Of a stretch of 64,000 bases of DNA, positions 1 through 64,000 are shown in pieces. Positions within the stretch are counted from its first letter, which is position 1. Each line of letters begins with the position of its first letter. Source of the DNA: Planctomycetota bacterium (GTDB lineage Bacteria > Planctomycetota > Planctomycetia > Gemmatales > Gemmataceae). A program made the translations under genes and the position numbers. The notes under the pieces were generated by a model that did no database searches, was not told where the DNA came from, and was given only the letters and a program-made list of their open reading frames with translations. The DNA lies in the NCBI GenBank assembly GCA_021413735.1, contig JAIOPV010000118.1:1-64000 (forward strand), in the 5' to 3' direction.

Positions 1-5
1 AAAAC

Positions 6-26
6 CCACGGGGATAAACCCCGTGG
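6..26. terminator. GC-rich hairpin before the first gene
   Basis: CCACGGGG (6-13) pairs perfectly with CCCCGTGG (19-26) around a 5-nt loop. There is no U-tract, so it is either the terminator of a gene lying left of the window or one more of the intergenic palindromes seen throughout this DNA. A TACAAT hexamer at 45-50 could be a -10 element for the next gene, but no good -35 is visible. Confidence 0.45.
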
Positions 27-86
27 CTCGCTGGGCCTCCGGGGTACAATACCAACGCATCTCCGTCTTCGTCACGAGGAACCGTC

Positions 87-1277
87 ATGGCGTTCGATGC
101 CACAAAGTTTGCTGCCGATGTCGAGGCGTTCTGTCAGGAAGTGCGACCCGAAGAGGAACTCGCCTACGCGGAACGGCGTTTCAACGAGTCGGTCGTGCCG
201 CTCGCGAAGAAACACAACCTCCTCGGCATGAACATTCACCCAGAGTACGGCGGTCGCGGGGCCGACTCCGTGAACTACTTCAAGGCGCTCGCTCGCATCG
301 GTCGCGAAGGCACCACCGTTCGCACATTCTTCTCGGGGCACCTCAGCATCGGAGCGTACCCGATTCAGACATGGGGCAGCGAAGTCGTGAAGCGGAAGTA
401 TCTGCCCGCGGCCGCGAACGGCGACAAGGTTCTCGCGTTCGGACTCACCGAACCCGACGCTGGCAGCAACCCCCGCCAGATGACGACGACCTTCGAGAAA
501 CGCAGCGACCATTACGTTCTCAACGGCATCAAGTATCTCATCTCAAACGGCGGCATCGCACAGGCAATCGTCGTGTTCGGCTACGACGCGGCGTTCCCCG
601 AAGGCGACCCCAACAGACGCATCTCGGCGTTCGTGGTGGACACCGACGCGAAGGGCTTCGAGGCCGAGAGCTTTTCGCCGAACGCCAAGATGGGCATGCC
701 GACGTCGAACACCGCGATGTTCGAGATGCACGACGTGAAGGTGCCGGCTGAGAATCTGCTCGGCGCGATCGGCGACGGCTTCCGCATCGCAATGGGAACG
801 CTCGTGAGCGGTCGGTTGAGCGTCGCGGCGGGTTGCCTTGGCGTCATCGAGGATTGTCTGGCCGAGACGGTGGAGTACGCGAAGATGCGGAACCAACACG
901 GCAAGGAAATCGCGAGGCACCAGTTGGTTCAGGATCACATCGCGCACATCGAGATGGACCGCGTCGCGAGTGAATCGCTGTTGCTGCGAGCAGCCGAGGC
1001 GAAGGGACGTTCTGAAGCAAACCCCGGCGACAAGGAACTGCTACGACAAGCCGACCTGCTCGCGGCACAGACAAAGTTCTTCGCGAGCAATGCCGCGTGG
1101 GATGCCGCCGACCGAGCGGTTCAGGTGTGGGGCGGCAAAGGCTGGAGTACGCTGTACCGCCCTGCCCGACACCTGACCGATGTTCGCGTCTGCCGCATCT
1201 ACGAAGGCACCGACGAGATTCTGAAGCTGAAGATCGCCGCGGCGGTGCTCGGCAAAGAGTGGGAAGCGTTCAAGTGA
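87..1277 (+). CDS. acyl-CoA dehydrogenase family protein
   Basis: A 396-aa FAD-dependent acyl-CoA dehydrogenase, expected to introduce the alpha-beta double bond into an acyl-CoA and pass electrons to ETF. The full family length is present: N-terminal helical domain, middle beta domain with the FAD-contacting stretch GLTEPDAGSN (about residues 117-126), and C-terminal helices ending in RIYEGTDEI, where the Glu of YEGT is the catalytic base position of medium/short-chain enzymes. The RYCPx-type details needed to name a substrate are not visible, so chain length is left open. A GAGGA Shine-Dalgarno lies 5 nt before the ATG. It stands alone; the next gene is 250 bp away. Family assignment is firm, substrate unknown. 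Confidence 0.93.
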   Translation: MAFDATKFAADVEAFCQEVRPEEELAYAERRFNESVVPLAKKHNLLGMNIHPEYGGRGADSVNYFKALARIGREGTTVRTFFSGHLSIGAYPIQTWGSEVVKRKYLPAAANGDKVLAFGLTEPDAGSNPRQMTTTFEKRSDHYVLNGIKYLISNGGIAQAIVVFGYDAAFPEGDPNRRISAFVVDTDAKGFEAESFSPNAKMGMPTSNTAMFEMHDVKVPAENLLGAIGDGFRIAMGTLVSGRLSVAAGCLGVIEDCLAETVEYAKMRNQHGKEIARHQLVQDHIAHIEMDRVASESLLLRAAEAKGRSEANPGDKELLRQADLLAAQTKFFASNAAWDAADRAVQVWGGKGWSTLYRPARHLTDVRVCRIYEGTDEILKLKIAAAVLGKEWEAFK

Positions 1278-1279
1278 TC

Positions 1280-1430
1280 TTGGTGTTTCGTGTTTGGTGT
1301 TTCGTGTTGAGTTGGGCATGCACGGTGCGAGAGTCAAATTTCCCAGATACCGCAGATTTTCAAAACGCCGATAAACACGCCAGATAACCCAAATTATCTA
1401 AACACCAAACGCGAAACACGAAACACAAAC
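1280..1430. repeat. inverted repeat of GTTTCGTGTTTGGT words
   Basis: Arms at 1280-1309 and 1401-1430 are imperfect reverse complements built from repeated words such as GGTGTTTCGTGTT and AACACGAAACAC. It lies directly after the acyl-CoA dehydrogenase stop and may act as a terminator or be a REP-like intergenic element; the rest of the 1278-1529 gap shows nothing else. Confidence 0.6.
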
Positions 1431-1529
1431 AAACCACTTCCCCCGCACAATCTGCCCGGTACACTGTTCTGACCTGATGACCCGAGCAACATGGATAGCT
1501 TGGAGTCAGGCGTTTCAGGAAGAAGCATC

Positions 1530-2039
1530 ATGAGTCGATTCTTGTTCGCCCTCGCCGTTGGCGTCGCGTTCGCCTCGACCAGCACGGCAGAAGGCCAAGC
1601 TCCGACGACCGCCCCAGCCCCGACGACGGCAGCTCCGGTCGTCACCAACGCCCCCGTGCTGGGCAGCTACTCGCCAGCCACCAGCAGCACCCGTCGTGGC
1701 CTGTTCGGTCGGCTCCGTGGCCGCAGCGTTGGGACCGTGATGAGCAGCCCGGTCACCACTGGCACGATCATCACCACCCCGACGACGGCTCCTTCGACGA
1801 CCGTTCCTGCCCCGATGCCGAAGACGACCGGCGGCGCAGCGGTTGGTGGTAACCCAGTGGTCACCGCTGGCGGCACAGAAACCCCAAGCAAGGTTGTTCC
1901 AGCCGGCGGCACGACGACCGTCCCAAGCACGGTCGTTCCAGCCGGAGCGATGACCGCCGCAACCCCGATGATGGTCGCTCCGACGACCATGACCGCAAAG
2001 CGAATGGGGCTGATCGCTCGTCTCCGAGCACGCAACTAA
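1530..2039 (+). CDS. small secreted Thr/Pro/Val-rich protein
   Basis: A 169-aa protein not recognised as a named family. The ATG at 1530 is preferred to an upstream in-frame ATG at 1491 because it begins a clean signal peptide (MSRFLFALAVGVAFASTSTAEGQA, cleavage near AEGQA). The mature part is low complexity: alternating TTAPAPTT, VVPAGGTTTVPS repeats (two copies of a VVPAG unit, about residues 125-150), and a basic end containing two similar GLFGRLRGR/GLIARLRARN motifs, one near residue 50 and one at the C-terminus. The paired basic LRxR motifs flanking a flexible linker are the only notable structure. Likely a periplasmic or wall-associated protein; function unknown. Confidence 0.75.
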   Translation: MSRFLFALAVGVAFASTSTAEGQAPTTAPAPTTAAPVVTNAPVLGSYSPATSSTRRGLFGRLRGRSVGTVMSSPVTTGTIITTPTTAPSTTVPAPMPKTTGGAAVGGNPVVTAGGTETPSKVVPAGGTTTVPSTVVPAGAMTAATPMMVAPTTMTAKRMGLIARLRARN

Positions 2040-2062
2040 AGTTTGAGTTGTTTCCTACTTCC

Positions 2063-2098
2063 AACGCCGGGGGTCGCCAGTTGCGACTGCCCGGCGTT
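2063..2098. terminator. bidirectional hairpin between convergent genes
   Basis: AACGCCGGG (2063-2071) and CCCGGCGTT (2090-2098) form the base of a stem, extended inside by GTCGC/GCGAC pairing. It sits in the 64-bp gap between two convergent genes and is a plausible shared terminator. Confidence 0.7.
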
Positions 2099-2103
2099 TC
2101 CGT

Positions 2104-2958
2104 TCACTTGGGCTCTTCTTCCAGCAACGCCTTGGCACTCGAATCGCGTTTATCTTCGAGCCAGGCCACATCGCTGGTGTCGTCCGCGAATCGCTTCACA
2201 CCGACTTGCTTGATCGCGGCGTCGCTCACGACGTTCAGCTTCGTGTAGCGTGGGTGGTGCGAGTCCTTGTACGGGTCGTTGCGGGCCGCGTTGTAGCAAC
2301 AGATCATCGCCCACCGCGGGTTGTCGCTCTTGTTCTGGTCGCTGCGGTGCAGCATGTTCGGGTGAAAGAACAGCGTGTCGCCCGGCTCCATGACCACATA
2401 TTCCAGCGGGAACTGTTCGGGACGCTTCAGCAGCTCCTCGACTCGCTCGCGATCAGCTCCGGCCTGATCGCCCGTGAGGATGTGGTTGATCCGCCCGCAG
2501 CGGTGCGAGTTGCGGATCACTTGCAGACAGCCGTTTTCCTTCGTGCAGGGATCGACCGCGATGAACACCGACGTGAGCAGCGGTTCCAGCACGCCGTTCT
2601 GATACCAGTAGCCGTAATCCTGGTGCCACGCCCACGCGCCGCCGACCTTCGCATCCTTGAGGATCATTTTCGAGTGGTAATGGTAGACCTCGCCGCCAAG
2701 TAGTTTCTCGCAGCTCTTCACCATGCGTTCGCAGCGTGCGAACGTGCCGTAAATGCCGTCGCCGGGGTGGTTCCACAGCGACAACCGCACGACGCCCCCT
2801 TCGCCGTCTGCCCGCCCGAACGACTGCTTATCGAGGACGTTGTCCTGCTTCGCGGAGCGTTTCAGCAGGTCGATTTCGTCGGCGTCGAAGAACCCACGAG
2901 CGAGGGTGTAGCCGTCGGCGTGGTACTGGCGAATAGCGTTGTCGGAGAGGATGGGCAT
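2104..2958 (-). CDS. phytanoyl-CoA dioxygenase (PhyH) family protein
   Basis: A 284-aa Fe(II)/2-oxoglutarate oxygenase of the PhyH family. The metal triad is visible: HxD in WHQDYGYWYQ (about residues 106-115) and the distal His in FFHPNMLHRSDQN (about 207-219), followed by the Arg expected to hold 2-oxoglutarate (NPRWAMICCYN). No signal peptide, so cytoplasmic. The family hydroxylates small molecules and many planctomycete copies have unknown substrates. It is divergently transcribed from the PVC haem dehydrogenase with a 177-bp shared upstream region. A second, only distantly similar PhyH protein lies at 14063-14836. Confidence 0.9.
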   Translation of the reverse strand: MPILSDNAIRQYHADGYTLARGFFDADEIDLLKRSAKQDNVLDKQSFGRADGEGGVVRLSLWNHPGDGIYGTFARCERMVKSCEKLLGGEVYHYHSKMILKDAKVGGAWAWHQDYGYWYQNGVLEPLLTSVFIAVDPCTKENGCLQVIRNSHRCGRINHILTGDQAGADRERVEELLKRPEQFPLEYVVMEPGDTLFFHPNMLHRSDQNKSDNPRWAMICCYNAARNDPYKDSHHPRYTKLNVVSDAAIKQVGVKRFADDTSDVAWLEDKRDSSAKALLEEEPK

Positions 2959-2974
2959 GGGAACACGTTGTTAG

Positions 2975-3056
2975 TTTGTGAGCGTCGAGGCGTAAGCCCC
3001 ACGGTGGACATTCGGCAACCCTCGGGCGTACGCCACGACGCTCCGACGCTCGCAAA
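2975..3056. repeat. inverted repeat in the divergent promoter region
   Basis: Arms 2975-2987 and 3044-3056 match in 12 of 13 positions when reverse-complemented (core GAGCGTCG/CGACGCTC), with inner GGCGTA/TACGCC pairing. It belongs to the intergenic palindrome class found across the window and occupies most of the region from which both flanking genes must be transcribed. Confidence 0.55.
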
Positions 3057-3135
3057 GAAATGTCCGTTCGATTCGTGACGCATTACGGATACCATATCCG
3101 AAACGGTGCCCTCCCCCAAAAACCCAATCATACCC

Positions 3136-6100
3136 ATGCGAACCCTTGTGTTCTCGCTGCTCTTGTTCGTCATCGCGCCGGTCACGCCCGCGGTTGACGC
3201 CCCCATCTCGGCCCAACCCGCCAAGACCGCCGACGGTCCCGTGCCCACCAAGGACGCGGCCGCCAAGATGACCGTGCCCGAAGGGTTCAAGGTCACACTG
3301 TTCGCGGGCGAGCCCGACATTGTGCAGCCGATCGCATTCACCTTTGACGATCGCGGCCGCATGTGGGTCGTCGAGTGCCTCAGCTATCCGAAGTGGAGCA
3401 AAGACGGCAAAGGCTCCGACCGCGTCGTCATCCTCGAAGACACCGACGGCAACGGCACGTTCGACAAGAAAACCGAGTTCATCACCAACGGCGTGAACCT
3501 CTCCGGCATCGAACTCGGCTTCGGCGGCGTGTGGCTGTGCTCGTCGCCGAACCTCGTGTTCATTCCGATCCTCGAAGGTGACAAGCCCGGCAAGCCTGAG
3601 ATAGTCCTCGACGGCTGGAACATGACCGACACGAAGCACAACATCTTCAACTCGCTCGGTTGGGGTCCGGACGGCTGGCTCTACGGCTGCAACGGCATTC
3701 AAGCGAAAGCATGGGTTGGCACGCCGGGCACGCCGAAGGAGAAACGTCCCTACATGGACTGCGGCGTGTGGCGGTATCACCCGACGCGGAAGATCTTCGA
3801 GCCGGTGGCGCACGGCACCACGAACCCGTTCGGCCTCGACTGGGACGAGAACGGCGAAATGTTCATCACGAACTGCGTGATCGACCACCTGTTCCACTTC
3901 GTGCCGGGCGGTCACTACGAACGCATGTATGGTCAGGACGTGAACCCGCACGCTTACGGGCTGATGAAGAGTTGCGTCGATTACCGTCACTGGGCGGGCG
4001 GCGACTGGACCTCTTCCCGCACCACGGGCATCGGCGGCAAACCGGAACACAGCGACGCGGGCGGCGGTCACGCTCACAGCGGCTGTGCGATCTACCTCGG
4101 CGACAACTTCCCGGCGGAGTATCGCAATACGCTGTTCACGGCGAACATCCACGGTAACCGCCTCAACAACGATGGCCTCGCACGCACTCCATCTGGCATG
4201 AAGGGCGTCCGCCGCAAGGATTTCCTGTTCGCGAACGACTCGTGGTTCCGCGGCATCTGCGTGAAGTGCGGCCCGGATGGTGCGTTGTATGTGAGCGACT
4301 GGTGCGACACGGGCGAGTGCCACAATTACGACAAGTGCGACATCACGAACGGCCGCATTTACCGCGTGAGTTACGGCGACCCGAAGCAGTGGAAGGGCGA
4401 CGTCTCGAAGCTCAGTGATGCCGAGTTGGTGAAGATGACCGTGACGGCGAGCAATGAGTGGTTCAGCCGCAAGGCACGTCGGGTGCTTGAAGAGCGTGCG
4501 AGTGAGAAGAAGTTGGAGAAAGGCACTGTCGAGGCGTTACAGAGAGCGGTCAACGAGGAAAAGGAAACCGCGCCGAGGCTGCGGGCATTGTGGGCACTTG
4601 CTGCTGTTGAAGAGATGTCTCTGGCCCAATTAATCAGTCTCGTCACCGACAAACAGGAGGCTCTCCGCGCCTGGTCCGCACGATTCTTGCTCGAAGAGAC
4701 CTCACACATCCAGGCGCCCGGCGGTCAGAAAGCAGCACTTATTGCTGCTGAACAGGCGATTGAAAAGCGACTACATGAAGAGGAGTCTCCATTTGTCCGT
4801 GTTGCGATCGCATCGGCTCTCCAACGTCGTGACCCCGGGTTGCCAAGCGGTCTCGTCGGGAATGCTGTGGGGTACTTGAAGAAAAAGTCCGACCCTGCCG
4901 AGGAGCAGATGGTGTGGTACGCGCTCTCGCAAAAGTTGCAACGCGATCCGTCTGGCGCCGTCCAGCACATCTACAGCTTAGAGTCATCATTGATTCTGAA
5001 GAACCTCGTGCGATTCCTAGTGAGTCAGCCGAATCAGGAAGATGTCCTCAATGAGTTGTTCGCCTTCCTCGTCAAATACCAAACTCCGGAGACCCCCTTG
5101 GAGGTCCTTCGAGAACTCCGCGTTAGTTTGACAGGAGGAAAAGCCCGGAAGGAACCGAAACTCTGGCCACCGCTGCTCACCCGATTCCGCATGAGCGAAA
5201 ACGCAGAGTTGCGACGAGAAGCGGAGGCGGTTGCAGTTCTGTTTGGCGACAAGGAAGCCATTGCAAAGCTCTCAAAGGTCGTCAGCGACTCCACCGCAAC
5301 AGCAGAGGATCGTCGGGCCGCCATCGAGTTGCTTCGCCCGCTGAAACTCCCCGAGTTCGCGAAGACGCTTCGCACTCTCCTCGACGATCCGGCTGTTCGC
5401 ACCGCGGCCATCCGTGGACTCGCGGCGTTCGCCGATGCTGAGACGCCAGCGGCCATCATCAAGGCGTATCCGAAGTTCACCGCCGAGGAGAAGCTCGACG
5501 CCGTGCAGACGCTCGCCGCACGCAAGGAATGGGCAAACGCACTGCTCGATGCCGTCGAGAAGAAAGATGTTCCGCGTGCCGACATTCCCGTGACCACCGC
5601 ACGCCAGATTCTCGCACTGAATGACAAGGCGTTGTCAACGCGGCTCGATTCAGTGTGGGGCAAGATCGCACCCGCTTCGCAAGCTCGCGTCGAACTCACC
5701 AAGAAGTGGAAGGCACTTCTCACCGAGGACACGCTGGCAAAGGCGAGCGTCGCGAACGGTCGCGTGCTGTTCACGAAGCACTGCGGGGCGTGTCACAAGA
5801 TGTTCGGCGAAGGGCAAGCCGTCGGGCCGGAACTCACCGGCTCGCAGCGATCGAACCTCGATTACGTGCTCGAAAACGTGCTCGACCCGAGTGCGGTTGT
5901 GCCGCGAGAGTTCCAGATGGTGAACTTCGCCACAAAGGACGAGCGCGTGATTTCGGGCATCGTGCTGCGTGAGACGAAGGACGCGATCACGATTCGCACG
6001 ACGAACGATACCGTTGTGCTGCCAACTGGTGACATCGCGACCCGCAAGCAAACGAACGTGTCGATCATGCCCGACGGCTTGTTCGAGCAGATGAAGCCGG

Positions 6101-6162
6101 ATGAGGTTCGCGATCTGATCGCGTATCTGCGTGCGAAGGAGCAAGTGCCGTTGCCAAAGTGA
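3136..6162 (+). CDS. PVC-type haem-binding CxxCH membrane-bound dehydrogenase
   Basis: A 1008-aa exported protein. The start at 3136 is chosen because it opens a signal peptide (MRTLVFSLLLFVIAPVTPAVDA); an in-frame ATG 30 nt upstream would put charged/Pro residues in front of it. Order of parts: N-terminal six-bladed propeller-like membrane-bound dehydrogenase domain (about residues 45-430, starting KMTVPEGFKVTLFAGEPDI), a helical HEAT-like middle (about 440-850), and a C-terminal cytochrome c-type segment with CGACH (about residue 888) and the PVC-specific tail ending in DLIAYLRAKEQVPLPK. The architecture (TIGR02604-like plus TIGR02603-like) is known almost only from Planctomycetes and Verrucomicrobia and is thought to oxidise carbohydrates in the periplasm; the substrate is not known. 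It is divergent to a PhyH gene. Confidence 0.92.
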   Translation: MRTLVFSLLLFVIAPVTPAVDAPISAQPAKTADGPVPTKDAAAKMTVPEGFKVTLFAGEPDIVQPIAFTFDDRGRMWVVECLSYPKWSKDGKGSDRVVILEDTDGNGTFDKKTEFITNGVNLSGIELGFGGVWLCSSPNLVFIPILEGDKPGKPEIVLDGWNMTDTKHNIFNSLGWGPDGWLYGCNGIQAKAWVGTPGTPKEKRPYMDCGVWRYHPTRKIFEPVAHGTTNPFGLDWDENGEMFITNCVIDHLFHFVPGGHYERMYGQDVNPHAYGLMKSCVDYRHWAGGDWTSSRTTGIGGKPEHSDAGGGHAHSGCAIYLGDNFPAEYRNTLFTANIHGNRLNNDGLARTPSGMKGVRRKDFLFANDSWFRGICVKCGPDGALYVSDWCDTGECHNYDKCDITNGRIYRVSYGDPKQWKGDVSKLSDAELVKMTVTASNEWFSRKARRVLEERASEKKLEKGTVEALQRAVNEEKETAPRLRALWALAAVEEMSLAQLISLVTDKQEALRAWSARFLLEETSHIQAPGGQKAALIAAEQAIEKRLHEEESPFVRVAIASALQRRDPGLPSGLVGNAVGYLKKKSDPAEEQMVWYALSQKLQRDPSGAVQHIYSLESSLILKNLVRFLVSQPNQEDVLNELFAFLVKYQTPETPLEVLRELRVSLTGGKARKEPKLWPPLLTRFRMSENAELRREAEAVAVLFGDKEAIAKLSKVVSDSTATAEDRRAAIELLRPLKLPEFAKTLRTLLDDPAVRTAAIRGLAAFADAETPAAIIKAYPKFTAEEKLDAVQTLAARKEWANALLDAVEKKDVPRADIPVTTARQILALNDKALSTRLDSVWGKIAPASQARVELTKKWKALLTEDTLAKASVANGRVLFTKHCGACHKMFGEGQAVGPELTGSQRSNLDYVLENVLDPSAVVPREFQMVNFATKDERVISGIVLRETKDAITIRTTNDTVVLPTGDIATRKQTNVSIMPDGLFEQMKPDEVRDLIAYLRAKEQVPLPK

Positions 6163-6518
6163 CGAGTGACACCGGTCGAACCGCCTGCGTCAGCAGGCTG
6201 GATGTGCAAGCATCAAGAACCCGGCCTGCTGACGCAGGCGGTTCGACAACACCTACGGAGACATGGTTCCGGACGTGAATTCAATTATCGCGTCAGAATA
6301 ATTCGTCGCAACCGATTCCAAGCGGTAGCTTTACATAAATTCTGATGTAGTTTCTTCCGGACGAATGGAATGGTTCCGGACCTGAAACGATTGGTTCCGG
6401 AGGTGGGGTGGGGAAGTGGCCCGGAACCAATTTGACGCGCCGAAGTTGGGCTTGAACCCGGTTTCGGCGTGTGGTGAAATCTGCCTTCCCCTAACTGCGT
6501 CCACGGACGGACCACACC
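6163..6518. other. intergenic region with palindrome and GGTTCCGGA repeats
   Basis: No gene is visible in these 356 bp. They hold a perfect 24-bp inverted repeat (annotated separately) and a cluster of GGTTCCGGA words: 6265-6273, 6372-6380, 6393-6401, a shorter TTCCGGA at 6355-6361, and the inverse CCGGAACC at 6421-6428. The last four lie 90-165 bp before the start of the sugar locus and could be operator sites. A similar arrangement recurs at 57588-57639. Confidence 0.5.
6175..6247. repeat. perfect 24-bp inverted repeat
   Basis: Arms 6175-6198 and 6224-6247 are exact reverse complements with a 25-nt loop. Each arm itself contains a small palindrome (GCCTGC-GTCA-GCAGGC), so the element can fold as one long stem or as two short hairpins. 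It begins 12 bp after the preceding stop codon. Confidence 0.85.
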
Positions 6519-7556
6519 ATGAAGACCACTGCGGCGGTCCTCGTTGCGCCAGGTCGGCCCCTCGAGCTGGCCGACCTTGATATCCCAGTTCTGAAGCCGG
6601 GTCAAGTTCTCGTCGAAGTCGCGTTCTGCGGCGTCTGTCACACCCAGATTCTCGAAGCACGCGGGCACCGTGGCGAAGATCGCTACTGCCCGCACTGCCT
6701 CGGCCACGAGGGCAGCGGCACCGTTCGCGAAGTCGGTGCCGGCGTCGCGAAAGTGAAGCCCGGCGACCGCGTCATTCTCTCGTGGATCAAGGGCAGCGGA
6801 GCCGACGTCAACAGCACCGTCTACGGCTGGAACGGCCGCGATGTGAACGCCGGCGGCATCACGACATTCGCCACGCACTCCGTCATCAGCGAGAACCGCC
6901 TCACGATCGTTCCCGAAGGAATGGACATGCGGCTCGCGGCTCTCGTGGGCTGCGCCGTGCCGACTGGTGCGGGAGTCGTCTTCAACACGGCTCAACCTCG
7001 CCCCGGACAAAGTCTCGTGGTGTTCGGAGTGGGTGGCATCGGCTCGTGTGCGATCGCCGCAGCACCGCTTGCGGGTTGCTATCCCGTGATCGCAGTCGAT
7101 GTGAACCCGGATAAACTCGGCCTCGCGAAACAACTCGGCGCAACTCACACCATCAGTGCCCGAACCGGCGATGTCGTTCAGCAGATTCGAGCACTGTGCC
7201 CCGGCGGTGCGGACTTCGCAATCGAAGCCACCGGCAACCCGACCGTGATGCAGCAAGCGCTCGCCTGCGTTCGACCACAGGGCGGAACGGCCGTGGTGGT
7301 CGGCAACGCAAAGCACGGTCAGATGCTCGAACTCGACCCACGCGAACTGAACCAGGGCAAGCGGTTGCTCGGCACATGGGGCGGCGACAATAACCCCGAT
7401 CGCGACTTCCCCCGCTATTGCAAGCTGATCGCTGCGGGCAAGCTGAATTTGGAACCGCTGCTGTCGCGAACCTATCGGCTTACCGACATCAACGCCGCAT
7501 TGAACGATCTCGAACACGGTTTGTGTGCCCGTCCGCTCATCCAGGTCGCGGGGTGA
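6519..7556 (+). CDS. zinc-type alcohol dehydrogenase-like (MDR) oxidoreductase
   Basis: A 345-aa medium-chain dehydrogenase/reductase. The catalytic zinc site is intact: GVCHTQ near residue 39 and GHEGSG near 69. The nucleotide-binding loop GVGGIGSCAIAA is near residue 170, followed by an acidic residue in AVDVNPDK that favours NAD(H). The loop that carries the structural zinc in classical enzymes (four closely spaced Cys after the GDRV motif) is missing; the text there is KGSGADVNSTVYG, with no Cys. Two extra Cys in RYCPHCLGHE sit just before the catalytic His. First gene of the plus-strand sugar operon, 3 bp before the HAD gene, so a role in interconverting an aldehyde and alcohol on a sugar or polyol is inferred. 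Confidence 0.85.
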   Translation: MKTTAAVLVAPGRPLELADLDIPVLKPGQVLVEVAFCGVCHTQILEARGHRGEDRYCPHCLGHEGSGTVREVGAGVAKVKPGDRVILSWIKGSGADVNSTVYGWNGRDVNAGGITTFATHSVISENRLTIVPEGMDMRLAALVGCAVPTGAGVVFNTAQPRPGQSLVVFGVGGIGSCAIAAAPLAGCYPVIAVDVNPDKLGLAKQLGATHTISARTGDVVQQIRALCPGGADFAIEATGNPTVMQQALACVRPQGGTAVVVGNAKHGQMLELDPRELNQGKRLLGTWGGDNNPDRDFPRYCKLIAAGKLNLEPLLSRTYRLTDINAALNDLEHGLCARPLIQVAG

Positions 7557-7559
7557 ACC

Positions 7560-8174
7560 ATGCTCATCGGCCTCGACTTCGACAACACGATCGTCCGTTA
7601 CGACCGCCTCTTCCATCGGCTGGCAGTCGAACGTAGTCTCATTCCCGCATCGCTACCCGCAACGAAGCAATCGGTGCGTGACTACCTGCGTGCCGCTGGT
7701 CGCGAAGACGACTGGACCGAGCTTCAAGGTATTGCCTACGGCCCGCGAATTGTGGATGCCGAACCGTGGCCGGGCGTGTTGGAATTTCTGGGCCGCTGTT
7801 GGGATGCTGGCGTGCAGGTAGCCGTGGTGAGTCACAAGACGAAGCACCCGTATCGCGGCGAGAAGCACGACCTTCACACCGCCGCCCACAGGTTCCTTGA
7901 ATCGCACGGGCTGTACGACCTCGGGCTGTCGCGCGATCGCGTCTTCCTCGAACTGACGCTCGCCGAGAAGTTGGCTCGCATCGGTTCGCTGCGATGCTCG
8001 GCCTTCGTGGATGATCTCCCCGAAGTGCTTGGCGAACGCCTGTTCCCCGCAGGCGTGCAAAAGATCCTGTTCGATCCCTCGAACGCTCAGGCTGCTCCCA
8101 CCGACGGCACTCGGGTCAATTCTTGGCCGCAGTGCGGCGACATGCTTCTCGCGGCGAGGAGGATGTCCGCGTGA
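7560..8174 (+). CDS. HAD-superfamily hydrolase
   Basis: A 204-aa HAD protein. Motif I is DFDNTI at residues 5-10 (nucleophile and acid/base Asp), motif II is the Ser of AVVSHKTKH (about residue 90), and motif IV is FVDDLPEVL (about 152-160). Length and cap size fit a small-molecule phosphatase. The gene lies between an alcohol dehydrogenase and a kinase in a sugar locus and overlaps the next gene by GTGA. A sugar-phosphate phosphatase (for example at the heptose-bisphosphate step) is a possible role, inferred only from context. Confidence 0.82.
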   Translation: MLIGLDFDNTIVRYDRLFHRLAVERSLIPASLPATKQSVRDYLRAAGREDDWTELQGIAYGPRIVDAEPWPGVLEFLGRCWDAGVQVAVVSHKTKHPYRGEKHDLHTAAHRFLESHGLYDLGLSRDRVFLELTLAEKLARIGSLRCSAFVDDLPEVLGERLFPAGVQKILFDPSNAQAAPTDGTRVNSWPQCGDMLLAARRMSA

Positions 8175-9181
8175 TTCCGCTCGATTCGGTCCAGATCAAT
8201 CGCTTGCTGGCGCTGGCAAACTTTGGGCCAGCGCTTGGCCTCACACCGCTTGCGGGCGGCAAGAACAACCGCGTCTATCGTGTTGAAACCGAGAACGGCG
8301 AAGCCGTTCTCAAAGTCTATTTCCGCCATCCGGACGATCCGCGGGATCGCCTCGGAACTGAGTTCAGTTTCTCGAGATTTGCATGGAGCAGCGGCATCCG
8401 TTGCGTCCCCGAACCCCTCGCCAACAACCCTGAGGCCGGGCTTGGGCTGTTTGAGTGCGTGACTGGGCAACCAGCTACGAGTATCACCGACGACTTGATT
8501 TCGCAGGCAATCGACTTCGTTCGCGAACTCAACGAATCCCGCTGGCGACCGCTCGCATCGCGTCTGCGGGTCGCCTCAGAAGCGTGCTTCAGCATCGCCG
8601 AGCATCTCGGCACTGTTGCCCGTCGTGTGGATCGGCTCACGCCTGTTACCGATCCTGAAGCCGCAACATTCGTGAAGCGAGAGCTCCTGCCCGCGTGGGA
8701 TGAGCTGCTGGTGGCCACACACTCCGCTATCAGTGACAACGGGTTGTCACTCGACCGCACACTTGACCCGACCGCTCTCTGCGTGTCGCCGTCAGACTTC
8801 GGCTTCCACAACGCTCTGCTCGAATTCGATGGCCGCGTGCGATTCCTCGACTTCGAGTACGCTGGCTGGGACGACCCCGCGAAACTCATCTGCGATTTCT
8901 TCTGCCAGCCAGCCGTTCCCGTTCCGATGCAGTTCTTTGACTCGTTCACGCAAGCCATTGCCGCGTGCTTCCCTGACCCGGAAACCGTGCTTCAGCGTGC
9001 GAAGTTGCTCATGCCGATCTACCGCGTGAAGTGGGTCTGCATTCGCTTGAACGAGTTCGTGCCGACGAGCGGCCAACGACGGCAATTCTCGCTGAGTGCG
9101 AACGAACTCGAAGCACGGCGAGCAACACAACTCAACGCGGCACAAGCCGCTCTTCACCAACTTCAGGAGGCCGCGGCATGA
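8171..9181 (+). CDS. APH/choline-kinase-fold phosphotransferase
   Basis: A 336-aa protein of the aminoglycoside phosphotransferase/choline kinase fold. The GTG at 8171 is chosen because it overlaps the HAD stop (GTGA), a pattern repeated in this operon. The phosphate-binding loop is GGKNNRVYRVE near residue 25, with the ATP-contacting Lys in AVLKVYFR. The catalytic loop reads SPSDFGFHN (usual HxDxxxxN; the His is Ser here) and the metal-binding Asp lies in FLDFEYAGWDDP. Probably phosphorylates a sugar, choline or ethanolamine-like substrate for a surface glycan; which one cannot be told. Confidence 0.8.
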   Translation: MIPLDSVQINRLLALANFGPALGLTPLAGGKNNRVYRVETENGEAVLKVYFRHPDDPRDRLGTEFSFSRFAWSSGIRCVPEPLANNPEAGLGLFECVTGQPATSITDDLISQAIDFVRELNESRWRPLASRLRVASEACFSIAEHLGTVARRVDRLTPVTDPEAATFVKRELLPAWDELLVATHSAISDNGLSLDRTLDPTALCVSPSDFGFHNALLEFDGRVRFLDFEYAGWDDPAKLICDFFCQPAVPVPMQFFDSFTQAIAACFPDPETVLQRAKLLMPIYRVKWVCIRLNEFVPTSGQRRQFSLSANELEARRATQLNAAQAALHQLQEAAA

Positions 9182-10167
9182 AAGTGGTCGTCCTCGGTGC
9201 GAACTCGTTCTCCGGGCAAGATTTCGTGGATCTTCTACTCGACGATCCCAAGTACAGTGTCGTCGGCGTCAGCCGTTCGGCGGAGCGTTCGGCGCTGTTC
9301 CTGAAGTATCGCACGCGACCCGAGTTGTCGTCCTATCGCTATCACCGTCTCGACATGAACCGCGATGGCGGTGATCTGCTTGCGCTGCTCGATCGGGAGC
9401 AACCCGAAGCGATCGTGAACTTCGCGGCACAGAGCGAAGTGGCTCCAAGTTGGGATCACCCCGAGCATTGGTTCCAGACGAACACCGTGGCTCTCGCAAA
9501 GCTCGTGAACCACCTTCGCAAGCAGAAGTACCTCAAGCGATACCTGCACGTTTCGTCGCCGGAAGCCTACGGCACTTGCGTCGGTCGCGTAACGGAAGAT
9601 GCCCCGCTGAACCCCAGCACTCCCTACGCCGCGAGCAAGGCCGCAGCCGATTTCCTCCTGAAGACCTACGCGAAACAGTTCGGCTTCCCGCTGCTGACGG
9701 TGCGAGCCACAAACGTCTACGGTGCCCGGCAGCAGTTGTTCAAGATCATCCCGCGGTCGGCGATCTACATGAAACTCGGCACCCCGATCGAACTGCACGG
9801 CGGCGGCCGAGCGGTGAAGTCGTACATCCACATCCGCGATGTGTCTCGTGGCGAAAAGCTCATCCTCGAACGCGGCAAGCTCGGCCAGATTTACAACCTC
9901 TCGCCAGATGCTGGCGTCGAAGTGCGTGAAGTGGTGCGGCTCATGTGCGACCGCCTCGGCAAGCGTTTCGACGACGCCACCCGCACCGTGGATGAACGCC
10001 CAGGTCAGGACGCCGCGTATGTGATCGACTCAACGAAAGCTCGCACCGAACTCGGTTGGGAATCAACCGTCTCGCTCGAAACGGGACTCGGCGAGGTTGT
10101 GTCGTGGGTGAACGAATACTGGTCTGAGATTCAAAGCCAATCGCTGCAATACAAACACGCCGCATGA
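9178..10167 (+). CDS. NAD-dependent epimerase/dehydratase (GDP-mannose 4,6-dehydratase-like SDR)
   Basis: A 329-aa extended SDR. The ATG at 9178 overlaps the preceding stop by ATGA and puts the Rossmann loop VLGANSFSGQDF at the very N-terminus, as expected. The catalytic triad is Ser in HVSSPEAYG, and YAASK (about residues 145-149). The AxxxxYG segment and RATNVYGARQQ fit the GDP-mannose dehydratase/RmlB branch. A nucleotide-sugar 4,6-dehydratase or 4-reductase/epimerase is likely; GDP versus dTDP preference is not decidable by eye. It sits directly before two C-methyltransferase-type genes and WbuC, consistent with deoxysugar synthesis. Confidence 0.85.
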   Translation: MKVVVLGANSFSGQDFVDLLLDDPKYSVVGVSRSAERSALFLKYRTRPELSSYRYHRLDMNRDGGDLLALLDREQPEAIVNFAAQSEVAPSWDHPEHWFQTNTVALAKLVNHLRKQKYLKRYLHVSSPEAYGTCVGRVTEDAPLNPSTPYAASKAAADFLLKTYAKQFGFPLLTVRATNVYGARQQLFKIIPRSAIYMKLGTPIELHGGGRAVKSYIHIRDVSRGEKLILERGKLGQIYNLSPDAGVEVREVVRLMCDRLGKRFDDATRTVDERPGQDAAYVIDSTKARTELGWESTVSLETGLGEVVSWVNEYWSEIQSQSLQYKHAA

Positions 10168-10177
10168 GGACATTCGC

Positions 10178-11386
10178 ATGAGACAGAACTGTCGCGTTTG
10201 CGGACGAATCGGCGTGCGGGAACATCTCGACTTCGGGCCGCAGGCGATTCGCAATCGGTTCCTACGTTCGGCCGACGAACTGGAATTCACTCATCGGCTG
10301 CGAATCGGTTACTGCGGCTCGTGCGGTATGGTGCAACTCACCGACCCACCGCCAGTGCGAGAAGTGCGACCGCAGTTCGAGTGGATCAGTTACAACGAGC
10401 CTGAACGCCACCTCGACGAGTTAGCCCGTGTGCTGGCGAAGCTGCCGAGTATCACTCGCGATTCCACCTTCGCGGGGCTCACGTACAAGGACGACTCCAC
10501 GCTCGCTCGCCTCAATCGCCTCGGCTTCGTGAACACTTGGCGACCTGACATCCGCACTGACCTTGGCATCGACTCGCCGTTCGCGGGCATCGAATCCGTG
10601 CAGGAAACGCTGCGATCTGAGACGGCTGACGCGCTCGCCGCGAAGTTCGGCCGCCCCGACGTGCTGCTTGCGCGTCACGTTCTCGAACACACGCACGACA
10701 CGCCGGCAGCGCTGGAGTGGGCCGCGAAGCTCGTGCGACCCGGTGGATATGTCGTCTTCGAAGTGCCCGACACCGTGCGAGCGTTGGATCGCCTCGATTA
10801 CACCACCGTCTGGGAAGAGCACACGCTGTACTTCACGCCAACCACGCTGCGTGCGTGCGTCGGACTCGGCGGTTTCGAGATCCTCGGGGTCGATACGTAT
10901 CCGTACACGCTCGAAAACTCGCTCGTGGTGATCGCTCGATCAGGAGCCGCGAGTTGGACACTTCCTAACGACGTTGCGGGGATGGCTCGCGCTGATCGCT
11001 TCGTGAGCGAGTTTCAACGCATCCGCGAACGCACCCGGCGACAACTCCGAGACCGTGGACGGGTGGCGATGCTCGGAGCGGGACACCTCACCGGGGCGTT
11101 CCTGAACCTGTACGGACTCGCGGAGCAGATCGAGTTCGTGACTGACGACAACGCGAACAAGCAGGGGCTATTCATGCCTGGCTCGCGATTGCCAATCCTG
11201 CCGAGTTCCGAACTCGTGAACCGCGACATCGACCTGTGCCTGATGACGGTTCGCCCCGAAATCGAGGACGCGGTCGCTGCGAAGAATGCTACGTTCACAG
11301 AACGCGGGGGCGTGCTGGCGTCTGTGTTTCCGGATAGCCCGTACTCGCTCGAACGTGCCAGTCGCCCCGTGGGAGTGCTGGCATGA
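10178..11386 (+). CDS. C-methyltransferase-family protein with degenerate SAM motif
   Basis: A 402-aa relative of the NDP-sugar C-methyltransferases (zinc-finger, methyltransferase, and C-terminal domains in that order). The N-terminal zinc ligands are CRVCG (residues 5-9) and YCGSCGM (about 46-52). The methyltransferase half has the motif-IV-like ARHVLEHTHD and RPGGYVVFEVPD, and the C-terminal domain has VAMLGAGHLTGAF and DDNANKQG. The glycine-rich SAM motif I that its neighbour at 12688 keeps (VADIGSNDG) is not recognisable; the corresponding stretch reads FAGLTYKDDSTLARL. It may have lost methyl transfer or bind cofactor differently. Ends in ATGA overlap with the WbuC gene. Confidence 0.78.
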   Translation: MRQNCRVCGRIGVREHLDFGPQAIRNRFLRSADELEFTHRLRIGYCGSCGMVQLTDPPPVREVRPQFEWISYNEPERHLDELARVLAKLPSITRDSTFAGLTYKDDSTLARLNRLGFVNTWRPDIRTDLGIDSPFAGIESVQETLRSETADALAAKFGRPDVLLARHVLEHTHDTPAALEWAAKLVRPGGYVVFEVPDTVRALDRLDYTTVWEEHTLYFTPTTLRACVGLGGFEILGVDTYPYTLENSLVVIARSGAASWTLPNDVAGMARADRFVSEFQRIRERTRRQLRDRGRVAMLGAGHLTGAFLNLYGLAEQIEFVTDDNANKQGLFMPGSRLPILPSSELVNRDIDLCLMTVRPEIEDAVAAKNATFTERGGVLASVFPDSPYSLERASRPVGVLA

Positions 11387-11916
11387 TTGCGACGATTCGC
11401 AGCGAAGAAGTGTTGGTTGCCGACGGGAGCGTGGTGCAAGTGACCGCTGCCGATGTGGCCGAGGTGGTGCGCCGTGGCACTCGCAGTTCACGCAAGCGAG
11501 CACGGCTCTGCACACACCCGAATGCCAGCGATTCACTTCACGAGATGCTGATTTGTCTCGCGCGTGGAACCTATGTGCGACCACACCGGCACACAGGGAA
11601 ATCCGAATCGTTCCACATCATTGAGGGCGAATTCGATGTCGTGTTGTTTCACGACGACGGCTCAATTCGCGAAGTGATCTGCATGGGGCCATATCACTCG
11701 GGCAAGACGTTCTTCTATCGCCTCATGGAACCGTGCTTCCACACAGTTCTTGTGAAGACGCCACACGTGCTGTTCCACGAAACCACCAACGGCCCGTTCA
11801 ATGCAGCTGACTCGGAGTTCGCTCCCTGGTCACCGGTTGAAGGCGACTCAACGGTGCCTGCGTATCTCGATGGTCTTCGAGCGATGACAACACGCGATCT
11901 CGGAGCTGTGGCGTGA
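11383..11916 (+). CDS. WbuC family cupin-fold metalloprotein
   Basis: A 177-aa protein with the WbuC cupin. The metal-binding cupin motif is visible as RPHRHTGKSESFHIIEGEF (about residues 66-84), with the typical N-terminal KRARLCTHPNASDSLHEML stretch. WbuC proteins occur in O-antigen and glycan loci but their reaction is not established. Joined by ATGA overlap to the gene before and GTGA to the gene after, so it is translated as part of the operon. Confidence 0.88.
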   Translation: MIATIRSEEVLVADGSVVQVTAADVAEVVRRGTRSSRKRARLCTHPNASDSLHEMLICLARGTYVRPHRHTGKSESFHIIEGEFDVVLFHDDGSIREVICMGPYHSGKTFFYRLMEPCFHTVLVKTPHVLFHETTNGPFNAADSEFAPWSPVEGDSTVPAYLDGLRAMTTRDLGAVA

Positions 11917-12662
11917 CACGCAAGCACTCGATCATCATCGGCGGCACGAAAGGCGTAGGCCGTGAACTTGCCGTCCTGCTCGCGTCGGCTGGGCAGCACG
12001 TCACGGCAGTTGGCCGTAACCCTGCTGAGTTCCCGCTGGTTGCTGATGGGCAAATCGAATATTTCACAGGAACCGCTGAAGAACCCGATGCGTTGCTCAT
12101 TGCACTTCGACAGCAAATCGAGAAACGCGGCAAGCTGTCGAGCCTTCTCTTTCTCCAGCGGTATCGCGGTAACGGCGACTCGTGGGGTGGCGAACTCGCG
12201 GTCGCGATGACCGCCACCAAGACGCTGCTCGAAGGCCTTGTGCCGCACTTCGACTTAACCAGCGACCGCTCCATTTGCATCGTGACCTCGAACGCGAGCT
12301 CGTTCGTCGCCCGCAACCAGACGCTCGCCTACCACACGTCGAAAGCCGCTCTCAAGCAGATGGCCCGCTACTACGCCGTGAAGTACGGACCGCAGGGCAT
12401 TCGCGTGAACGTGGTCGCCCCGTGTGCGTTCGTGAAATCGGAATCGGCTGTGTTCTACGCCGAGCAGACCGAGTTGCAGGCGATGTACGCGAAGATCACG
12501 CCGCTAGGTCGCATGGGCACCGCAAACGAAGTGGCGAAGACCTGTGCGTTCTTGTGCGGGCCAGATGCGTCGTTCATCACCGGCCAGGAAATCACGGTCG
12601 ATGGCGGGTTATCGCTGATGATGCAAGACGCCCTCGCTCGCGAAGTCACCGGGCTCACGTAA
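11913..12662 (+). CDS. SDR family oxidoreductase
   Basis: A 249-aa classical short-chain dehydrogenase starting at a GTG that overlaps the WbuC stop by GTGA. Cofactor loop IIIGGTKGVGREL (residues 6-18, the usual TGxxxGxG slightly changed), catalytic Ser in IVTSNASSFV, YHTSK (about residues 145-149), and the FabG-like tail FITGQEITVDGGLS. It probably oxidises or reduces a sugar hydroxyl/keto group in the pathway encoded here. Confidence 0.88.
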   Translation: MTRKHSIIIGGTKGVGRELAVLLASAGQHVTAVGRNPAEFPLVADGQIEYFTGTAEEPDALLIALRQQIEKRGKLSSLLFLQRYRGNGDSWGGELAVAMTATKTLLEGLVPHFDLTSDRSICIVTSNASSFVARNQTLAYHTSKAALKQMARYYAVKYGPQGIRVNVVAPCAFVKSESAVFYAEQTELQAMYAKITPLGRMGTANEVAKTCAFLCGPDASFITGQEITVDGGLSLMMQDALAREVTGLT

Positions 12663-12687
12663 CCGCGAATCATCCATGAGGTTCATC

Positions 12688-13950
12688 ATGCCAACAGCCA
12701 TTCAGCCTGGTTCGACGAAGCGAGCCACGCATTACAAAGCGACGCGGTGCCTGCTCTGTGGTTCCGGCGATCTCTCGTTGGTGTTGCCGCTCGCACATTC
12801 GGCAGTCGGCAATGACTACCTCCGCACACGGCAACAGCAAGATAAATTCGCCTTATCCCTGCACCTCTGCGGCGAGTGTGGCAACGTGCAGATCGAAGAC
12901 ATCGTGAACCCGGACCTGCTGTTCCGGGAGTACACTTACTCGACAACCTCATCACTCGGATTGGTGGAGCATTTCCGAAAGTACGCGGCCGAGATCGCGG
13001 CTCAAGTGGGTCTCACTGGTGGTTCGCTTGTCGCCGACATCGGCAGCAACGATGGCTCACTGTTGAAGGCTTTCGCAGAGCGTGGCTGCCGTGTGGTTGG
13101 CGTCGATCCCGCTGTCGAGATCGCGGCACGAGCGACGGCCGAAGGCGTTCCCACCGTTCCGGAATACTTCACGCCCGAAGTTGCCCAACGCGTTCGCGAC
13201 GAACACGGAGCCGCAAAGCTCATCACCGCGAATAACGTCTTCGCGCACTCGGATCAACTCCCCGCGATGGCCGACGCCGTGCGGCAACTCCTCGACGCTG
13301 ACGGACTCTTCACGTTCGAGGTTTCCTATCTGTTCGACATCGTGCAGAAGATGCTGTTCGACACCGTCTACCACGAACACCTCTGCTACCACTCCGTGCG
13401 ATCACTGCGGTCGTTCTTCGCTGTTCACGGATTGCAACTGATCGACGCACGCCGCATTCCCACGAAGGGCGGTTCGCTGAGGGGCACCGTTCAACTTGCT
13501 GGCGGCCCTCGCTCAGTGTCACCAGAAGTGGGGCGACTCATCGAATGGGAAAGCATCGTTCGGCTGCACAGCCCTGAAACGTTCCGAACATATGCTCGTC
13601 GAATCGAAGTAGCGAAAGAGCAATTCGGCTCGATTCTGGACCATTGCCGTGCAACTGGTAAAGTGATCGCGGGTTATGGTGCTTCGCCCACTGTGACCAC
13701 CCTGATTGACCAGTTCCATCTCGCCAACCGCCTGGATTTTCTGGTCGATGACAATCCCGTCAAGCAGAACACGTTCAGCCCGGGACATCACCTCCCGGTC
13801 TATCCCTCGGAAGCGCTTTACGAACGCGAGGCCGACGTGATCGCAGTGCTTGCCTGGCAGTACGCAGCACCGATCACAGCGAAGCATCGACGCTTTGCTG
13901 AGGCTAGCGGACGGTTCGTCGTGCCGTTGCCACAGTTGCAAGTCGTGTGA
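12688..13950 (+). CDS. class I SAM-dependent C-methyltransferase
   Basis: A 420-aa NDP-hexose C-methyltransferase-type enzyme. ATG 12688 is preferred to ATG 12676 because a GAGG lies 6 nt before it. Zinc ligands are CLLCG near residue 21 and CGECG near 62; SAM motif I is VADIGSNDGSL (about residues 111-121) followed by the acidic VVGVDPA; then NVFAHSDQL, VSYLFDIV and the conserved YHEHLCYHS of this family. The C-terminal domain has VIAGYGASPTVTTL and DDNPVKQ. Likely adds a methyl branch to a nucleotide-linked keto sugar. Longer paralogue of the protein at 10178-11386, which lacks motif I. Confidence 0.88.
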   Translation: MPTAIQPGSTKRATHYKATRCLLCGSGDLSLVLPLAHSAVGNDYLRTRQQQDKFALSLHLCGECGNVQIEDIVNPDLLFREYTYSTTSSLGLVEHFRKYAAEIAAQVGLTGGSLVADIGSNDGSLLKAFAERGCRVVGVDPAVEIAARATAEGVPTVPEYFTPEVAQRVRDEHGAAKLITANNVFAHSDQLPAMADAVRQLLDADGLFTFEVSYLFDIVQKMLFDTVYHEHLCYHSVRSLRSFFAVHGLQLIDARRIPTKGGSLRGTVQLAGGPRSVSPEVGRLIEWESIVRLHSPETFRTYARRIEVAKEQFGSILDHCRATGKVIAGYGASPTVTTLIDQFHLANRLDFLVDDNPVKQNTFSPGHHLPVYPSEALYEREADVIAVLAWQYAAPITAKHRRFAEASGRFVVPLPQLQVV

Positions 13951-14062
13951 TCCAGACCGGGTTGATATCGCCTTCGCGGGTGTGTTACCCTTCGGCCAAT
14001 TGAATGAGAAGGCGGCCTGCCGAGTTCTCATTCACACAGTTGACTCGCACAAGGGAATTGAA

Positions 14063-14836
14063 ATGGTGATCTTCGACGAGATCAACGAGGCCGCAGGCTT
14101 CTGTCTGGAATCGCTCACGCCCTCGGAACTGGAGTTTGTTCGCGGGTTGATCTTCGACCAATACCTTAGCCGCATCAAACAGCTTCAACCCGATCTCGTG
14201 CCCATTGCCCGCGAACGCGGCATCACACGCTACCACACGCTGCCGACGACGTTCGAGCACGGCAAGTCATGGCCGAAAGCAACTCGCTTGCTCGATCCGA
14301 AGCATGTTGCAGATTTTGCTCGTATGGGCTTCTTCCGACGAATTCAATCGCAGTTCGGGCCATCAACCGTCATCAGTCACGATGAACTGAACTGGCGGCT
14401 CGTGCGGCCGAACCAGCCGAACGACATCGGGCCGATTCACGCCGACAAATGGTTCTGGGATGCGGGCTACGGGTACGGCTCGATGCCCGCGAACTTCGAT
14501 CGCTTCAAGATTTGGATCGCGATTCACACCGAACCGGGAGCGAACGGATTGTGCGTGAAGCCCGGTTCGCACCGCCAGGAGTGGAAGCACCACTTCGAGG
14601 AAAAAGACGGCGTTTCCAAGCCCGTTTTCGACGAAGACCCTCACACGATCGAAACGGAACTGCTCCCGCTCGGCCCCGGCAAGCTCGTGATGTTCCACGA
14701 TGAACTGCTGCATGGTGGGGTCGTGAATCGAGGCAGCACTTGCCGCGTGAGCATCGAACTGACTGTGTTGTTCGACCGCAACGACGCCAGCACCCGAGCC
14801 ACGATGCTTCGACAAGAGTTGACCGCAGTCGCTTGA
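14063..14836 (+). CDS. phytanoyl-CoA dioxygenase (PhyH) family protein
   Basis: A 257-aa Fe(II)/2-oxoglutarate oxygenase. An open frame extends upstream to 13850, but ATG 14063 has AAGGGA 6 nt before it and the upstream part overlaps the preceding gene. Metal ligands: HAD in GPIHADKWFWD (about residues 117-127), distal His in FHDELLHGG, and Arg in STCRVSIEL. Placement inside the sugar operon suggests hydroxylation of a glycan, lipid or sugar-linked substrate; this is inference. Confidence 0.83.
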   Translation: MVIFDEINEAAGFCLESLTPSELEFVRGLIFDQYLSRIKQLQPDLVPIARERGITRYHTLPTTFEHGKSWPKATRLLDPKHVADFARMGFFRRIQSQFGPSTVISHDELNWRLVRPNQPNDIGPIHADKWFWDAGYGYGSMPANFDRFKIWIAIHTEPGANGLCVKPGSHRQEWKHHFEEKDGVSKPVFDEDPHTIETELLPLGPGKLVMFHDELLHGGVVNRGSTCRVSIELTVLFDRNDASTRATMLRQELTAVA

Positions 14837-14878
14837 ACAACCTGACCTGCCGACGACCCGGAACGGAGGCCGGGACCG

Positions 14879-16693
14879 ATGTTCTTTCACAAATACATTG
14901 CGGGTTCGCACCTCGCCTGGCTCTTCCTCAGTGCGAACATCTTGGTCACACTCAAGGCCCTCTGTCGGCCCTCGCGAACGTCGATCCGGGTTCTGCGTCA
15001 GGTCGCGATCCGTTGCCTTCTCGCGGCACACGCCTGGCTGCTGTTGCGTGGCAAAATTCGCGTGACTCGTGTTGTGAGGCTCTGCCTGTCGAGCGGAGTC
15101 ACCCGTGCGACTCTTGAGCGAAACCTCGAAGCGGCCGTTGCCCTCGCGGAGTGGGATATCGGTCGGCAGAAATTCGATCGTGCCGAAGCACTCATGACCA
15201 GGCACATCGACACGAACCCCAACCACCCACGAGCCGCGAAGTGCTTCGGGCTGCGGTCGCTCACGCACATCTGGCGCGGCAACCAGAACGAAACCATCCA
15301 CGACTTGACACGTTGTGCGGCGCTGCGACCGAGCTACGCACGCGGCTTCAACTTCCTTGCGAACCTCTCGCAGATCCACGGAATTCGCGGCGAGGTGACT
15401 GAAGCTCGCGACGCGATGGCGAAGCAATGCAAGGTTCGTCGCGACGAAGACCCGAGCGAATACCTCACTCGTATTTTGCTCGACCGCACAGATCGCTACC
15501 TCACGAACATTCCCACAAAAGACACTGTCGGCGTGATGTTCGGGGCGTATCACCAGGCGTTCGGGCATGCAATCCTCGACCCGTTCCACTTCTACAATCT
15601 GTTCCGCCACCGCTTCGATCATCTCGTAATCTTGCACCCCGGCCTGCTCGATTACTCGCGTGCGTCGTCGCACATGATCGCGGTTATGCAGCAGCACCTT
15701 GATCAGATCGGAGTGTTGCCAGGCGACCTGAATTACTTCCCATGGCAGAACCTCGGCGAACTCACAGCGGGGCGAATCACGTTTCTGTGCCACAATTACT
15801 GGTCGTTGAACCGCATGGCGTACCATGCCAGACGCGATCCATACCACCCGATGAGTATTGGCCGGCGATACGTGAAACTGCCCCCGAAGCTCGTCGATCG
15901 TGCCGAGTTGGTGTGCCGAAAGAACAAGCTCGATACGTCGCGCCCGGTGGTTGTGCTGCACGCCCGCTCGCACGGATACCACAAACTGCAAGTTCAATCG
16001 TTCCGAAATGTCGACGTGCGAAACTACATTCCCGCTGTTCGCCGCTTGATTGATCTTGGTTACAACGTGGTGCGAATCGGCGACAAGGAGATGACAAGTA
16101 TTCGCGATGACGTGCCCGGTGTCCTCGAACTTCCTTCGCTCGCGTGCTACGACCACTCGCTCGATGCGTACTTCCTGTCTCGGTGCAAATTCATGATGAG
16201 TTGCCAGTCGGGGCCGTGTTCCTTGGCCCGTGCGCTCGGCAAGCCGAACCTTGTGCTGAACGCGGTGTACCACCATACGATGCTGCCCGAAGTCGACGAG
16301 ATGTTTGTTTTCAAGCAGTATCGTGATGCCACGGGCTCGGCACTGAGTCTTGAGGAACTACTCGAACGCCGTTGCCATCTGTTCGACCGGAGTTCGCACT
16401 TCACGGATGCAGGAATCAGTCTCGAAGAGGCGAACGCCGATGAGATCCTGGCCGCGACTGAAGAGATGTTAAGTAGTTTGGAGACATCGCATCGCGAGGA
16501 CACGGACTCACAGGCGGCGTTCCGCAATTTGATGCTTCGCTATGCGGCTACTGCTCCGAACACGCATCCACTCGCCAGCAAGATGACCGACTACATCGGG
16601 TATGCGTTGCCGGAAGCTCGTGTGTCAGATGCCGTGTGCGAGATGCGGCCTGGATATGTCTCGGCTTCACGCCGCAAGGTTCGTGTAGCCTGA
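14879..16693 (+). CDS. TIGR04372-type glycosyltransferase with N-terminal membrane and TPR-like region
   Basis: A 604-aa protein. The N-terminus holds a hydrophobic segment (HLAWLFLSANILVTL, residues 10-24) and a helical region with TPR-like alternation (about 80-180). The C-terminal half matches the TIGR04372 putative glycosyltransferase pattern: VVVLHARSHGYHKL (about residue 358), a YNVVRIGDKEMTSI stretch, YDHSLDAYFLSRC, and the nucleotide-sugar-site-like SCQSGPCSLARALGKPNL. The family lies in surface polysaccharide loci; no acceptor or donor is known. 42 bp after the PhyH gene and 33 bp before a methyltransferase, on the same strand. Confidence 0.78.
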   Translation: MFFHKYIAGSHLAWLFLSANILVTLKALCRPSRTSIRVLRQVAIRCLLAAHAWLLLRGKIRVTRVVRLCLSSGVTRATLERNLEAAVALAEWDIGRQKFDRAEALMTRHIDTNPNHPRAAKCFGLRSLTHIWRGNQNETIHDLTRCAALRPSYARGFNFLANLSQIHGIRGEVTEARDAMAKQCKVRRDEDPSEYLTRILLDRTDRYLTNIPTKDTVGVMFGAYHQAFGHAILDPFHFYNLFRHRFDHLVILHPGLLDYSRASSHMIAVMQQHLDQIGVLPGDLNYFPWQNLGELTAGRITFLCHNYWSLNRMAYHARRDPYHPMSIGRRYVKLPPKLVDRAELVCRKNKLDTSRPVVVLHARSHGYHKLQVQSFRNVDVRNYIPAVRRLIDLGYNVVRIGDKEMTSIRDDVPGVLELPSLACYDHSLDAYFLSRCKFMMSCQSGPCSLARALGKPNLVLNAVYHHTMLPEVDEMFVFKQYRDATGSALSLEELLERRCHLFDRSSHFTDAGISLEEANADEILAATEEMLSSLETSHREDTDSQAAFRNLMLRYAATAPNTHPLASKMTDYIGYALPEARVSDAVCEMRPGYVSASRRKVRVA

Positions 16694-16726
16694 TTTGCCA
16701 CTGGCGAACAACCTGGAGGAACTACG

Positions 16727-17863
16727 ATGCCCCCCCTGACCGGACATCTCGAGTACTACAAGCAGCACGGCATCAACCCCGTTCGCTACGACACGTCGAA
16801 CTTGGGTTTGCACCTCGAACGCCGTGCGTCGCTGTATCGCACGCTGGGGATCACGCCCCTCGCGATCCGTGGTTCGCGGGTGTTGGAGGTCGCACCAGGA
16901 ACTGGTCAGAACAGTCTTTACCTTGCGAATCAACGGCCCGCGAGCCTCACGCTCGTCGAACCAAATCCGGCTGGTCAGCGTGACATCGCGGCAGTGTATG
17001 CGAATGCCGAGTGTGCAGTCGTTCCGGAGATCATCGCCTGCCAATTCGAGGAGTTTGAGCCAACACAACCGTTCGATCTGGTGGTGTGCGAGAACTGGCT
17101 TGGCGATTCAGACCATGAACGCGGCTTGCTCCGGAAGCTCGGCGGAATGGTTGCCGAGGGTGGACTTCTTGCAGTGACTGCGGTATCGCCTGTGGGGGTG
17201 CTACCGAATCTCCTCCGGCGGGCGTTGAGCAATCGGCTTGCACCGCCCACCGAAGCGTTTGCGGACCGAACGGCGATCTTGAGCCAGGCGTTTGGTTCGC
17301 ACCTTCGGACTGTGGGAGGCATGACTCGCAGCGTGACCGATTGGGTTCACGATAATATGCTGAACCCGGCGTACCTGGGTGTGATCCTGACCGTACCAAT
17401 GGTGTTGGATGATCTGGGGGCGAGTTTCGACGTGCTTGGTTCCAGTCCGCAGTTCGCACAAGACTGGCGATGGTTCAAGAGTCTGTGCGGCGAGAACCGC
17501 GACTTCAACCGCCACATTCTCGCGGAGTATCACGCGAACCTGCACAATTTCCTCGATCATCGCACGCAGTTGCCAGCCCGTGATGCTCGCCGGAACGCAC
17601 AACTGGAAGCGGGAGCATTAGTAGTCGCGGAATCGTTGCGAATGTGGGAGGCCAGTGAAGGCGATGGCGACGAAGTGGAGCTGACAGTTCGCAAGCTGAT
17701 CGCGGGAATCTGTGACCTGCCGACGGCTTACTCTTCCGCGTTGAACGAGTTCTTGGACGCCTTCGCGGAACCGAGGCTCACGGCCGAAACGGTTGCTGAG
17801 TTGCCACACTTCGGACCGCTGTTCGGTCGCGAAACGGTGTATTTGTCTTTCGAGAAAAAGTAG
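16727..17863 (+). CDS. class I SAM-dependent methyltransferase
   Basis: A 378-aa methyltransferase with SAM motif I VLEVAPGTGQNSLYL (about residues 51-65), an acidic post-I residue in LTLVEPNP, and motif IV FDLVVCENWLGD. The C-terminal 180 residues are helical and unassigned. A GGAGG Shine-Dalgarno precedes the ATG. Last gene of the plus-strand sugar operon. The acceptor is unknown; O- or N-methylation of a glycan residue is a context guess. Confidence 0.83.
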   Translation: MPPLTGHLEYYKQHGINPVRYDTSNLGLHLERRASLYRTLGITPLAIRGSRVLEVAPGTGQNSLYLANQRPASLTLVEPNPAGQRDIAAVYANAECAVVPEIIACQFEEFEPTQPFDLVVCENWLGDSDHERGLLRKLGGMVAEGGLLAVTAVSPVGVLPNLLRRALSNRLAPPTEAFADRTAILSQAFGSHLRTVGGMTRSVTDWVHDNMLNPAYLGVILTVPMVLDDLGASFDVLGSSPQFAQDWRWFKSLCGENRDFNRHILAEYHANLHNFLDHRTQLPARDARRNAQLEAGALVVAESLRMWEASEGDGDEVELTVRKLIAGICDLPTAYSSALNEFLDAFAEPRLTAETVAELPHFGPLFGRETVYLSFEKK

Positions 17864-17880
17864 GGCCGGCTCGGCCGGCC
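17864..17880. terminator. hairpin between the two convergent sugar operons
   Basis: GGCCGGC (17864-17870) and GCCGGCC (17874-17880) form a perfect stem around TCG, followed by ATTTTCGCTTTT. It lies between the last plus-strand gene and the last minus-strand gene and fits a shared intrinsic terminator. The phrase AGTAGGGCCGGC also opens the repeat at 18618. Confidence 0.75.
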
Positions 17881-17901
17881 ATTTTCGCTTTTCTCACCTC
17901 A

Positions 17902-18606
17902 CTACAACTTCGGTCCGACACACAACGCGAACAGATAGTGAGCCATCGGTGTGTACCCGGTGTGAACGACTTCATCGTTCATCGAGAACAGAAACACGTT
18001 CTCGAAGTGCCGCTCCATCACGCGGCGATACTCATTGCCGTCCTTGCAGTTCACATGCCCGGCCTTGCTGCCTTCCGATGCGTACACCTGCGACTGCAGC
18101 GACGGCGAACCGATCACCGCCACGCCGCAGCGAGTCACGGAGCGGGCAATGTTCCCGACGAACGCATCTTCCTGCTCCGGGGCAATGTGTTCGAAGACAT
18201 CCAGTGAATACGCCGCGTCGAAGCCGCCACCCTGCACCGGTCCCGTCAGGATGTCGTGAATCACCGTCTCGCATCGCCAGCCTTCGGCATCCATCCGTGA
18301 ACGTGCGTCGGCGATGAACACCGGGTCGAAGTCGCTCGCCGTAACGGAGCGTACTTCTTGCTGCACGACGCGAGTGCCGAACGCATCAGCGCATCCAATC
18401 TCCACCACGCGATTCTTGCCGCTAAGCATCTTCGCCACGAATTTGTAGCGTGCGAGGATGAACAGCAGCCCCCGCGGATCGTCACGCCATCGCTGATTGC
18501 TCATGATACCGAGACGGGCGATGCCATCACGCAAAGCCATATCGACTTCGAACTGATATTGCGGTTCGCGAGTTCGCGGATGAGCTGGCGGAGTGCGTGT
18601 GTCCAT
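17902..18606 (-). CDS. class I SAM-dependent methyltransferase
   Basis: A 234-aa methyltransferase. SAM motif I is VVEIGCADAFGTRVV (about residues 66-80), with post-I acidic residue in SDFDPVF and motif IV FDAAYSLDVFEHI (about 128-140). Distal gene of the minus-strand sugar operon, 63 bp behind another methyltransferase, with a palindromic repeat in the gap. Acceptor unknown. Confidence 0.82.
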   Translation of the reverse strand: MDTRTPPAHPRTREPQYQFEVDMALRDGIARLGIMSNQRWRDDPRGLLFILARYKFVAKMLSGKNRVVEIGCADAFGTRVVQQEVRSVTASDFDPVFIADARSRMDAEGWRCETVIHDILTGPVQGGGFDAAYSLDVFEHIAPEQEDAFVGNIARSVTRCGVAVIGSPSLQSQVYASEGSKAGHVNCKDGNEYRRVMERHFENVFLFSMNDEVVHTGYTPMAHYLFALCVGPKL

Positions 18607-18617
18607 TGTCTCTCCAA

Positions 18618-18673
18618 GTAGGGCCGGCTGTACCGGCCGCTTTCGTTATGCTGGCCGGCTCAGCCGGCCCTAC
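18618..18673. repeat. nested GGGCCGGC palindrome
   Basis: Outer arms GTAGGGCCGGCT (18618-18629) and AGCCGGCCCTAC (18662-18673) are exact reverse complements; inside each arm GGCCGG words pair locally. It lies between two co-oriented methyltransferase genes, so it could act as an internal processing or attenuating structure. Confidence 0.8.
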
Positions 18674-19350
18674 GAAGCGCCGGCGGGCGGCTCAAAGTAA
18701 ATGAATTCGTAGTCGCCGGTGTAGCCAGCGAGATTGAACAACCACGCCCACGATTCGGGGCGAAAGAACGTCTCGCATGTTAGCGCCCAGCACTGGAGGT
18801 TGAACAATTCCTCCGTCGTGCGGAAGCTCTCGACGCAAAGAAATTGCTTGGCGGAAACTCGTTGCATCTCGGCGAGTGCCTTCACGACACCCTGCGGCGG
18901 CAAGTTGTGCAATGCGTTGATCGAGATGGCAAGATCGAACGACTTGTCCGCGAACGGGAATGGCTCGCAGGCGTCGTGTCGGAACAAATGCGGCCGAACC
19001 TCTTCCTTCGCGGTGGCGAGTCCGACTTCCGACACATCGAACCCGCTGATCGTACATTCGGGAAGGAGCTTCGTGAACTCGTGCAGGATGAACCCGCGAC
19101 CACAGCCGACATCGAGAATGCTCGCGTTCGCTGGGAGTGAATGGGCATTCACCAACTCACGAGCCACAACATTCCAGCGGCCGTCGTACTTGTAGCCGCC
19201 GTAGCCGTAGCGTCGGTCGCCATCCCAATAGTCCGCATCGAATCGGCGAGCAACTTCGGAACAGTGCACCTTCGCATCCGCCATGCGGCCGAGGTAATCG
19301 CGCGCTGTCCGGCGATGCAGTTGATTCACAACATTGAGCAACCGACCCAT
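18670..19350 (-). CDS. class I SAM-dependent methyltransferase
   Basis: A 226-aa methyltransferase. ATG 19350 is preferred to ATG 19398, which would overlap the transketolase stop; GGCGGAAG lies just upstream of 19350. SAM motif I is ILDVGCGRGFILHEF (about residues 77-91), post-I DVSEVG and motif IV FDLAISINALHNL. The last bases overlap the adjoining palindrome. Acceptor unknown; the gene follows the transketolase pair in the same operon. Confidence 0.83.
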   Translation of the reverse strand: MGRLLNVVNQLHRRTARDYLGRMADAKVHCSEVARRFDADYWDGDRRYGYGGYKYDGRWNVVARELVNAHSLPANASILDVGCGRGFILHEFTKLLPECTISGFDVSEVGLATAKEEVRPHLFRHDACEPFPFADKSFDLAISINALHNLPPQGVVKALAEMQRVSAKQFLCVESFRTTEELFNLQCWALTCETFFRPESWAWLFNLAGYTGDYEFIYFEPPAGAS

Positions 19351-19379
19351 GTGCTTCCGCCCTGCTGCAATCAGAGGAG

Positions 19380-20363
19380 TTACTCGAACGTCGGCCACAG
19401 ATCCGAGCGGTTGATCGCTGAGAGTCGGCGACGAGATCGCGTCACGAGCAGTTCCTTCACCACCGACACCACCGACTCAGGCGAGATGCCGTGCCGTCGC
19501 ATCATTCCGGCCTGATCGCCATACCCGGACGGAAAGGCATCGGGGAAGCCAATGCGACGGAACTTTCGCAACCCCAGCAACCCGGCTTCGGCCAGAAACT
19601 CCGCGACCGCACTTCCGAGACCGCCAATTACGCTGTGTTCCTCAACGGTCACCACGACAGGCACACGCTCAACGGCAGCGGTCAGGGATTCCGTGTCGAG
19701 GGGCTTCACGGTCGGCATGTGGAGCACCGTCGCGTCGATTCCCGCGGCTGTGAGTTGGTCGGCAGCAGCGAGACATACTTGCAATCCAACGCCCGTCGTG
19801 ACGATCAACGCATCGTGACCATCCCGCATCGGCACCGCACGCCCAATTCGGAAATCGTCGGTATCGACGGTCACGATGGGGTCGTGACCTTTCGCGACGC
19901 GAATGTAAACCGGGCCGTCGTAATCGACCGTCGCACGCACGGCTCGGGCCATTTCGTTGGCATCAGCCGGTGCGATGATCGTCATGTTCGGAATCGATCG
20001 CATGATCGCGAGGTCATCGGTTGCGAGGTGCGTTGGTCCGAGTGGTGCGTACACGACGCCGCCGCCGTTGCCGATGAGTCGCACGTTCACGTTGTGCATA
20101 CACAGATCGACCACAACCTGCTCGAAGCAACGGCGAGTGAGGAACGTCGCGATCGTGTTCAGATAAACGACGCGGCCTTCCATCGCCATGCCAGCCGCGA
20201 CACCGACGAGGCTCTGCTCTGCGATCCCCTCCATGAAGAAGCGATCCGGGCACGCCGCCTTGAAGTCGGCCATGACGCCGACACCAAGGTCCGACCCGAT
20301 AAACACGATTCGTTCATCGGTGCGTGCAAGTTCGGTAATCGTCTTGAGGCAGCGTTCACGCAT
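19380..20363 (-). CDS. transketolase C-terminal subunit
   Basis: A 327-aa protein carrying the pyrimidine-binding and C-terminal domains of a split transketolase. ATG 20363 has AAGGA 9 nt upstream; a TTG 15 nt earlier is possible. The catalytic Glu that activates thiamine diphosphate lies in MEGIAEQSLVGVAAG (about residues 45-59), followed by the conserved NTIATFLTRRCFEQV. Works as a heterodimer with the product of the gene just upstream. In a sugar-nucleotide locus this pair may move a two-carbon unit to make a heptulose or a branched sugar rather than serve the pentose phosphate pathway; that is inference. Confidence 0.9.
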   Translation of the reverse strand: MRERCLKTITELARTDERIVFIGSDLGVGVMADFKAACPDRFFMEGIAEQSLVGVAAGMAMEGRVVYLNTIATFLTRRCFEQVVVDLCMHNVNVRLIGNGGGVVYAPLGPTHLATDDLAIMRSIPNMTIIAPADANEMARAVRATVDYDGPVYIRVAKGHDPIVTVDTDDFRIGRAVPMRDGHDALIVTTGVGLQVCLAAADQLTAAGIDATVLHMPTVKPLDTESLTAAVERVPVVVTVEEHSVIGGLGSAVAEFLAEAGLLGLRKFRRIGFPDAFPSGYGDQAGMMRRHGISPESVVSVVKELLVTRSRRRLSAINRSDLWPTFE

Positions 20364-20411
20364 TGTTGCATCCTTCAAGTTGGGTGGCTGAGAACTAGGA
20401 AGGCCGTGTCC

Positions 20412-21224
20412 TCATCCGATGGCGGTCAGCAGGCTCTCGACTTCCTGATCCGTCACCTTGTTCTTGTGATGCCATTTCATGTTGTTCTCGGCGAACGCGG
20501 CACCCTTCCCCTTGATCGTGTGTGCGATGATCGCCGTGGGCTTGTTCGCGTCGAGCGGCAGCGACTTGAACAGCGAACGCAGCTCGTTCACATCGTGGCC
20601 ATCGACCTCACGAACAGCAAAACCGAACGCAGCCCACTTCTCTGCGAACGGCTCCAAATCCTGCACTTCACGAGTGCTTCCGTATGCCTGATGCTTGTTG
20701 TAATCCACGATCGCAGTGAAGTTCGACAGGCGGTGTTTACCCGCACACATCGCAGCTTCCCAAACCGAACCCTCGTTGCATTCGCCGTCGCCGAGGATCA
20801 CGAACACCTTGGAATCGGACTTCGCGATTCGCAGATGCAACGCCATGCCAAGCCCGATGCTCAGACCGTGCCCCAAGGCTCCAGTGCTGGCCTCCACGCC
20901 CGCGACTTTGTTCGCGTCGGGGTGACCACCAAGGTTACTGTCAGCGGTACACACGCCATCGAGTTCGGAGTGCGGGAAGTAGCCTTTGTCGGCGAGCAGT
21001 GCGTAGAGTGCGAGGCAACCGTGGCCCTTGCTCAGAATGCAGCGGTCGCGGCCCGCCCACTTCGGATCAGTCGCATCAAAGCGAAGCACGTCGTCGTACA
21101 GCACGCGAAGAACGTCGATCACCGAGAACGCGGAACCGACGTGTCCACGCCGCGCGCCTTTCAACATCCGGACAACGAGCTTGCGAAGTTGTCTCGAACG
21201 TTCATCAAGTTGGGTTGCAATCAT
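20412..21224 (-). CDS. transketolase N-terminal subunit
   Basis: A 270-aa thiamine-diphosphate-binding half of a split transketolase. ATG 21224 is chosen: AAGGA lies about 10 nt upstream and the frame before it would run into the glycosyltransferase. Seen: GHVGSAFSVIDVL, SKGHGCLALYALL, GGHPDAN, LGHGLSIGLGMAL and the diphosphate/metal motif GDGECNEGSVWEA ending in VDYNKHQ. Gap to the downstream partner subunit is 48 bp. Two-subunit transketolases are common in archaea and in secondary-metabolite and glycan clusters. Confidence 0.9.
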   Translation of the reverse strand: MIATQLDERSRQLRKLVVRMLKGARRGHVGSAFSVIDVLRVLYDDVLRFDATDPKWAGRDRCILSKGHGCLALYALLADKGYFPHSELDGVCTADSNLGGHPDANKVAGVEASTGALGHGLSIGLGMALHLRIAKSDSKVFVILGDGECNEGSVWEAAMCAGKHRLSNFTAIVDYNKHQAYGSTREVQDLEPFAEKWAAFGFAVREVDGHDVNELRSLFKSLPLDANKPTAIIAHTIKGKGAAFAENNMKWHHKNKVTDQEVESLLTAIG

Positions 21225-21241
21225 GGTGTGCGTCCTTGCAG

Positions 21242-22366
21242 TTATCGGAAGCGCCCCGCCGGGTGCAACCCGACAGCCTTCCGCAATCGTCGGCGAAGCA
21301 GGCGACTCGCCCATTGAACCTTCCCAAACATCCCAGGTGGCGCCACCCTCAAACGAGTCAGTTGAATCTCTTCGACCAGCCGCCGGTTCTCTGTTTCGAG
21401 GTCCGCACGTCTCGCGATGATTTCACGCCACGGGTCTTGCAGGAACACCGCCGCGAGCTCCCGCACGGTGGCATCATCGTCTGTCGTCGCCAGCGTTTCG
21501 TAGACCGCCGGCGCGAAGCCTGCGAGCAGCGCGAGAACCGTTGCGTCACTTCGATCTGCTCGCTTGGAAGCCGCCCGCAGCAGGTCCGGCCCGAAGTGAC
21601 ACGCGGCTCCATTCCGACGAAAGAACGGCACGACGTCCGCATACTCTGCCGACATCAGCAGATTGAGCAACGCCCCGAGGATGCGAACATTGTCGGTTCC
21701 GCTGCGGGCGTTCGTGGCGTAAGAACCCTTGTGCAGAACGTGAACGCCAAGCGTCTCCGGCAGGTGAACGATGCCATGGCGAAACGCAACCACGAGGAAC
21801 GCGAACCAGTCCGAATACCACGCGAGTTCCTTGCGATAGCCGCCTGCTGCACGGATGGCATCGGCACGCACGACGATCGCACTCACCGGCAGCGTGTGCC
21901 ACACACGACGGCACACTTCCTCGGGCGAGAAGTATGTCGGTCGCTCGCACCATCCCGGATCGTTCACGATGAGCGGGCCGGCATCGCCTTCTGTGCAGGA
22001 ACCATACGCGACACAGACGCCCGCTTCTGGGTGCTGCTCGAACTGCGTCATTGCCTTCGCGACGAAGCCGGGCAGGATGTAGTCGTCGGCGCCACCGGGC
22101 AGAATGTATTTTCCTGTGGCGAGTGCGAAGCCTTGGTTATAGCTCGCAGTGACACCGCGATGACACTCGTTGCGAATCAGGCTAACGCAGGGGAATCGTG
22201 CGGCGTAGCGTTCCAGCACTCGCACGCTGTCGTCGGTGGAATCGTCATCGAAAACGATGACTTCACGCGGCCGCAGTGATTGCGACAGCACCGCATCCAG
22301 CGCTCGCGGCAGAAGCCGGGCGTGGTTGCGGTTCGCGATCACAACTGACAGATCCGCGGTTCGCAT
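21242..22366 (-). CDS. glycosyltransferase family 2 protein
   Basis: A 374-aa GT-A fold glycosyltransferase. N-terminus LSVVIANRNHARLLPRAL, then the nucleotide-binding FDDDSTDDSV (about residues 38-47), RGVTASYNQGFALATG, and a metal-binding-type GGADDYILPG about residue 95. The C-terminal quarter is helical and charged, possibly a coiled coil (RADLETENRRLVEEIQL). ATG 22366 preferred over TTG two codons earlier. Seventeen bp before the transketolase start, so co-transcribed. Sugar specificity unknown. Confidence 0.88.
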   Translation of the reverse strand: MRTADLSVVIANRNHARLLPRALDAVLSQSLRPREVIVFDDDSTDDSVRVLERYAARFPCVSLIRNECHRGVTASYNQGFALATGKYILPGGADDYILPGFVAKAMTQFEQHPEAGVCVAYGSCTEGDAGPLIVNDPGWCERPTYFSPEEVCRRVWHTLPVSAIVVRADAIRAAGGYRKELAWYSDWFAFLVVAFRHGIVHLPETLGVHVLHKGSYATNARSGTDNVRILGALLNLLMSAEYADVVPFFRRNGAACHFGPDLLRAASKRADRSDATVLALLAGFAPAVYETLATTDDDATVRELAAVFLQDPWREIIARRADLETENRRLVEEIQLTRLRVAPPGMFGKVQWASRLLRRRLRKAVGLHPAGRFR

Positions 22367-22395
22367 CGTCAATCAATCCGCCCGCTTTGATTTCG

Positions 22396-22579
22396 CCCCG
22401 AAGGGGTGTGACAACCTAGCCTGGGGCAACGCCCCAGGTTGGCATCGCAAAGAGAATGCACTCTGAAAGAGTGCGACAACGATTGCCGATGCCTTTGTCG
22501 CACCCTTTCAGGGTGCAGGGCATTTCACCTGGCCTTCCTGGGGCGTTGCCCCAGGCTAGGTTGTCACACCCCTTCGGGG
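22396..22579. repeat. large nested inverted repeat
   Basis: Outer arms 22396-22438 and 22537-22579 are perfect 43-bp reverse complements. Each arm contains two self-palindromic words (CCCCGAAGGGG and CCTGGGGCAACGCCCCAGG). Inside lies a second inverted repeat, 22458-22479 against 22495-22516, matching 20 of 22 and containing CTGAAAG/CTTTCAG words. It fills most of the 279-bp gap between the epimerase and the GT2 gene and would form a large stem or cruciform. Confidence 0.9.
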
Positions 22580-22645
22580 TGAAAACCAAGACACACAACC
22601 ACATGCATTTCGACACAGCACCGCAACGGGAGGGGTCTTGTTCTG

Positions 22646-23665
22646 TCACGCCACCTGCTTTTGCTTGGCGAGATGAGCGTTCATCGTCTTGATGTTGAAG
22701 TAGCGAGGGTCGCTGAGTGAGTTCGGCACCTTGCCCGCCGTGAACGCGACAAGCAGTTCTCGCACCGCATCCGGAACCGTGTATCGCGGTGCCCACCCAA
22801 GCTCGCGACGAATCTTCTCGCTCGAAACGTGATACGACCGCAGATCATCCGTCGGCGATGTCACGATCTTCACGTCTTCGCCAACCTCGGCCTTCACCAA
22901 ATCGGCAATCGCGCTGATGGAAAGGTTCTGCCAGCCCGCGTTGTAGATCTTGCGGTCGATTTTTTCGGAAGGCCATCGCAGCGTCTGAACGTACAGGTCA
23001 GTCATGTCCTGAATGTGCAGATTGGGCCGACGCTGCGAGCCGCCGAACACCGTGATCTCTCGCTTGTGATACGCGAGGTTCGTGAGGATGTTCACCGACA
23101 GGTCGAGCCGCAGCCTGGGCGAGTAACCGCACACGGTCGCCGGGCGAAGCGTCAGCGTCGTGAACCCAGGCTCGCTCTCTTTCTGGAGAACGTCTTCGCA
23201 CATCGCCTTGAATTTCGAGTAATCCGTGAGCGGCCGCAGTTCGAGTTCTTCGGTCACGTTCTCTTCATCGCGGACGCCATACACGCTCGACGACGACGCA
23301 TACACGAATCGCTTGACGCCGTGCTTCTTCGACAGTTTCACGAGTGGCAAGAACGCATCGTAGTTGATTGACTTGCCGAGTGTCGGGTCGAGTTCGAAGC
23401 TCGGGTCGTTCGAGATACACGCAAGATGGATCACTGCCGTGCAGCCCACGAGCGCTTTGTCGAGAGCGTGTTTGTCGCGGAGGTCCGCTTTGACCACACT
23501 CAGGTTCGGGTTGTTGCGAACGGCTGCGAGTGGCTCTCGGCCGAAATAGCAGGTGTCGAACACGCGGACCGCGTGCCCTTCCGCAAGGAGCTTCGGCACG
23601 AGAACCGCACCGACATAGCCCGCACCGCCCGTGACCAAGACCGTGAACTTTTCAGATTCGCTCAT
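22646..23665 (-). CDS. NAD-dependent epimerase/dehydratase
   Basis: A 339-aa extended SDR with the cofactor loop TGGAGYVGAVL (residues 13-23), Ser in YASSSSVYGV (about 126-135) and a catalytic YSKFK (about 153-157). The overall spacing is that of UDP-glucose 4-epimerase/NDP-sugar epimerases and heptose-modifying relatives. Lies between the HldE-like fusion and the GT2 gene on the same strand, so it may act on an NDP-heptose or other nucleotide sugar. The reading frame is complete and the start has AAGAAAGA upstream. Confidence 0.87.
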   Translation of the reverse strand: MSESEKFTVLVTGGAGYVGAVLVPKLLAEGHAVRVFDTCYFGREPLAAVRNNPNLSVVKADLRDKHALDKALVGCTAVIHLACISNDPSFELDPTLGKSINYDAFLPLVKLSKKHGVKRFVYASSSSVYGVRDEENVTEELELRPLTDYSKFKAMCEDVLQKESEPGFTTLTLRPATVCGYSPRLRLDLSVNILTNLAYHKREITVFGGSQRRPNLHIQDMTDLYVQTLRWPSEKIDRKIYNAGWQNLSISAIADLVKAEVGEDVKIVTSPTDDLRSYHVSSEKIRRELGWAPRYTVPDAVRELLVAFTAGKVPNSLSDPRYFNIKTMNAHLAKQKQVA

Positions 23666-23689
23666 GATGTCTTTCTTGACTCAGTGGGA

Positions 23690-23748
23690 GGTCAGGCTTT
23701 CCAGCCTGACTCATTGACCTCCAGAGTCAGGCTGGAAAGCCTGACCTA
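23690..23748. repeat. perfect 24-bp inverted repeat
   Basis: Arms 23690-23713 and 23725-23748 are exact reverse complements with an 11-nt loop; each arm contains the palindrome TCAGGCT-TTCC-AGCCTGA. Same design as the element at 6175-6247 but a different sequence. It lies in the 87-bp gap between two co-oriented operon genes. Confidence 0.85.
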
Positions 23749-23752
23749 CGTT

Positions 23753-25390
23753 TCAGCCTTTCGGTGGCACCCGCGGACGCTTCACACGCTCGCCACTCCC
23801 TCCAGCACCAACGCGTACCTTCTTCTTGCGAGACAGTGGATCGAGCGGAGTCTTGTTCTGCGTGTGCATCTTCAAGAGGCATTCGACATGACGGTACAGC
23901 GGTGTGCGTTCGATAGATCGCTGGTTGCCGAGAATGGCGACCGCTTCCGCACCGACCACGTTACCCAGGAACGCGGTCACTTCCGGAGGGGCATCCATCG
24001 CCGCACACAGGGACGTCGCACAAAGCACAGCATCCCCTGCCCCGACGCGATCCACGATCTTCGTTGCGAGCGCGGGCACGCGAGTGAAGCGATCTGGTCG
24101 TGTGTGGAACAGCGTGCCGAGGCTCCCGCGAGTAATCATCACACTCGGGCATTCGAGCTTCACGGCGACGTGCTCCGCCATCTCCTCAGGAGAGAGTTGC
24201 TGATTGCGAGTTTCGAGCGCCACTTCCCGCTGTGCGAGGCAAACGTAATCGGCTCGCGGATACTTCGACACCATGTTGAAGCCGTGATTCCCGGCGTTCG
24301 ATTGCGTGTTCACAGCCAGGAACCGCGACCTCTGACACAGCACGTCGATCGCGTTCGCGGAAAGCATGCCGTGGCCATAATCCGCGACGATCACCACGTC
24401 GTACTTTGGCAGCATCGCGCGCAGCTGGTCGCAGAGGTCAGCATCCGCCTTGGCGTCGAGCGGTGCATCGTTCATGCGATACACCTCGAACATCTTCTGC
24501 GACAGATACTTCTCCACGAACCGCTGTTTGACGATAGTCGGCGAGCCAGGTTTCTCCACGAAGATCGGCGTCACGTTCTGCTTCAACACACCGCGAACGA
24601 AGTCGGCTTCGTCGCCGCCTTCGCCAAGTTGCGTGAAGACATCGACGTTGTTCACGAACCCCGCGAGATGATTCGCACACGCGAGAACGCCGCCACCGAA
24701 TCGGTCTGCGCCAAGGAAACGACTCGCCAGCACCGGCTCCTTCCCGGACTTGCCAATCGCTTCGCAATACGTGTACTCGTCGATGATCGTCTCGCCGACG
24801 ACCAGCACCCGCAGATCCTCGGCGGCCCGCAGTGGTGCCAGTACTTCGTCGGCGGAATAGCGAGTGGCGAACGACGCGAGGTAATCACGGACTGCGTCCG
24901 GGTACGGCGAGAGGTACTGATTGATGAGGCCGGACGAACTGTAAACGATGTCTTCGGTGAACGCGACTTCGCCACCGACTTCGCGAATCGCCTCGGCTTC
25001 GCGGGCAACGTGGCCAATCGTGTCGGAGAGGTTGCGGAACTCGCTGCCTTTCGCGAACACGGCGGGCTTCAATACGCGGATCGTTTCAACGGCACTTGGC
25101 CAGCGATTCACGGCAACGTAATCGACGCAACCGAGCGAGGCCAAGAACTCAGCCCGCAGCGTTTCGGGGAACGCGGGTCTGCCGACGCCTTTGTTCACGA
25201 ACCTGTCGGGCGTGATCGTGACCACCAAGACATCGCCGAGTTTGCGTGCCTCTTCGAAATGTCGAACGTGGCCGATGTGGAGCAAGTCGAAGACGCCGTG
25301 ACAGTGGACGATCCGCTTGCCAGTTGCGCGGAGTCCGTCGAGAACGGTGGCGAGGTTTTCGAGGGTGAGGAGCTTACCGTTCGATGCCAT
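23753..25390 (-). CDS. cytidylyltransferase-PfkB kinase fusion (HldE-like, reversed domain order)
   Basis: A 545-aa bifunctional protein. The N-terminal domain (about residues 1-160) is a nucleotidyltransferase with HGVFDLLHIGHVRHF containing the HxGH signature; the C-terminal domain (about 200-510) is a PfkB/ribokinase-type kinase with GGGVLACANHLAG and the catalytic DRVGAGDAV. E. coli HldE has the kinase first and the transferase second, so this order is inverted. A basic, Pro/Gly-rich tail ends the protein. By analogy it would phosphorylate a heptose-7-phosphate at C1 and later attach a nucleotide; substrate and nucleotide are inferred. First gene of the minus-strand operon, with AAGGAA before the ATG. 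Confidence 0.85.
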   Translation of the reverse strand: MASNGKLLTLENLATVLDGLRATGKRIVHCHGVFDLLHIGHVRHFEEARKLGDVLVVTITPDRFVNKGVGRPAFPETLRAEFLASLGCVDYVAVNRWPSAVETIRVLKPAVFAKGSEFRNLSDTIGHVAREAEAIREVGGEVAFTEDIVYSSSGLINQYLSPYPDAVRDYLASFATRYSADEVLAPLRAAEDLRVLVVGETIIDEYTYCEAIGKSGKEPVLASRFLGADRFGGGVLACANHLAGFVNNVDVFTQLGEGGDEADFVRGVLKQNVTPIFVEKPGSPTIVKQRFVEKYLSQKMFEVYRMNDAPLDAKADADLCDQLRAMLPKYDVVIVADYGHGMLSANAIDVLCQRSRFLAVNTQSNAGNHGFNMVSKYPRADYVCLAQREVALETRNQQLSPEEMAEHVAVKLECPSVMITRGSLGTLFHTRPDRFTRVPALATKIVDRVGAGDAVLCATSLCAAMDAPPEVTAFLGNVVGAEAVAILGNQRSIERTPLYRHVECLLKMHTQNKTPLDPLSRKKKVRVGAGGSGERVKRPRVPPKG

Positions 25391-25705
25391 ACGTGCGTTC
25401 CTTGCACGAAATGACCGCGTCGTGCGGTCGGAGGATCGGAGGCGGAATTTCAGGTTGCACAGAGTTTAGACGGCGTGACCGGGTGAAAAAAAGGCCAGTT
25501 TTGGAGCGGCCGCGTCACTGTGTGACGGAAGTGGTTGCGACCGTCTGAATGTGGTGCATCTGGTCGCGTCGCGGAATGCTTCCGCGGAACGGGTTGCGTC
25601 GGCTTTCTGACGCTCCCGAATCCCGCATAACCCACACAAATTACTCAAGTTCTCACTCCCCTCGTCCGATACTCTCGTGAGCGGATATCAACGGAGGGCA
25701 GGAAT
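25391..25705. other. intergenic region between divergent genes
   Basis: These 315 bp separate two divergent genes and must hold both promoters, but I cannot pick convincing -35/-10 pairs. The only structure is a palindrome CGCGGAA-TGC-TTCCGCG at 25570-25586. Confidence 0.4.
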
Positions 25706-26965
25706 GTGACACGCGGGTTCCTGCTGTTGCTCGGCCTCGGTTGTTTCTCTTCTCTCGGTTGTGCTCTCGGTCCGCGAGCGTTGGAGAAGAGTCACCGGAT
25801 GTACAACGAGGCGTTCGTCCGCGTCGATTCCGAAGAGCTCCTGCTCAACATCGTTCGGCTTCGGTACGGCGATTCACTTGGCGAGGTCGAGGTCTCGACG
25901 ATCGCCGCACAGTACGAACTCTCGGCACAGGTCGAGGGTCGGCCATTCTTCGGCACCGAGTCCACAACCAGCAACATCTTTCGCACATTCTCCACCGTGC
26001 TCCCAGGTGGTGGGTTCAACGGTGCATCGCGGCCGACTCTCTCACTCACTCCCATCCAGTCGGGCGAAACTGTCGCCCGCTACATGCGTCCGATCACCCT
26101 CGAAGGGCTCATCTTCTTCTCCGAAACAAGTTGGCCCATCTCCTCCATCTTCCGCCTGTGGATTGAGGGGATGAACGGGCTTCCCAACGCACCGTCGGCG
26201 AGTGGACCGACCCGGAGTTTCGCCCCGGAGTTCGCCGAGTTTCAGCGGGCTGCCGAACTCCTTCAACTCATCCAGGATCGTGGGGAGTTGACTTTCCGGA
26301 AGGTTGAGGAGGAGACGCTCGGCGATCCGATCCCGGCCGACCGAGTGACTGGGGCTGATCTGGTAGAAGCCCAGAACGCGGGTAGTGAATATCGGCTGAC
26401 AGCAGACAAGAAAGCCTGGCAACTCGCCCGCAAGGGGCGAAAGCTGTACCTCGATCTGAGCCCAAATGTGCTGGAGAGTGCGGAGTATCAGGAACTCGTC
26501 GGGTTACTGCACCTTAAACCGGGGCTGACTCGGTACGAGATAACCCAGAGTACGGTCGGGTTCATCGACAAGAAGCCGGGCGCGCCACCGTCGGAGAGGA
26601 TCAATCTCGTTCCGCGGTCGTTGATTCAGGTCGCCTACTACGCATCGCACGGTGTCGAGGTGCCGCCCGCACACCTGACCTGCGGACTCGCCAAGCCAAC
26701 CCTGGAATCAGACGGCCGAGTGTTCGACTGGCATCAGGTGACCGATGGTTTGTTCACCGTGAAGGCGGTCTGCCAAAGAAAGCGCCCGGCGTGTGCGGCG
26801 GTGGCGGTGTATCATCGCGGTTACTGGTTCTACATCGATGACACGGACCACGCGACCAAGAGCACATTGAACCTCCTGCGCCCCGCTCGCCGGTTGGATC
26901 TGGGTTCGACCAGCAGCGACCGACGCCCGGCAGGGCCGACCTTGACCTTGCCCGTCGGACGATAA
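25706..26965 (+). CDS. predicted lipoprotein, unknown function
   Basis: A 419-aa protein starting at GTG with GGAGGG 7-8 nt upstream. The N-terminus is a lipoprotein signal: hydrophobic LLLLGLGCFSSLGC with Cys19 or nearby as the lipidated residue (SLGCALGPR). The body contains no motif I recognise; it is rich in beta-type segments and includes ELLLNIVRLRYGDSLGEVE near residue 45 and a late HRGYWFYIDDTDHATKSTL near 370. The family reads like the planctomycete outer-envelope lipoproteins that lie near transport genes. The neighbour across the gap is a FadL-type porin on the other strand. Function unknown. Confidence 0.75.
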   Translation: MTRGFLLLLGLGCFSSLGCALGPRALEKSHRMYNEAFVRVDSEELLLNIVRLRYGDSLGEVEVSTIAAQYELSAQVEGRPFFGTESTTSNIFRTFSTVLPGGGFNGASRPTLSLTPIQSGETVARYMRPITLEGLIFFSETSWPISSIFRLWIEGMNGLPNAPSASGPTRSFAPEFAEFQRAAELLQLIQDRGELTFRKVEEETLGDPIPADRVTGADLVEAQNAGSEYRLTADKKAWQLARKGRKLYLDLSPNVLESAEYQELVGLLHLKPGLTRYEITQSTVGFIDKKPGAPPSERINLVPRSLIQVAYYASHGVEVPPAHLTCGLAKPTLESDGRVFDWHQVTDGLFTVKAVCQRKRPACAAVAVYHRGYWFYIDDTDHATKSTLNLLRPARRLDLGSTSSDRRPAGPTLTLPVGR

Positions 26966-27118
26966 CCGTTCATCAGCAGCGGACCACCTCACCCGCTTCA
27001 TCTCGGCATCGCGCTCGCCGACGCCGTCGCGATGGGGAAGTTCAAGTCGGAAGGGCTGACGGCCTCGTTACTGAATGCCGAGGAGAAGGCCGAATTCTCC
27101 AAACTCGGCCATGACTAA
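26966..27118 (+). pseudogene. orphan C-terminal coding remnant
   Basis: Immediately after the TAA of the lipoprotein gene the same frame stays open for 50 codons to TAA at 27116 and reads as protein-like sequence (HPLHLGIALADAVAMGKF, then NAEEKAEFSKLGHD). No start or ribosome site precedes it except an internal ATG at 27032 that would give 28 residues. It looks like the 3' end of a lost gene rather than an extension of the lipoprotein. The parent family was not recognised. Confidence 0.35.
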
Positions 27119-27363
27119 CAGCGTGATCACTTCGATGTTGCTGTACAGCAGCAAGCCGTTGCTATTCTCGCCTCTGCGGGTTTCGGATCGGGATTTGTCG
27201 GCATCAACTTGTGGCCAGCGGTGATGCTTCATCTGGTGATGGTAATGTGGTGCATTGCGTGCCTTCGGATAAAGCGCAGTTCGAGTGGAGAATAACCTTC
27301 GTCGAATTGAAGTTGCCACCCGCGCCGGTGATGACCGCACGACGTGTGACAGCTCACCCAAGA
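27119..27363. other. intergenic, nothing recognised
   Basis: Between the coding remnant and the 3' end of the porin gene I see no gene, hairpin or promoter I can defend. Confidence 0.4.
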
Positions 27364-28737
27364 TCACTGGGGCAACGACGGCAACTGCTGGGGACCAGTG
27401 CTCGCGGCGACATTCGCCGGGGTTGGATCGGCCGGAGCACAGGTCGGCTTGCGATTGCATCCGCCGCCAAACTTGATCTGCAATGTGAATGTGATCAACT
27501 GGACCTCGGCCGACAGCTTCGTGCCGACTCCTGTCGCTTCGCGAATGGGACCACTGATCGAGTTGTGGAACCCATACGCATACCCCAGTGAGGCCGAGAT
27601 TGCGTCCGTCAGGGTCACCGTACCCCCGACCGCGATCGTGTTTTGGGTAATCACGGGAGCCTGCACGTTGAACAGCGTGCCGACGCTCGGGATCGGATTG
27701 TCGTTGTAGATGTAGCCCGCGCTCAGCGCGACCCGATCGGTCAACTGATACCGACTGCCAAGACCAAGCGCGAAAACGCCCCGCCACCCCAGACCACCAT
27801 CCTTGAGCGGTGTCCCAAACAAGTCCGTGCTCTTGTAGTCGAAGTACCGCATATCCGCCGAGAGCAGCAACTTCTTCGTCGGACGGTAGGAGATGCCCCA
27901 CGAGTAAATCGCCGGTAGCGTCGCCGTCAGGTACAGAGTCTTGGGCACCCCGAGTTCGTTTCGGCTGTTGAATGCCCAGCGCTCGAACCACTGCGGGCTG
28001 GTATAGCCGAACCCAACATCGAGTTCGTCGGTGATGGAATAAACCAAACCGGCCCGGAACCCTCCACCCCAGAACGGGTAGGAATGGGAACCTGTCGGGA
28101 AGGTACCGAGGCCGTCGCCATTGGCGTCGTCAGCACCGCCGAAGTAGGCCGGATCGAACGAGGCGAGGGCAATGGATACAGTTGGCCCGAACCCGAACAC
28201 CAAGCGATCGGTGATCTTGTACGCCACTGTCGGAGCGAGTTGAAACATGGTCAAGCTCGCGGCAATCGGCCCGCCCACATTGTTCCCCAACGGACCGATA
28301 GGCGAGAGAATCGGGTTCGAGGGATCACCCGGGAAGTTCACTGACCCACCACCAAGGGTGTTCAGCGCGAGCCCGAACGTCCATCGGTCGTCGTACTGAT
28401 CCACGATGCCAATGTTGGACGAGAGCCCGACACCGCTATCGCTGCGAGTGCTGCCAGACTTCAATCCCCCCGGTCCCGGGAATGTCGAATCGACGTGGAA
28501 ATTCGGGAACAGGAACGCTCCGCCGACCGCGACCTCCGAGCGACCGAGCCGACCAATCGCTGCCGGGTTCCAGTACAGAGCCCCGATGGCATCGACTGGT
28601 GTCGCCGTGGAAGCGCCGCCCATCGAGAGGTGAGCCGCGCCGCCGCCGGGCAAATATAGCCCTTGGGCGTTTGCGATCGTTGGAGACGCGAAGGCCGTGA
28701 GGATCACTCCAACCCAGACTCGCAATCCGATCCGCAT
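27364..28737 (-). CDS. FadL/TodX (OmpP1) family outer-membrane porin
   Basis: A 457-aa outer-membrane beta-barrel protein. Signal peptide to about residue 25 (ending TIANAQ), then the family hallmark N-terminal region GLYLPGGGAAHLSMGGAST and ALYWNPAAIGRL (NPA motif, about residues 57-59). The remainder alternates in beta strands with aromatic girdles, for example LNTLGGGSVNF, YPFWGGGFRAGLVYSI, LLLSADMRYFDYKSTDL. FadL proteins carry long-chain fatty acids or other hydrophobic compounds across the outer membrane. The C-terminal 30 residues (Cys, Pro, Ala rich) extend beyond the barrel. It supports a Gram-negative-type outer membrane in this organism. Confidence 0.9.
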   Translation of the reverse strand: MRIGLRVWVGVILTAFASPTIANAQGLYLPGGGAAHLSMGGASTATPVDAIGALYWNPAAIGRLGRSEVAVGGAFLFPNFHVDSTFPGPGGLKSGSTRSDSGVGLSSNIGIVDQYDDRWTFGLALNTLGGGSVNFPGDPSNPILSPIGPLGNNVGGPIAASLTMFQLAPTVAYKITDRLVFGFGPTVSIALASFDPAYFGGADDANGDGLGTFPTGSHSYPFWGGGFRAGLVYSITDELDVGFGYTSPQWFERWAFNSRNELGVPKTLYLTATLPAIYSWGISYRPTKKLLLSADMRYFDYKSTDLFGTPLKDGGLGWRGVFALGLGSRYQLTDRVALSAGYIYNDNPIPSVGTLFNVQAPVITQNTIAVGGTVTLTDAISASLGYAYGFHNSISGPIREATGVGTKLSAEVQLITFTLQIKFGGGCNRKPTCAPADPTPANVAASTGPQQLPSLPQ

Positions 28738-28915
28738 AGCAAACCTTTTCGAATGTACCGGTAATAGGAACCTAATCGGTTCGGTGGGTTATGCGGCTTG
28801 AGGAGAGGTGGTCGGTTGGATTGGGTTCACTTTCGGTATCGAGTGTGCAATATGGCTGGCACGGCGGAGGAACTTTCTTTTCTTGGCTTGGACTCGGATC
28901 TTTCACGACCGGAAT

Positions 28916-30550
28916 TCACCTCTCGAACGGGAATACTCGCTTCCAGTCATCCTTCATGCTTACCACGGTCCAGCCGCGTTTCGGGGCTTCGTCGAGACCC
29001 CTCTCGAGTCGGGCGAGACCGGCTTTACGATCGTAGGCATACTCGCGCTCGGCGTCAGTGTGGTGGACGATCAGCCCGAAACGGGGGCCGGTTCCCGCTG
29101 TGGTCCACGCTAACATCTCGAAGTCGCCGTCCGAGTTACCGAACGCCATAATCGGTCGCCGACCGATGAATCTGTTGATGGCAACAGGCTTGCCGGCCTT
29201 GTCGTCGTTGAAATCGAGTTCGGGCAGTCGCATCAGCACGGGCTTACCGTCGCGCAGTTCGTACTTCGTTTTGATACTGCTGCCGACCACCTGCTCAGGC
29301 GGGATGCCGTAGACCTTCTCCGCCCACGGTCGCATGAACTCGATTCCACCGCCGGAGACGATGTACGTCTTGAAACCGTTCGCTCGCAGATACGCAAGCA
29401 CTTCGAGCATTGGCTGGTAGACGAGTTCCGTGTACGGTCGCTTGAACCGAGGGTGCTTCGCGGTGGCAATCCAATCCTTGACGATGACCTCGAACTCTTC
29501 CGTCGTCATTCCGGCGTGGCTCACCATCAGCAGTTCCATCAGCGATTTCTCACCACCTGAGAACACCGTCTTCATGTCGTCTTCGAGAACGGCCTTGAAT
29601 GGCTGCTTCTCCTTCCACTCGGGGTGCTTCGGAGCGAGTGTCTTCACGCGGTCGATGGCGAAAACGAGTTGGACGGGCAATGGCATTTCGCACCAGAGTG
29701 TGCCGTCGTTATCGAACGTGGCGATGCGTTTGGCGACCGGAACGAAGTCCTTGCCGCCTTCCATCGTCACCTTCGCGACGAAGTCGAGGATGGACTGCTT
29801 GGCCTTGCCATCATTCCACGACGGAAGCGGATCGGCAGGGGCCGAGGTCCACAACAACTTCTGGGCCGTGCCGAAGTCGCCGAGTTGGTAGACGGCGACA
29901 GCACGAGCCTTGAACGTGAACGCCTTGAATGGTTCGGCCTTGAGCTTGTCGAGGTATTCGCGGGTGCCGACGCCGATGGTGACGTGCGGGTTGTAGTTCT
30001 TGCCACTAGACTTCGGCACGAACGCCGTGACATAGTCGATGAGTCCCGCCACCATCGCTCCCTCATCCGGCTTGGGCACGAAAGCCGCATCAGTGCCCTT
30101 GTCGGCGGTGAACGGAGCTACTGAATCGATTAACTTCTGTTGGAGGCGGAGCAACTCCGTAGTCGGTTCGATCACGATTCCGGCGAGTCCCGTCTTCCCG
30201 GTGGGGATGTCGTAATATCCGGTCGTCTTCAATTCCCAAGTCGTCGGGTTTTCGTCCTTCAGCACTTTCGCGATGCCAGCGTACACTTTGTCCAGATCGC
30301 TGGTTCGGACGAACCGCTGGATGATCGTGACGTGTGGTGCGTGGTCGGCGTCGAGCGCAAACCCCTTCGGATAGTCGGCACGAAGTAGGGCATTCGCCGC
30401 GTTGGCGCGGTCGATCATCACTTGATCGGGTGCAAGTAGGATGTCGATCGCCGTCACATCGGAGGCGATACTCGGCGCTTGCCCGGAGACTGTTCCGATG
30501 GCTATCAGCAGACTGATGATTGCGAGAAAGGCACGACGTGTCGACGTCAT
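28916..30550 (-). CDS. secreted 2H-phosphoesterase-like / HAD phosphatase fusion
   Basis: A 544-aa exported protein; ATG 30550 is chosen because it opens a signal peptide (TSTRRAFLAIISLLIAIG, cleavage near VSGQA). The first domain (about residues 30-230) has two HxT motifs spaced as in 2H phosphoesterases, HAPHVTIIQRF and YNPHVTIGVG. The second (about 270-530) is a HAD phosphatase: FDNDGTLW motif I, IVSGGGIEFM motif II, FGNSDGDFEM motif IV. The HAD half resembles secreted phosphoserine-phosphatase-like enzymes. The combination of the two phosphoesterase folds in one polypeptide is unusual. Its stop codon lies 93 bp before the sulfatase stop region on the same strand, so the two sulfatases and this gene may form a unit. 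Confidence 0.8.
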   Translation of the reverse strand: MTSTRRAFLAIISLLIAIGTVSGQAPSIASDVTAIDILLAPDQVMIDRANAANALLRADYPKGFALDADHAPHVTIIQRFVRTSDLDKVYAGIAKVLKDENPTTWELKTTGYYDIPTGKTGLAGIVIEPTTELLRLQQKLIDSVAPFTADKGTDAAFVPKPDEGAMVAGLIDYVTAFVPKSSGKNYNPHVTIGVGTREYLDKLKAEPFKAFTFKARAVAVYQLGDFGTAQKLLWTSAPADPLPSWNDGKAKQSILDFVAKVTMEGGKDFVPVAKRIATFDNDGTLWCEMPLPVQLVFAIDRVKTLAPKHPEWKEKQPFKAVLEDDMKTVFSGGEKSLMELLMVSHAGMTTEEFEVIVKDWIATAKHPRFKRPYTELVYQPMLEVLAYLRANGFKTYIVSGGGIEFMRPWAEKVYGIPPEQVVGSSIKTKYELRDGKPVLMRLPELDFNDDKAGKPVAINRFIGRRPIMAFGNSDGDFEMLAWTTAGTGPRFGLIVHHTDAEREYAYDRKAGLARLERGLDEAPKRGWTVVSMKDDWKRVFPFER

Positions 30551-30642
30551 TGGTGCAGACCCCGTTTGATGCTTCGAGCTGTGAATTGAAGGATGTCGGT
30601 CGGGCCGTTCCCGACCGACAAATTGATTCAGCTTAACACTCA

Positions 30643-32121
30643 CTATTTCGGCAACACTGTCTTCTCAGTCGGTAGACCGCCGTCGGTGCTGTACCCCGGA
30701 TCGAGGAACGTCTCGCCCTGGAAACCGAGGTAGTCCACCTGTGACTTAAGCCACTCGCTCATCTTTTGCTGCTTGGCGTAATTCATGAGCCGGGCTTCGA
30801 GATCCTTCACCACGTCGGGGTGCTTCTCCGCCACGTTCTCCTTCTCGCCAGGGTCTTTCACCACGTCGTAGAGTTCAGTCTTACCAGGCAACGTGGCGAC
30901 CTGGATGAGCTTCCAGTTGCCCTTCCGAATCGCACCACGAAAGGCTTCCACGTTGATCAGGATGTCGTCGTGCGGTGATGGCTTACCATCAGCGATCGTG
31001 GCGATCGCGTCCTTGCCATCGAACGGCTTGGTGGGGTCGCCTTTGCCACCGGCCAAAGCGAGAAGTGTCGGCATGAGATCGACATGGTGGAGTGGTTCAT
31101 TGACGATTGCGGGTTTGAGTTTCGCCGGCCAGTTCACAATCGCAGGCAGGCGGACACCGCCCTCTTTCAGACTGCCCTTGCCGCCGCTGAACGGAAGATT
31201 CGAGCACGGTGGTTTGTCATTGAGGGCCACTCCGCCACTCGCCTCACGTTCCTCCGGGGAACGTGCCCCCGTTGCGAACAACGCGCTCGTGGCCCCGCCG
31301 TTGTCCGAGGTAAAGAAGATCAGCGTGTTCTCTCGCATTCCCTTCTTTTCGAGAGTGTCAACAACGCGACCCACTTCCTTATCCAGACTCGTAATCATTG
31401 CTGCGTATGTTCGGTGCTGCTCGTCTGGGAACGCGTCCTTATACGCTTCGATCTCCTCCTTCGGTGCTTGATACGGGGCATGTGCAGAGAGGGAGGCGAA
31501 GTAGAGGAACAGCGGTTTCGACTTGTCGTGCTTCTCGATGAGGCCGACGGCCTCATTGCCGATCTGGTGTGTGTAGTACCCCACTTCTTTGAGGAAGGTG
31601 CCGTTGCGTTGCCAATCGATAACGCCACCACGATCCTTAGTGAAGTAATCCACCTCGCCGATCACGTTGCCGTAGAAGTGGTCGAACCCGCGGTTCTGCG
31701 GCCAGAACTTCTTGTCCGCGTGGCCAAGGTGCCACTTGCCGACCATTGCGGTGCTGTAGCCCACTTCCTTGAGTGCCTGTGGGAGCGTGCGTTCGTCGAT
31801 CGGGAGGCCGTATTTATGGCTCGGGAAGATCACCAACGTTTGCAGCCCATGCCGCATTGGATAGCGACCGGTCATCAACGCAGCGCGAGCCGGGGTGCAG
31901 AGCGGGAGGCCGTAGTATGATTCGAGCCGAACGCCCCCCTTCGCGAGAGCGTCGATGTTTGGTGTTTTGATCTTGCTGCCGCGGTAGCCGAGGTCAGCGT
32001 TGCCAAGATCGTCCACGACGATGACGACAATGTTGGGTTTGTCCGCCGCTGATGCCGTGGCAGTACCGAAAACCCAACCGAGGGAAACGAGCGCAGCAGA
32101 CATCAGGAATCGCGAACGCAT
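30643..32121 (-). CDS. arylsulfatase (sulfatase family)
   Basis: A 492-aa exported sulfatase; ATG 32121 opens the signal peptide RSRFLMSAALVSLGWVFG, cleaved near ATASAADK. The metal Asp pair is IVVIVVDDLGNADLG, and the formylglycine signature is LCTPARAALMTGRYP (about residues 72-86), with Cys as the residue to be oxidised. Later conserved elements: GKWHLGH and FFTSDNGGAT. Hydrolyses sulfate esters, probably from algal or other sulfated polysaccharides. Maturation needs a formylglycine-generating enzyme; none intact is in the window. Confidence 0.92.
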   Translation of the reverse strand: MRSRFLMSAALVSLGWVFGTATASAADKPNIVVIVVDDLGNADLGYRGSKIKTPNIDALAKGGVRLESYYGLPLCTPARAALMTGRYPMRHGLQTLVIFPSHKYGLPIDERTLPQALKEVGYSTAMVGKWHLGHADKKFWPQNRGFDHFYGNVIGEVDYFTKDRGGVIDWQRNGTFLKEVGYYTHQIGNEAVGLIEKHDKSKPLFLYFASLSAHAPYQAPKEEIEAYKDAFPDEQHRTYAAMITSLDKEVGRVVDTLEKKGMRENTLIFFTSDNGGATSALFATGARSPEEREASGGVALNDKPPCSNLPFSGGKGSLKEGGVRLPAIVNWPAKLKPAIVNEPLHHVDLMPTLLALAGGKGDPTKPFDGKDAIATIADGKPSPHDDILINVEAFRGAIRKGNWKLIQVATLPGKTELYDVVKDPGEKENVAEKHPDVVKDLEARLMNYAKQQKMSEWLKSQVDYLGFQGETFLDPGYSTDGGLPTEKTVLPK

Positions 32122-32210
32122 GGAACCGATCTCCGTGGTGAGTTGCAGAGAGAAAGCGAACCGACCGGGGTGATACTCCAACCCCGGTCGGCAACTCGGA
32201 CGACTCCCTG

Positions 32211-33974
32211 TCACTTGTTCGGACTTTCCTTCAACTTCTCCAACACGTCAGCGAGGTTGAAGCTGGCAGCTTTCTGGCGCTGCGGATAATCCTTGAACGT
32301 ACTCAGGAAATTGCCGACATGATCCTGCGCCGGGACCAGCAGGAAAGCGTGATCCAGTAACCAGTCGTAGTAGGTGTTCGAGGTGATGTCCGCCCGCTCG
32401 TAGGGGTCGAGCCGAAGGTTGAAGATCTTCGGAATGCGGAGCGTGACGAACGGTTCCGACCAGATCCGCAGCGTGCCTTGAACACGCTGTTCCATGAACA
32501 CGAGTTTCCAGTTGTCGTAACGCAAAGCGGTAAGTTGTTGGTCGTCGTTGCAGTAAAGGAATGACTGACGCGGGCTCTTCGCGGCTTCACCGGTCAGGAA
32601 CGGAACGAGGTTGTCGCCGTCGGGGTGAACCTTGTAAGTCGTGTCTCCGATCTTGTACCCCTTGAGCAACTTGGCCTTCACGTCAGTGTCGCCGGCCATC
32701 GCGAGGAGTGTTGGCAGCCAGTCGTGGTGGCCGACCATTTGGTTCGAAATCGTGCCAGGTTTGATCTTGCCCGGCCACTTCACCAGGCACGGCACGCGAT
32801 AAGCGCCTTCCCAATTCGAGTTCTTCTCATTGCGGAACGGCGTCATCGCTCCGTCGGGCCAGGTGTTCATGTGCGGACCGTTATCCGTCGAGTACATGAC
32901 GAACGTGTTGTTTGCGATGCCCGCATCGTCGAGCGCTTTGAGCACGGTGCCAACGTTCTTGTCGTGATCCATCATCACGTCGGAGTATTCGCTCATCCAG
33001 CGGCCAGACTGCCCCTTGCTCGCCGGTTTTTCGTGAGTGCGGAAGTGCATGTGCGTGAAATTCACCCACACGAAGAACGGCTTGTCGGCTTTCGCCTGCC
33101 GAGCGATGAACTCCGCGGCGCGGTCCGCAATGTCGTCGTCGATCGTCTCCATCCGCTTAATCGACAGTGGCCCGGTATCATTGATGATCTGCTTGCCGAC
33201 CTTACCGAACCGAGGATCGACGGTCGCGTCGTCCTTGTCTGTGGTTTTGCAATCCAGCACGCCGCGAGGGCCGTACTTCGCACGGAACGCTGGATCTTTC
33301 GGGTAGTCGGCGTGCTCTGGCTCCTGTTCCGCGTTCAGGTGGTAGAGGTTCCCGTAGAACTCGTCGAACCCGTGAACCGTGGGTAGGAATTCGTTGCGGT
33401 CGCCGAGGTGATTCTTGCCGATCTGGGCCGTGGCGTATCCGAGCGGTTTGAGCAACTCGGCGATCGTCGGGTCTTCCTTCCGCAAACCGAGCGTTGCCCC
33501 CGGGAGACCGACTTTGGTAAGGCCAGTCCGTAAACCGTGCTGACCGGTGATGAACGACGCCCGGCCAGCGGTGCAACTTTGCTCCGCGTAATAGTCGGTG
33601 AACATCATCCCTTCCTTCGCCACGCGGTCGATGTTGGGCGTGTGGTAGCCCATGACCCCATGCGAGTAGGCGCTAATGTTCGACTGGCCAATGTCGTCGC
33701 CCCAAATGATACAGATGTTCGGCTTCTTGCCGTCCTTCTGGGCCATTGCGGACACTTTCGCATTGTGTGCACCGATCGCTGAAAGACTTGCCTTATCGAC
33801 CCCGGCGCAGCAGTCACCACCGCTCAGGGAAGCCTGAGCGGTCGGTGCTGGCGGAGCCGAAGTGGTGGCTTCCGCGTTCTGGAATGGGTTCAGTTTGCCG
33901 CTCGCGGCAGCGTAGCCGAGTGCGACTCCGATGAGAGTGGTGACCACCGCCAGGAGTTTGGTACTTCTCAACAT
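32211..33974 (-). CDS. arylsulfatase (sulfatase family)
   Basis: A 587-aa sulfatase. ATG 33974 begins a signal peptide or anchor (LRSTKLLAVVTTLIGVALGYAAA); the same frame is open for 108 codons upstream, but that part is an FGE remnant (see 34026-34400). Metal site ICIIWGDDIGQSNISAY; formylglycine signature SCTAGRASFITGQHG (CxAxR form); GKNHLGDRNEFLP and STDNGPHMNTWP follow. Close in type to arylsulfatase A-like planctomycete enzymes of about 580 residues. Stop codon is 89 bp before the start of the next sulfatase, on the same strand. Confidence 0.92.
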   Translation of the reverse strand: MLRSTKLLAVVTTLIGVALGYAAASGKLNPFQNAEATTSAPPAPTAQASLSGGDCCAGVDKASLSAIGAHNAKVSAMAQKDGKKPNICIIWGDDIGQSNISAYSHGVMGYHTPNIDRVAKEGMMFTDYYAEQSCTAGRASFITGQHGLRTGLTKVGLPGATLGLRKEDPTIAELLKPLGYATAQIGKNHLGDRNEFLPTVHGFDEFYGNLYHLNAEQEPEHADYPKDPAFRAKYGPRGVLDCKTTDKDDATVDPRFGKVGKQIINDTGPLSIKRMETIDDDIADRAAEFIARQAKADKPFFVWVNFTHMHFRTHEKPASKGQSGRWMSEYSDVMMDHDKNVGTVLKALDDAGIANNTFVMYSTDNGPHMNTWPDGAMTPFRNEKNSNWEGAYRVPCLVKWPGKIKPGTISNQMVGHHDWLPTLLAMAGDTDVKAKLLKGYKIGDTTYKVHPDGDNLVPFLTGEAAKSPRQSFLYCNDDQQLTALRYDNWKLVFMEQRVQGTLRIWSEPFVTLRIPKIFNLRLDPYERADITSNTYYDWLLDHAFLLVPAQDHVGNFLSTFKDYPQRQKAASFNLADVLEKLKESPNK

Positions 33975-34025
33975 GGTTTGCAATTCTCGGAGAGTGAAGA
34001 GTGACTTTGAACGCTGTTCCCACAA

Positions 34026-34400
34026 CTCTTTCGTTGTGACACAACGAAAACCAACGCGGAACATGCCGGTATCAGGAGTACATTCGTGGTAAGCGCCGGG
34101 ACGATATCGCCCGCAATGGGAGTCGAGTTGCGATTGATATCGCCTGAGTGGGACCGCATTCGCAGGAGGGACCGGTCGGGTCGACAACTCCACCATAACC
34201 AGTCGCTTGCGAAACAAATCGCAGTCAGACCAGTCGGTGCACCATTTCGATGCGTTGCCCGCCATGTCGTGAAGGCCGGAAGGAAACGCCGAATCCAATC
34301 ACACCCAAAGCGATTAGCTTCCGTACCCGGTTCATGTCTTACCAATGAAGAAGATCCGCACGGTGTTGACAGCGAAGAATCACGACTTGGCACATTCGAT
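34026..34400 (-). pseudogene. broken formylglycine-generating enzyme (FGE/SUMF1-type) fragment
   Basis: On the minus strand, pieces of an FGE C-terminus occur in order but in different frames: PGTEANRFG (about 34330-34304), SGLHDMAGNASKWCTDW (about 34280-34230), DPTGPS (about 34175), and FRVGFRCVTTKE (34061-34026). In intact enzymes these correspond to the NRFGLYDMAGNVWEW, DPTGP and GFR segments. Frameshifts separate them, and the RGGSW core is not found. The last piece is in frame with the sulfatase at 33974, so the sulfatase start region seems to have taken over the dead gene's 3' end. FGE is the enzyme that activates sulfatases. Confidence 0.6.
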
Positions 34401-34540
34401 GCCAAATGCGAGTCCCGACCATCCGATGCAGCGATTCCTTGGCGACTTGCTTGACGTGTTTCTGTGTGATCGCTCAGTACGACAAAATGGTGACGCTATC
34501 CAATGAGCGATACTTTGCGGCAGGTGAACCGAAACGCACA

Positions 34541-34818
34541 TCAGTTGTCAGAATCGCTCAACGTGGCGGTGGGCCCAAGTTCGCAGATCGCATTCCCGCC
34601 GGGTCGCTCGATCACGACGGCGAACCCTTGCGGGATGCTCGCAACCCACTTCGTCGGCCCGAACACTCGCCAGTGGCAGGTCAACCGCAATCTCGGGTCT
34701 CGGGTCTGTTTCGGCAAAGGCGATCACCGTTTGCACGAAAACATTCGGCCAACTCACGGAACTCATAGCCGTCGGGCGCGGGCAACAAGTCGAACGGGCT
34801 TGGGGACGGCTTGCAGAA
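34541..34818 (-). pseudogene. degenerate small ORF, unknown family
   Basis: Two protein-like stretches on the minus strand are split by a frameshift: FDLLPAPDGYEFRELAE onward (34818-34681, ending in TGA) and HWRVFGPTKWVASIPQ onward to ELGPTATLSDSDN and a stop at 34541. Neither has a sound start. I do not recognise the family. With the FGE fragment it makes 34.0-34.9 kb a patch of decayed genes. Confidence 0.35.
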
Positions 34819-34924
34819 GGTGCGTCGTGACGCGCGTGTAGCGTTCGGTCACTTGACCGCAGGATGACTACATCAGCGACTTCGTTTCGCACCAGAGTCA
34901 TTGAACTCCGCGGTCCGCTGCGCT

Positions 34925-35629
34925 TTACATCAGGTTCCTCGGTGGGAACTGAACCGCCCCCGGGAACTGCGAAACGTCGCGAATCACAGCACCAAACAAT
35001 CGGTCGGTCTCCACCGGTCCAAGTTCCTCACACACCCAGACGTAAGCAGCATGGAGGGCGGTGTGCATGTCCGCTGGTGTGATTCGACTCGTAAAGGTGT
35101 TCGATTTCTCATCGGCCCAGGCGTTCAATTCAGCGTAGCTGCCGGGGTCGAGATCGACCTTCTGGAGACGCATGGCCACCCCGGCTCGTGCCGCAGCGGG
35201 AAGGTCTGGTCCAAGACGACGTAACTCGGCAAGCAAACCCGCGAGCAGAGCACCGAAGGCGGACGCCCAACTGTCGATGCGGGCTTCGGGCGCCGGTGCC
35301 TGCGTTGTTCGTGCTCGGGTTGGAGCAGTCACCAAAGCCTCTGCCCCGCCTCTGGTCGGAGCTGGCGCGGCGGGGTCCGGTCCAATCTCGTCCAGATCCG
35401 CAAGCACCCGCAGGCGGTTCATCGCGGCGAACAGTTCTCCAGGTTTCGGCGGTGGGCCGACTGTTTCGGTCAGACGAGTCAGAAACTTCTGAACGGAGAA
35501 CACAGGAATCGCCTGGAATTCCCGGTCGCACAGTTTTACGGCAGCATTGACCATGTCGTCGGGGAGCCGGGTGCGCGACGCATGATACACGATCCGACGG
35601 CGACGCGATGCTTCTTGAGGCGTGACCAT
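34925..35629 (-). CDS. hypothetical protein at the end of the chemosensory operon
   Basis: A 234-aa soluble protein, no family recognised. It consists of two mainly helical parts (about residues 1-85 and 115-225) joined by a Pro/Ala/Thr-rich linker (DPAAPAPTRGGAEALV). The stop of the ammonium transporter lies 3 bp before its ATG, so it is co-translated. No DNA-binding, receiver or transmembrane segment is seen. Position suggests a partner of the transporter or of the CheW proteins. Confidence 0.7.
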   Translation of the reverse strand: MVTPQEASRRRRIVYHASRTRLPDDMVNAAVKLCDREFQAIPVFSVQKFLTRLTETVGPPPKPGELFAAMNRLRVLADLDEIGPDPAAPAPTRGGAEALVTAPTRARTTQAPAPEARIDSWASAFGALLAGLLAELRRLGPDLPAAARAGVAMRLQKVDLDPGSYAELNAWADEKSNTFTSRITPADMHTALHAAYVWVCEELGPVETDRLFGAVIRDVSQFPGAVQFPPRNLM

Positions 35630-35632
35630 GTG

Positions 35633-36925
35633 TCAGTTCCTCCCGACGGGTGCGGTGATTGCGGGGCGAGGTGTGGTGGCGGGCCGTGCCGCCGGAGCAG
35701 TCGTGGTGCTCGCGGTGCCGCCGTGCAGCAACCCATCCTGAAATTCCGGGTAGCCGACTTCCGCGTGTTCCGCATAATCGAGTCCGCGCTGTTCATCGAC
35801 GCTGCCGACTCGAAGTTGCATCCAGCTTCCGATCGCTCGGTACATGATGTAGGCCGTCGGAAACACGAAGATAAACGCGGTGGCGGAACCGAGTAACTGA
35901 ATGCACATCTGGCGAAGGTCCGTCCCGCTTTCCTTGAAGATGCCCACGGCGAGAGTTCCCCAGACGCCACAGAATCCGTGAACCGGGATCGCTCCAACAG
36001 CATCGTCGATCTTGAATGCATCAAGGAACGCTTCGCCTAGCATCATCACGGGCGTGGCAATGAGCCCGATCAGAATCGCTGAACCTGGCGTGATAAACGC
36101 ACACCCGGCCGTGACTGCCACCAACCCACCGAGGCTTCCGTTCACAATCGTCGTGAGCAAAACCGGCTTGCCAAGGACCCCGCACAGGATGAGAGTTGAA
36201 ACTACGGCTGCACATCCTGCGAGGTGCGTGTTCAGTGCGATCTTCCCAATGCTGATGTCTGCTGAGGTGGTGCTTCCCGCGTTGAACCCGAACCAACCGA
36301 GCCACAGCACGAATCCGCCGAGTGCAACGAAGGGCAAGTTGTGACCGGGGATCGGTCGCGGTGTGCCGTCCTTCGCGTATCGCCCGGTGCGCGGCCCGAG
36401 TGCAGCCAACCCCGCGAGGGCACAACACGCACCGACCGTGTGGACGACCGTGGAGCCTGCGAAGTCGATAAACCCGAGTTGCTTCAGCCATCCGTTGTCG
36501 TTCCAGGCCCACGACCCGTAAATCGGGTAGATCAACGTGGTGATGAGGAATGACCCAACCAGATAGGCGTTGAATCGAATTCGCTCGGCCAGCGCTCCGC
36601 TGACAATCGTTGCCGCTGTTGCCGCGAACATCATCTGGAAGAACAGCAGCGTGTATTCGAACGGTTCGCCCGTGTTCACTGCGAACTTGGTTGTGCCATA
36701 CCAGCCGGATGAACTGAGGCCGAACATGACCCCATACCCGACTGCCCAGAACCCCAGAGCTCCAACACACATATCGCAATAATTCTTCATGATGACGTTG
36801 ATGGCGTTCTTCGCCCGGACCATTCCGCTCTCAACGAGCGCGAACCCCGCTTGCATGAAGAACACCAATATCGCTGCTGTCACCACCCAAAGGGTGTTCA
36901 GCAAAACCTGGACTTCTGGCGTCAT
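35633..36925 (-). CDS. amt: ammonium transporter (Amt family)
   Basis: A 430-aa membrane protein with about eleven hydrophobic segments. Amt hallmarks are visible: FFMQAGFALVESGMVRAKN near residue 22, NDNGWLKQLGFIDFAGSTVVH near 145 (with the first conserved pore His after FAGS), FNAGSTTSADISI near 220 and IPVHGFCGVWG near 312 carrying the second pore His region. The C-terminal tail (about residues 375-430) is cytosolic and rich in Ala, Pro and Thr. Its ATG overlaps the double-CheW gene stop (ATGA), which ties its expression to the chemosensory operon instead of to a glnK/PII gene; no PII gene is nearby. Confidence 0.95.
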   Translation of the reverse strand: MTPEVQVLLNTLWVVTAAILVFFMQAGFALVESGMVRAKNAINVIMKNYCDMCVGALGFWAVGYGVMFGLSSSGWYGTTKFAVNTGEPFEYTLLFFQMMFAATAATIVSGALAERIRFNAYLVGSFLITTLIYPIYGSWAWNDNGWLKQLGFIDFAGSTVVHTVGACCALAGLAALGPRTGRYAKDGTPRPIPGHNLPFVALGGFVLWLGWFGFNAGSTTSADISIGKIALNTHLAGCAAVVSTLILCGVLGKPVLLTTIVNGSLGGLVAVTAGCAFITPGSAILIGLIATPVMMLGEAFLDAFKIDDAVGAIPVHGFCGVWGTLAVGIFKESGTDLRQMCIQLLGSATAFIFVFPTAYIMYRAIGSWMQLRVGSVDEQRGLDYAEHAEVGYPEFQDGLLHGGTASTTTAPAARPATTPRPAITAPVGRN

Positions 36926-37971
36926 CTGGTTGCACCTCTCCGTTGTGTGAAAAGCAAGTCCGACCGACCCATTGCGGGATCTGGTTCGGTTTGGGGAGAA
37001 ACGCTGGAGAGGTTGCGTTCCGGACCCGAGGATTGGGCGGTCTCTGGCGAGAGCCGTGCGAGATCAATGAGCGCGATTGTCTGGTCGCCGACTTCAACTG
37101 GCATCACGATTTGCTCGGGATCGCCAGGGAAGGCTCGTTCCGAAGCGAGGTTCGGGATGGGCAGTTTCAGAATCCGCACGCCGCGAGGAATCAGCAGCCC
37201 AATCGGTTCAGCGCTGCCTGGCGAAGCAACCACGGCAACCAAGGACTTCCCCGCTTCAAGTGGTTGTAGACCGAGCCACGCACACAGATCGAGCACGCCA
37301 ATCACCTGATCTCGCCACGGCATGACACCTGTCACGAACGCTGGTGTTCCGGGCACCGGCTTGAATTGCCGCGATTCGACCAACTCCGCGACGAGCGCTG
37401 CTGGCAGCCCAATGCCCCACGCTCGTTCCGCCTCAATTGCGGCAGGTAACGGAATCACCATCAAGCGATCCCGCGATGTGGCAGAGATTCGATGAGGCCA
37501 CGGATTGCTTTGTGGCAATTCGCGGCTCGACCGACCCGTGAAGATCGAGTCCAGATCGAGCCACGGAATAATGTCCGAGTCTATGCGAACGACCGCCGGA
37601 AAATGTTGCGACTGCACCACAGCAGGCATTCGCAGAAAGCTCGCGGACGTAACGATTGTCCCCTGCGATGACTGATTGACCAGCACACCGACCGGTCCGC
37701 TCGGAGTATCGAGGAGGAGCAATTGTGAACCGTGTTGTTCGCCGGTCTCGGAGAAGCCGAGGAGCCCGGCCAAACTGAACACGGGGATATCGCTGGTTCG
37801 CGTTGGCAGCGAACCGACCTGCGGCCATTGATCGACGACCGGCGCGACCTGATCCGCGCGTTCGATGCCACGCACGGACGAAAGGTCGAGCGAGATCCAG
37901 AAATCCCGAACACGGCACTGCGATACTCGGGATTGCTTTGTTTCAACGAGAGCCATGTTTACCTTGGTCAC
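36922..37971 (-). CDS. double CheW-domain protein
   Basis: A 349-aa protein with two CheW-like domains, about residues 20-160 (DFWISLDLSSVRGIE, IPVFSLAGLLGF, GPVGVLVNQSSQG) and 190-330 (LPAALVAELVESR, FVTGVMPWRDQVIGVLDL, EPIGLLIPRGV). CheW domains link receptors to CheA. The GTG start overlaps the CheA stop by GTGA; an ATG at 37956 with AAGG upstream is the alternative and would shorten the protein by five residues. Second adaptor of the operon, next to the ammonium transporter. Confidence 0.82.
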   Translation of the reverse strand: MTKVNMALVETKQSRVSQCRVRDFWISLDLSSVRGIERADQVAPVVDQWPQVGSLPTRTSDIPVFSLAGLLGFSETGEQHGSQLLLLDTPSGPVGVLVNQSSQGTIVTSASFLRMPAVVQSQHFPAVVRIDSDIIPWLDLDSIFTGRSSRELPQSNPWPHRISATSRDRLMVIPLPAAIEAERAWGIGLPAALVAELVESRQFKPVPGTPAFVTGVMPWRDQVIGVLDLCAWLGLQPLEAGKSLVAVVASPGSAEPIGLLIPRGVRILKLPIPNLASERAFPGDPEQIVMPVEVGDQTIALIDLARLSPETAQSSGPERNLSSVSPQTEPDPAMGRSDLLFTQRRGATR

Positions 37972-40364
37972 GCTGGAACAGGAGCCGAGGCCGCTTCACG
38001 GAGAACGCGGAGCAACTCGGCAGGTTGATACGGCTTCACGAGGTAGGCCGTCGCACCGAGTTCCATTGCCTTGCTGCGGTGTTTATCGCCTGCTCGCGAT
38101 GTCAGCATCACCACGGGTATGTGACGGTGAGCGGGGTTCGCTCGAATCGTCGAGAGCAGTTCGTAGCCGTCCATTCGCGGCATTTCGACATCGAGCAACA
38201 CGACGTCCGGCAAGCGCTCGGTGTGGTGAAGCACATCGAGAGCATCGAGTCCGTCTTTCGCGGTGTGCGCATTCAATCCAGCGTCACGCAACTGCCCAGC
38301 CACGAACCGCCGAACACTTGGCGAATCGTCCACCACCAACACGAGCAACTGTTCGGACAGAGCGGTTCGAGCCGCCTGTGTGCGAGAAGGTGTTGCGAGA
38401 TTCGGACGAGCGGCACGAACCGGGATGCACAGTTCGGTTGGATCGAGAATCAGCACGACGGAACCATCGCCCATCAGAGTCGCACCCGCGATTCCGGGGG
38501 CGTGGCGAACGTGTGTTCCCAGCGACTTCACAACCACTTCACGACCACCCACGATTCGGTCGAGGACCACCACATAGCGTCGATCCGCGACGTTCACGAC
38601 AACCGCCGGGGGACGCGGCGATTGCTCGCTTGCGCCTCGCAAACTCAGCCGCTTGGCCAGCGTGAACATCGGTAGCGTTTCGTCGCCCAACCGCACGACA
38701 TCCTGCCCGCCGATCTTGCTGCACTGCTCAGGATCGAGCCTCAGAATCTGTGTGATCGATCCCAGCGGCAACGCGAATGTCTGCCCTTCCGCATCCACCA
38801 TCAGCGCCCGGATGACGGCGAGCGTCAGCGGCAATCGCACAGTGAACGTCGTTCCTTCGCCGGGTGTTGACGCCAGCGAAACGGTGCCCTTCAACCGTTC
38901 GACCATCACCTTGACGATGTCTAACCCCACGCCGCGACCGGAAATCTCACTGACTTGCTGTGCCGTGCTGAACCCTGTTTGGAAGAGGAGATCTCGGAGT
39001 TCTTCGGGAGCGGCGATCGCAGCGGCTTCGGCCGAGAGGAACCCGCGTGCCACAGCGACAACCCGAATCGCTTCGGTATCAATGCCGCGTCCATCGTCGC
39101 TGACGCGAATCACGATCTGCGTGCTTTCGTGCGACGCCTGCACGCGGATCGTTCCAGTTGCGGGCTTGCCGGCAACTTCGCGAGTTGCGGCGTCCTCGAT
39201 TCCGTGGTCGATGGCGTTCCGCAGCAAGTGCAAGAGCGGTTCGCTCATCTCGTCGAGAACGGTTTTGTCGAGGTCTGTGCTCTCACCTTCCAGCACGAGG
39301 CGAACTTGCTTGCCAAGACCGTTAGCCGTGTGGCGAACCGTGCGGTGCAAGCGGCTCGACAGGTGGGCCAGCGGGACCATCCGGACCCGCATCAGTTTGT
39401 CTTGCATTTCCCCCGTGAGTCGCGATTGGCGCACGAGGTAGCCATCAAACTCGCCGGTCAGTCCGGAAAGCTCTTGCGACACCGTAATGATGTCGGTCGA
39501 GGTTTCGGCCAGTTCGCGGATCATCAGGTGGAAGTCGGTGTAGCGGTCGAATTCCAACCCGTCGAAGCCGTGTGTCGTGGTGTGCGACCCGATGCGATTC
39601 GTGAGTCGATTGCTTCCAAGCGCGCGGGCTTCGTACTGAGTTTCGAGCTTGCTCGTCGCACGCCGCAACCGCTCGGCGCTGAGTTCGAGTTCCTGAAAGA
39701 GCCGGCTCAGTTTGCCGAGTTGTTGCTCAAAACCCGATCGGCTGATGACGAGTTCGCCGACGAGGTTCACCACCTCGTCGATGCGTGCGATGGGGACACG
39801 CAAACCTTCGCCAGCGGCCCGCACTGCGGCCGCATCGGTGGCAACCGACGGTGGTTCGCTCGCGACCGGAACGACGATTCTTGGTTCATCGTTTTGTGTC
39901 GCAGGAGCGGAACTGCCAGAAACCCGAGCAGCTTCAACTGCCGCGAGGAATCGCGGAGAAAGCTCAGCGACGAGTGCCTCCCCTGCCCGACCTGCGGCGA
40001 GGTCTTCAAGTGCATCGTGAGCATCAAACAGCAGGCTAATTTCATTCGGGTTCGCCGAGCGTGCGTTCTCGAACAGCACATCGAGCAAATCTTCGGCGCG
40101 ATGTGCAAGCGTCGCGATCTGCGGGAACCCGACCGATGCCGCTGCACCTTTCAGTGTGTGGGCAGCGCGGCGAATCTCCTGCAAGTATTCCTTGTTCGCC
40201 GGTTGCTGTTGGTACAGTGGCAGCGTGCGACCAAGGACCGCGAGGTGTTCCTCGGCTTCCGCAGTGAACACTTCGAGAATCTCGGGCGAGATCGCCGCGA
40301 ACGCGTCGGGGGCGTCTCCGAACGTAGGGAACTCGGGTTCGTCGGCGTCATTCGGCAAAGACAT
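37968..40364 (-). CDS. cheA: CheA-type hybrid histidine kinase with C-terminal receiver
   Basis: A 798-aa protein: N-terminal Hpt domain with the phosphorylatable His69 in RRAAHTLKGAAASVG, helical dimerisation region (about 190-320), HATPase domain (LLHLLRNAIDHGIED N-box, SDDGRGIDTEAI, GRGVGLDIVKVM, TPGEGTTF; about 340-525), CheW-like domain (about 530-660) and a receiver (about 680-798: VLVVDDSPSVRRF, VVLLDVEMPRMDGYE, VVMLTSRAGD, YLVKPYQP). No P2 domain for CheY docking is obvious. CheA-REC hybrids occur in Pil-Chp, Frz and cyanobacterial Tax systems that run surface motility or other outputs rather than flagella. Confidence 0.93.
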   Translation of the reverse strand: MSLPNDADEPEFPTFGDAPDAFAAISPEILEVFTAEAEEHLAVLGRTLPLYQQQPANKEYLQEIRRAAHTLKGAAASVGFPQIATLAHRAEDLLDVLFENARSANPNEISLLFDAHDALEDLAAGRAGEALVAELSPRFLAAVEAARVSGSSAPATQNDEPRIVVPVASEPPSVATDAAAVRAAGEGLRVPIARIDEVVNLVGELVISRSGFEQQLGKLSRLFQELELSAERLRRATSKLETQYEARALGSNRLTNRIGSHTTTHGFDGLEFDRYTDFHLMIRELAETSTDIITVSQELSGLTGEFDGYLVRQSRLTGEMQDKLMRVRMVPLAHLSSRLHRTVRHTANGLGKQVRLVLEGESTDLDKTVLDEMSEPLLHLLRNAIDHGIEDAATREVAGKPATGTIRVQASHESTQIVIRVSDDGRGIDTEAIRVVAVARGFLSAEAAAIAAPEELRDLLFQTGFSTAQQVSEISGRGVGLDIVKVMVERLKGTVSLASTPGEGTTFTVRLPLTLAVIRALMVDAEGQTFALPLGSITQILRLDPEQCSKIGGQDVVRLGDETLPMFTLAKRLSLRGASEQSPRPPAVVVNVADRRYVVVLDRIVGGREVVVKSLGTHVRHAPGIAGATLMGDGSVVLILDPTELCIPVRAARPNLATPSRTQAARTALSEQLLVLVVDDSPSVRRFVAGQLRDAGLNAHTAKDGLDALDVLHHTERLPDVVLLDVEMPRMDGYELLSTIRANPAHRHIPVVMLTSRAGDKHRSKAMELGATAYLVKPYQPAELLRVLREAASAPVPA

Positions 40365-40420
40365 CTCAACCGCTCCGGAAAGTCAAACGGGGTGGCGACG
40401 AGGCATCGACAGGGCGCGGT

Positions 40421-42754
40421 TCACGTTCCCGCGACCATGCGACCGCCACCCACGACGACCGGAACAGCTTTGCCATTCGCACGACCCGACCACTTGGCGT
40501 TCGTGTCGTATCCATTCAGCTCGACTTTCGGAGCGGGTGCCCCGGGCAACCGGAAGGTTGCAACCGACTCCCGAAGACCATCCGCGAGACTCGCAAGTCC
40601 CTGCACCGCGTCGGCCGCTTGCTTCGTGCCGGTTGCGGTATCCTGCGTGATGCTCGAAATCTCGATCATCGCTTCCGTGACACCTTCCGACGCCCGAGCT
40701 TGCTGCGTCGCCGCGTGAGAAATCTGCTGGATCAGTTCGGCGAGCTTGTTCGACACACCCTCAATCTCGTCGAGCGCCTGACCGGCTTGCCCCGCGAGTT
40801 TCGACCCCTCGACGACTTCCTGAATACCCTTTTCCATCGCACCGACCGCTTCGTTCGTTTCGCTTTGAATCGACTTCACCAGCGCCGCGATCTTCTTGGT
40901 CGCCTCTGTGGAGCGGTCGGCCAACCGCTCGACTTCTTCAGCAACCACCGCGAAACCGCGGCCGGCCTCGCCTGCCATCGCAGCCTGGATGGAAGCGTTG
41001 AGCGCGAGAATACTCGTTCGATCCGCGATGTCGTCGATGAGTTGCGTGATCTGTCCAATCTCCTGGCTCGACTCGCCGAGCCGCTTGATACGCTTGGCGG
41101 TTTCTTGCACCTGATCTCGAATGCGGTCCATACCCGTAATCGTGTTCTTCACGGACACGTTACCTTGACGGGCATTCTGGAGAGCTTGGCGAGCAACAGT
41201 CGCGGACTGGGCGGCGTTGTCGGAAACCTGGTGAATCGAGACCGACATTGCTTCAACGGCCTTCGATGTCGTGGCAATCTTGACGGCTTGTTGTTCGGCA
41301 CCGCCAGCGAGTTGTTGCGTCGAAGTATAGATGTCGCCGGCAGACCCGGTCACTTCGATCGTGGCGCGTTGCACGCTGCCGATAACCCCGCGAAGTTGAT
41401 CGAGCATGTAGTTGAACGAGTCGGCGATGGCACCCGTCACGTCGGCGGTCACTTCGGCTTCCTTGGTGAGATCGCCTTCCGCGACGCCAGCCACTTCTTC
41501 GAGTAACCGCTGAATCGACGTCTGAATCTGGTCGCGTTCTTCCTGCGATTGCATCAGGCTCAGGGTGTTGTCGAGCATCGCGTTCAGCGTGAAGGCGAGG
41601 TCGCCGAGTTCATCCTGCGACGTGACCGTTGCGCGAGCGTTCACGTTCCCGATGCCAATCTCGGCGAGCACGCCCTTGACTTCGCCGAGTTGCTGAGTGA
41701 TGCCACTCGCGATGCCGTACACGAGCGCACTGGCGAGAAGCAGCACGATCACGATGAACACGGCGGTGCCATAGAGTCGCGTCGAGAACACCTCGTAACG
41801 TGCCGTCAACATGCTGCGAAGTACGGGCATGTCTTCGTCGTTGACCTTCTGATACGCGGCGAGGGCGTTTGATCCCTTCTCCCAAACGTCGGCGGGCGGA
41901 ACGGTGATCGCGGCTTTCTCCTCGACAGTGGGCGCTTCCACGAACTTGGTCTGAACCAGAGTAACGAACGCATCAGCGGCAGCGGTGGCTTCGGCGAACT
42001 TCGGAGCGAGCTTGTTGTAAGCGTTCGCGTCGCGGTCCTTGAGGATCGTCACGTTGCCGTCGTAGTTCGATCGTGCTGCCGCGACCTGTCCGAGAAGTTG
42101 CGAGAGCTTGTACCGATCTTGGAGCGTGATCTCTTTCTTTGCAGCAATTTCGAGGGCGAGGGCGCGTGTCTGGCCCACGAAATCGATCAACGATGTGGTT
42201 CGCAGCGTCAAGTTGTCTTGCAGGTAGTACGTAACGAGAATCGGGTCGAGAATCAGGTTGGACTTTTCACTCACCGCGACTTGGATTGTTGCCAGATCGG
42301 TGAGGATTTTCGTGTGACGCTCGGCAGCATCCTCGGGCTTCATGTCGGTCGCACGATCCGCGAGCGAAGCCCAATCCGACTTCACTTTTTTCCACTGCTC
42401 GCTCGTGCCGAACAGCGATCCGCTCTTCGCGTCGGCTGCGTCTTCGACCTTGATGGCTTCATCAATCCGGTTGCGGCTCTCCGCGAGTCGCGAGCGGAAA
42501 TACGCCTTCTCTGTTTGATCGCCTCGCACGGAGGCGTCCACCATTGTGCGGTAAGCAGTGATCTGGTCGTTGAGTTTGTTCAACGGTTCGATGTGGTCGA
42601 GGCCGTTCAGTTCTGCCTTGAGGAACCCGCCATCGTAGCTGAGGGCGCTAATGTAAAAGCCCGCCAGTGCAACCGCGGGTAGACCAAGCGCAAGCGCGAT
42701 GACCACCAGCTTCTGCCACATCTTTATCAGAGTGAACCGTTCAACCAGTCTCAT
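40421..42754 (-). CDS. methyl-accepting chemotaxis-type transducer
   Basis: A 777-aa receptor. TM1 at about residues 15-37 (LVVIALALGLPAVALAGFYI), a roughly 290-residue helical periplasmic sensor with no known small-molecule pocket motif, TM2 at about 326-350 (TAVFIVIVLLLASALVYGIA), HAMP at about 350-405, then a long cytoplasmic signalling coil whose hairpin tip reads EVERLADRSTEATKKI and IQAAMAGEAGRGFAVVAEE (about 590-615). GGAG precedes the ATG. Same operon as CheA and CheW proteins. No CheR or CheB is encoded in the window, so methylation-based adaptation is not assured. Confidence 0.93.
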   Translation of the reverse strand: MRLVERFTLIKMWQKLVVIALALGLPAVALAGFYISALSYDGGFLKAELNGLDHIEPLNKLNDQITAYRTMVDASVRGDQTEKAYFRSRLAESRNRIDEAIKVEDAADAKSGSLFGTSEQWKKVKSDWASLADRATDMKPEDAAERHTKILTDLATIQVAVSEKSNLILDPILVTYYLQDNLTLRTTSLIDFVGQTRALALEIAAKKEITLQDRYKLSQLLGQVAAARSNYDGNVTILKDRDANAYNKLAPKFAEATAAADAFVTLVQTKFVEAPTVEEKAAITVPPADVWEKGSNALAAYQKVNDEDMPVLRSMLTARYEVFSTRLYGTAVFIVIVLLLASALVYGIASGITQQLGEVKGVLAEIGIGNVNARATVTSQDELGDLAFTLNAMLDNTLSLMQSQEERDQIQTSIQRLLEEVAGVAEGDLTKEAEVTADVTGAIADSFNYMLDQLRGVIGSVQRATIEVTGSAGDIYTSTQQLAGGAEQQAVKIATTSKAVEAMSVSIHQVSDNAAQSATVARQALQNARQGNVSVKNTITGMDRIRDQVQETAKRIKRLGESSQEIGQITQLIDDIADRTSILALNASIQAAMAGEAGRGFAVVAEEVERLADRSTEATKKIAALVKSIQSETNEAVGAMEKGIQEVVEGSKLAGQAGQALDEIEGVSNKLAELIQQISHAATQQARASEGVTEAMIEISSITQDTATGTKQAADAVQGLASLADGLRESVATFRLPGAPAPKVELNGYDTNAKWSGRANGKAVPVVVGGGRMVAGT

Positions 42755-42981
42755 CGCGAAAGCTCCAGTGGTGATTCAGTTTTTCGAGTTCGACATTTCA
42801 AGTTCCACGTTGAAGACCGAAGGCTCTTGGCCGTCGTCTCGAAACGTGAATTACCAGTTTGTGTTGGTAGCTGGCCTCTGTGAGACCGGTCTTTGGTGTT
42901 GTTCAAGCTCTCCAGGGTCACAGACCCCCGGCTCCGATTCGAAACCGACGTTCAACGCTTTCAAGCTCCTGAACCCAGCGA

Positions 42982-44685
42982 TCACGCCGATCCGAAAGGA
43001 AGGAATTCGGGCGAGAGCAGGAGCCGATCAGGAACAAGCACAACGACCTGTCGCCGATCCATTCCGGCAACTCCCGCCATGTACGCGGAACAGCGAGCCA
43101 CAATTGGGGCGGCCGGCATTCGAACCTCATCAGGCGGAATCGCACGAATGCCGCGAACTCGGTCCACGAGAAGTCCAGCTGACAAATCCCCACCGGGAGC
43201 GGTCACGACCATCAGGCGGCGATCCTGTCCAGGCATGCCGGGTTCCTCGTCGAGAAACGCTCGCATGTCCACCATCGAAACGATGCCGCCGCGGATATTC
43301 GCAACTCCAACCAACCAATCAGGCGAACCCGGCAGCGGAGTCGACACCGGCGGCCGACCAATCTCACGGACCGAGTTCAGCGGGAACGCATACTCGGTGT
43401 CGGCCACCGCGAAGACGACGTAGGAGTGTTCCGGGTTTCGTTGCGTTGTGGCGGTCGGCGCTGCGGCTGCGTCGGCCACGGCACTTTGCGGATCGAACGC
43501 CACTTCCTGCACGAATCGTTCGAGAATGCTGTGGCTATCGGCGGCGCTGAGTTCGGCCTTGGCTCGCAACTCAGCCCGACACTCCCCGACCGTGTCCTCA
43601 GCAACCGCCGCGAAGTCTTCGGTTCCGGGCAGCGTGGGTCGAAGCGTCAACGGCAACTCGAACGCGGCACCGGCTTCAATCCGATCCGTTTGTGCGAACA
43701 CGACTCGCGAGAGTGCGTCGAAACCTTCCGGTTCAGGAGTGATGTTCCAACCAGTTGGGATCGTCACGCGAAGTCCAACCATGCGTGCGGGAGCAGCCCC
43801 TTCGTTCCGCACGATGACCCTTAATGCGTGATCCTGATTCACACGCCACTGCGTTGGTCCGTCGAATGTTACTGCCAGTTTTGGGATCGTGACGGCACAC
43901 GCGACCTCAACCGCTTCCGTAACCTCCGGGTTTGCCGTTACAACCCCACGCAGACCACCCGCACCCGGAAGCCGTCCGGCTACCTGAACCGTGGAGGTCG
44001 TCTCGCCTTGTACTGGGATTACGCCGAACGCAACGACTTCTTCACTGAGAACCGCGAGTCCGTCGGTCGCGGAAATCCGAACCTCGACATTGCGAAGCGG
44101 ACACGTCCCGGTGTTCCGAACTTTCAGCGTGAACGCAGCTCCTGCACCGACCTCCACACCGTCTGGCCCTGCGAACTCCAGCGTTACCGCAGGACGCACA
44201 AGGGGAACATCGACACTCGTTCGCGTCGTGTAGCTGGTCCGGAACGTGGCCTGTCCGTGATCGGACCAATCCGCTGCGTTGGTCGCCACCGCCTTGATTC
44301 GGATAGGAATTTTCGTGCCAATCGCGGCTTTCCCGAACTTCCAGATCAGCGTGCGGGCTCGCGATGTGGTGATCGCGGGATCGGTGGCAAGGACCTTGAG
44401 ACCAGCGGGAATGTCGTGTTCGACCTGCACGTCGCTCGCCGCGACTCTTGATCCAAGCGTGACGACGGCTCCATACAGGAATGGCTCGCCCGTCGTCTGC
44501 GTGACCGGAGGACGTGGACTAACAACAGACGGTGGAGGAACGGGAGCGGGAATTGCGATGGCCGGAGGTGGATCAGCTTCAACAGGGGCGAGCATCCCGC
44601 TGAGGTCCGGAGCTTCAGGTGATTCGTCGGCACCCATCCATTCGGGCAAGCCGTCCGAATCGTCCGCAGGATCAGTAGGTGGCAT
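42982..44685 (-). CDS. CheW domain protein with N-terminal DUF11/CARDB-like repeats
   Basis: A 567-aa protein of unusual make-up. After a Pro-rich acidic start (residues 1-65) come three or so immunoglobulin-like beta domains of DUF11/CARDB type: VTLGSRVAASDVQVEHDIP, FTLKVRNTGTCPLRNVEVR and LRVIVRNEGAAPARMVGLR, each with the NxG plus LxxVxV pattern (about 65-400). The C-terminal 150 residues are a CheW domain (SYVVFAVADTEYAFPL, WLVGVANIRGGIVSMVDMR, GLLVDRVRGIRAIP). No signal peptide or membrane segment is seen, so the beta repeats, normally extracellular, would be cytoplasmic. The gene lies between the CheY-like regulator and the MCP. Confidence 0.8.
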   Translation of the reverse strand: MPPTDPADDSDGLPEWMGADESPEAPDLSGMLAPVEADPPPAIAIPAPVPPPSVVSPRPPVTQTTGEPFLYGAVVTLGSRVAASDVQVEHDIPAGLKVLATDPAITTSRARTLIWKFGKAAIGTKIPIRIKAVATNAADWSDHGQATFRTSYTTRTSVDVPLVRPAVTLEFAGPDGVEVGAGAAFTLKVRNTGTCPLRNVEVRISATDGLAVLSEEVVAFGVIPVQGETTSTVQVAGRLPGAGGLRGVVTANPEVTEAVEVACAVTIPKLAVTFDGPTQWRVNQDHALRVIVRNEGAAPARMVGLRVTIPTGWNITPEPEGFDALSRVVFAQTDRIEAGAAFELPLTLRPTLPGTEDFAAVAEDTVGECRAELRAKAELSAADSHSILERFVQEVAFDPQSAVADAAAAPTATTQRNPEHSYVVFAVADTEYAFPLNSVREIGRPPVSTPLPGSPDWLVGVANIRGGIVSMVDMRAFLDEEPGMPGQDRRLMVVTAPGGDLSAGLLVDRVRGIRAIPPDEVRMPAAPIVARCSAYMAGVAGMDRRQVVVLVPDRLLLSPEFLPFGSA

Positions 44686-44712
44686 GGGCGACAGTCATCT
44701 CCGGGGTGTGCG

Positions 44713-45075
44713 TCACAGTAACCCGCCGAGGACAGAGAGCAGTTCCGCCTCGGCGAAGGGTTTGGTCATGTAGCCATCGGCTCCCTGCTTGAGCCCCCAG
44801 AAGCGATCGCTGTCCTGGGATTTGCTGGTGAGTAGGACAATCTTGATTCCTTGAGTACCCGGTGCCGTCTTCAATTGCCGACACACTTGAAACCCGTTCT
44901 TTCGTGGAAGTACGACATCAAGGAGGATCAAATCCGGTTGCTCGGCAGCGGCTTTCGCCAGCGCATCTTCTCCATCGATCGCAGTGATGACGCGATAGCC
45001 GTTGCTCAGAAGCGCGTTGCTGACGAGCTTCAATTCCGTCGGGCTGTCGTCCACGACGAGGATTGTCCGGGACAT
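44713..45075 (-). CDS. CheY-like single-domain response regulator
   Basis: A 120-aa receiver. ATG 45075 is chosen because the receiver begins right there (SRTILVVDDSPTELK); the open frame reaches to 45279 but the extra part is not receiver-like. Acidic pocket DD at 9-10, phosphoacceptor Asp in LILLDVVLPRKNGF (about residue 53), Thr in VLLTSKSQ and Lys in YMTKPF. No output domain. Likely phosphorylated by the CheA in the same operon. Confidence 0.88.
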   Translation of the reverse strand: MSRTILVVDDSPTELKLVSNALLSNGYRVITAIDGEDALAKAAAEQPDLILLDVVLPRKNGFQVCRQLKTAPGTQGIKIVLLTSKSQDSDRFWGLKQGADGYMTKPFAEAELLSVLGGLL

Positions 45076-45124
45076 CGGCGAGCCTCCCTGGGTAGAACTC
45101 CTTGGTCCTGATTCAAAGGGTGAG

Positions 45125-45691
45125 TCAATCTGGCAGGTCGCGAATTTGCGTGTTGAATTCACCGAGGAAACCGCTCGCGGCTTCGACCCAAGTGCGAGCG
45201 GCCACCGACGACGGAAACGCTCCGGTGAACAATGCGAAGTACGCCGAGAGAGTCTCGAACGCGGCGAGCAGACACGCACGAATCTGCGGCCCGACGCTGT
45301 CGTCGCGGTTCGTGACCGCCGACCAGATGGATTTGAACACGCCGGTTGGCGCGGCTTGTCGCGCTTCGTGCGTTGCCATCAGAAACGCGCCGGCTTTCGC
45401 GAGCGCATCGGCTTGCAACGCATTCAGATTGTCCGGAAGGTTCACCGCCGTCGCCACCGCCTCACACTCCGCGATCATGCCTTCGATCGCATCAAGGATG
45501 GGTTTCACGTTTCCGCGAACCCGCTCAGGGATGCGACCACGACGCGCTTCGAGATCCGACAACAGAGTCACGAGTGCGGTGATCCACTCTTCGGCAGAGA
45601 AGGTCGGCTCTGGCGGCGATGGTGGTTCTGGTTGTGGGTTGTCCACGGGCGCATCGTCGGGTCTGCGGTGAATTTTCAAGGCAGAGGTCAT
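45125..45691 (-). CDS. hypothetical helical protein in the chemosensory operon
   Basis: A 188-aa protein of unknown family. After a Pro-rich start (residues 10-30) it is almost all helix: EEWITALVTLLSDLEARR, VKPILDAIEGMIAECEAVA, AFETLSAYFALFTGAF. It sits 34 bp behind the TPR-response regulator and 49 bp ahead of the CheY-like gene on the same strand, so it likely belongs to the pathway. No catalytic motif (CheC/CheX/CheZ/CheR) was recognised; a structural or phosphatase-like role cannot be ruled in or out. Confidence 0.65.
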   Translation of the reverse strand: MTSALKIHRRPDDAPVDNPQPEPPSPPEPTFSAEEWITALVTLLSDLEARRGRIPERVRGNVKPILDAIEGMIAECEAVATAVNLPDNLNALQADALAKAGAFLMATHEARQAAPTGVFKSIWSAVTNRDDSVGPQIRACLLAAFETLSAYFALFTGAFPSSVAARTWVEAASGFLGEFNTQIRDLPD

Positions 45692-45725
45692 GAGTCGGCT
45701 CGGCTCAGTTAGGGGGAGGTTCGAT

Positions 45726-46691
45726 TCAGACTTTCACAGCAGGGCAGTGTTTGCGCACGGCTGCCAACAAAGCATCGGGCTGGAGAGGTTTTGAGAGGTA
45801 GGCATTCGTTCCCGCGAGCCGACCGCGAATCTTGTCGAAGAATCCATCCTTTCCAGTGAGCATGATGACTGGAACCTTCTGGGTATCGGGATTCCGTCGA
45901 ACGAGTCGGCAGAGTTCGTAGCCATCCATTCCCGGCATTGCCACATCAAGCAGGATCAGTGTCGGAACGCCAATTTCTCGAATTCGGTCGAGCGCGGTCG
46001 ATCCATCCTCGGCTTCGATGACTCGGAAGCCAGCGGCGGTCATGGTCATGGCAACCAGTTTTCGGATCGTGCGGCTATCGTCGACAATCAGAACTGTTTC
46101 CTGCGGCGGGGTTCTCCGATTTTCCAGCCGGGGGACGATTTTTGTGTCAGTTTTCGCCGCGCTGACAGTCGGTGCATCGCTCAGCGCCTGTTTCGGAGCC
46201 TGTTCTGCGGGCGGTGCTGCTGCGAGTTTTGCGCGATAATGAAGCACGCCCCGTTTCGCAGCCGCGTTCTCGGGGTTAATCTCCAGCGCTCGCCCAAGGT
46301 GCGCGAGAGCTTCTGTTGGGGACTCTGCCACACTTGCGAGCCACACCCATGCAGTTTCGTTGCGTGGTTCGTTGGCGATCACGGAACGGAGCAACCGTCG
46401 AGCGGTCTGTGGGTCTTTCGCCTTCACGGCGGCGATGCCCGCTTGCAAGCGAGCCGGTCCGAGAGCAGCCTTCGCCTTCTCGTTATTTGGGTTTAACGCA
46501 AGGATCGACTCCAAAGCGCGACACGCTTCAGCAGGCGATTCCGCAACTCCAGCAAGCCATTGCCAGGCGGTTTCGTTTCGGGGATCGAGTCTCGTCGCCT
46601 CGAGCAAGAGGAGGCGGGTGCGTGGCTTATCGTTCGCTCGAACCGCGATGGTGGCTTCCCGAAGCAAGTCGATCACATTCGGGTTAGTCAT
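45726..46691 (-). CDS. TPR-response regulator fusion
   Basis: A 321-aa protein. ATG 46691 with AGGAAGG upstream is preferred to an earlier start at 46715. Residues about 5-160 form TPR-like helical repeats, two of which are nearly identical (DPRNETAWQWLAGVAESP and EPRNETAWVWLASVAESP). An Ala/Pro linker precedes the receiver (about 195-315): VLIVDDSRTIRKLV, LILLDVAMPGMDGYEL, VIMLTGKDGF, YLSKPLQP. It would couple phosphorylation by CheA to protein-protein contacts through the TPRs, similar in logic to PatA/TaxP-type regulators. Confidence 0.88.
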   Translation of the reverse strand: MTNPNVIDLLREATIAVRANDKPRTRLLLLEATRLDPRNETAWQWLAGVAESPAEACRALESILALNPNNEKAKAALGPARLQAGIAAVKAKDPQTARRLLRSVIANEPRNETAWVWLASVAESPTEALAHLGRALEINPENAAAKRGVLHYRAKLAAAPPAEQAPKQALSDAPTVSAAKTDTKIVPRLENRRTPPQETVLIVDDSRTIRKLVAMTMTAAGFRVIEAEDGSTALDRIREIGVPTLILLDVAMPGMDGYELCRLVRRNPDTQKVPVIMLTGKDGFFDKIRGRLAGTNAYLSKPLQPDALLAAVRKHCPAVKV

Positions 46692-46798
46692 CGTTCCTTC
46701 CTGTCCTCGGTTCACCTAAAAAGCACATTCTGAGAAGAACCTGACCACGACATATAGCGACCACCGTGCCGTTGGGATTGAACGATGCACTTATTCGG

Positions 46799-46954
46799 TC
46801 ATTTCTTCACGAACTGGTCGATCCCTTCCTGCTTCCACACTCGAAGTGTCGCTTCATCCTTCGGGTTGATCTTCACGCCGAGCGCATTCACTGGAACTTC
46901 CGATTTCTTCTGAAGTTCGATCCAGGTTTTCTTCATTCGAGGGTCGAGAGGCAT
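46799..46954 (-). CDS. 51-aa small protein
   Basis: A 51-residue charged, soluble protein (begins MPLDPRMKKTWIELQKK and ends EGIDQFVKK) with AAGGAG 10 nt before the ATG. It begins 15 bp after the M16 peptidase stop and ends 107 bp before the TPR-response regulator, so it is part of the same transcript. No known domain is recognised; the codon use is like the neighbours, which supports a real gene. Confidence 0.65.
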   Translation of the reverse strand: MPLDPRMKKTWIELQKKSEVPVNALGVKINPKDEATLRVWKQEGIDQFVKK

Positions 46955-46969
46955 GGGCGGTCTCCTTAT

Positions 46970-48295
46970 TCACCGTGAGAAGGTCGCGGCGGCGGTCCGT
47001 TCTGCGACGAAAGATTGTGAGGCTGGAATCAGCAGGTCTTGCAGCGTTTCTCGTGTGATGTGCGGGGTCTCAGGTGCTACCACCACCAACGCGGGAAAAC
47101 GAAGTGCCTGATTCAAACGACCGGCTAAGCCGGCGAGAGAATCGACATCGACTGACTCAATTTCCCGTTGGAGAGTTTCGGTCGGTATTGCGTGACCGAA
47201 ATACAACTCTTGCGTCACGAGTCGGCTGAAAAGTGTCGAGGCATCCTGTCCGCCGAGCAGATGCTGCCCGCGGAGTTGCATCTTCGCCCGCCACAGTTCT
47301 TCGGTGGTGATAGGGTCTGTTCCACTGGCCAGAGCACACAGACTATCCCACGACAATGAGACAACTTTCATTAAATCTTCAGGAGCGGTCGCGCCTTCGA
47401 TCACGAGCAAACCCGCGTCGGCATACGCCTGATATTCCGCAGCGATGTGGAAGGCCAATCCGCGTGTTTCGCGAACATCACGGAACAACCTCGAACTGAT
47501 CCCACCACCGAGGATCGTCGTGAGAAGATGCCAGCCGTATCGATCGGGACTGGCGTAGACCGGCGCAGGGATCGCGAGAGCAAAATAGGCTTGGTTCACC
47601 GGGTGCGTTTTCACCACGACGCCGCCGCGATATTGCGGACGCGGGCACTGTCGCGGACCGGCCTGACCGATCATTCGCCAGAAGCCGTCTCGCACTTGCG
47701 CGACGAAATCATCGTGATCGACACCACCCGCCGCCGCCACGATGAGACGATCCGGCAGATACGTGCGATGCGTGAAGTAGATCACATCTTCGCGGGTGAG
47801 TTTGCTCACCGTATCGGGCTGTCCCGCCACGGGGCGACCCAGCGGATGATCCGGCCACACGAGCGATTTCAGGCAGTCGTTGACCAACCGATCGGGTTGG
47901 TCCGCCAGTGTCGCGAGTTCGCGCCCAATAGCACCTCGTTGAGCGGCAACGCATTCTTCCGGGAAGGTGGAATTGAGGAGCAAATCACCAAACAGATCAA
48001 GGACGTAGGGGGCGTATTCATCAAGAACTGTGGCGGCGTAGCACGTGTAATCCCGCGTGATGAAACCTCCAACCTGCCCACCAAGGCTGTCGATCAAGCG
48101 AGCGATTGCAAGTCCATCGCGATTACTGGTGCCTTCAAACATGAGGTGTTCGGTCAAATGCGCAAGCCCGGCCATCTCGATCGGTTCGTCCCTTGGACCA
48201 ACGTCGAGTAGCGCACCAATCGCGCAAGATCGAAGACCTGGAATGGTGTGGGTCACGACCCGAACACCATTTTCAAGTGTCGCAGTTCGGTACAT
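46970..48295 (-). CDS. M16 (insulinase) family zinc peptidase
   Basis: A 441-aa single M16 protein, the length of mitochondrial-processing-peptidase/PqqL-type subunits. The inverted zinc motif HLTEHLMFEGT (HxxEH; about residues 46-56) is intact, and the third ligand Glu is likely in GAIGRELATLADQ about 75 residues on. The C-terminal half carries the second M16 domain (VVVKTHPVNQAYFALAI; ILGGGISSRLFRDVRETRG). No signal peptide. It heads the minus-strand array that includes the chemosensory genes; a link in function is not evident. Confidence 0.9.
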   Translation of the reverse strand: MYRTATLENGVRVVTHTIPGLRSCAIGALLDVGPRDEPIEMAGLAHLTEHLMFEGTSNRDGLAIARLIDSLGGQVGGFITRDYTCYAATVLDEYAPYVLDLFGDLLLNSTFPEECVAAQRGAIGRELATLADQPDRLVNDCLKSLVWPDHPLGRPVAGQPDTVSKLTREDVIYFTHRTYLPDRLIVAAAGGVDHDDFVAQVRDGFWRMIGQAGPRQCPRPQYRGGVVVKTHPVNQAYFALAIPAPVYASPDRYGWHLLTTILGGGISSRLFRDVRETRGLAFHIAAEYQAYADAGLLVIEGATAPEDLMKVVSLSWDSLCALASGTDPITTEELWRAKMQLRGQHLLGGQDASTLFSRLVTQELYFGHAIPTETLQREIESVDVDSLAGLAGRLNQALRFPALVVVAPETPHITRETLQDLLIPASQSFVAERTAAATFSR

Positions 48296-48664
48296 TAGCT
48301 TTGCTGGATGGTAAACTGCAGAAGTTACTTAAGTCGAAACTCATGTTTAGTCATGATTGAAGCGGTTGGGGAGATTGCCGGTTCAAGCAGACTGATGGGA
48401 TGTTGGGTCGGTTGCACGCAACCGCTTATTGGGGAGAGAATCCGCTACCTCGCGAATCAACTTTACGATATGGTGGGCCGCCTGACGGGCAACAGGAACT
48501 TTGTGAAATTCCCTCCGCTCGTGAGTATTTAACAGCGTGACAACGTTTAGATTTCGGCTTGGAAGAGCTCCGGGTGTGACCGGGCAGACGACATGCCGCA
48601 AGGCAGAACAAGCCGTCGGTGCTCTCAGCCGGCCATGACTCAAACTCGGGAGAAGAACGAAGGA
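48296..48664. other. intergenic, nothing recognised
   Basis: This stretch must contain the promoter of the M16-led operon, but I cannot identify it; no gene, repeat or RNA is visible. Confidence 0.4.
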
Positions 48665-48686
48665 AGCCGAGGAACAATCCTCGGCT
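48665..48686. terminator. hairpin after the cytochrome-like gene
   Basis: AGCCGAGGA (48665-48673), loop ACAA, TCCTCGGCT (48678-48686): a perfect 9-bp stem 31 bp past the stop of the minus-strand gene. The same core hairpin recurs at 52948-52975 behind another minus-strand gene. Confidence 0.65.
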
Positions 48687-48717
48687 CGCTCGTCTGGCTT
48701 GACCCCGTTAAGGCTGA

Positions 48718-50679
48718 TTACTTCCCCTTGGCGTCTTTCAAGGCAGTCTCAAGGAACAACTTTACCTCATCGAGTTTCGCCGGGTCGTTCGCACGGAAGA
48801 GTTCGTGTTCCGGTTCGTCCAGCGGTGGCATGTCCTTGTCCACGCCAACCCGTTGCAGCAGTCGGGTCAGAACTTCCTGTTGCCGGAACCGATCGGCCCC
48901 CTTCAACCACGCCTCGCGAGACTTCTTGTCGAACGGGTCGAAGGCCAACGCCGGAAGGGGTTCAGCAAATCGTGCCCGCCCTTCGCCGCGCACCTCGTGA
49001 CAACGCAAGCATGCGGTCGTGGGGATCACCCGGGGTTCCACTTCGGCCTTCCCCTGAGATGGAGCAAAGACCGAACTCGAAGCGTACTGCTCGCGGTTGG
49101 GCGCGAAACCCGCTGGAATCCCATGCGTCTCTCGCAACACCTCGTCGAGCCCCTTCACAAACCGATCCTTGAAATCCTCTCGATCGGGAAGGATGCCCCC
49201 TTCGAGCGCGTCCTGAAAGCTCGGCCCCTCGAACACTTGCCGGGCAAGCGTTGCCACGACGACCTTCGGCTTGTTCACACGCTTGGCAGCGTCGATCAGG
49301 GACTTCGCGAGGAACGCCCGATCACCTTCACTGAGCCCGATCGATCGTGCCAGCGACGCCGTGCTCACGATCTGCGAAGGCTGAATGGGAGCCTTCACCG
49401 GGAGTCGAAGGAAAGCATTCGGGTTGCTCGGTTGTGCCCTGCTGACGAGGCCATGATCTCCGAGGATGCGGCCGACGTCGTATTTTCCGACCAATTCGGC
49501 GCTGCCGCTCCAAGCTCCCCCGCCGTTGCCGACCGATCCCGCCGGGCTGAAATCCAGGAGTACACTCGACTTCTCCGCCTTGCGGATGGTAACCCAATCC
49601 GACGCGAGCGTCGGGAACTGGCGAGCGAGCAGATTGTTCGCCTCGACAGCCGTGTCGCGGTCGATCTTCTCCAGAGTACCCGCTGAGGTGATGCCGACGA
49701 GGAGCGCTACCAGCGCCTTGCGGCCCTGCACGTCGCGACTGAGTAAACGGAACCCCTCGCGGTTCAGAGAAAGGCTCGCACCCATCCGCACGGCCGCGTC
49801 CACCTCGGGAGCCTGTGCCGTGAACAGAGCCATGCCGTCGATTCGGTCTTGAGGCCCGAAACGCGGGACTCCTGTCGCCGGGAGGAAGGCAAGTTCCGTG
49901 GCTCGTCGCACGACGTCGTTGTGAGTCGTGTTCGACCACGGGCCGTTGCCGAGAATCGGCCCACGGTTCTTGTGGCAACTGAAGCAACGGACTCCATCCA
50001 GCACCCGGATCTGCGGGTCACCGCCGACGTCCTCGATCACGCCGAAGTCGAACTTCATCCGGCGTGGGTTCCACGAGATGAACTCGATTGATCGAACCTG
50101 CGGGGCACCGATGACAGGTTTCTCCATGTTGACCGCGAGGAACAGTCGGCCGTTGAGGTTGGGGCGGTTCGGTGCGGTGGTACTCAGTGGCCCGACTTTC
50201 GACGTGACAAGGACCCGTGGGTTCGCAAGCCCCGATTCAAGCGACACTGCCGAGAACGGCACCGGGAGTTGAACGAAGTCGCCGAGTTGAGCGAGCGTCT
50301 GCTGAAGCTGCGTTCCGGTTGCGGGAATCTTCCCGCCGTTGGCGGTGATGACGGCGGTAAGGGCACTGGCTTCGTCGAGCGGCGTTTCGAGCTTCGGAGC
50401 AGCCTTCACGACAGGCCCCTTGAGCTGCGCCGCCAGCCGGCGAGCCTCAGACTGAGCCGTCTGCATGATCGCAGCCGCCTCTTGCCGTACTGCCGTCTGA
50501 TCCTTGGCCGAGTACCCGGCCTGGGGACCGTTGCCGTAGCCGCCACCAAGGGCTCCCTTGCCTCCACCGGGCGGTCCCTTCCCTCCGAAGGGTGGCGGCC
50601 CTTGCGGGAATCCGTCGCCGTTCAGTCCGACCATTGTGCCGACCGCCAGCGCGGCCGCGACCCACCATCGAGTTGCCAT
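48718..50679 (-). CDS. secreted cytochrome c-like protein with two CxxCH haem sites
   Basis: A 653-aa exported protein. ATG 50679 opens the signal peptide (ATRWWVAAALAVGTMVGLNG); a TTG four codons upstream is less likely. After a Gly/Pro-rich linker (GGKGPPGGGKGALGGGYG) the body has two haem-binding motifs: CFSCHKNRGPILGN (about residue 238) and CLRCHEVRGEGRARF (about 545). The C-terminal segment is like the Planctomycete cytochrome domains. Likely a periplasmic electron carrier or oxidase-like partner of the haem dehydrogenases this lineage uses. No catalytic motif other than haem sites was recognised. Confidence 0.83.
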   Translation of the reverse strand: MATRWWVAAALAVGTMVGLNGDGFPQGPPPFGGKGPPGGGKGALGGGYGNGPQAGYSAKDQTAVRQEAAAIMQTAQSEARRLAAQLKGPVVKAAPKLETPLDEASALTAVITANGGKIPATGTQLQQTLAQLGDFVQLPVPFSAVSLESGLANPRVLVTSKVGPLSTTAPNRPNLNGRLFLAVNMEKPVIGAPQVRSIEFISWNPRRMKFDFGVIEDVGGDPQIRVLDGVRCFSCHKNRGPILGNGPWSNTTHNDVVRRATELAFLPATGVPRFGPQDRIDGMALFTAQAPEVDAAVRMGASLSLNREGFRLLSRDVQGRKALVALLVGITSAGTLEKIDRDTAVEANNLLARQFPTLASDWVTIRKAEKSSVLLDFSPAGSVGNGGGAWSGSAELVGKYDVGRILGDHGLVSRAQPSNPNAFLRLPVKAPIQPSQIVSTASLARSIGLSEGDRAFLAKSLIDAAKRVNKPKVVVATLARQVFEGPSFQDALEGGILPDREDFKDRFVKGLDEVLRETHGIPAGFAPNREQYASSSVFAPSQGKAEVEPRVIPTTACLRCHEVRGEGRARFAEPLPALAFDPFDKKSREAWLKGADRFRQQEVLTRLLQRVGVDKDMPPLDEPEHELFRANDPAKLDEVKLFLETALKDAKGK

Positions 50680-50791
50680 GCGATGCCTCAAAATCGAGTT
50701 TGGACGTGGTGACCGGAAGACGCATCATTCGAGAGACGTGGTACGGGTTGGGGTCGCCCAGAAGACGAAACCCCAACTTCGCGGACATTCC

Positions 50792-51145
50792 TCAACGACT
50801 GGTATTCGATGCTGTCGGATTCTGCGTCGTGGTCTGCTTCGCGGTCTTTTGCTTCGAGGCGGTCAGGTCTGTCGTGACAGGCCGATTCGCCTGCATCTGC
50901 ATCTGCTGGAGGCTGGCGACCCGCATCTGTGCGAGTTGCAGTGGCTGGTTGTAGGCGGATCGCATCTGTGCCAACTGCGATTGCGAACTCGTCTGCGAAT
51001 TCTGTGATCCTGGCACCCCAGTCGTGGCACTTTGCCCACCACCAGCGCAGTGCCCTCCCCCGCGACTTTGGGCGGCGGCCTCGCCAGCCGATACTGCGGT
51101 CAACCCGACCGCGACCACAGCCGCGACCAACATGCGAATACTCAT
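50792..51145 (-). CDS. small secreted Gln/Thr-rich protein
   Basis: A 117-aa protein. ATG 51145 gives a clear signal peptide (SIRMLVAAVVAVGLTAVSAG, cleavage near AAAQ) with GGGAG upstream; an upstream in-frame start at 51238 is not supported. The mature part is low complexity: a GGGHCAGGG stretch, then two similar LAQMRSAYNQPLQ/LAQMRVASLQQMQ repeats and a Thr/Asn-rich tail. Function unknown. It begins 113 bp after the cytochrome-like gene's start region on the same strand but is not obviously co-transcribed. Confidence 0.7.
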   Translation of the reverse strand: MSIRMLVAAVVAVGLTAVSAGEAAAQSRGGGHCAGGGQSATTGVPGSQNSQTSSQSQLAQMRSAYNQPLQLAQMRVASLQQMQMQANRPVTTDLTASKQKTAKQTTTQNPTASNTSR

Positions 51146-51366
51146 GACGAAACTCCCGGTAACCGTGACGTGAAGCGATCCGCCCGCGGTCGCCCACCAA
51201 GGCGACACCTTGACGTCGAACAATAACGCCGGGCTCACGGATGTGAGCGTGGGACGGTGAGGGCCACTAAGTTGTGACGTGGTTGTTAGTGTGCCCGCGT
51301 CTGAATCGTATGTGTCCAGCAGAACGGACGTCGTTGTCAGAACGCGGCAAGTGTTGTCGAATCGCG

Positions 51367-52578
51367 TCAGACTGGGCGGAAGCAGTCGCGGTACTCAATG
51401 GGGGACATGCCAATCTTCGCGCGGAAGGTCACGGAGAGATGGCGGGTATCGTGGAAGCCCGCTGCCGCCGCGATTTGCTTCACGGACAGAGTCGATTCGA
51501 TCAGCATTCGCTTGGCGTACTCCAACCGGAGGCGAATGAGTTCGGCCAACGGTCCGCGGCCCAGACTCGACCGGAACCGTCGCTCAAGCGACGACCGCGA
51601 GACGCCGCCTGCCTGTGCGATGTCATCCACGCCGATGGGCTCATCCAAATGATCGTGGATGTAGCACAGGGCCGACGACAACTGCGGATCGGCCACGGCT
51701 CCGCCGTCGGTGGATCTGCGGGCAACGACCTCTCCTGGGGGAAGCACCAATGGAGATGTTGGGGGACAGCCTCCGGCCATCAACCCGCGCAGCACTTGAG
51801 CGGCTTCGTACCCCATGCCTGCGAGCGGAACCGAGATGCTCGACAACGGCGGCTGGGACGTGAGACACAAGAACTCGTCATTCAATAAGCCAAGGATCGC
51901 AACGTCTTGGGGCACCCGCAACTCGGCCGAACCGCACACCTCAATGAGCCGGTGGGCAAGGGCGTCGTGAGAGGCAAACACCGCAGCGGGTCGTTGGAGT
52001 CCTGACAGCCAGGTCGCTGCTTCAACCCGCGATGTCGGCCTCTCGGAATAGGGGTCGTCGAACGCTCCTGGTGGTGGGGTCTCGCAGCCTTGGCCGGCTT
52101 CACCGAGCCGAGCCGTGAATCCCGCCCGAAGTCGATCACCAGCCAGGCTCTCGCAGTTCCCAACAAAGGCGAAGCGTCGAGGACCAAGTCGGAGGAGGTG
52201 CTCTGCCGCAAGTCGTCCAATTTCTTCCGAGTCGAGCAGGACACGCGGGAAGGGGTGGGTCTTCAGGTCTGCCCCGGTATCGACCACGGGGCCACCCCAC
52301 GCGGCAAGGGCGTCCGCAGTCTGGGGCGTGCGAATCATCGCGATGACCCCATCAGGATTTCCAGCGAGAGCGACGCTGGAGTTGTCGTGCGTGTGAAGCG
52401 CGAGTTGCCAGGACGGATCCTGCTTTGCTGCGTACCGGTAAACGCCTCGGACGATCTCCGGCCACGGCCCCGGACGGAGCGGGAATATCAGCGCGACCTT
52501 GTTCGGTCGGGAAAGCGACACGGGGGTCAAACTTGCCGGGCCTCGACTTCGTTCCGGTGGACTTGAGCGCAGAACCAT
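51367..52578 (-). CDS. XylR-type AraC family transcriptional regulator
   Basis: A 403-aa regulator (start uncertain: ATG 52578, ATG at 52620 or GTG 52521 are open and none has a strong ribosome site). The N-terminal 270 residues are a LacI/periplasmic-binding-type sugar sensor (KVALIFPLRPGPWPEIVRG, ILGLLNDEFLCLT, SISVPLAGMGYEA); the C-terminal 100 are two AraC helix-turn-helix units (IDDIAQAGGVSRSSLERRF, VKQIAAAAGFHDTRHLSVTF). Planctomycetes carry many such regulators, usually for sugar or sulfated-polysaccharide use. No obvious target operon is adjacent. Confidence 0.85.
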   Translation of the reverse strand: MVLRSSPPERSRGPASLTPVSLSRPNKVALIFPLRPGPWPEIVRGVYRYAAKQDPSWQLALHTHDNSSVALAGNPDGVIAMIRTPQTADALAAWGGPVVDTGADLKTHPFPRVLLDSEEIGRLAAEHLLRLGPRRFAFVGNCESLAGDRLRAGFTARLGEAGQGCETPPPGAFDDPYSERPTSRVEAATWLSGLQRPAAVFASHDALAHRLIEVCGSAELRVPQDVAILGLLNDEFLCLTSQPPLSSISVPLAGMGYEAAQVLRGLMAGGCPPTSPLVLPPGEVVARRSTDGGAVADPQLSSALCYIHDHLDEPIGVDDIAQAGGVSRSSLERRFRSSLGRGPLAELIRLRLEYAKRMLIESTLSVKQIAAAAGFHDTRHLSVTFRAKIGMSPIEYRDCFRPV

Positions 52579-52620
52579 TGCGCAATTCGATAAACGGCAA
52601 TTGCCGACGGTCGGAGACAC

Positions 52621-52947
52621 GCTGAGTCTTCACTCGGACCGCGACGGCGGGAATCCAGGTTTCAGCATCATTCCCGGTAGCCATATCGGGGCTCGACGCG
52701 ATTTCCTCGACAATTGAGTGCGTTTGCCCTGCGGTGAGAAGCCGGGGCCAGTTTGCGGAAGCGCTCGCCGGAGGTCAGTACGGTGAGATGAAGCGACGGC
52801 ATGTCGTCACATTGGGATGGGTGAGCCCACAGCAACCTTCGCTTGGCGACCAGCGGCTGTCTGGCGGAAATGACTTCTCGACACGTTAATTACCCGTTCG
52901 CTCCCAAGATGACGAAAAAATACTGGAATGGTGGTGGGAAGAATGCG
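52621..52947. other. intergenic, nothing recognised
   Basis: No gene or structured element stands out in this stretch, which lies upstream of the XylR-type regulator and must contain its promoter. Confidence 0.4.
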
Positions 52948-52975
52948 ACAAGCCGAGGAACACTCCTCGGCTTGT
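52948..52975. terminator. hairpin after the large surface protein gene
   Basis: ACAAGCCGAGGA (52948-52959), loop ACAC, TCCTCGGCTTGT (52964-52975): a perfect 12-bp stem 21 bp past the stop codon of the minus-strand gene. It shares the AGCCGAGGA/TCCTCGGCT core with the hairpin at 48665. Confidence 0.7.
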
Positions 52976-52996
52976 GTGTTGAGAGAAGTAGATTGA

Positions 52997-55900
52997 TCAG
53001 ATGCCGTCGATGGTGATGCCACCAGTGACGATGCGCAGCGAGAAGCCGCTGGTCTGCACGGCGCCCGTCAACGGAGCGAGATAGACCAAACCCGACGATG
53101 CACTTTCGGTTAGCAGAGCAATGTTCTGTTGTGCCCCGGTTGCTGCGACGTGTGTGATGGCGTGATCCTTCACCGCCGTGCCCGTGAGATATGTTCCCGC
53201 ATCCGGCCCCGTGCTGGCGATCGTGATTGCACCCTTGGAAGCCGCCGGATCAACGAAGTACACGCCAACGCGAACCTGCTGATTGGTGGTACTGGTCAGC
53301 GGGTCGAGTGCCGAGAACACCAACTCTTCCTTGCCGTCGCCGTTGGAGTCCACGAACGCCACGCGGCCATCGCGGTTGATGCCACTTGCTGCCCCCGTTA
53401 GTCCTGCGAACGGTGCAAACGCTGTCGTGCTGTCCGCGTTGAGCGGTAACTCTGTGAGAGTTGTTCCCTTCAGTTGAAGCACCTTCACTTTAATCTGTTG
53501 AACGGCGGGATCGGGGCTATTGACTGGTCCGCCGCGAGTCACCGCGATCTCGTCACCGCCAAGTCCATCGACGTTCCCGGCCGCTACAACCACACCCTTC
53601 TGGTAACCCGGACCGAACGGCGTCCTGATGCCACCGAGGATGTTGTTGCTGCCGGCAGGCGAAGTCCCGTCGATCACGACCAACCGACCAAACTCCTTCC
53701 GGCCAACCGTGTCGTTGCCACCACGAGTGCCCGCGATCAGATCAACATGCGTGTCGCCGTCGATATCACCAACCGCAATGTTCAGGCCATTCGTGTAGGG
53801 TCCATCCGTGCCATTGGGGCCGTCGTGGTTCGCGAACGGCGTGAACGTGTGAATCAGTGTCAGCGTCCCCTTGGCAAGTGCTGCCCCGTCGTACACGAAT
53901 GCCTTACCGGCGTGGTCTGCCGTCAGACCCAACACCCCAGCAGGATTCGCTGCGGCAACCACGAGATCGGGAACCGCGTCCCCGCTGAAGTCACCGAGAG
54001 CAACCGAGACGAGGCCCGTGTACCCCGCGATGGGCGTCGCAGTCGCGATGAGGCCACCGGTCTTGTCCAGGAGCCGAACGGTGCCGTCCGCTCCACCAAT
54101 TGCAAAGGCTGCGGTCGTGGTTGGTGTCCCGTTGGACACGCTGAACGTGGTGCTTGGTCCGGCGGCGAGAGCGAGGTTGCCGGCCGTGTCGCTGGCGGTA
54201 CCGGCAGCGATCGAAATGCCCAACGTGCCAGAACCCGTGATGTTGCTGATGGTAACCGTTTTCGAGAGCCCAGCACCGCCGCTCACTGTGACCGTGCCGT
54301 TAGCGGTTCCCGTCTGGTTCAGCGTGATGTCGGCTGCCGTCAGCGTGTTCTTGTTGAAGTTCTTGTCGGCGAAGAGGATCGTGTAGGTGATTGGTCCCGT
54401 GGCCGTGGTGGTGGCTGACGGATTGCTGATCGTGACTGTCGGTTTCGTCGTGTCAATGAGCAGGTTCACGCTGTTTGCAAGCGAATGGCTCGTGGGAATC
54501 ACGAGTGCAACCGTGTTGCCGGAGATGTCCTTCAGCGTGCCGCCGCTGACGATGAGGCTCGTCGAGTCAAGCGACTGGGTGTTCTGACCGGGCGCGACGG
54601 TATAGGTGCCTGTCGCGTGTGTGGAATTGCTGAACGGCGAAATCGTGACGCTGTCGCCAACATTGAGGTTGACTGTGAGTGTGCCGGTGAGGGTCACAGG
54701 CTTGTCGAAGTTCACAGTCACGCTGATCGTGTCGCCCGCCTTGTACTTCCCGCTGGGTGTCGCCGACGTGATGCTCGTGATTCTGGCGGGGTTGTCGACG
54801 GGGATGAAGTACGTGAACAGGTCGGCTGGCGATGTCGCTGTTGTGCCGCCGGGTATCGTGACAGTCACATCAACGACGCCGACGGGAGCGGCAGGACTCT
54901 GAGCAATGATTGTCGTATCCGAGACAACCGTGAAGGTTGCTGGGCGTCCGCCGAAGTTTACCGCAGTTGCACCGGTGAACCCCGTTCCAGTGATCGTGAC
55001 CGTCGTCCCACCCGAAACCAGGCCGAAGGCAGGATCGATACTCGTGATGGTTGGGGCGGCTTCAAACGCGCCGATGTCCACACTCGGACCGACAATTCGC
55101 GAAAACCCAGGGCCACGCTGATCCGTTGTCCCGATGGCAAGGGCGTTATTTCCTGCGTTGATCGCGATGCTGCCGGGCAGCAAGGCGTAGGTGAGCGTAC
55201 CGCCGCCATTATCCTGGAGCGAGCCGAGAGCAAGCTGGGCAGCAGTGACACCGATTGTGTCGCTGCCGACGAAGCCAGTGGCGCTTCCCTGGTCGCCGAT
55301 CAAGTTGTTGCCGTTGCTGTCGAAGAAGCCTGAGACATCAGCATCGGTGGCAGCCGTGTTGAGGGCGACGATGCTGTTGCCCAAGACGGGATCACCGGAG
55401 CATCCGCAGCTGAAGATACCGCCACCCTCGGCAATCCCGGTGCTGCCGGCAATGCCGTCGCTGCCACCGCCCGTGGCGATGCCAGCGGTGCCGGCGGCGC
55501 CAGCGACGATGCTGTTGCCTGTGACGGTGAGGTTGGTGAAGGTGCCAGCAACGGTGGTGTAAATGCCGCCGCCAGCGACGTCGCTGCCGTCGCCGGCATC
55601 GCCGCCGTCGGCAGGATTAGCGCCAGTGCCCGCGTTGCCGCCGTTGCCACCGGCGCCGCCAACAATCGTATTGGCCCCGATCGTGCTGTTACTGATGCCG
55701 AGCGTCGTGCCGCCCAAAACAAGCAAACCGCCACCCCAGGCGTATGTGCCGCAGCCGCAACCGCCGTACCCCCCGTTGCCGCCCTGAGCGGTGCCGTAAC
55801 CTCCCTCGCCCCCAGCTCCGCCAGCGGCCATGATGTTCGTGTTTCCGGAAATCGAGCTATTCCGGATCGTCATGGTGCCGACACCAAGCGCCGCGATCCC

Positions 55901-57244
55901 GCCACCAAACGAGGCAGAGGCAGGATCACCACCATATCCGCCATCGCCACCGATCGTGGAACCCTGGCCGCCGTTGCCACCGATGCCTCCTGCACCACTC
56001 GCCGCCGCGTTACCGGTGATCGGACTGTTGGTGATGGACAAGCTGTCTTGTTTGATCACCGCGATGCCGCCACCCAAAACACTCCCCCCATCGCCACCGA
56101 AGCCGCCATCGCCACCAACGCCTTCGGAATTGGAGTAACCGACACCGCCGTTGCCACCCTGCCCGCCGAGCGCCTGGTTGCCGGTGATTGGTGTGGCCGT
56201 GATGCTCAGGGTGCCGTCGCTTGCGAAGATGCCGCCACCCTGAGCGCTGCCGCCATACCCACCGTGGCCACCGTCGTTGCCCTCGCTGTTCGTGCCGTCA
56301 CTGCCGTCGCCACCCCGACCGCCAGCGGCCTTGTTGCCACTGACCACGCTGTTCTGGACGTCCAAACTGGCGCCGCTGCTGAAGATGCCGCCGCCCAGGG
56401 CGCTGCCACCTGTACCGGCCCCGCCACTGCTGCCACTGCCGTCGCCCCCTTTGCCGCCGATGGCTGCGTTGCCGCTGATCACGCAATTGCTCTTGATCGT
56501 CAAACTCGTCCCGCTGCTGAAGATGCCGCCACCCAGGGCGCTGCCACCTCCACCGGCCCCGCCGCTGCTGCTGTTCCTGCCGTCGCCGCCCCGAGCGGTG
56601 TTGTGCGTGATAATGGTGCTGTCGATGACCAGCACGCCCGTGCTGGAGTTGAAGATGCCGCCCCCTAAGGCACTGCCCCCGCCGCCGCAGCCGCAACCGC
56701 CGGTCGAACCGTTGGAGCCCTGAGCCAGACCCTCGCTGATCACATCGCCAGTGAGAGTCAGCGTGCCTCGGTTGTAGATGTTGCCACCCTCGCTGCCAGG
56801 CTTGGCCGAGGGTGTGGGAGAAGCGTTGCCGCCGGTGATTGTCAGCCCGGAGATGCTGACTACCGCGCCGCTGTCGGTAATGTCGAAGATCCGGCTGGCC
56901 GACCCGCCATTGGTGCCGTTGATCGCCAGGGCACCGGAACCCGGTCCGATGATCGTCACACTGGTCGAGATTGCGAGTTCACCCTGCGTGAGTGTGATCG
57001 TGGGGCCTGTCACGCTCGTGTCGAATGTGATGGTGCTGCCCGGATCGAGATTCGCCCGGTCGATGACGTAGCGGATGTCGCCCGAGAGGGCCAAACCAGC
57101 GCCGGCATCGCCAGCTACGTTGACCAGGTAGCTCGACAGCACAATTCGGTCGTCGAGTAACTCCAGCATCGGCTGGCAGGATTGAGCCTTCTTGCGACCC
57201 CGAGCGGTGCGGGCAATCTGTCGTGCATGGTGCTTCGAAGTCAC
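52997..57244 (-). CDS. giant secreted beta-helix / IPT-TIG / FG-GAP protein
   Basis: A 1415-aa predicted surface protein. GTG 57244 (GGAG 9 nt upstream) is preferred to a TTG 24 nt earlier. The N-terminus is basic and then reads MLELLDDRIVLSS (about residues 26-38), a variant of the planctomycete LEPR-xxLL-type export signature. Residues about 40-690 are a right-handed beta-helix of choice-of-anchor Q type with seven or more Gly-rich turns (GGGGSALGGGIFSSG pattern, NSxITGN pattern). Next an IPT/TIG domain (ITSIDPAFGLVSGGTTVTI, about 735-820), two Ig-like domains (about 825-1070), and a C-terminal FG-GAP/VCBS propeller with VALGDFSGDAVPDLVVAA and VGDIDGDTHVDLIAGT calcium-type loops. Likely an adhesin or wall protein. 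Confidence 0.88.
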   Translation of the reverse strand: MTSKHHARQIARTARGRKKAQSCQPMLELLDDRIVLSSYLVNVAGDAGAGLALSGDIRYVIDRANLDPGSTITFDTSVTGPTITLTQGELAISTSVTIIGPGSGALAINGTNGGSASRIFDITDSGAVVSISGLTITGGNASPTPSAKPGSEGGNIYNRGTLTLTGDVISEGLAQGSNGSTGGCGCGGGGSALGGGIFNSSTGVLVIDSTIITHNTARGGDGRNSSSGGAGGGGSALGGGIFSSGTSLTIKSNCVISGNAAIGGKGGDGSGSSGGAGTGGSALGGGIFSSGASLDVQNSVVSGNKAAGGRGGDGSDGTNSEGNDGGHGGYGGSAQGGGIFASDGTLSITATPITGNQALGGQGGNGGVGYSNSEGVGGDGGFGGDGGSVLGGGIAVIKQDSLSITNSPITGNAAASGAGGIGGNGGQGSTIGGDGGYGGDPASASFGGGIAALGVGTMTIRNSSISGNTNIMAAGGAGGEGGYGTAQGGNGGYGGCGCGTYAWGGGLLVLGGTTLGISNSTIGANTIVGGAGGNGGNAGTGANPADGGDAGDGSDVAGGGIYTTVAGTFTNLTVTGNSIVAGAAGTAGIATGGGSDGIAGSTGIAEGGGIFSCGCSGDPVLGNSIVALNTAATDADVSGFFDSNGNNLIGDQGSATGFVGSDTIGVTAAQLALGSLQDNGGGTLTYALLPGSIAINAGNNALAIGTTDQRGPGFSRIVGPSVDIGAFEAAPTITSIDPAFGLVSGGTTVTITGTGFTGATAVNFGGRPATFTVVSDTTIIAQSPAAPVGVVDVTVTIPGGTTATSPADLFTYFIPVDNPARITSITSATPSGKYKAGDTISVTVNFDKPVTLTGTLTVNLNVGDSVTISPFSNSTHATGTYTVAPGQNTQSLDSTSLIVSGGTLKDISGNTVALVIPTSHSLANSVNLLIDTTKPTVTISNPSATTTATGPITYTILFADKNFNKNTLTAADITLNQTGTANGTVTVSGGAGLSKTVTISNITGSGTLGISIAAGTASDTAGNLALAAGPSTTFSVSNGTPTTTAAFAIGGADGTVRLLDKTGGLIATATPIAGYTGLVSVALGDFSGDAVPDLVVAAANPAGVLGLTADHAGKAFVYDGAALAKGTLTLIHTFTPFANHDGPNGTDGPYTNGLNIAVGDIDGDTHVDLIAGTRGGNDTVGRKEFGRLVVIDGTSPAGSNNILGGIRTPFGPGYQKGVVVAAGNVDGLGGDEIAVTRGGPVNSPDPAVQQIKVKVLQLKGTTLTELPLNADSTTAFAPFAGLTGAASGINRDGRVAFVDSNGDGKEELVFSALDPLTSTTNQQVRVGVYFVDPAASKGAITIASTGPDAGTYLTGTAVKDHAITHVAATGAQQNIALLTESASSGLVYLAPLTGAVQTSGFSLRIVTGGITIDGI

Positions 57245-57696
57245 GAGAAGTCTCCGCTGTTCACCCAAGAGCCGACCCCGTTCGAGCCGATGCGCAGCCT
57301 CATTGGCTGTTTCGTCTTTCCGGTCGAACTAATCGTGGAGTTTGTGGCCTTCTGCCACGGAATGTGCGTCCACAGTTGACAAAACCCACGCAAGCGGCCC
57401 AAGTTATCAAGGCTATGCCGCTCAGGTGTCCAAAGCAAGAATGGACTGGGACACGACTTTTCGCGCCGGGCTGTCACTTGGTTCCGGCTCGCATTTGGGC
57501 CTTCTGACGCGTAACAGCGGAGCACTCCGTCGCAAGGTATTCGTGCTCATTGTGATGCATCAGGAAGCTGTATTCTGATACTCATTCTTCCGGACATATG
57601 AAACGGTTCTGGGAAGGGGTGTGCATCTCGCCCGGAACCGATGAGAAACGCGAGGATAGCTTGACTCCACGAAAACGTTGGATCCGCAATCCCTTC
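57245..57696. other. intergenic region with GGTTCCGG-type words
   Basis: No gene is seen. TTCCGGA (57588-57594), GGTTCTGG (57605-57612) and CCGGAACC (57632-57639) repeat the arrangement found at 6355-6428. This stretch holds the upstream region of the giant surface protein on the minus strand. Confidence 0.45.
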
Positions 57697-59895
57697 TCAC
57701 GATCCAGGTTCACCCCCGGTATCCGAACCCGCCAGGCCGATCAACGGCCCAATCCACTGTTGGTAGTGTCGCCAGCGGCCAACCGAGCGTTGGTAGATGG
57801 GCTTGCGCACCTGGGTCATGCTCGCCGTTCGCACCACCCGTTTCGTGTCATGGAATGACAGGCAGACTGGATCCCACTCCACGCCGCACCAAGAAACCAG
57901 CCGACGTGCCGAGCCTTCCAGGTCGGCCACGATCGCCTCGTAGTCAATCTCCAGCAGCGGCACCGGCAGCACGCGGCGCCAGTGTTCCATCAACCGTTGG
58001 TACTCAACGATGCGCGAGCCGATGTGCTCCAGCTCACACGCCCAACGGATGTGCCGGAAGTGAGTCAGCCAGCACGACAGCCCCACGTCTCGGACGTCGC
58101 GGCGCATGTGAATGATGCGTGCCTGCGGAAAGAGCGTCACGATCAGGCCGAGCATCAGGTAGTTGTCGGGCATCTTGTCAACGATGCGCAGGGCCCGAGG
58201 ATCGTGCGGACGCAGCCCACTCAGATAGTCGTCGGCCAGTTTGCGGACCACGCCCCGCGACAAGTCCGCGATGCAGTCGACGCCGGGAGCCTGCTTCCCG
58301 ACGAGACCGGGAATGGCCCGATAGGCGTTGCGGGCCAGGTTCAACTCGCCAGCACCGTGTACCTGGGGATGGCTGGCAAGGATCTGCTCGGCCAGCGATG
58401 TGCCGGAACGTGGCAGCCCGACAATGAAGATCGGCAGTTCAGTCTCGATTCCCCAGCCACGCACTCGCTCGAAATGTTCCGGCGGATAGGCGCGGATGAT
58501 CCTCTCGACGTAATCGCAATGCTCGGCCGGATTGTAGGCTTGGCCGCGCTGCCGGTACGCCTGGGCGAACCAGTCGTTTGCCTTGCGTGCGTAGTCGGCG
58601 GCACGGTCGAAGCGGTTGCGAGAATCCATTACCTGAGCCATGCCGAACTGCACGACCGCCTGCCGGTGGCCGGGTACTCGGCCAGTGGCGAGCAGGCGTT
58701 CGATGGCGGTCTCGTCCGCGGGCGGCAGTTGATCGCGGAGGGTCATCGCCAGGGCGCCCAGCGCCTCGGGGTGGAACGGCTCGTGCCGCAGTGCTTCGCG
58801 GAAGGCGGCAATGGCCTGTTCCTTCTCACCCATCTCGGTCAGAAGCAGACCGGTGTTGAGATGGGCGTCGGCGTAATTCGGCCGCAAGCGTGTGGCTTCG
58901 CGGAAGGCGACCAGCGCTTCCTGCACTTTGCTCTGATCCTGCAGGATGTAACCGAGGCTGTTGTGGGCCTCCGCGTGCTGGGGTTGCAACTGGATCACCA
59001 GGCGGTAGCGGGCGATCGCGTCTTCGTCCCGACCGTTTTCGTAGTAGGCATTGGCGAGGCTGGAGTGGAAGGTGGCGTTATCCGGCTCAAGACGAGTTGC
59101 CTGGGAGAAGGCAGCGATGGCCTCGGCGAACTTGCCCTCCTCCATCAGAAGTTGCCCGAGTCGCTGGTGCGTCAGAGCCTGGGCCGGTGCCAACTGGAGG
59201 GCTCGCTGCAAGGCAGAGCGTGCCTCATCTCGCCGCCCCAGGACGCCGAGTACGTGCCCCAGGTGCGTGAGCGCCGTTGGGTGATCCGGCTGCAGACGAA
59301 GCGATTCCTCACAGTGAAACAGGGCCGTGTCCCTCTGGCCCAGTTCGACCAACACCTGACTGAGACCACCGTGGAGTTGTGCCGTGGCCGCGGTCCCACA
59401 GAGACGCAACCCTTCGCTAAAGATCGCAGACGCCTTGTGGAGCTGTTTGCGTTTGTGGAGCAAGCTGCCGAGGTTGTAGTAAGGCAACGCCCAGTGCGGT
59501 TTCCTCGTCAATGCGGCCTCAAAGGCGACGACGGCGTCATCGAGTTGGCCTTGCTTTTCGAGGACCAGGCCGAGGTTGTTGTAGACCTCGACTCGATCGG
59601 GCTCCAATCGCAACGCCTGGCGGCAATGAGCCGCGGCCTGTTCGAGATTGCCGGCGAGCCGATAGGCTTCTGCAAGGTTGACATGGTAAGTCGCGGTCTC
59701 GGGCTGAAGGGCCAAAGCCTGCCGGATCAACTCGACTGCCTGGCTATGCAACCCTTTTTGATGAGCGATGACGCCGAGCAGGTGGAGGGCATCGGCGTGA
59801 TGCGGCTGGAGGCGCAGGACCTCGCGATAGAGGAACTCAGCCTGGTCGATGCGACCGGCCTGATGATGGCCGACGGCCGTCTGGAATGTGTCCAT
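57697..59895 (-). CDS. TPR-repeat sulfotransferase
   Basis: A 732-aa protein. The N-terminal 440 residues are about twelve tetratricopeptide repeats (for example AEFLYREVLRLQPHHADAL, AAHCRQALRLEPDRVEVYN, AIARYRLVIQLQPQHAEAH). The C-terminal 270 residues are a sulfotransferase: the PAPS 5'-phosphosulfate loop FIVGLPRSGTSLAEQIL (about residues 492-508) and the 3'-phosphate region RALRIVDKMPDNYLMLGLI with ARIIHMRRDVRDVGLS. TPR-sulfotransferases are common in planctomycetes and are thought to sulfate proteins or polysaccharides. No signal peptide. Lies upstream of the giant surface protein on the same strand, 452 bp away. Confidence 0.92.
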   Translation of the reverse strand: MDTFQTAVGHHQAGRIDQAEFLYREVLRLQPHHADALHLLGVIAHQKGLHSQAVELIRQALALQPETATYHVNLAEAYRLAGNLEQAAAHCRQALRLEPDRVEVYNNLGLVLEKQGQLDDAVVAFEAALTRKPHWALPYYNLGSLLHKRKQLHKASAIFSEGLRLCGTAATAQLHGGLSQVLVELGQRDTALFHCEESLRLQPDHPTALTHLGHVLGVLGRRDEARSALQRALQLAPAQALTHQRLGQLLMEEGKFAEAIAAFSQATRLEPDNATFHSSLANAYYENGRDEDAIARYRLVIQLQPQHAEAHNSLGYILQDQSKVQEALVAFREATRLRPNYADAHLNTGLLLTEMGEKEQAIAAFREALRHEPFHPEALGALAMTLRDQLPPADETAIERLLATGRVPGHRQAVVQFGMAQVMDSRNRFDRAADYARKANDWFAQAYRQRGQAYNPAEHCDYVERIIRAYPPEHFERVRGWGIETELPIFIVGLPRSGTSLAEQILASHPQVHGAGELNLARNAYRAIPGLVGKQAPGVDCIADLSRGVVRKLADDYLSGLRPHDPRALRIVDKMPDNYLMLGLIVTLFPQARIIHMRRDVRDVGLSCWLTHFRHIRWACELEHIGSRIVEYQRLMEHWRRVLPVPLLEIDYEAIVADLEGSARRLVSWCGVEWDPVCLSFHDTKRVVRTASMTQVRKPIYQRSVGRWRHYQQWIGPLIGLAGSDTGGEPGS

Positions 59896-60039
59896 CTCGC
59901 TCTACTTCCTGTTGAGCCGAAACTCAAACTTCGCCTCCGCCGCGATTCGACAGTGGTGCAAGAACAATGGGCATTGTCCAGCGGGTCCGCAGTGGGAGAT
60001 GTACGGCCACTGGAAAACCGAATGGAACAGCGACCCATC

Positions 60040-60324
60040 TTAGATCCGCACCGATGTCGAGGCAGCGGGCGGCCCGAGCCGACCAAAGAGCGGAACCGCC
60101 GACTCCCAGGCGTCGTAATCTTCCGACCGGAGTGCTTCGAGAAGGGCTGGCAGCGGCGTGCGGGAATCGGGCCGCATGTACTTCGCGAGTTCGGCATCAC
60201 GAATCCACTCAGCACGTAAGTCGGAGCGATCGTCGAGCCAGTCGGCGAACACGAGCCTGGCGTTGTCGTCGGTCGGGTCAGCTTCGAGTGCCGCCCAGAA
60301 CGCTGCTTCCTCGGAAGATGCCAT
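60040..60324 (-). CDS. TIGR02996 (repeat-companion) domain protein
   Basis: A 94-aa protein. ATG 60324 puts the domain at the N-terminus: EEAAFWAALEADPTDDNARLVFADWLDD is the full signature (E-x2-FW, DPxDDxxRLVxADWLxx), followed by RAEWIRDAELAKYM. The domain is found mainly in Gemmata-type planctomycetes and myxobacteria; its role is unknown. The rest, about residues 50-94, has no repeats, so the usual companion repeats are missing here. Confidence 0.85.
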   Translation of the reverse strand: MASSEEAAFWAALEADPTDDNARLVFADWLDDRSDLRAEWIRDAELAKYMRPDSRTPLPALLEALRSEDYDAWESAVPLFGRLGPPAASTSVRI

Positions 60325-60846
60325 ACCCGCCTCTCGTTGAATCTTTCCGGATGGTGGGGCCATCTTATCATCCGTTCAGACAGTCGGTGATCTTGGTTTC
60401 GGGACAGGATTATGGAGAATCGGAGTCGCCCAACTGTCCAGGTGTCCGATTTCGGCATCGGATTCGCATTCACAGGTTGCCGCGGTGGCGGAGAAGGCCA
60501 AGAAGGCCAGACACGCGACCGGTTTCGGACGGAATTCCTGAAACCAAAAGTGGTTGGCTGCCGTCTAACGAGCGAACAGAGATTTGGGGTAAAGCGCGGC
60601 AGGAGCCGCAGAATCTGCCTTTCCCCATCTCAAAGTTCGAGATTCGGTAACGGAATTGTGCCAACTTTTTGAATTGGCAAGAGTTGCCACCTATATTATG
60701 TCTCGGGGGAATTAGAACCGGTGAGGGGCGAATTCCGCTCAAACCGACCTTGGCCCTCGGGGAACACAAAGAACCCAACAAAAAAACCGAAACAGGCTCC
60801 CGCGGTGCTAACCATACGGAAGCTTCTACCGGGGAGGTGATGGATC
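60325..60846. other. intergenic region holding the dksA-like gene promoter
   Basis: No gene is visible. The right part contains a promoter (annotated separately). The rest shows no clear structure. Confidence 0.4.
60669..60697 (+). promoter_or_regulatory. sigma70-type promoter with palindromic spacer
   Basis: TTGAAT (60669-60674), 17-bp spacer, TATATT (60692-60697). The spacer is itself a palindrome, TGGCAA-GAG-TTGCCA (60675-60689), and a further TGCCAA half-site lies at 60659-60664. That makes it a promoter with a likely operator placed to block RNA polymerase. Expected transcription start near 60704, about 140 nt before the DksA/TraR-like gene. Confidence 0.65.
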
Positions 60847-61314
60847 ATGGCTCGTCAAGACGCACTACTTCGACTCCATAAGACCCTAATCGCTCGTCGG
60901 ACAGAACTCCGCAAGCGGCTCGGTGTGGAACTCGAGGATCTCGCACACGTTAAGCACTCCTCTGCCTCTGGCGACGCAGCCGACGCTGCATTCGACGCGA
61001 GCGGGGAAGAACTTGCTTCCACTCTCGCGGAACTGGAGTCAAAGGAACTCGCTCAAATCGAGCGTGCCCTCCGTCGCCTCAAGGCGGGCTCCTACGGCAA
61101 GTGCGAAGTCTGTTCGATCACGATTCCGGTCGCTCGCCTGAACGCACTGCCATACAGCACGCTCTGCGTGAAGTGTCAGCGCGAGATGGAAGCCGAGGGC
61201 GGCTGGTTGCACAGTCGCGCTGGCGAAGATTGGGGTCGTCTCTCCGAGGGCGGCAACCCGATGGAAGAGCGAGACGTGCGAATCTCCGATCTCGAAATCG
61301 ACATGAGCAAGTGA
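60847..61314 (+). CDS. DksA/TraR-family C4 zinc-finger protein
   Basis: A 155-aa protein of the DksA/TraR family. GGAGGTG lies 7-8 nt before the ATG. Helical N-terminal coiled part (TLIARRTELRKRLGVELED; LAELESKELAQIERALRRL), then the C4 zinc finger GKCEVC ... STLCVKCQREME (Cys at about 89, 92, 110, 113). The N-terminal part lacks the DxxDxA tip motif of E. coli DksA: SGDAADAAFDASG is present near residue 40, a looser match. It likely binds RNA polymerase; secondary-channel regulation is known for the family. An extended acidic C-terminus of about 40 residues follows. Confidence 0.88.
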   Translation: MARQDALLRLHKTLIARRTELRKRLGVELEDLAHVKHSSASGDAADAAFDASGEELASTLAELESKELAQIERALRRLKAGSYGKCEVCSITIPVARLNALPYSTLCVKCQREMEAEGGWLHSRAGEDWGRLSEGGNPMEERDVRISDLEIDMSK

Positions 61315-61350
61315 GTTTGCACGGTTAGCACCGATTGTTCCGATTAGCAC

Positions 61351-61380
61351 AAGCCCGCAGCCAACACAGGTTGCGGGCTT
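61351..61380 (+). terminator. intrinsic terminator of the DksA/TraR-like gene
   Basis: AAGCCCGCAGCC (61351-61362) pairs with GGTTGCGGGCTT (61369-61380), with one G-U pair, around a short loop and is followed by TGTT. It lies 36 bp past the stop codon. Confidence 0.75.
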
Positions 61381-61542
61381 TGTTCGTTTCATGCTCTCAC
61401 TTCGACACGAACGCAATCAGTTTTTTCGCAACTTCCCTCAAGTCACACGTGAACACTGCGTACAGTTCATGGTGTTTGAGGCTCGGCTTGTCGCCCCGTT
61501 GGGGCGATCGCTTCACACTCCCGTTGCACAAAACACAAACCC

Positions 61543-62691
61543 ATGAACTCGAAACTCGCGATCCTGGCAGTGTGCGGTGGTTGCTCCTTCGTGGGCGGTA
61601 TTGTCGCAGATGTGCTGATGCGGTCGCCCGCTTCGGTCAAGGCTCACGCTCCTCCGCTCCCTCCGATTCCAACTCAGATTGCCGCCGACCTTGAGAAGCC
61701 AACCACGCAACTGATGGCCGATCGGTTTCAAAGCATCATCAGGAAAGTCAGTCCAGCGGTTGTCGCCGTCGATGCCGTGAAACCTCCGATGTCCGACCCG
61801 ACTGCCAAAGGGAAACCGGTTGAGGAATCGGGTTCCGGCGTGATGGTGAAGTTCCCGGGGCTTGCGGGCGTGGTGGCGATCACGAACAACCACGTCGTCG
61901 GAGCAGCCGAACCCGCCAAGGTGTTTGTGACGCTCTCCGATGGCCGCATCGTTCAGCCCTCGAAAATCTGGGCCGACGCAGAATCGGATATCTCGCTGCT
62001 TCACCTCGACGACGACACGTTGCCCGCCATCGAACTCGCTGACAGTGACCGAGCCCATCGCGGTCAGTGGGTGCTGGCGTTCGGCAGTCCGTTCGGATTG
62101 AATCAGACCGTCACGCATGGGATCATTTCCGCCACAGAACGCGGACAGATCAACCTCGGTTCCACCATCCGCATCAAAGAATTCTTGCAGACCGATGCCG
62201 CCATTAATCCAGGCTCAAGTGGTGGTCCGCTCGTCGATCTCGACGGCCGAGTGATCGGCATCAACACGGCGATCGCCTCGAAGAGCGGCGACAACAGCGG
62301 TGTGTCGTTCAGCATTCCCGCGAATCTCGTGAAGCGAATCGCGAGTCAACTCATCGAGAAGGGAACTGTCACTCGGGGCTACCTTGGCGTGCAACTCGCA
62401 AGTGTTTTGGAGCCTGCGGAAGCGTTACGACTTGGCCTGAGTCGGGTGAGCGGTGCGCTGGTGGAAATCGTTCACCCGAACACGCCCGCGTCGGCTGGTG
62501 GACTGAAGACTGGCGACGTGATTTTGAAGTTGGAGGATATCGGACTGCGAGATGAAAATCACCTCATCAACCTGGTGTCGGCGTTGCCGCCGGGTCAGAA
62601 GGTGCAGCTCGTGATCTGGCGAGATCGGAAGACGCAATCACTGACCATGACGGTTGGCGAATATGGTTCGCAGAAGCCCCGCCCGCGATAG
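61543..62691 (+). CDS. HtrA/DegP-type serine protease
   Basis: A 382-aa protease. Signal anchor at residues about 3-26 (AILAVCGGCSFVGGIVADVL), then a trypsin-like domain with the catalytic triad His in TNNHVVGAA (about residue 117), Asp in AESDISLLHLD (about 147) and Ser in NPGSSGGPLVDLDG (about 225). A single PDZ domain follows (GYLGVQLASVLEPAEA ... ASAGGLKTGDVILKL, about 285-370). Acts in the periplasm or at the membrane on misfolded proteins. Lies 228 bp after the DksA/TraR-like gene, with a terminator between, so separately expressed. Confidence 0.93.
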   Translation: MNSKLAILAVCGGCSFVGGIVADVLMRSPASVKAHAPPLPPIPTQIAADLEKPTTQLMADRFQSIIRKVSPAVVAVDAVKPPMSDPTAKGKPVEESGSGVMVKFPGLAGVVAITNNHVVGAAEPAKVFVTLSDGRIVQPSKIWADAESDISLLHLDDDTLPAIELADSDRAHRGQWVLAFGSPFGLNQTVTHGIISATERGQINLGSTIRIKEFLQTDAAINPGSSGGPLVDLDGRVIGINTAIASKSGDNSGVSFSIPANLVKRIASQLIEKGTVTRGYLGVQLASVLEPAEALRLGLSRVSGALVEIVHPNTPASAGGLKTGDVILKLEDIGLRDENHLINLVSALPPGQKVQLVIWRDRKTQSLTMTVGEYGSQKPRPR

Positions 62692-62785
62692 GCGATGAAG
62701 GAGTCGGGAGCGGCCATTGAATACGGGGGAGAGGCATCCCCCGTCATGGCGAATGGGCGGACATCTCAAGTCGAGCAATCGCGAA

Positions 62786-62893
62786 TCACTCTTCGTCTTT
62801 TGGCTTCATCCGAAGGAAAATCATCACGCCAATCAGGGCGACGAGGGCCAAAGCCATCCCAATCATGACGTAAGTGTTGCCGAGAAAATCCAT
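62786..62893 (-). CDS. 35-aa single-pass membrane protein
   Basis: A 35-residue protein (MDFLGNTYVMIGMALA, then LVALIGVMIFL, ending RMKPKDEE) with AAAGGG 7 nt before the ATG. One hydrophobic helix (about residues 8-27) followed by a charged tail, N-out/C-in by the positive-inside rule. It lies convergent to the HtrA gene, 95 bp from its stop. Similar short membrane proteins in other bacteria are stress- or respiratory-complex partners; nothing here gives its role. Confidence 0.55.
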   Translation of the reverse strand: MDFLGNTYVMIGMALALVALIGVMIFLRMKPKDEE

Positions 62894-63256
62894 CGCTGAC
62901 CCTTTCCAAGAATAGTTGAGGGATGATGGCAACCGGAACCCGTTGAGCGAGTTTGTTTGGCCACCCATCTTGTTCGCAGTGCAAACGTGTTCTACCCGGT
63001 GGTTTGGGGACGTGCAAGTGTCTGGAGCAAAAACTTCACCTTGCCCTCACCGTAAGGTCCACTGACGTCAGGTTTCCCAGATTGTCTAACCGACGTGCTG
63101 CTGTTCCGGCCTTGACAGTTCCCCACCACTCGCAGTATCCTTTTGAACAGCCACTGATCTCCGGTTCAGGTCTTTTGACTCCAAACGCGACATCCGTCGC
63201 ACCTGCAACAACCGTTGCCGTTCACGCTGCCAGCCCACGAAGAAGGTTCTTCCACG
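62894..63256. other. intergenic region upstream of polA
   Basis: No gene is seen between the 35-aa gene and polA. It contains the polA promoter candidate described at 63112. Confidence 0.4.
63112..63141 (+). promoter_or_regulatory. sigma70-type promoter for polA
   Basis: TTGACA (63112-63117), an 18-bp spacer and TATCCT (63136-63141). The -35 is consensus; expected transcription start is near 63148, leaving a leader of roughly 110 nt before the ATG. Confidence 0.55.
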
Positions 63257-64000
63257 ATGCCGGACCCGGCCCCCGCGGGCAGTCTGTACCTACTTGACGC
63301 TCACGGGATGATCTTCCAGATGTTCTATGGCGTTGGGGGCATGAACGCCCCCGACGGCCGGCCGTCCAACGCCGTCTTTGGCGTCACGCGGTCGCTGATG
63401 AACCTGTACGATCGCGAGGCCGCTTACCTCATCGCCACGCTCGACCACAAAGAACCCACCTTCCGCGAAAAACTCGACTCAACCTACAAGGCTCACCGCG
63501 ATCCGCCGCCAGACGATCTCGTCGCACAAGAGCCGATGATTCAGCAGGTCATGGAAGCGATGGGGATCCCGTTCCTCATCCTGCCGGGCTACGAAGCCGA
63601 CGACATCATGGCGACGGTTTCGGTCGAAGCCGCCGCACGCGGGCTGGATGTCTTCCTGTGCACGTCCGACAAGGATTGCAGGCAACTCGTCACCGACAAG
63701 GTGAAGATGCTGAATCTTCGCAAGGACTACGAAGTCCTTGATGCGGCCGGCGTGCTCGCCGATTGGGGCGTGCGACCCGATCAGGTCGTCGACTTCCAGG
63801 CACTCGTCGGCGACTCGGTAGACAACATCCCAGGTGTGGTCGGTGTCGGTCCGAAGACCGCAGCGAAGTGGATTCAGGAACTCGGTTCGCTCGATGCGAT
63901 CATCGCCAACCCGGACAAGGTTTCGGGCGGTCCGAAGACGAAGCAAGCACTAAAAGACGCCATCGCGAATGGCAAACTCGCGTTGAGTCGCAAGCTGGTG
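63257..64000 (+). CDS. polA: DNA polymerase I, N-terminal 5'-3' exonuclease part (runs off the window)
   Basis: The first 248 codons of DNA polymerase I, open to the end of the window. Seen: SLYLLDAHGMIFQMFYG (N-terminal metal Asp), FGVTRSLMNLYDRE, the FRxxLxxxYKAHR-type FREKLDSTYKAHRD, the metal-binding GYEADDIMATVS, TSDKDCRQLV, and the helix-hairpin-helix LVGDSVDNIPGVVGVGPKTA. These are the 5'-nuclease domain's conserved acidic sites in their usual order. Whether the polymerase half follows cannot be seen, so a stand-alone 5'-3' exonuclease is the alternative. Start ATG 63257 has weak ribosome pairing (GAAGGTT about 10 nt upstream). Confidence 0.9.
   Translation, partial: MPDPAPAGSLYLLDAHGMIFQMFYGVGGMNAPDGRPSNAVFGVTRSLMNLYDREAAYLIATLDHKEPTFREKLDSTYKAHRDPPPDDLVAQEPMIQQVMEAMGIPFLILPGYEADDIMATVSVEAAARGLDVFLCTSDKDCRQLVTDKVKMLNLRKDYEVLDAAGVLADWGVRPDQVVDFQALVGDSVDNIPGVVGVGPKTAAKWIQELGSLDAIIANPDKVSGGPKTKQALKDAIANGKLALSRKLV

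Follow-up and report, generated by a model that had tools for sequence, protein, structure and literature searches.

The window analysed here, the whole 64,000-nucleotide stretch (positions 1 to 64,000 of contig JAIOPV010000118.1) from a Gemmataceae bacterium, G000 in our genome set, carries a minus-strand gene series in the order M16 peptidase, TPR-REC, a 188-aa protein of unassigned family, REC, Ig-CheW, MCP, CheA-REC and 2xCheW. The TPR-REC response regulator (45726–46691, likely start at 46691; Pfam TPR and Response_reg) occupies a PilG-like position, and the single REC response regulator (44713–45075; Pfam Response_reg; 65–93% identity in relatives) a PilH-like one. The Ig-CheW gene (42982–44685) begins 27 bases past the stop codon of the preceding REC gene and is separated by 227 bases from the MCP gene (40421–42754; TM, HAMP and MCPsignal, by Pfam), the product of which retains a periplasmic region. 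They are followed by a CheA-REC hybrid kinase (37968–40364; Hpt, H-kinase_dim, HATPase, CheW and REC) and, in a ChpC-like position, by the 2xCheW protein (36922–37971; two CheW stretches in Pfam), the gene of which shares 4 bases with the end of the CheA gene. CheR and CheB are absent from the chemosensory cluster in the window.

The 188-aa protein (45125–45691, minus strand) gives no match in Pfam or NCBIfam; in four relatives a homologue is encoded at the corresponding place in the operon, with 63–71% identity in two and 25–28% in the other two. The M16 peptidase gene (46970–48295, minus strand) precedes the chemosensory operon here and also in G008, G035 and, as a partial match, G013. Also on the minus strand, the window encodes a 657-aa protein (48718–50691) that has no Pfam match at E 0.001 but contains CxxCH-type haem motifs (CFSCH, CLRCH) and probably a signal peptide, and a 1423-aa likely surface protein (52997–57268) with IPT/TIG and FG-GAP repeats.

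The fusion gene extends from the ATG at 44685 to the stop at 42982 on the minus strand and comprises 567 codons, in agreement with the coordinates and strand of the preliminary description. The C-terminal CheW domain (residues 418–567, 42985–43434) is matched by PF01584 over residues 422–556 (E 7.8e-27, 94 bits against a cut-off of 23.5). It forms the C-terminal end of the protein, and no CheR match was found by Pfam. The preceding part had been described as about three DUF11/CARDB-like repeats. The DUF11 assignment holds (PF01345, E 7.3e-9; best stretch 62–140, 36.4 bits against 24.6) and a second family, NPCBM_assoc/NEW3 (PF10633), is recognised at residues 284–321 (E 4.5e-8, 33.6 bits against 24.4), but the CARDB half of the label does not stand for the window copy, in which PF07705 remains below its cut-off (15.0 against 22.7 bits); the latter is reached only in the relatives at loci L111 and L039.

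The AlphaFold model was built on an alignment of eight sequences (the window copy and seven relatives), with a mean pLDDT of 72, compared with 38 from the single sequence. The predicted order is a disordered segment (1–65), three beta domains, a helix (381–395), a disordered linker and CheW. The N-terminal tail (residues 1–65, 44491–44685) is acidic and proline-rich in composition and predicted as disordered (pLDDT below 50). The three all-beta units agree with the number of repeats proposed earlier: Ig-like domain 1 (residues ~66–153, 44227–44490) is modelled as strands with pLDDT mostly between 61 and 84, and domains 2 (~165–268, 43882–44193) and 3 (~269–380, 43546–43881) reach pLDDT of ~90, which supports Ig folds and argues against a region devoid of them. 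In VIA-align comparisons, Ig2–Ig3 matches the tandem Ig-like barrels of factor XIII, alpha-2-macroglobulin-type proteins and integrins (Z ~13), and the CheW domain matches E. coli CheW in the core signalling unit (8c5v_E, Z 15.7); such matches of a predicted model indicate a common fold, not a common function. Averaged over the three closest copies, identity is 78% in the helix at the junction of Ig3 and CheW (43501–43545) and 20% in the linker after it. The pTM is low (0.37), and the relative placement of the domains, hence a rod shape, is not fixed by the model.

The absence of a signal peptide and of a membrane helix, as claimed initially, is borne out. In a 19-residue Kyte-Doolittle scan no transmembrane or hydrophobic segment was found in Ig-CheW, the peak mean being 1.34, compared with 2.79 for the neighbouring MCP. 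A missed signal peptide or a mis-called start is likewise excluded, because the reading frame is open for just three codons 5' of the ATG. These sequence features support a location of the Ig repeats on the cytoplasmic side. The same genome encodes a DUF11/Ig-repeat paralogue (contig C142, locus L002) with a tandem Ig module homologous to that of Ig-CheW (E 4.8e-39 by profile); it differs from Ig-CheW in its signal-peptide-like hydrophobic start, in further Ig sequence and in having no CheW domain.

Although a first scan of genome contigs with the single protein as query gave no match, the survey established that the fusion is present in 12 of 95 Gemmataceae genomes (G000, G002, G008, G013, G024, G026, G035, G068, G077, G081, G082 and G083), with identities down to ~20–25%; the copy of G068 is incomplete and runs off a contig end. 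A misassembly or a chance reading frame can be dismissed, because full-length copies are present in ten other genomes. All named matches belong to Gemmataceae, including Limnoglobus roseus PX52, and in profile searches of genome samples, 392 from across the phylum and 297 from across the class, no match spanning the Ig and CheW parts was obtained outside this family. A version of the operon with plain CheW outside the family was also considered and rejected; the sole MCP match (G340) lies in an unrelated neighbourhood.

The REC gene adjoins the fusion in every operon-type copy in which that side of the locus is intact, and the MCP gene does so in G000, G002, G008, G013, G024, G035, G068 and G077; besides the present genome, Ig-CheW holds the slot between REC and MCP in G002, G008, G013, G024, G035 and G077. 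The MCP of the operon (E <1e-60) is found in 11 of the 95 family genomes, each of which (11/11) also carries Ig-CheW; the Fisher p value of 1.5e-13 overstates the significance of this co-occurrence, as shared ancestry is ignored. In G081–G083 the MCP is encoded at a locus separate from Ig-CheW, and in G081 and G083 it lies beside CheA and 2xCheW and has only ~460 residues. In Limnoglobus roseus and a relative (L125:7858-9237 and L126:7350-8762), the system is split over two loci, and the shortened MCP (~460 residues) is without the large periplasmic sensor. The G026 copy (L039:9403-10971) is a distant DUF11-CheW fusion encoded next to a TPR protein, and it comes without the chemosensory operon, the MCP or an LPxWL motif. 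Since the fusion is kept together with its receptor, it is probably functional, as an undescribed variant of a component of pilus-type chemosensory arrays.

The complete chromosome of G002 shows the order TPR-REC, REC, Ig-CheW, MCP, CheR, CheA, CheB and 2xCheW. In P. aeruginosa the genes follow as pilG, pilH, pilI, pilJ, pilK, chpA, chpB and chpC, so that all eight of G002 are in the Pil-Chp order (CheY-CheY-CheW-MCP-CheR-CheA-CheB-CheW), and this match places Ig-CheW in the PilI position. The Pil-Chp system has two CheW-like linkers, PilI, which is essential for twitching, and ChpC, which is accessory (PMC12632253). G083 and G024 yielded no CheW-domain protein besides CheA, the terminal (2x)CheW protein and Ig-CheW; provided that no further one is missing from these draft genomes, the role of ordinary coupler must fall to Ig-CheW in them. 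E38, G57 and R62 of E. coli CheW, which we take to be coupling interface residues, correspond in an ungapped alignment to E441, G460 and R465 of Ig-CheW; across the fusions the G and R are invariant and the E nearly so. Taken at the level of sequence, the adaptor role is well supported. The CheA carries a C-terminal REC domain, with one Hpt stretch in the window and two in G002 and Limnoglobus. PilT-family matches occur in 95 of 95 family genomes and thus do not discriminate for a Pil-Chp assignment. A Pil-Chp-like system appears to be the best reading, on the basis of gene order rather than of a CheA tree.

Ig1 and CheW are separated by a nearly constant distance (351–367 residues in ten copies, most pairs of which are 20–30% identical), and the length of the N-terminal tail ranges from 54 to 243 residues. 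The Ig region changes faster than CheW (52–69% against 83% identity in close relatives), and Ig2 is the least conserved domain. Within the tail, a P-x-W-(L/M) motif (PEWM at residues 14–17 of the window copy, 44635–44646) is present in 10 of 10 operon-type copies with an intact N-terminus. By shuffling of the first 60 residues, it is expected in 2–5% per copy by chance, and it occurs within the first 60 residues of one of the ~166 other proteins called in these regions. The motif was spotted post hoc and some copies are close relatives, so that the ten amount to about seven independent cases.

In our reading, to which we assign a probability of roughly 55%, Ig-CheW fills the PilI position as the main CheW-type coupler of a Pil-Chp-like system and, by way of an Ig arm of fixed length, presents LPxW(L/M) to a partner. 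The domain make-up (by Pfam and NCBIfam), the cytoplasmic topology by sequence, the conservation, the operon position and the co-occurrence are results of the analysis; incorporation in the array, extension of the arm and partner binding are inferred, as follows. The C-terminal CheW domain would take its place in the array beside the tip of the MCP and the P5 domain of CheA, as suggested by the retained interface residues and the operon context. From there the helix and the short flexible linker would lead to a rod made up of three Ig-like domains in the cytoplasm, near-constant in length, which would project from the array and end in the disordered tail with the conserved motif. Such an arm would most likely act as an array-anchored tether that keeps a cytoplasmic partner near the kinase, candidate partners being the operon's own TPR-REC regulator or the pilus machinery. 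Points that speak against this reading are the faster change of the Ig region, for which no conserved surface patch emerged, the G026 copy with neither operon nor MCP nor motif, and the shortened MCP encoded at a separate locus in Limnoglobus and two relatives. The stricter proposal, that the rod on the PilI-type adaptor is rigid and that its LPxW(L/M) recruits the TPR-type response regulator or the pilus machinery to the array, is offered tentatively, at odds clearly below even.

An extended spacer or a scaffold in the array had been suggested at first. The spacer part gains some support, because the Ig1–CheW distance is nearly fixed despite identities of 20–30% and a variable tail; the arm may physically space or scaffold the array itself. 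The Ig repeats would then be a structural or array-shaping element in or below the CheA/CheW ring layer, where they would touch neighbours or fix how far apart array elements lie, and the tip would bind nothing specific. We regard it as possible but rather unlikely: a fixed three-domain length with poorly conserved sequence fits it, and CheWS of Treponema denticola is a precedent for a CheW fusion with its extra domain below the ring (PMC10653840), yet it leaves unexplained why LPxW(L/M) is kept in an otherwise unalignable tail. The motif, the PilI-like position and the inheritance together with the MCP within one family point to a tether or docking arm no less than to a passive spacer, and the preference for a docking arm over its rivals is drawn from the motif and the constant length, both purely sequence arguments.

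It is improbable that the arm is a sensory input module, binding a small molecule or a protein and signalling to CheA via CheW. For CheWS, a sensory role is proposed for the SAM-binding, CheR-like domain (PMC10653840), and with a Limnoglobus MCP lacking the large periplasmic sensor the input could come from elsewhere; however, the DUF11/NEW3 domains show no recognised ligand site, the MCP of the window still has its periplasmic region, and Ig2 is the least conserved domain.

That the arm is a neutral passenger, fused from a secreted DUF11 protein and with no function beyond the CheW domain, is very improbable. DUF11 Ig-repeat proteins are indeed widespread in the phylum, but the arm retains its three domains, the spacing between them and the tail motif across lineages only 20–30% identical, and such conservation of the arm already weakens this explanation. 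The Ig modules of the fusions, moreover, lie on one side of a single branch (support 91) that separates them from 33 Ig modules of other proteins, including secreted ones. This is compatible with one ancient origin of the fusion modules, within the limits set by long branches. In the CheW tree, 8 of 11 fusions group together (91/85) and three, two of them with long branches, are unplaced; a single clade of fusions is not rejected (p-AU 0.56).

CheW fusions as such are already known (CheV, CheWS and CheW-CZB), and 30 undescribed CheW architectures are counted in Pfam v35 in PMC10653840. No description of an Ig/DUF11-CheW protein was found in the literature searched, and it may be among those 30. 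A PilI-position adaptor with a conserved Ig arm would mean that CheW can serve as the route by which arrays acquire large appendages in the cytoplasm, which extends the idea put forward for CheWS (PMC10653840) to an unrelated fold, and it would place DUF11-type repeats, usually regarded as surface modules, in the cytoplasm. A docking arm built into CheW, if true, is not known to have been described for any CheW. Limnoglobus roseus PX52, with a complete genome, carries the fusion, which makes the proposal testable by imaging and, if the organism can be manipulated, by genetics.

In comparison with the Pil-Chp system of P. aeruginosa, Ig-CheW resembles PilI in its CheW domain and in being encoded after the REC genes and ahead of the MCP, and both clusters have a second CheW-type linker at the end, here 2xCheW. 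PilI, however, is an ordinary CheW, to which Ig-CheW adds an Ig arm and tail of ~400 residues; the PilG-like regulator is here a TPR-REC protein, and the CheA of the window has one Hpt stretch, not many. CheW, the adaptor between chemosensory receptors and their kinase, is usually seen as a minimal coupler of 150–170 residues. CheV, like Ig-CheW, joins a CheW domain to another domain, which in CheV is a REC domain, and there is none in Ig-CheW. In CheWS of T. denticola (PMC10653840), the CheW domain holds an additional cytoplasmic domain at the array, as it would in Ig-CheW; the added part is C-terminal, CheR-like and SAM-binding in CheWS, whereas in Ig-CheW it consists of unrelated, N-terminal Ig-like repeats.
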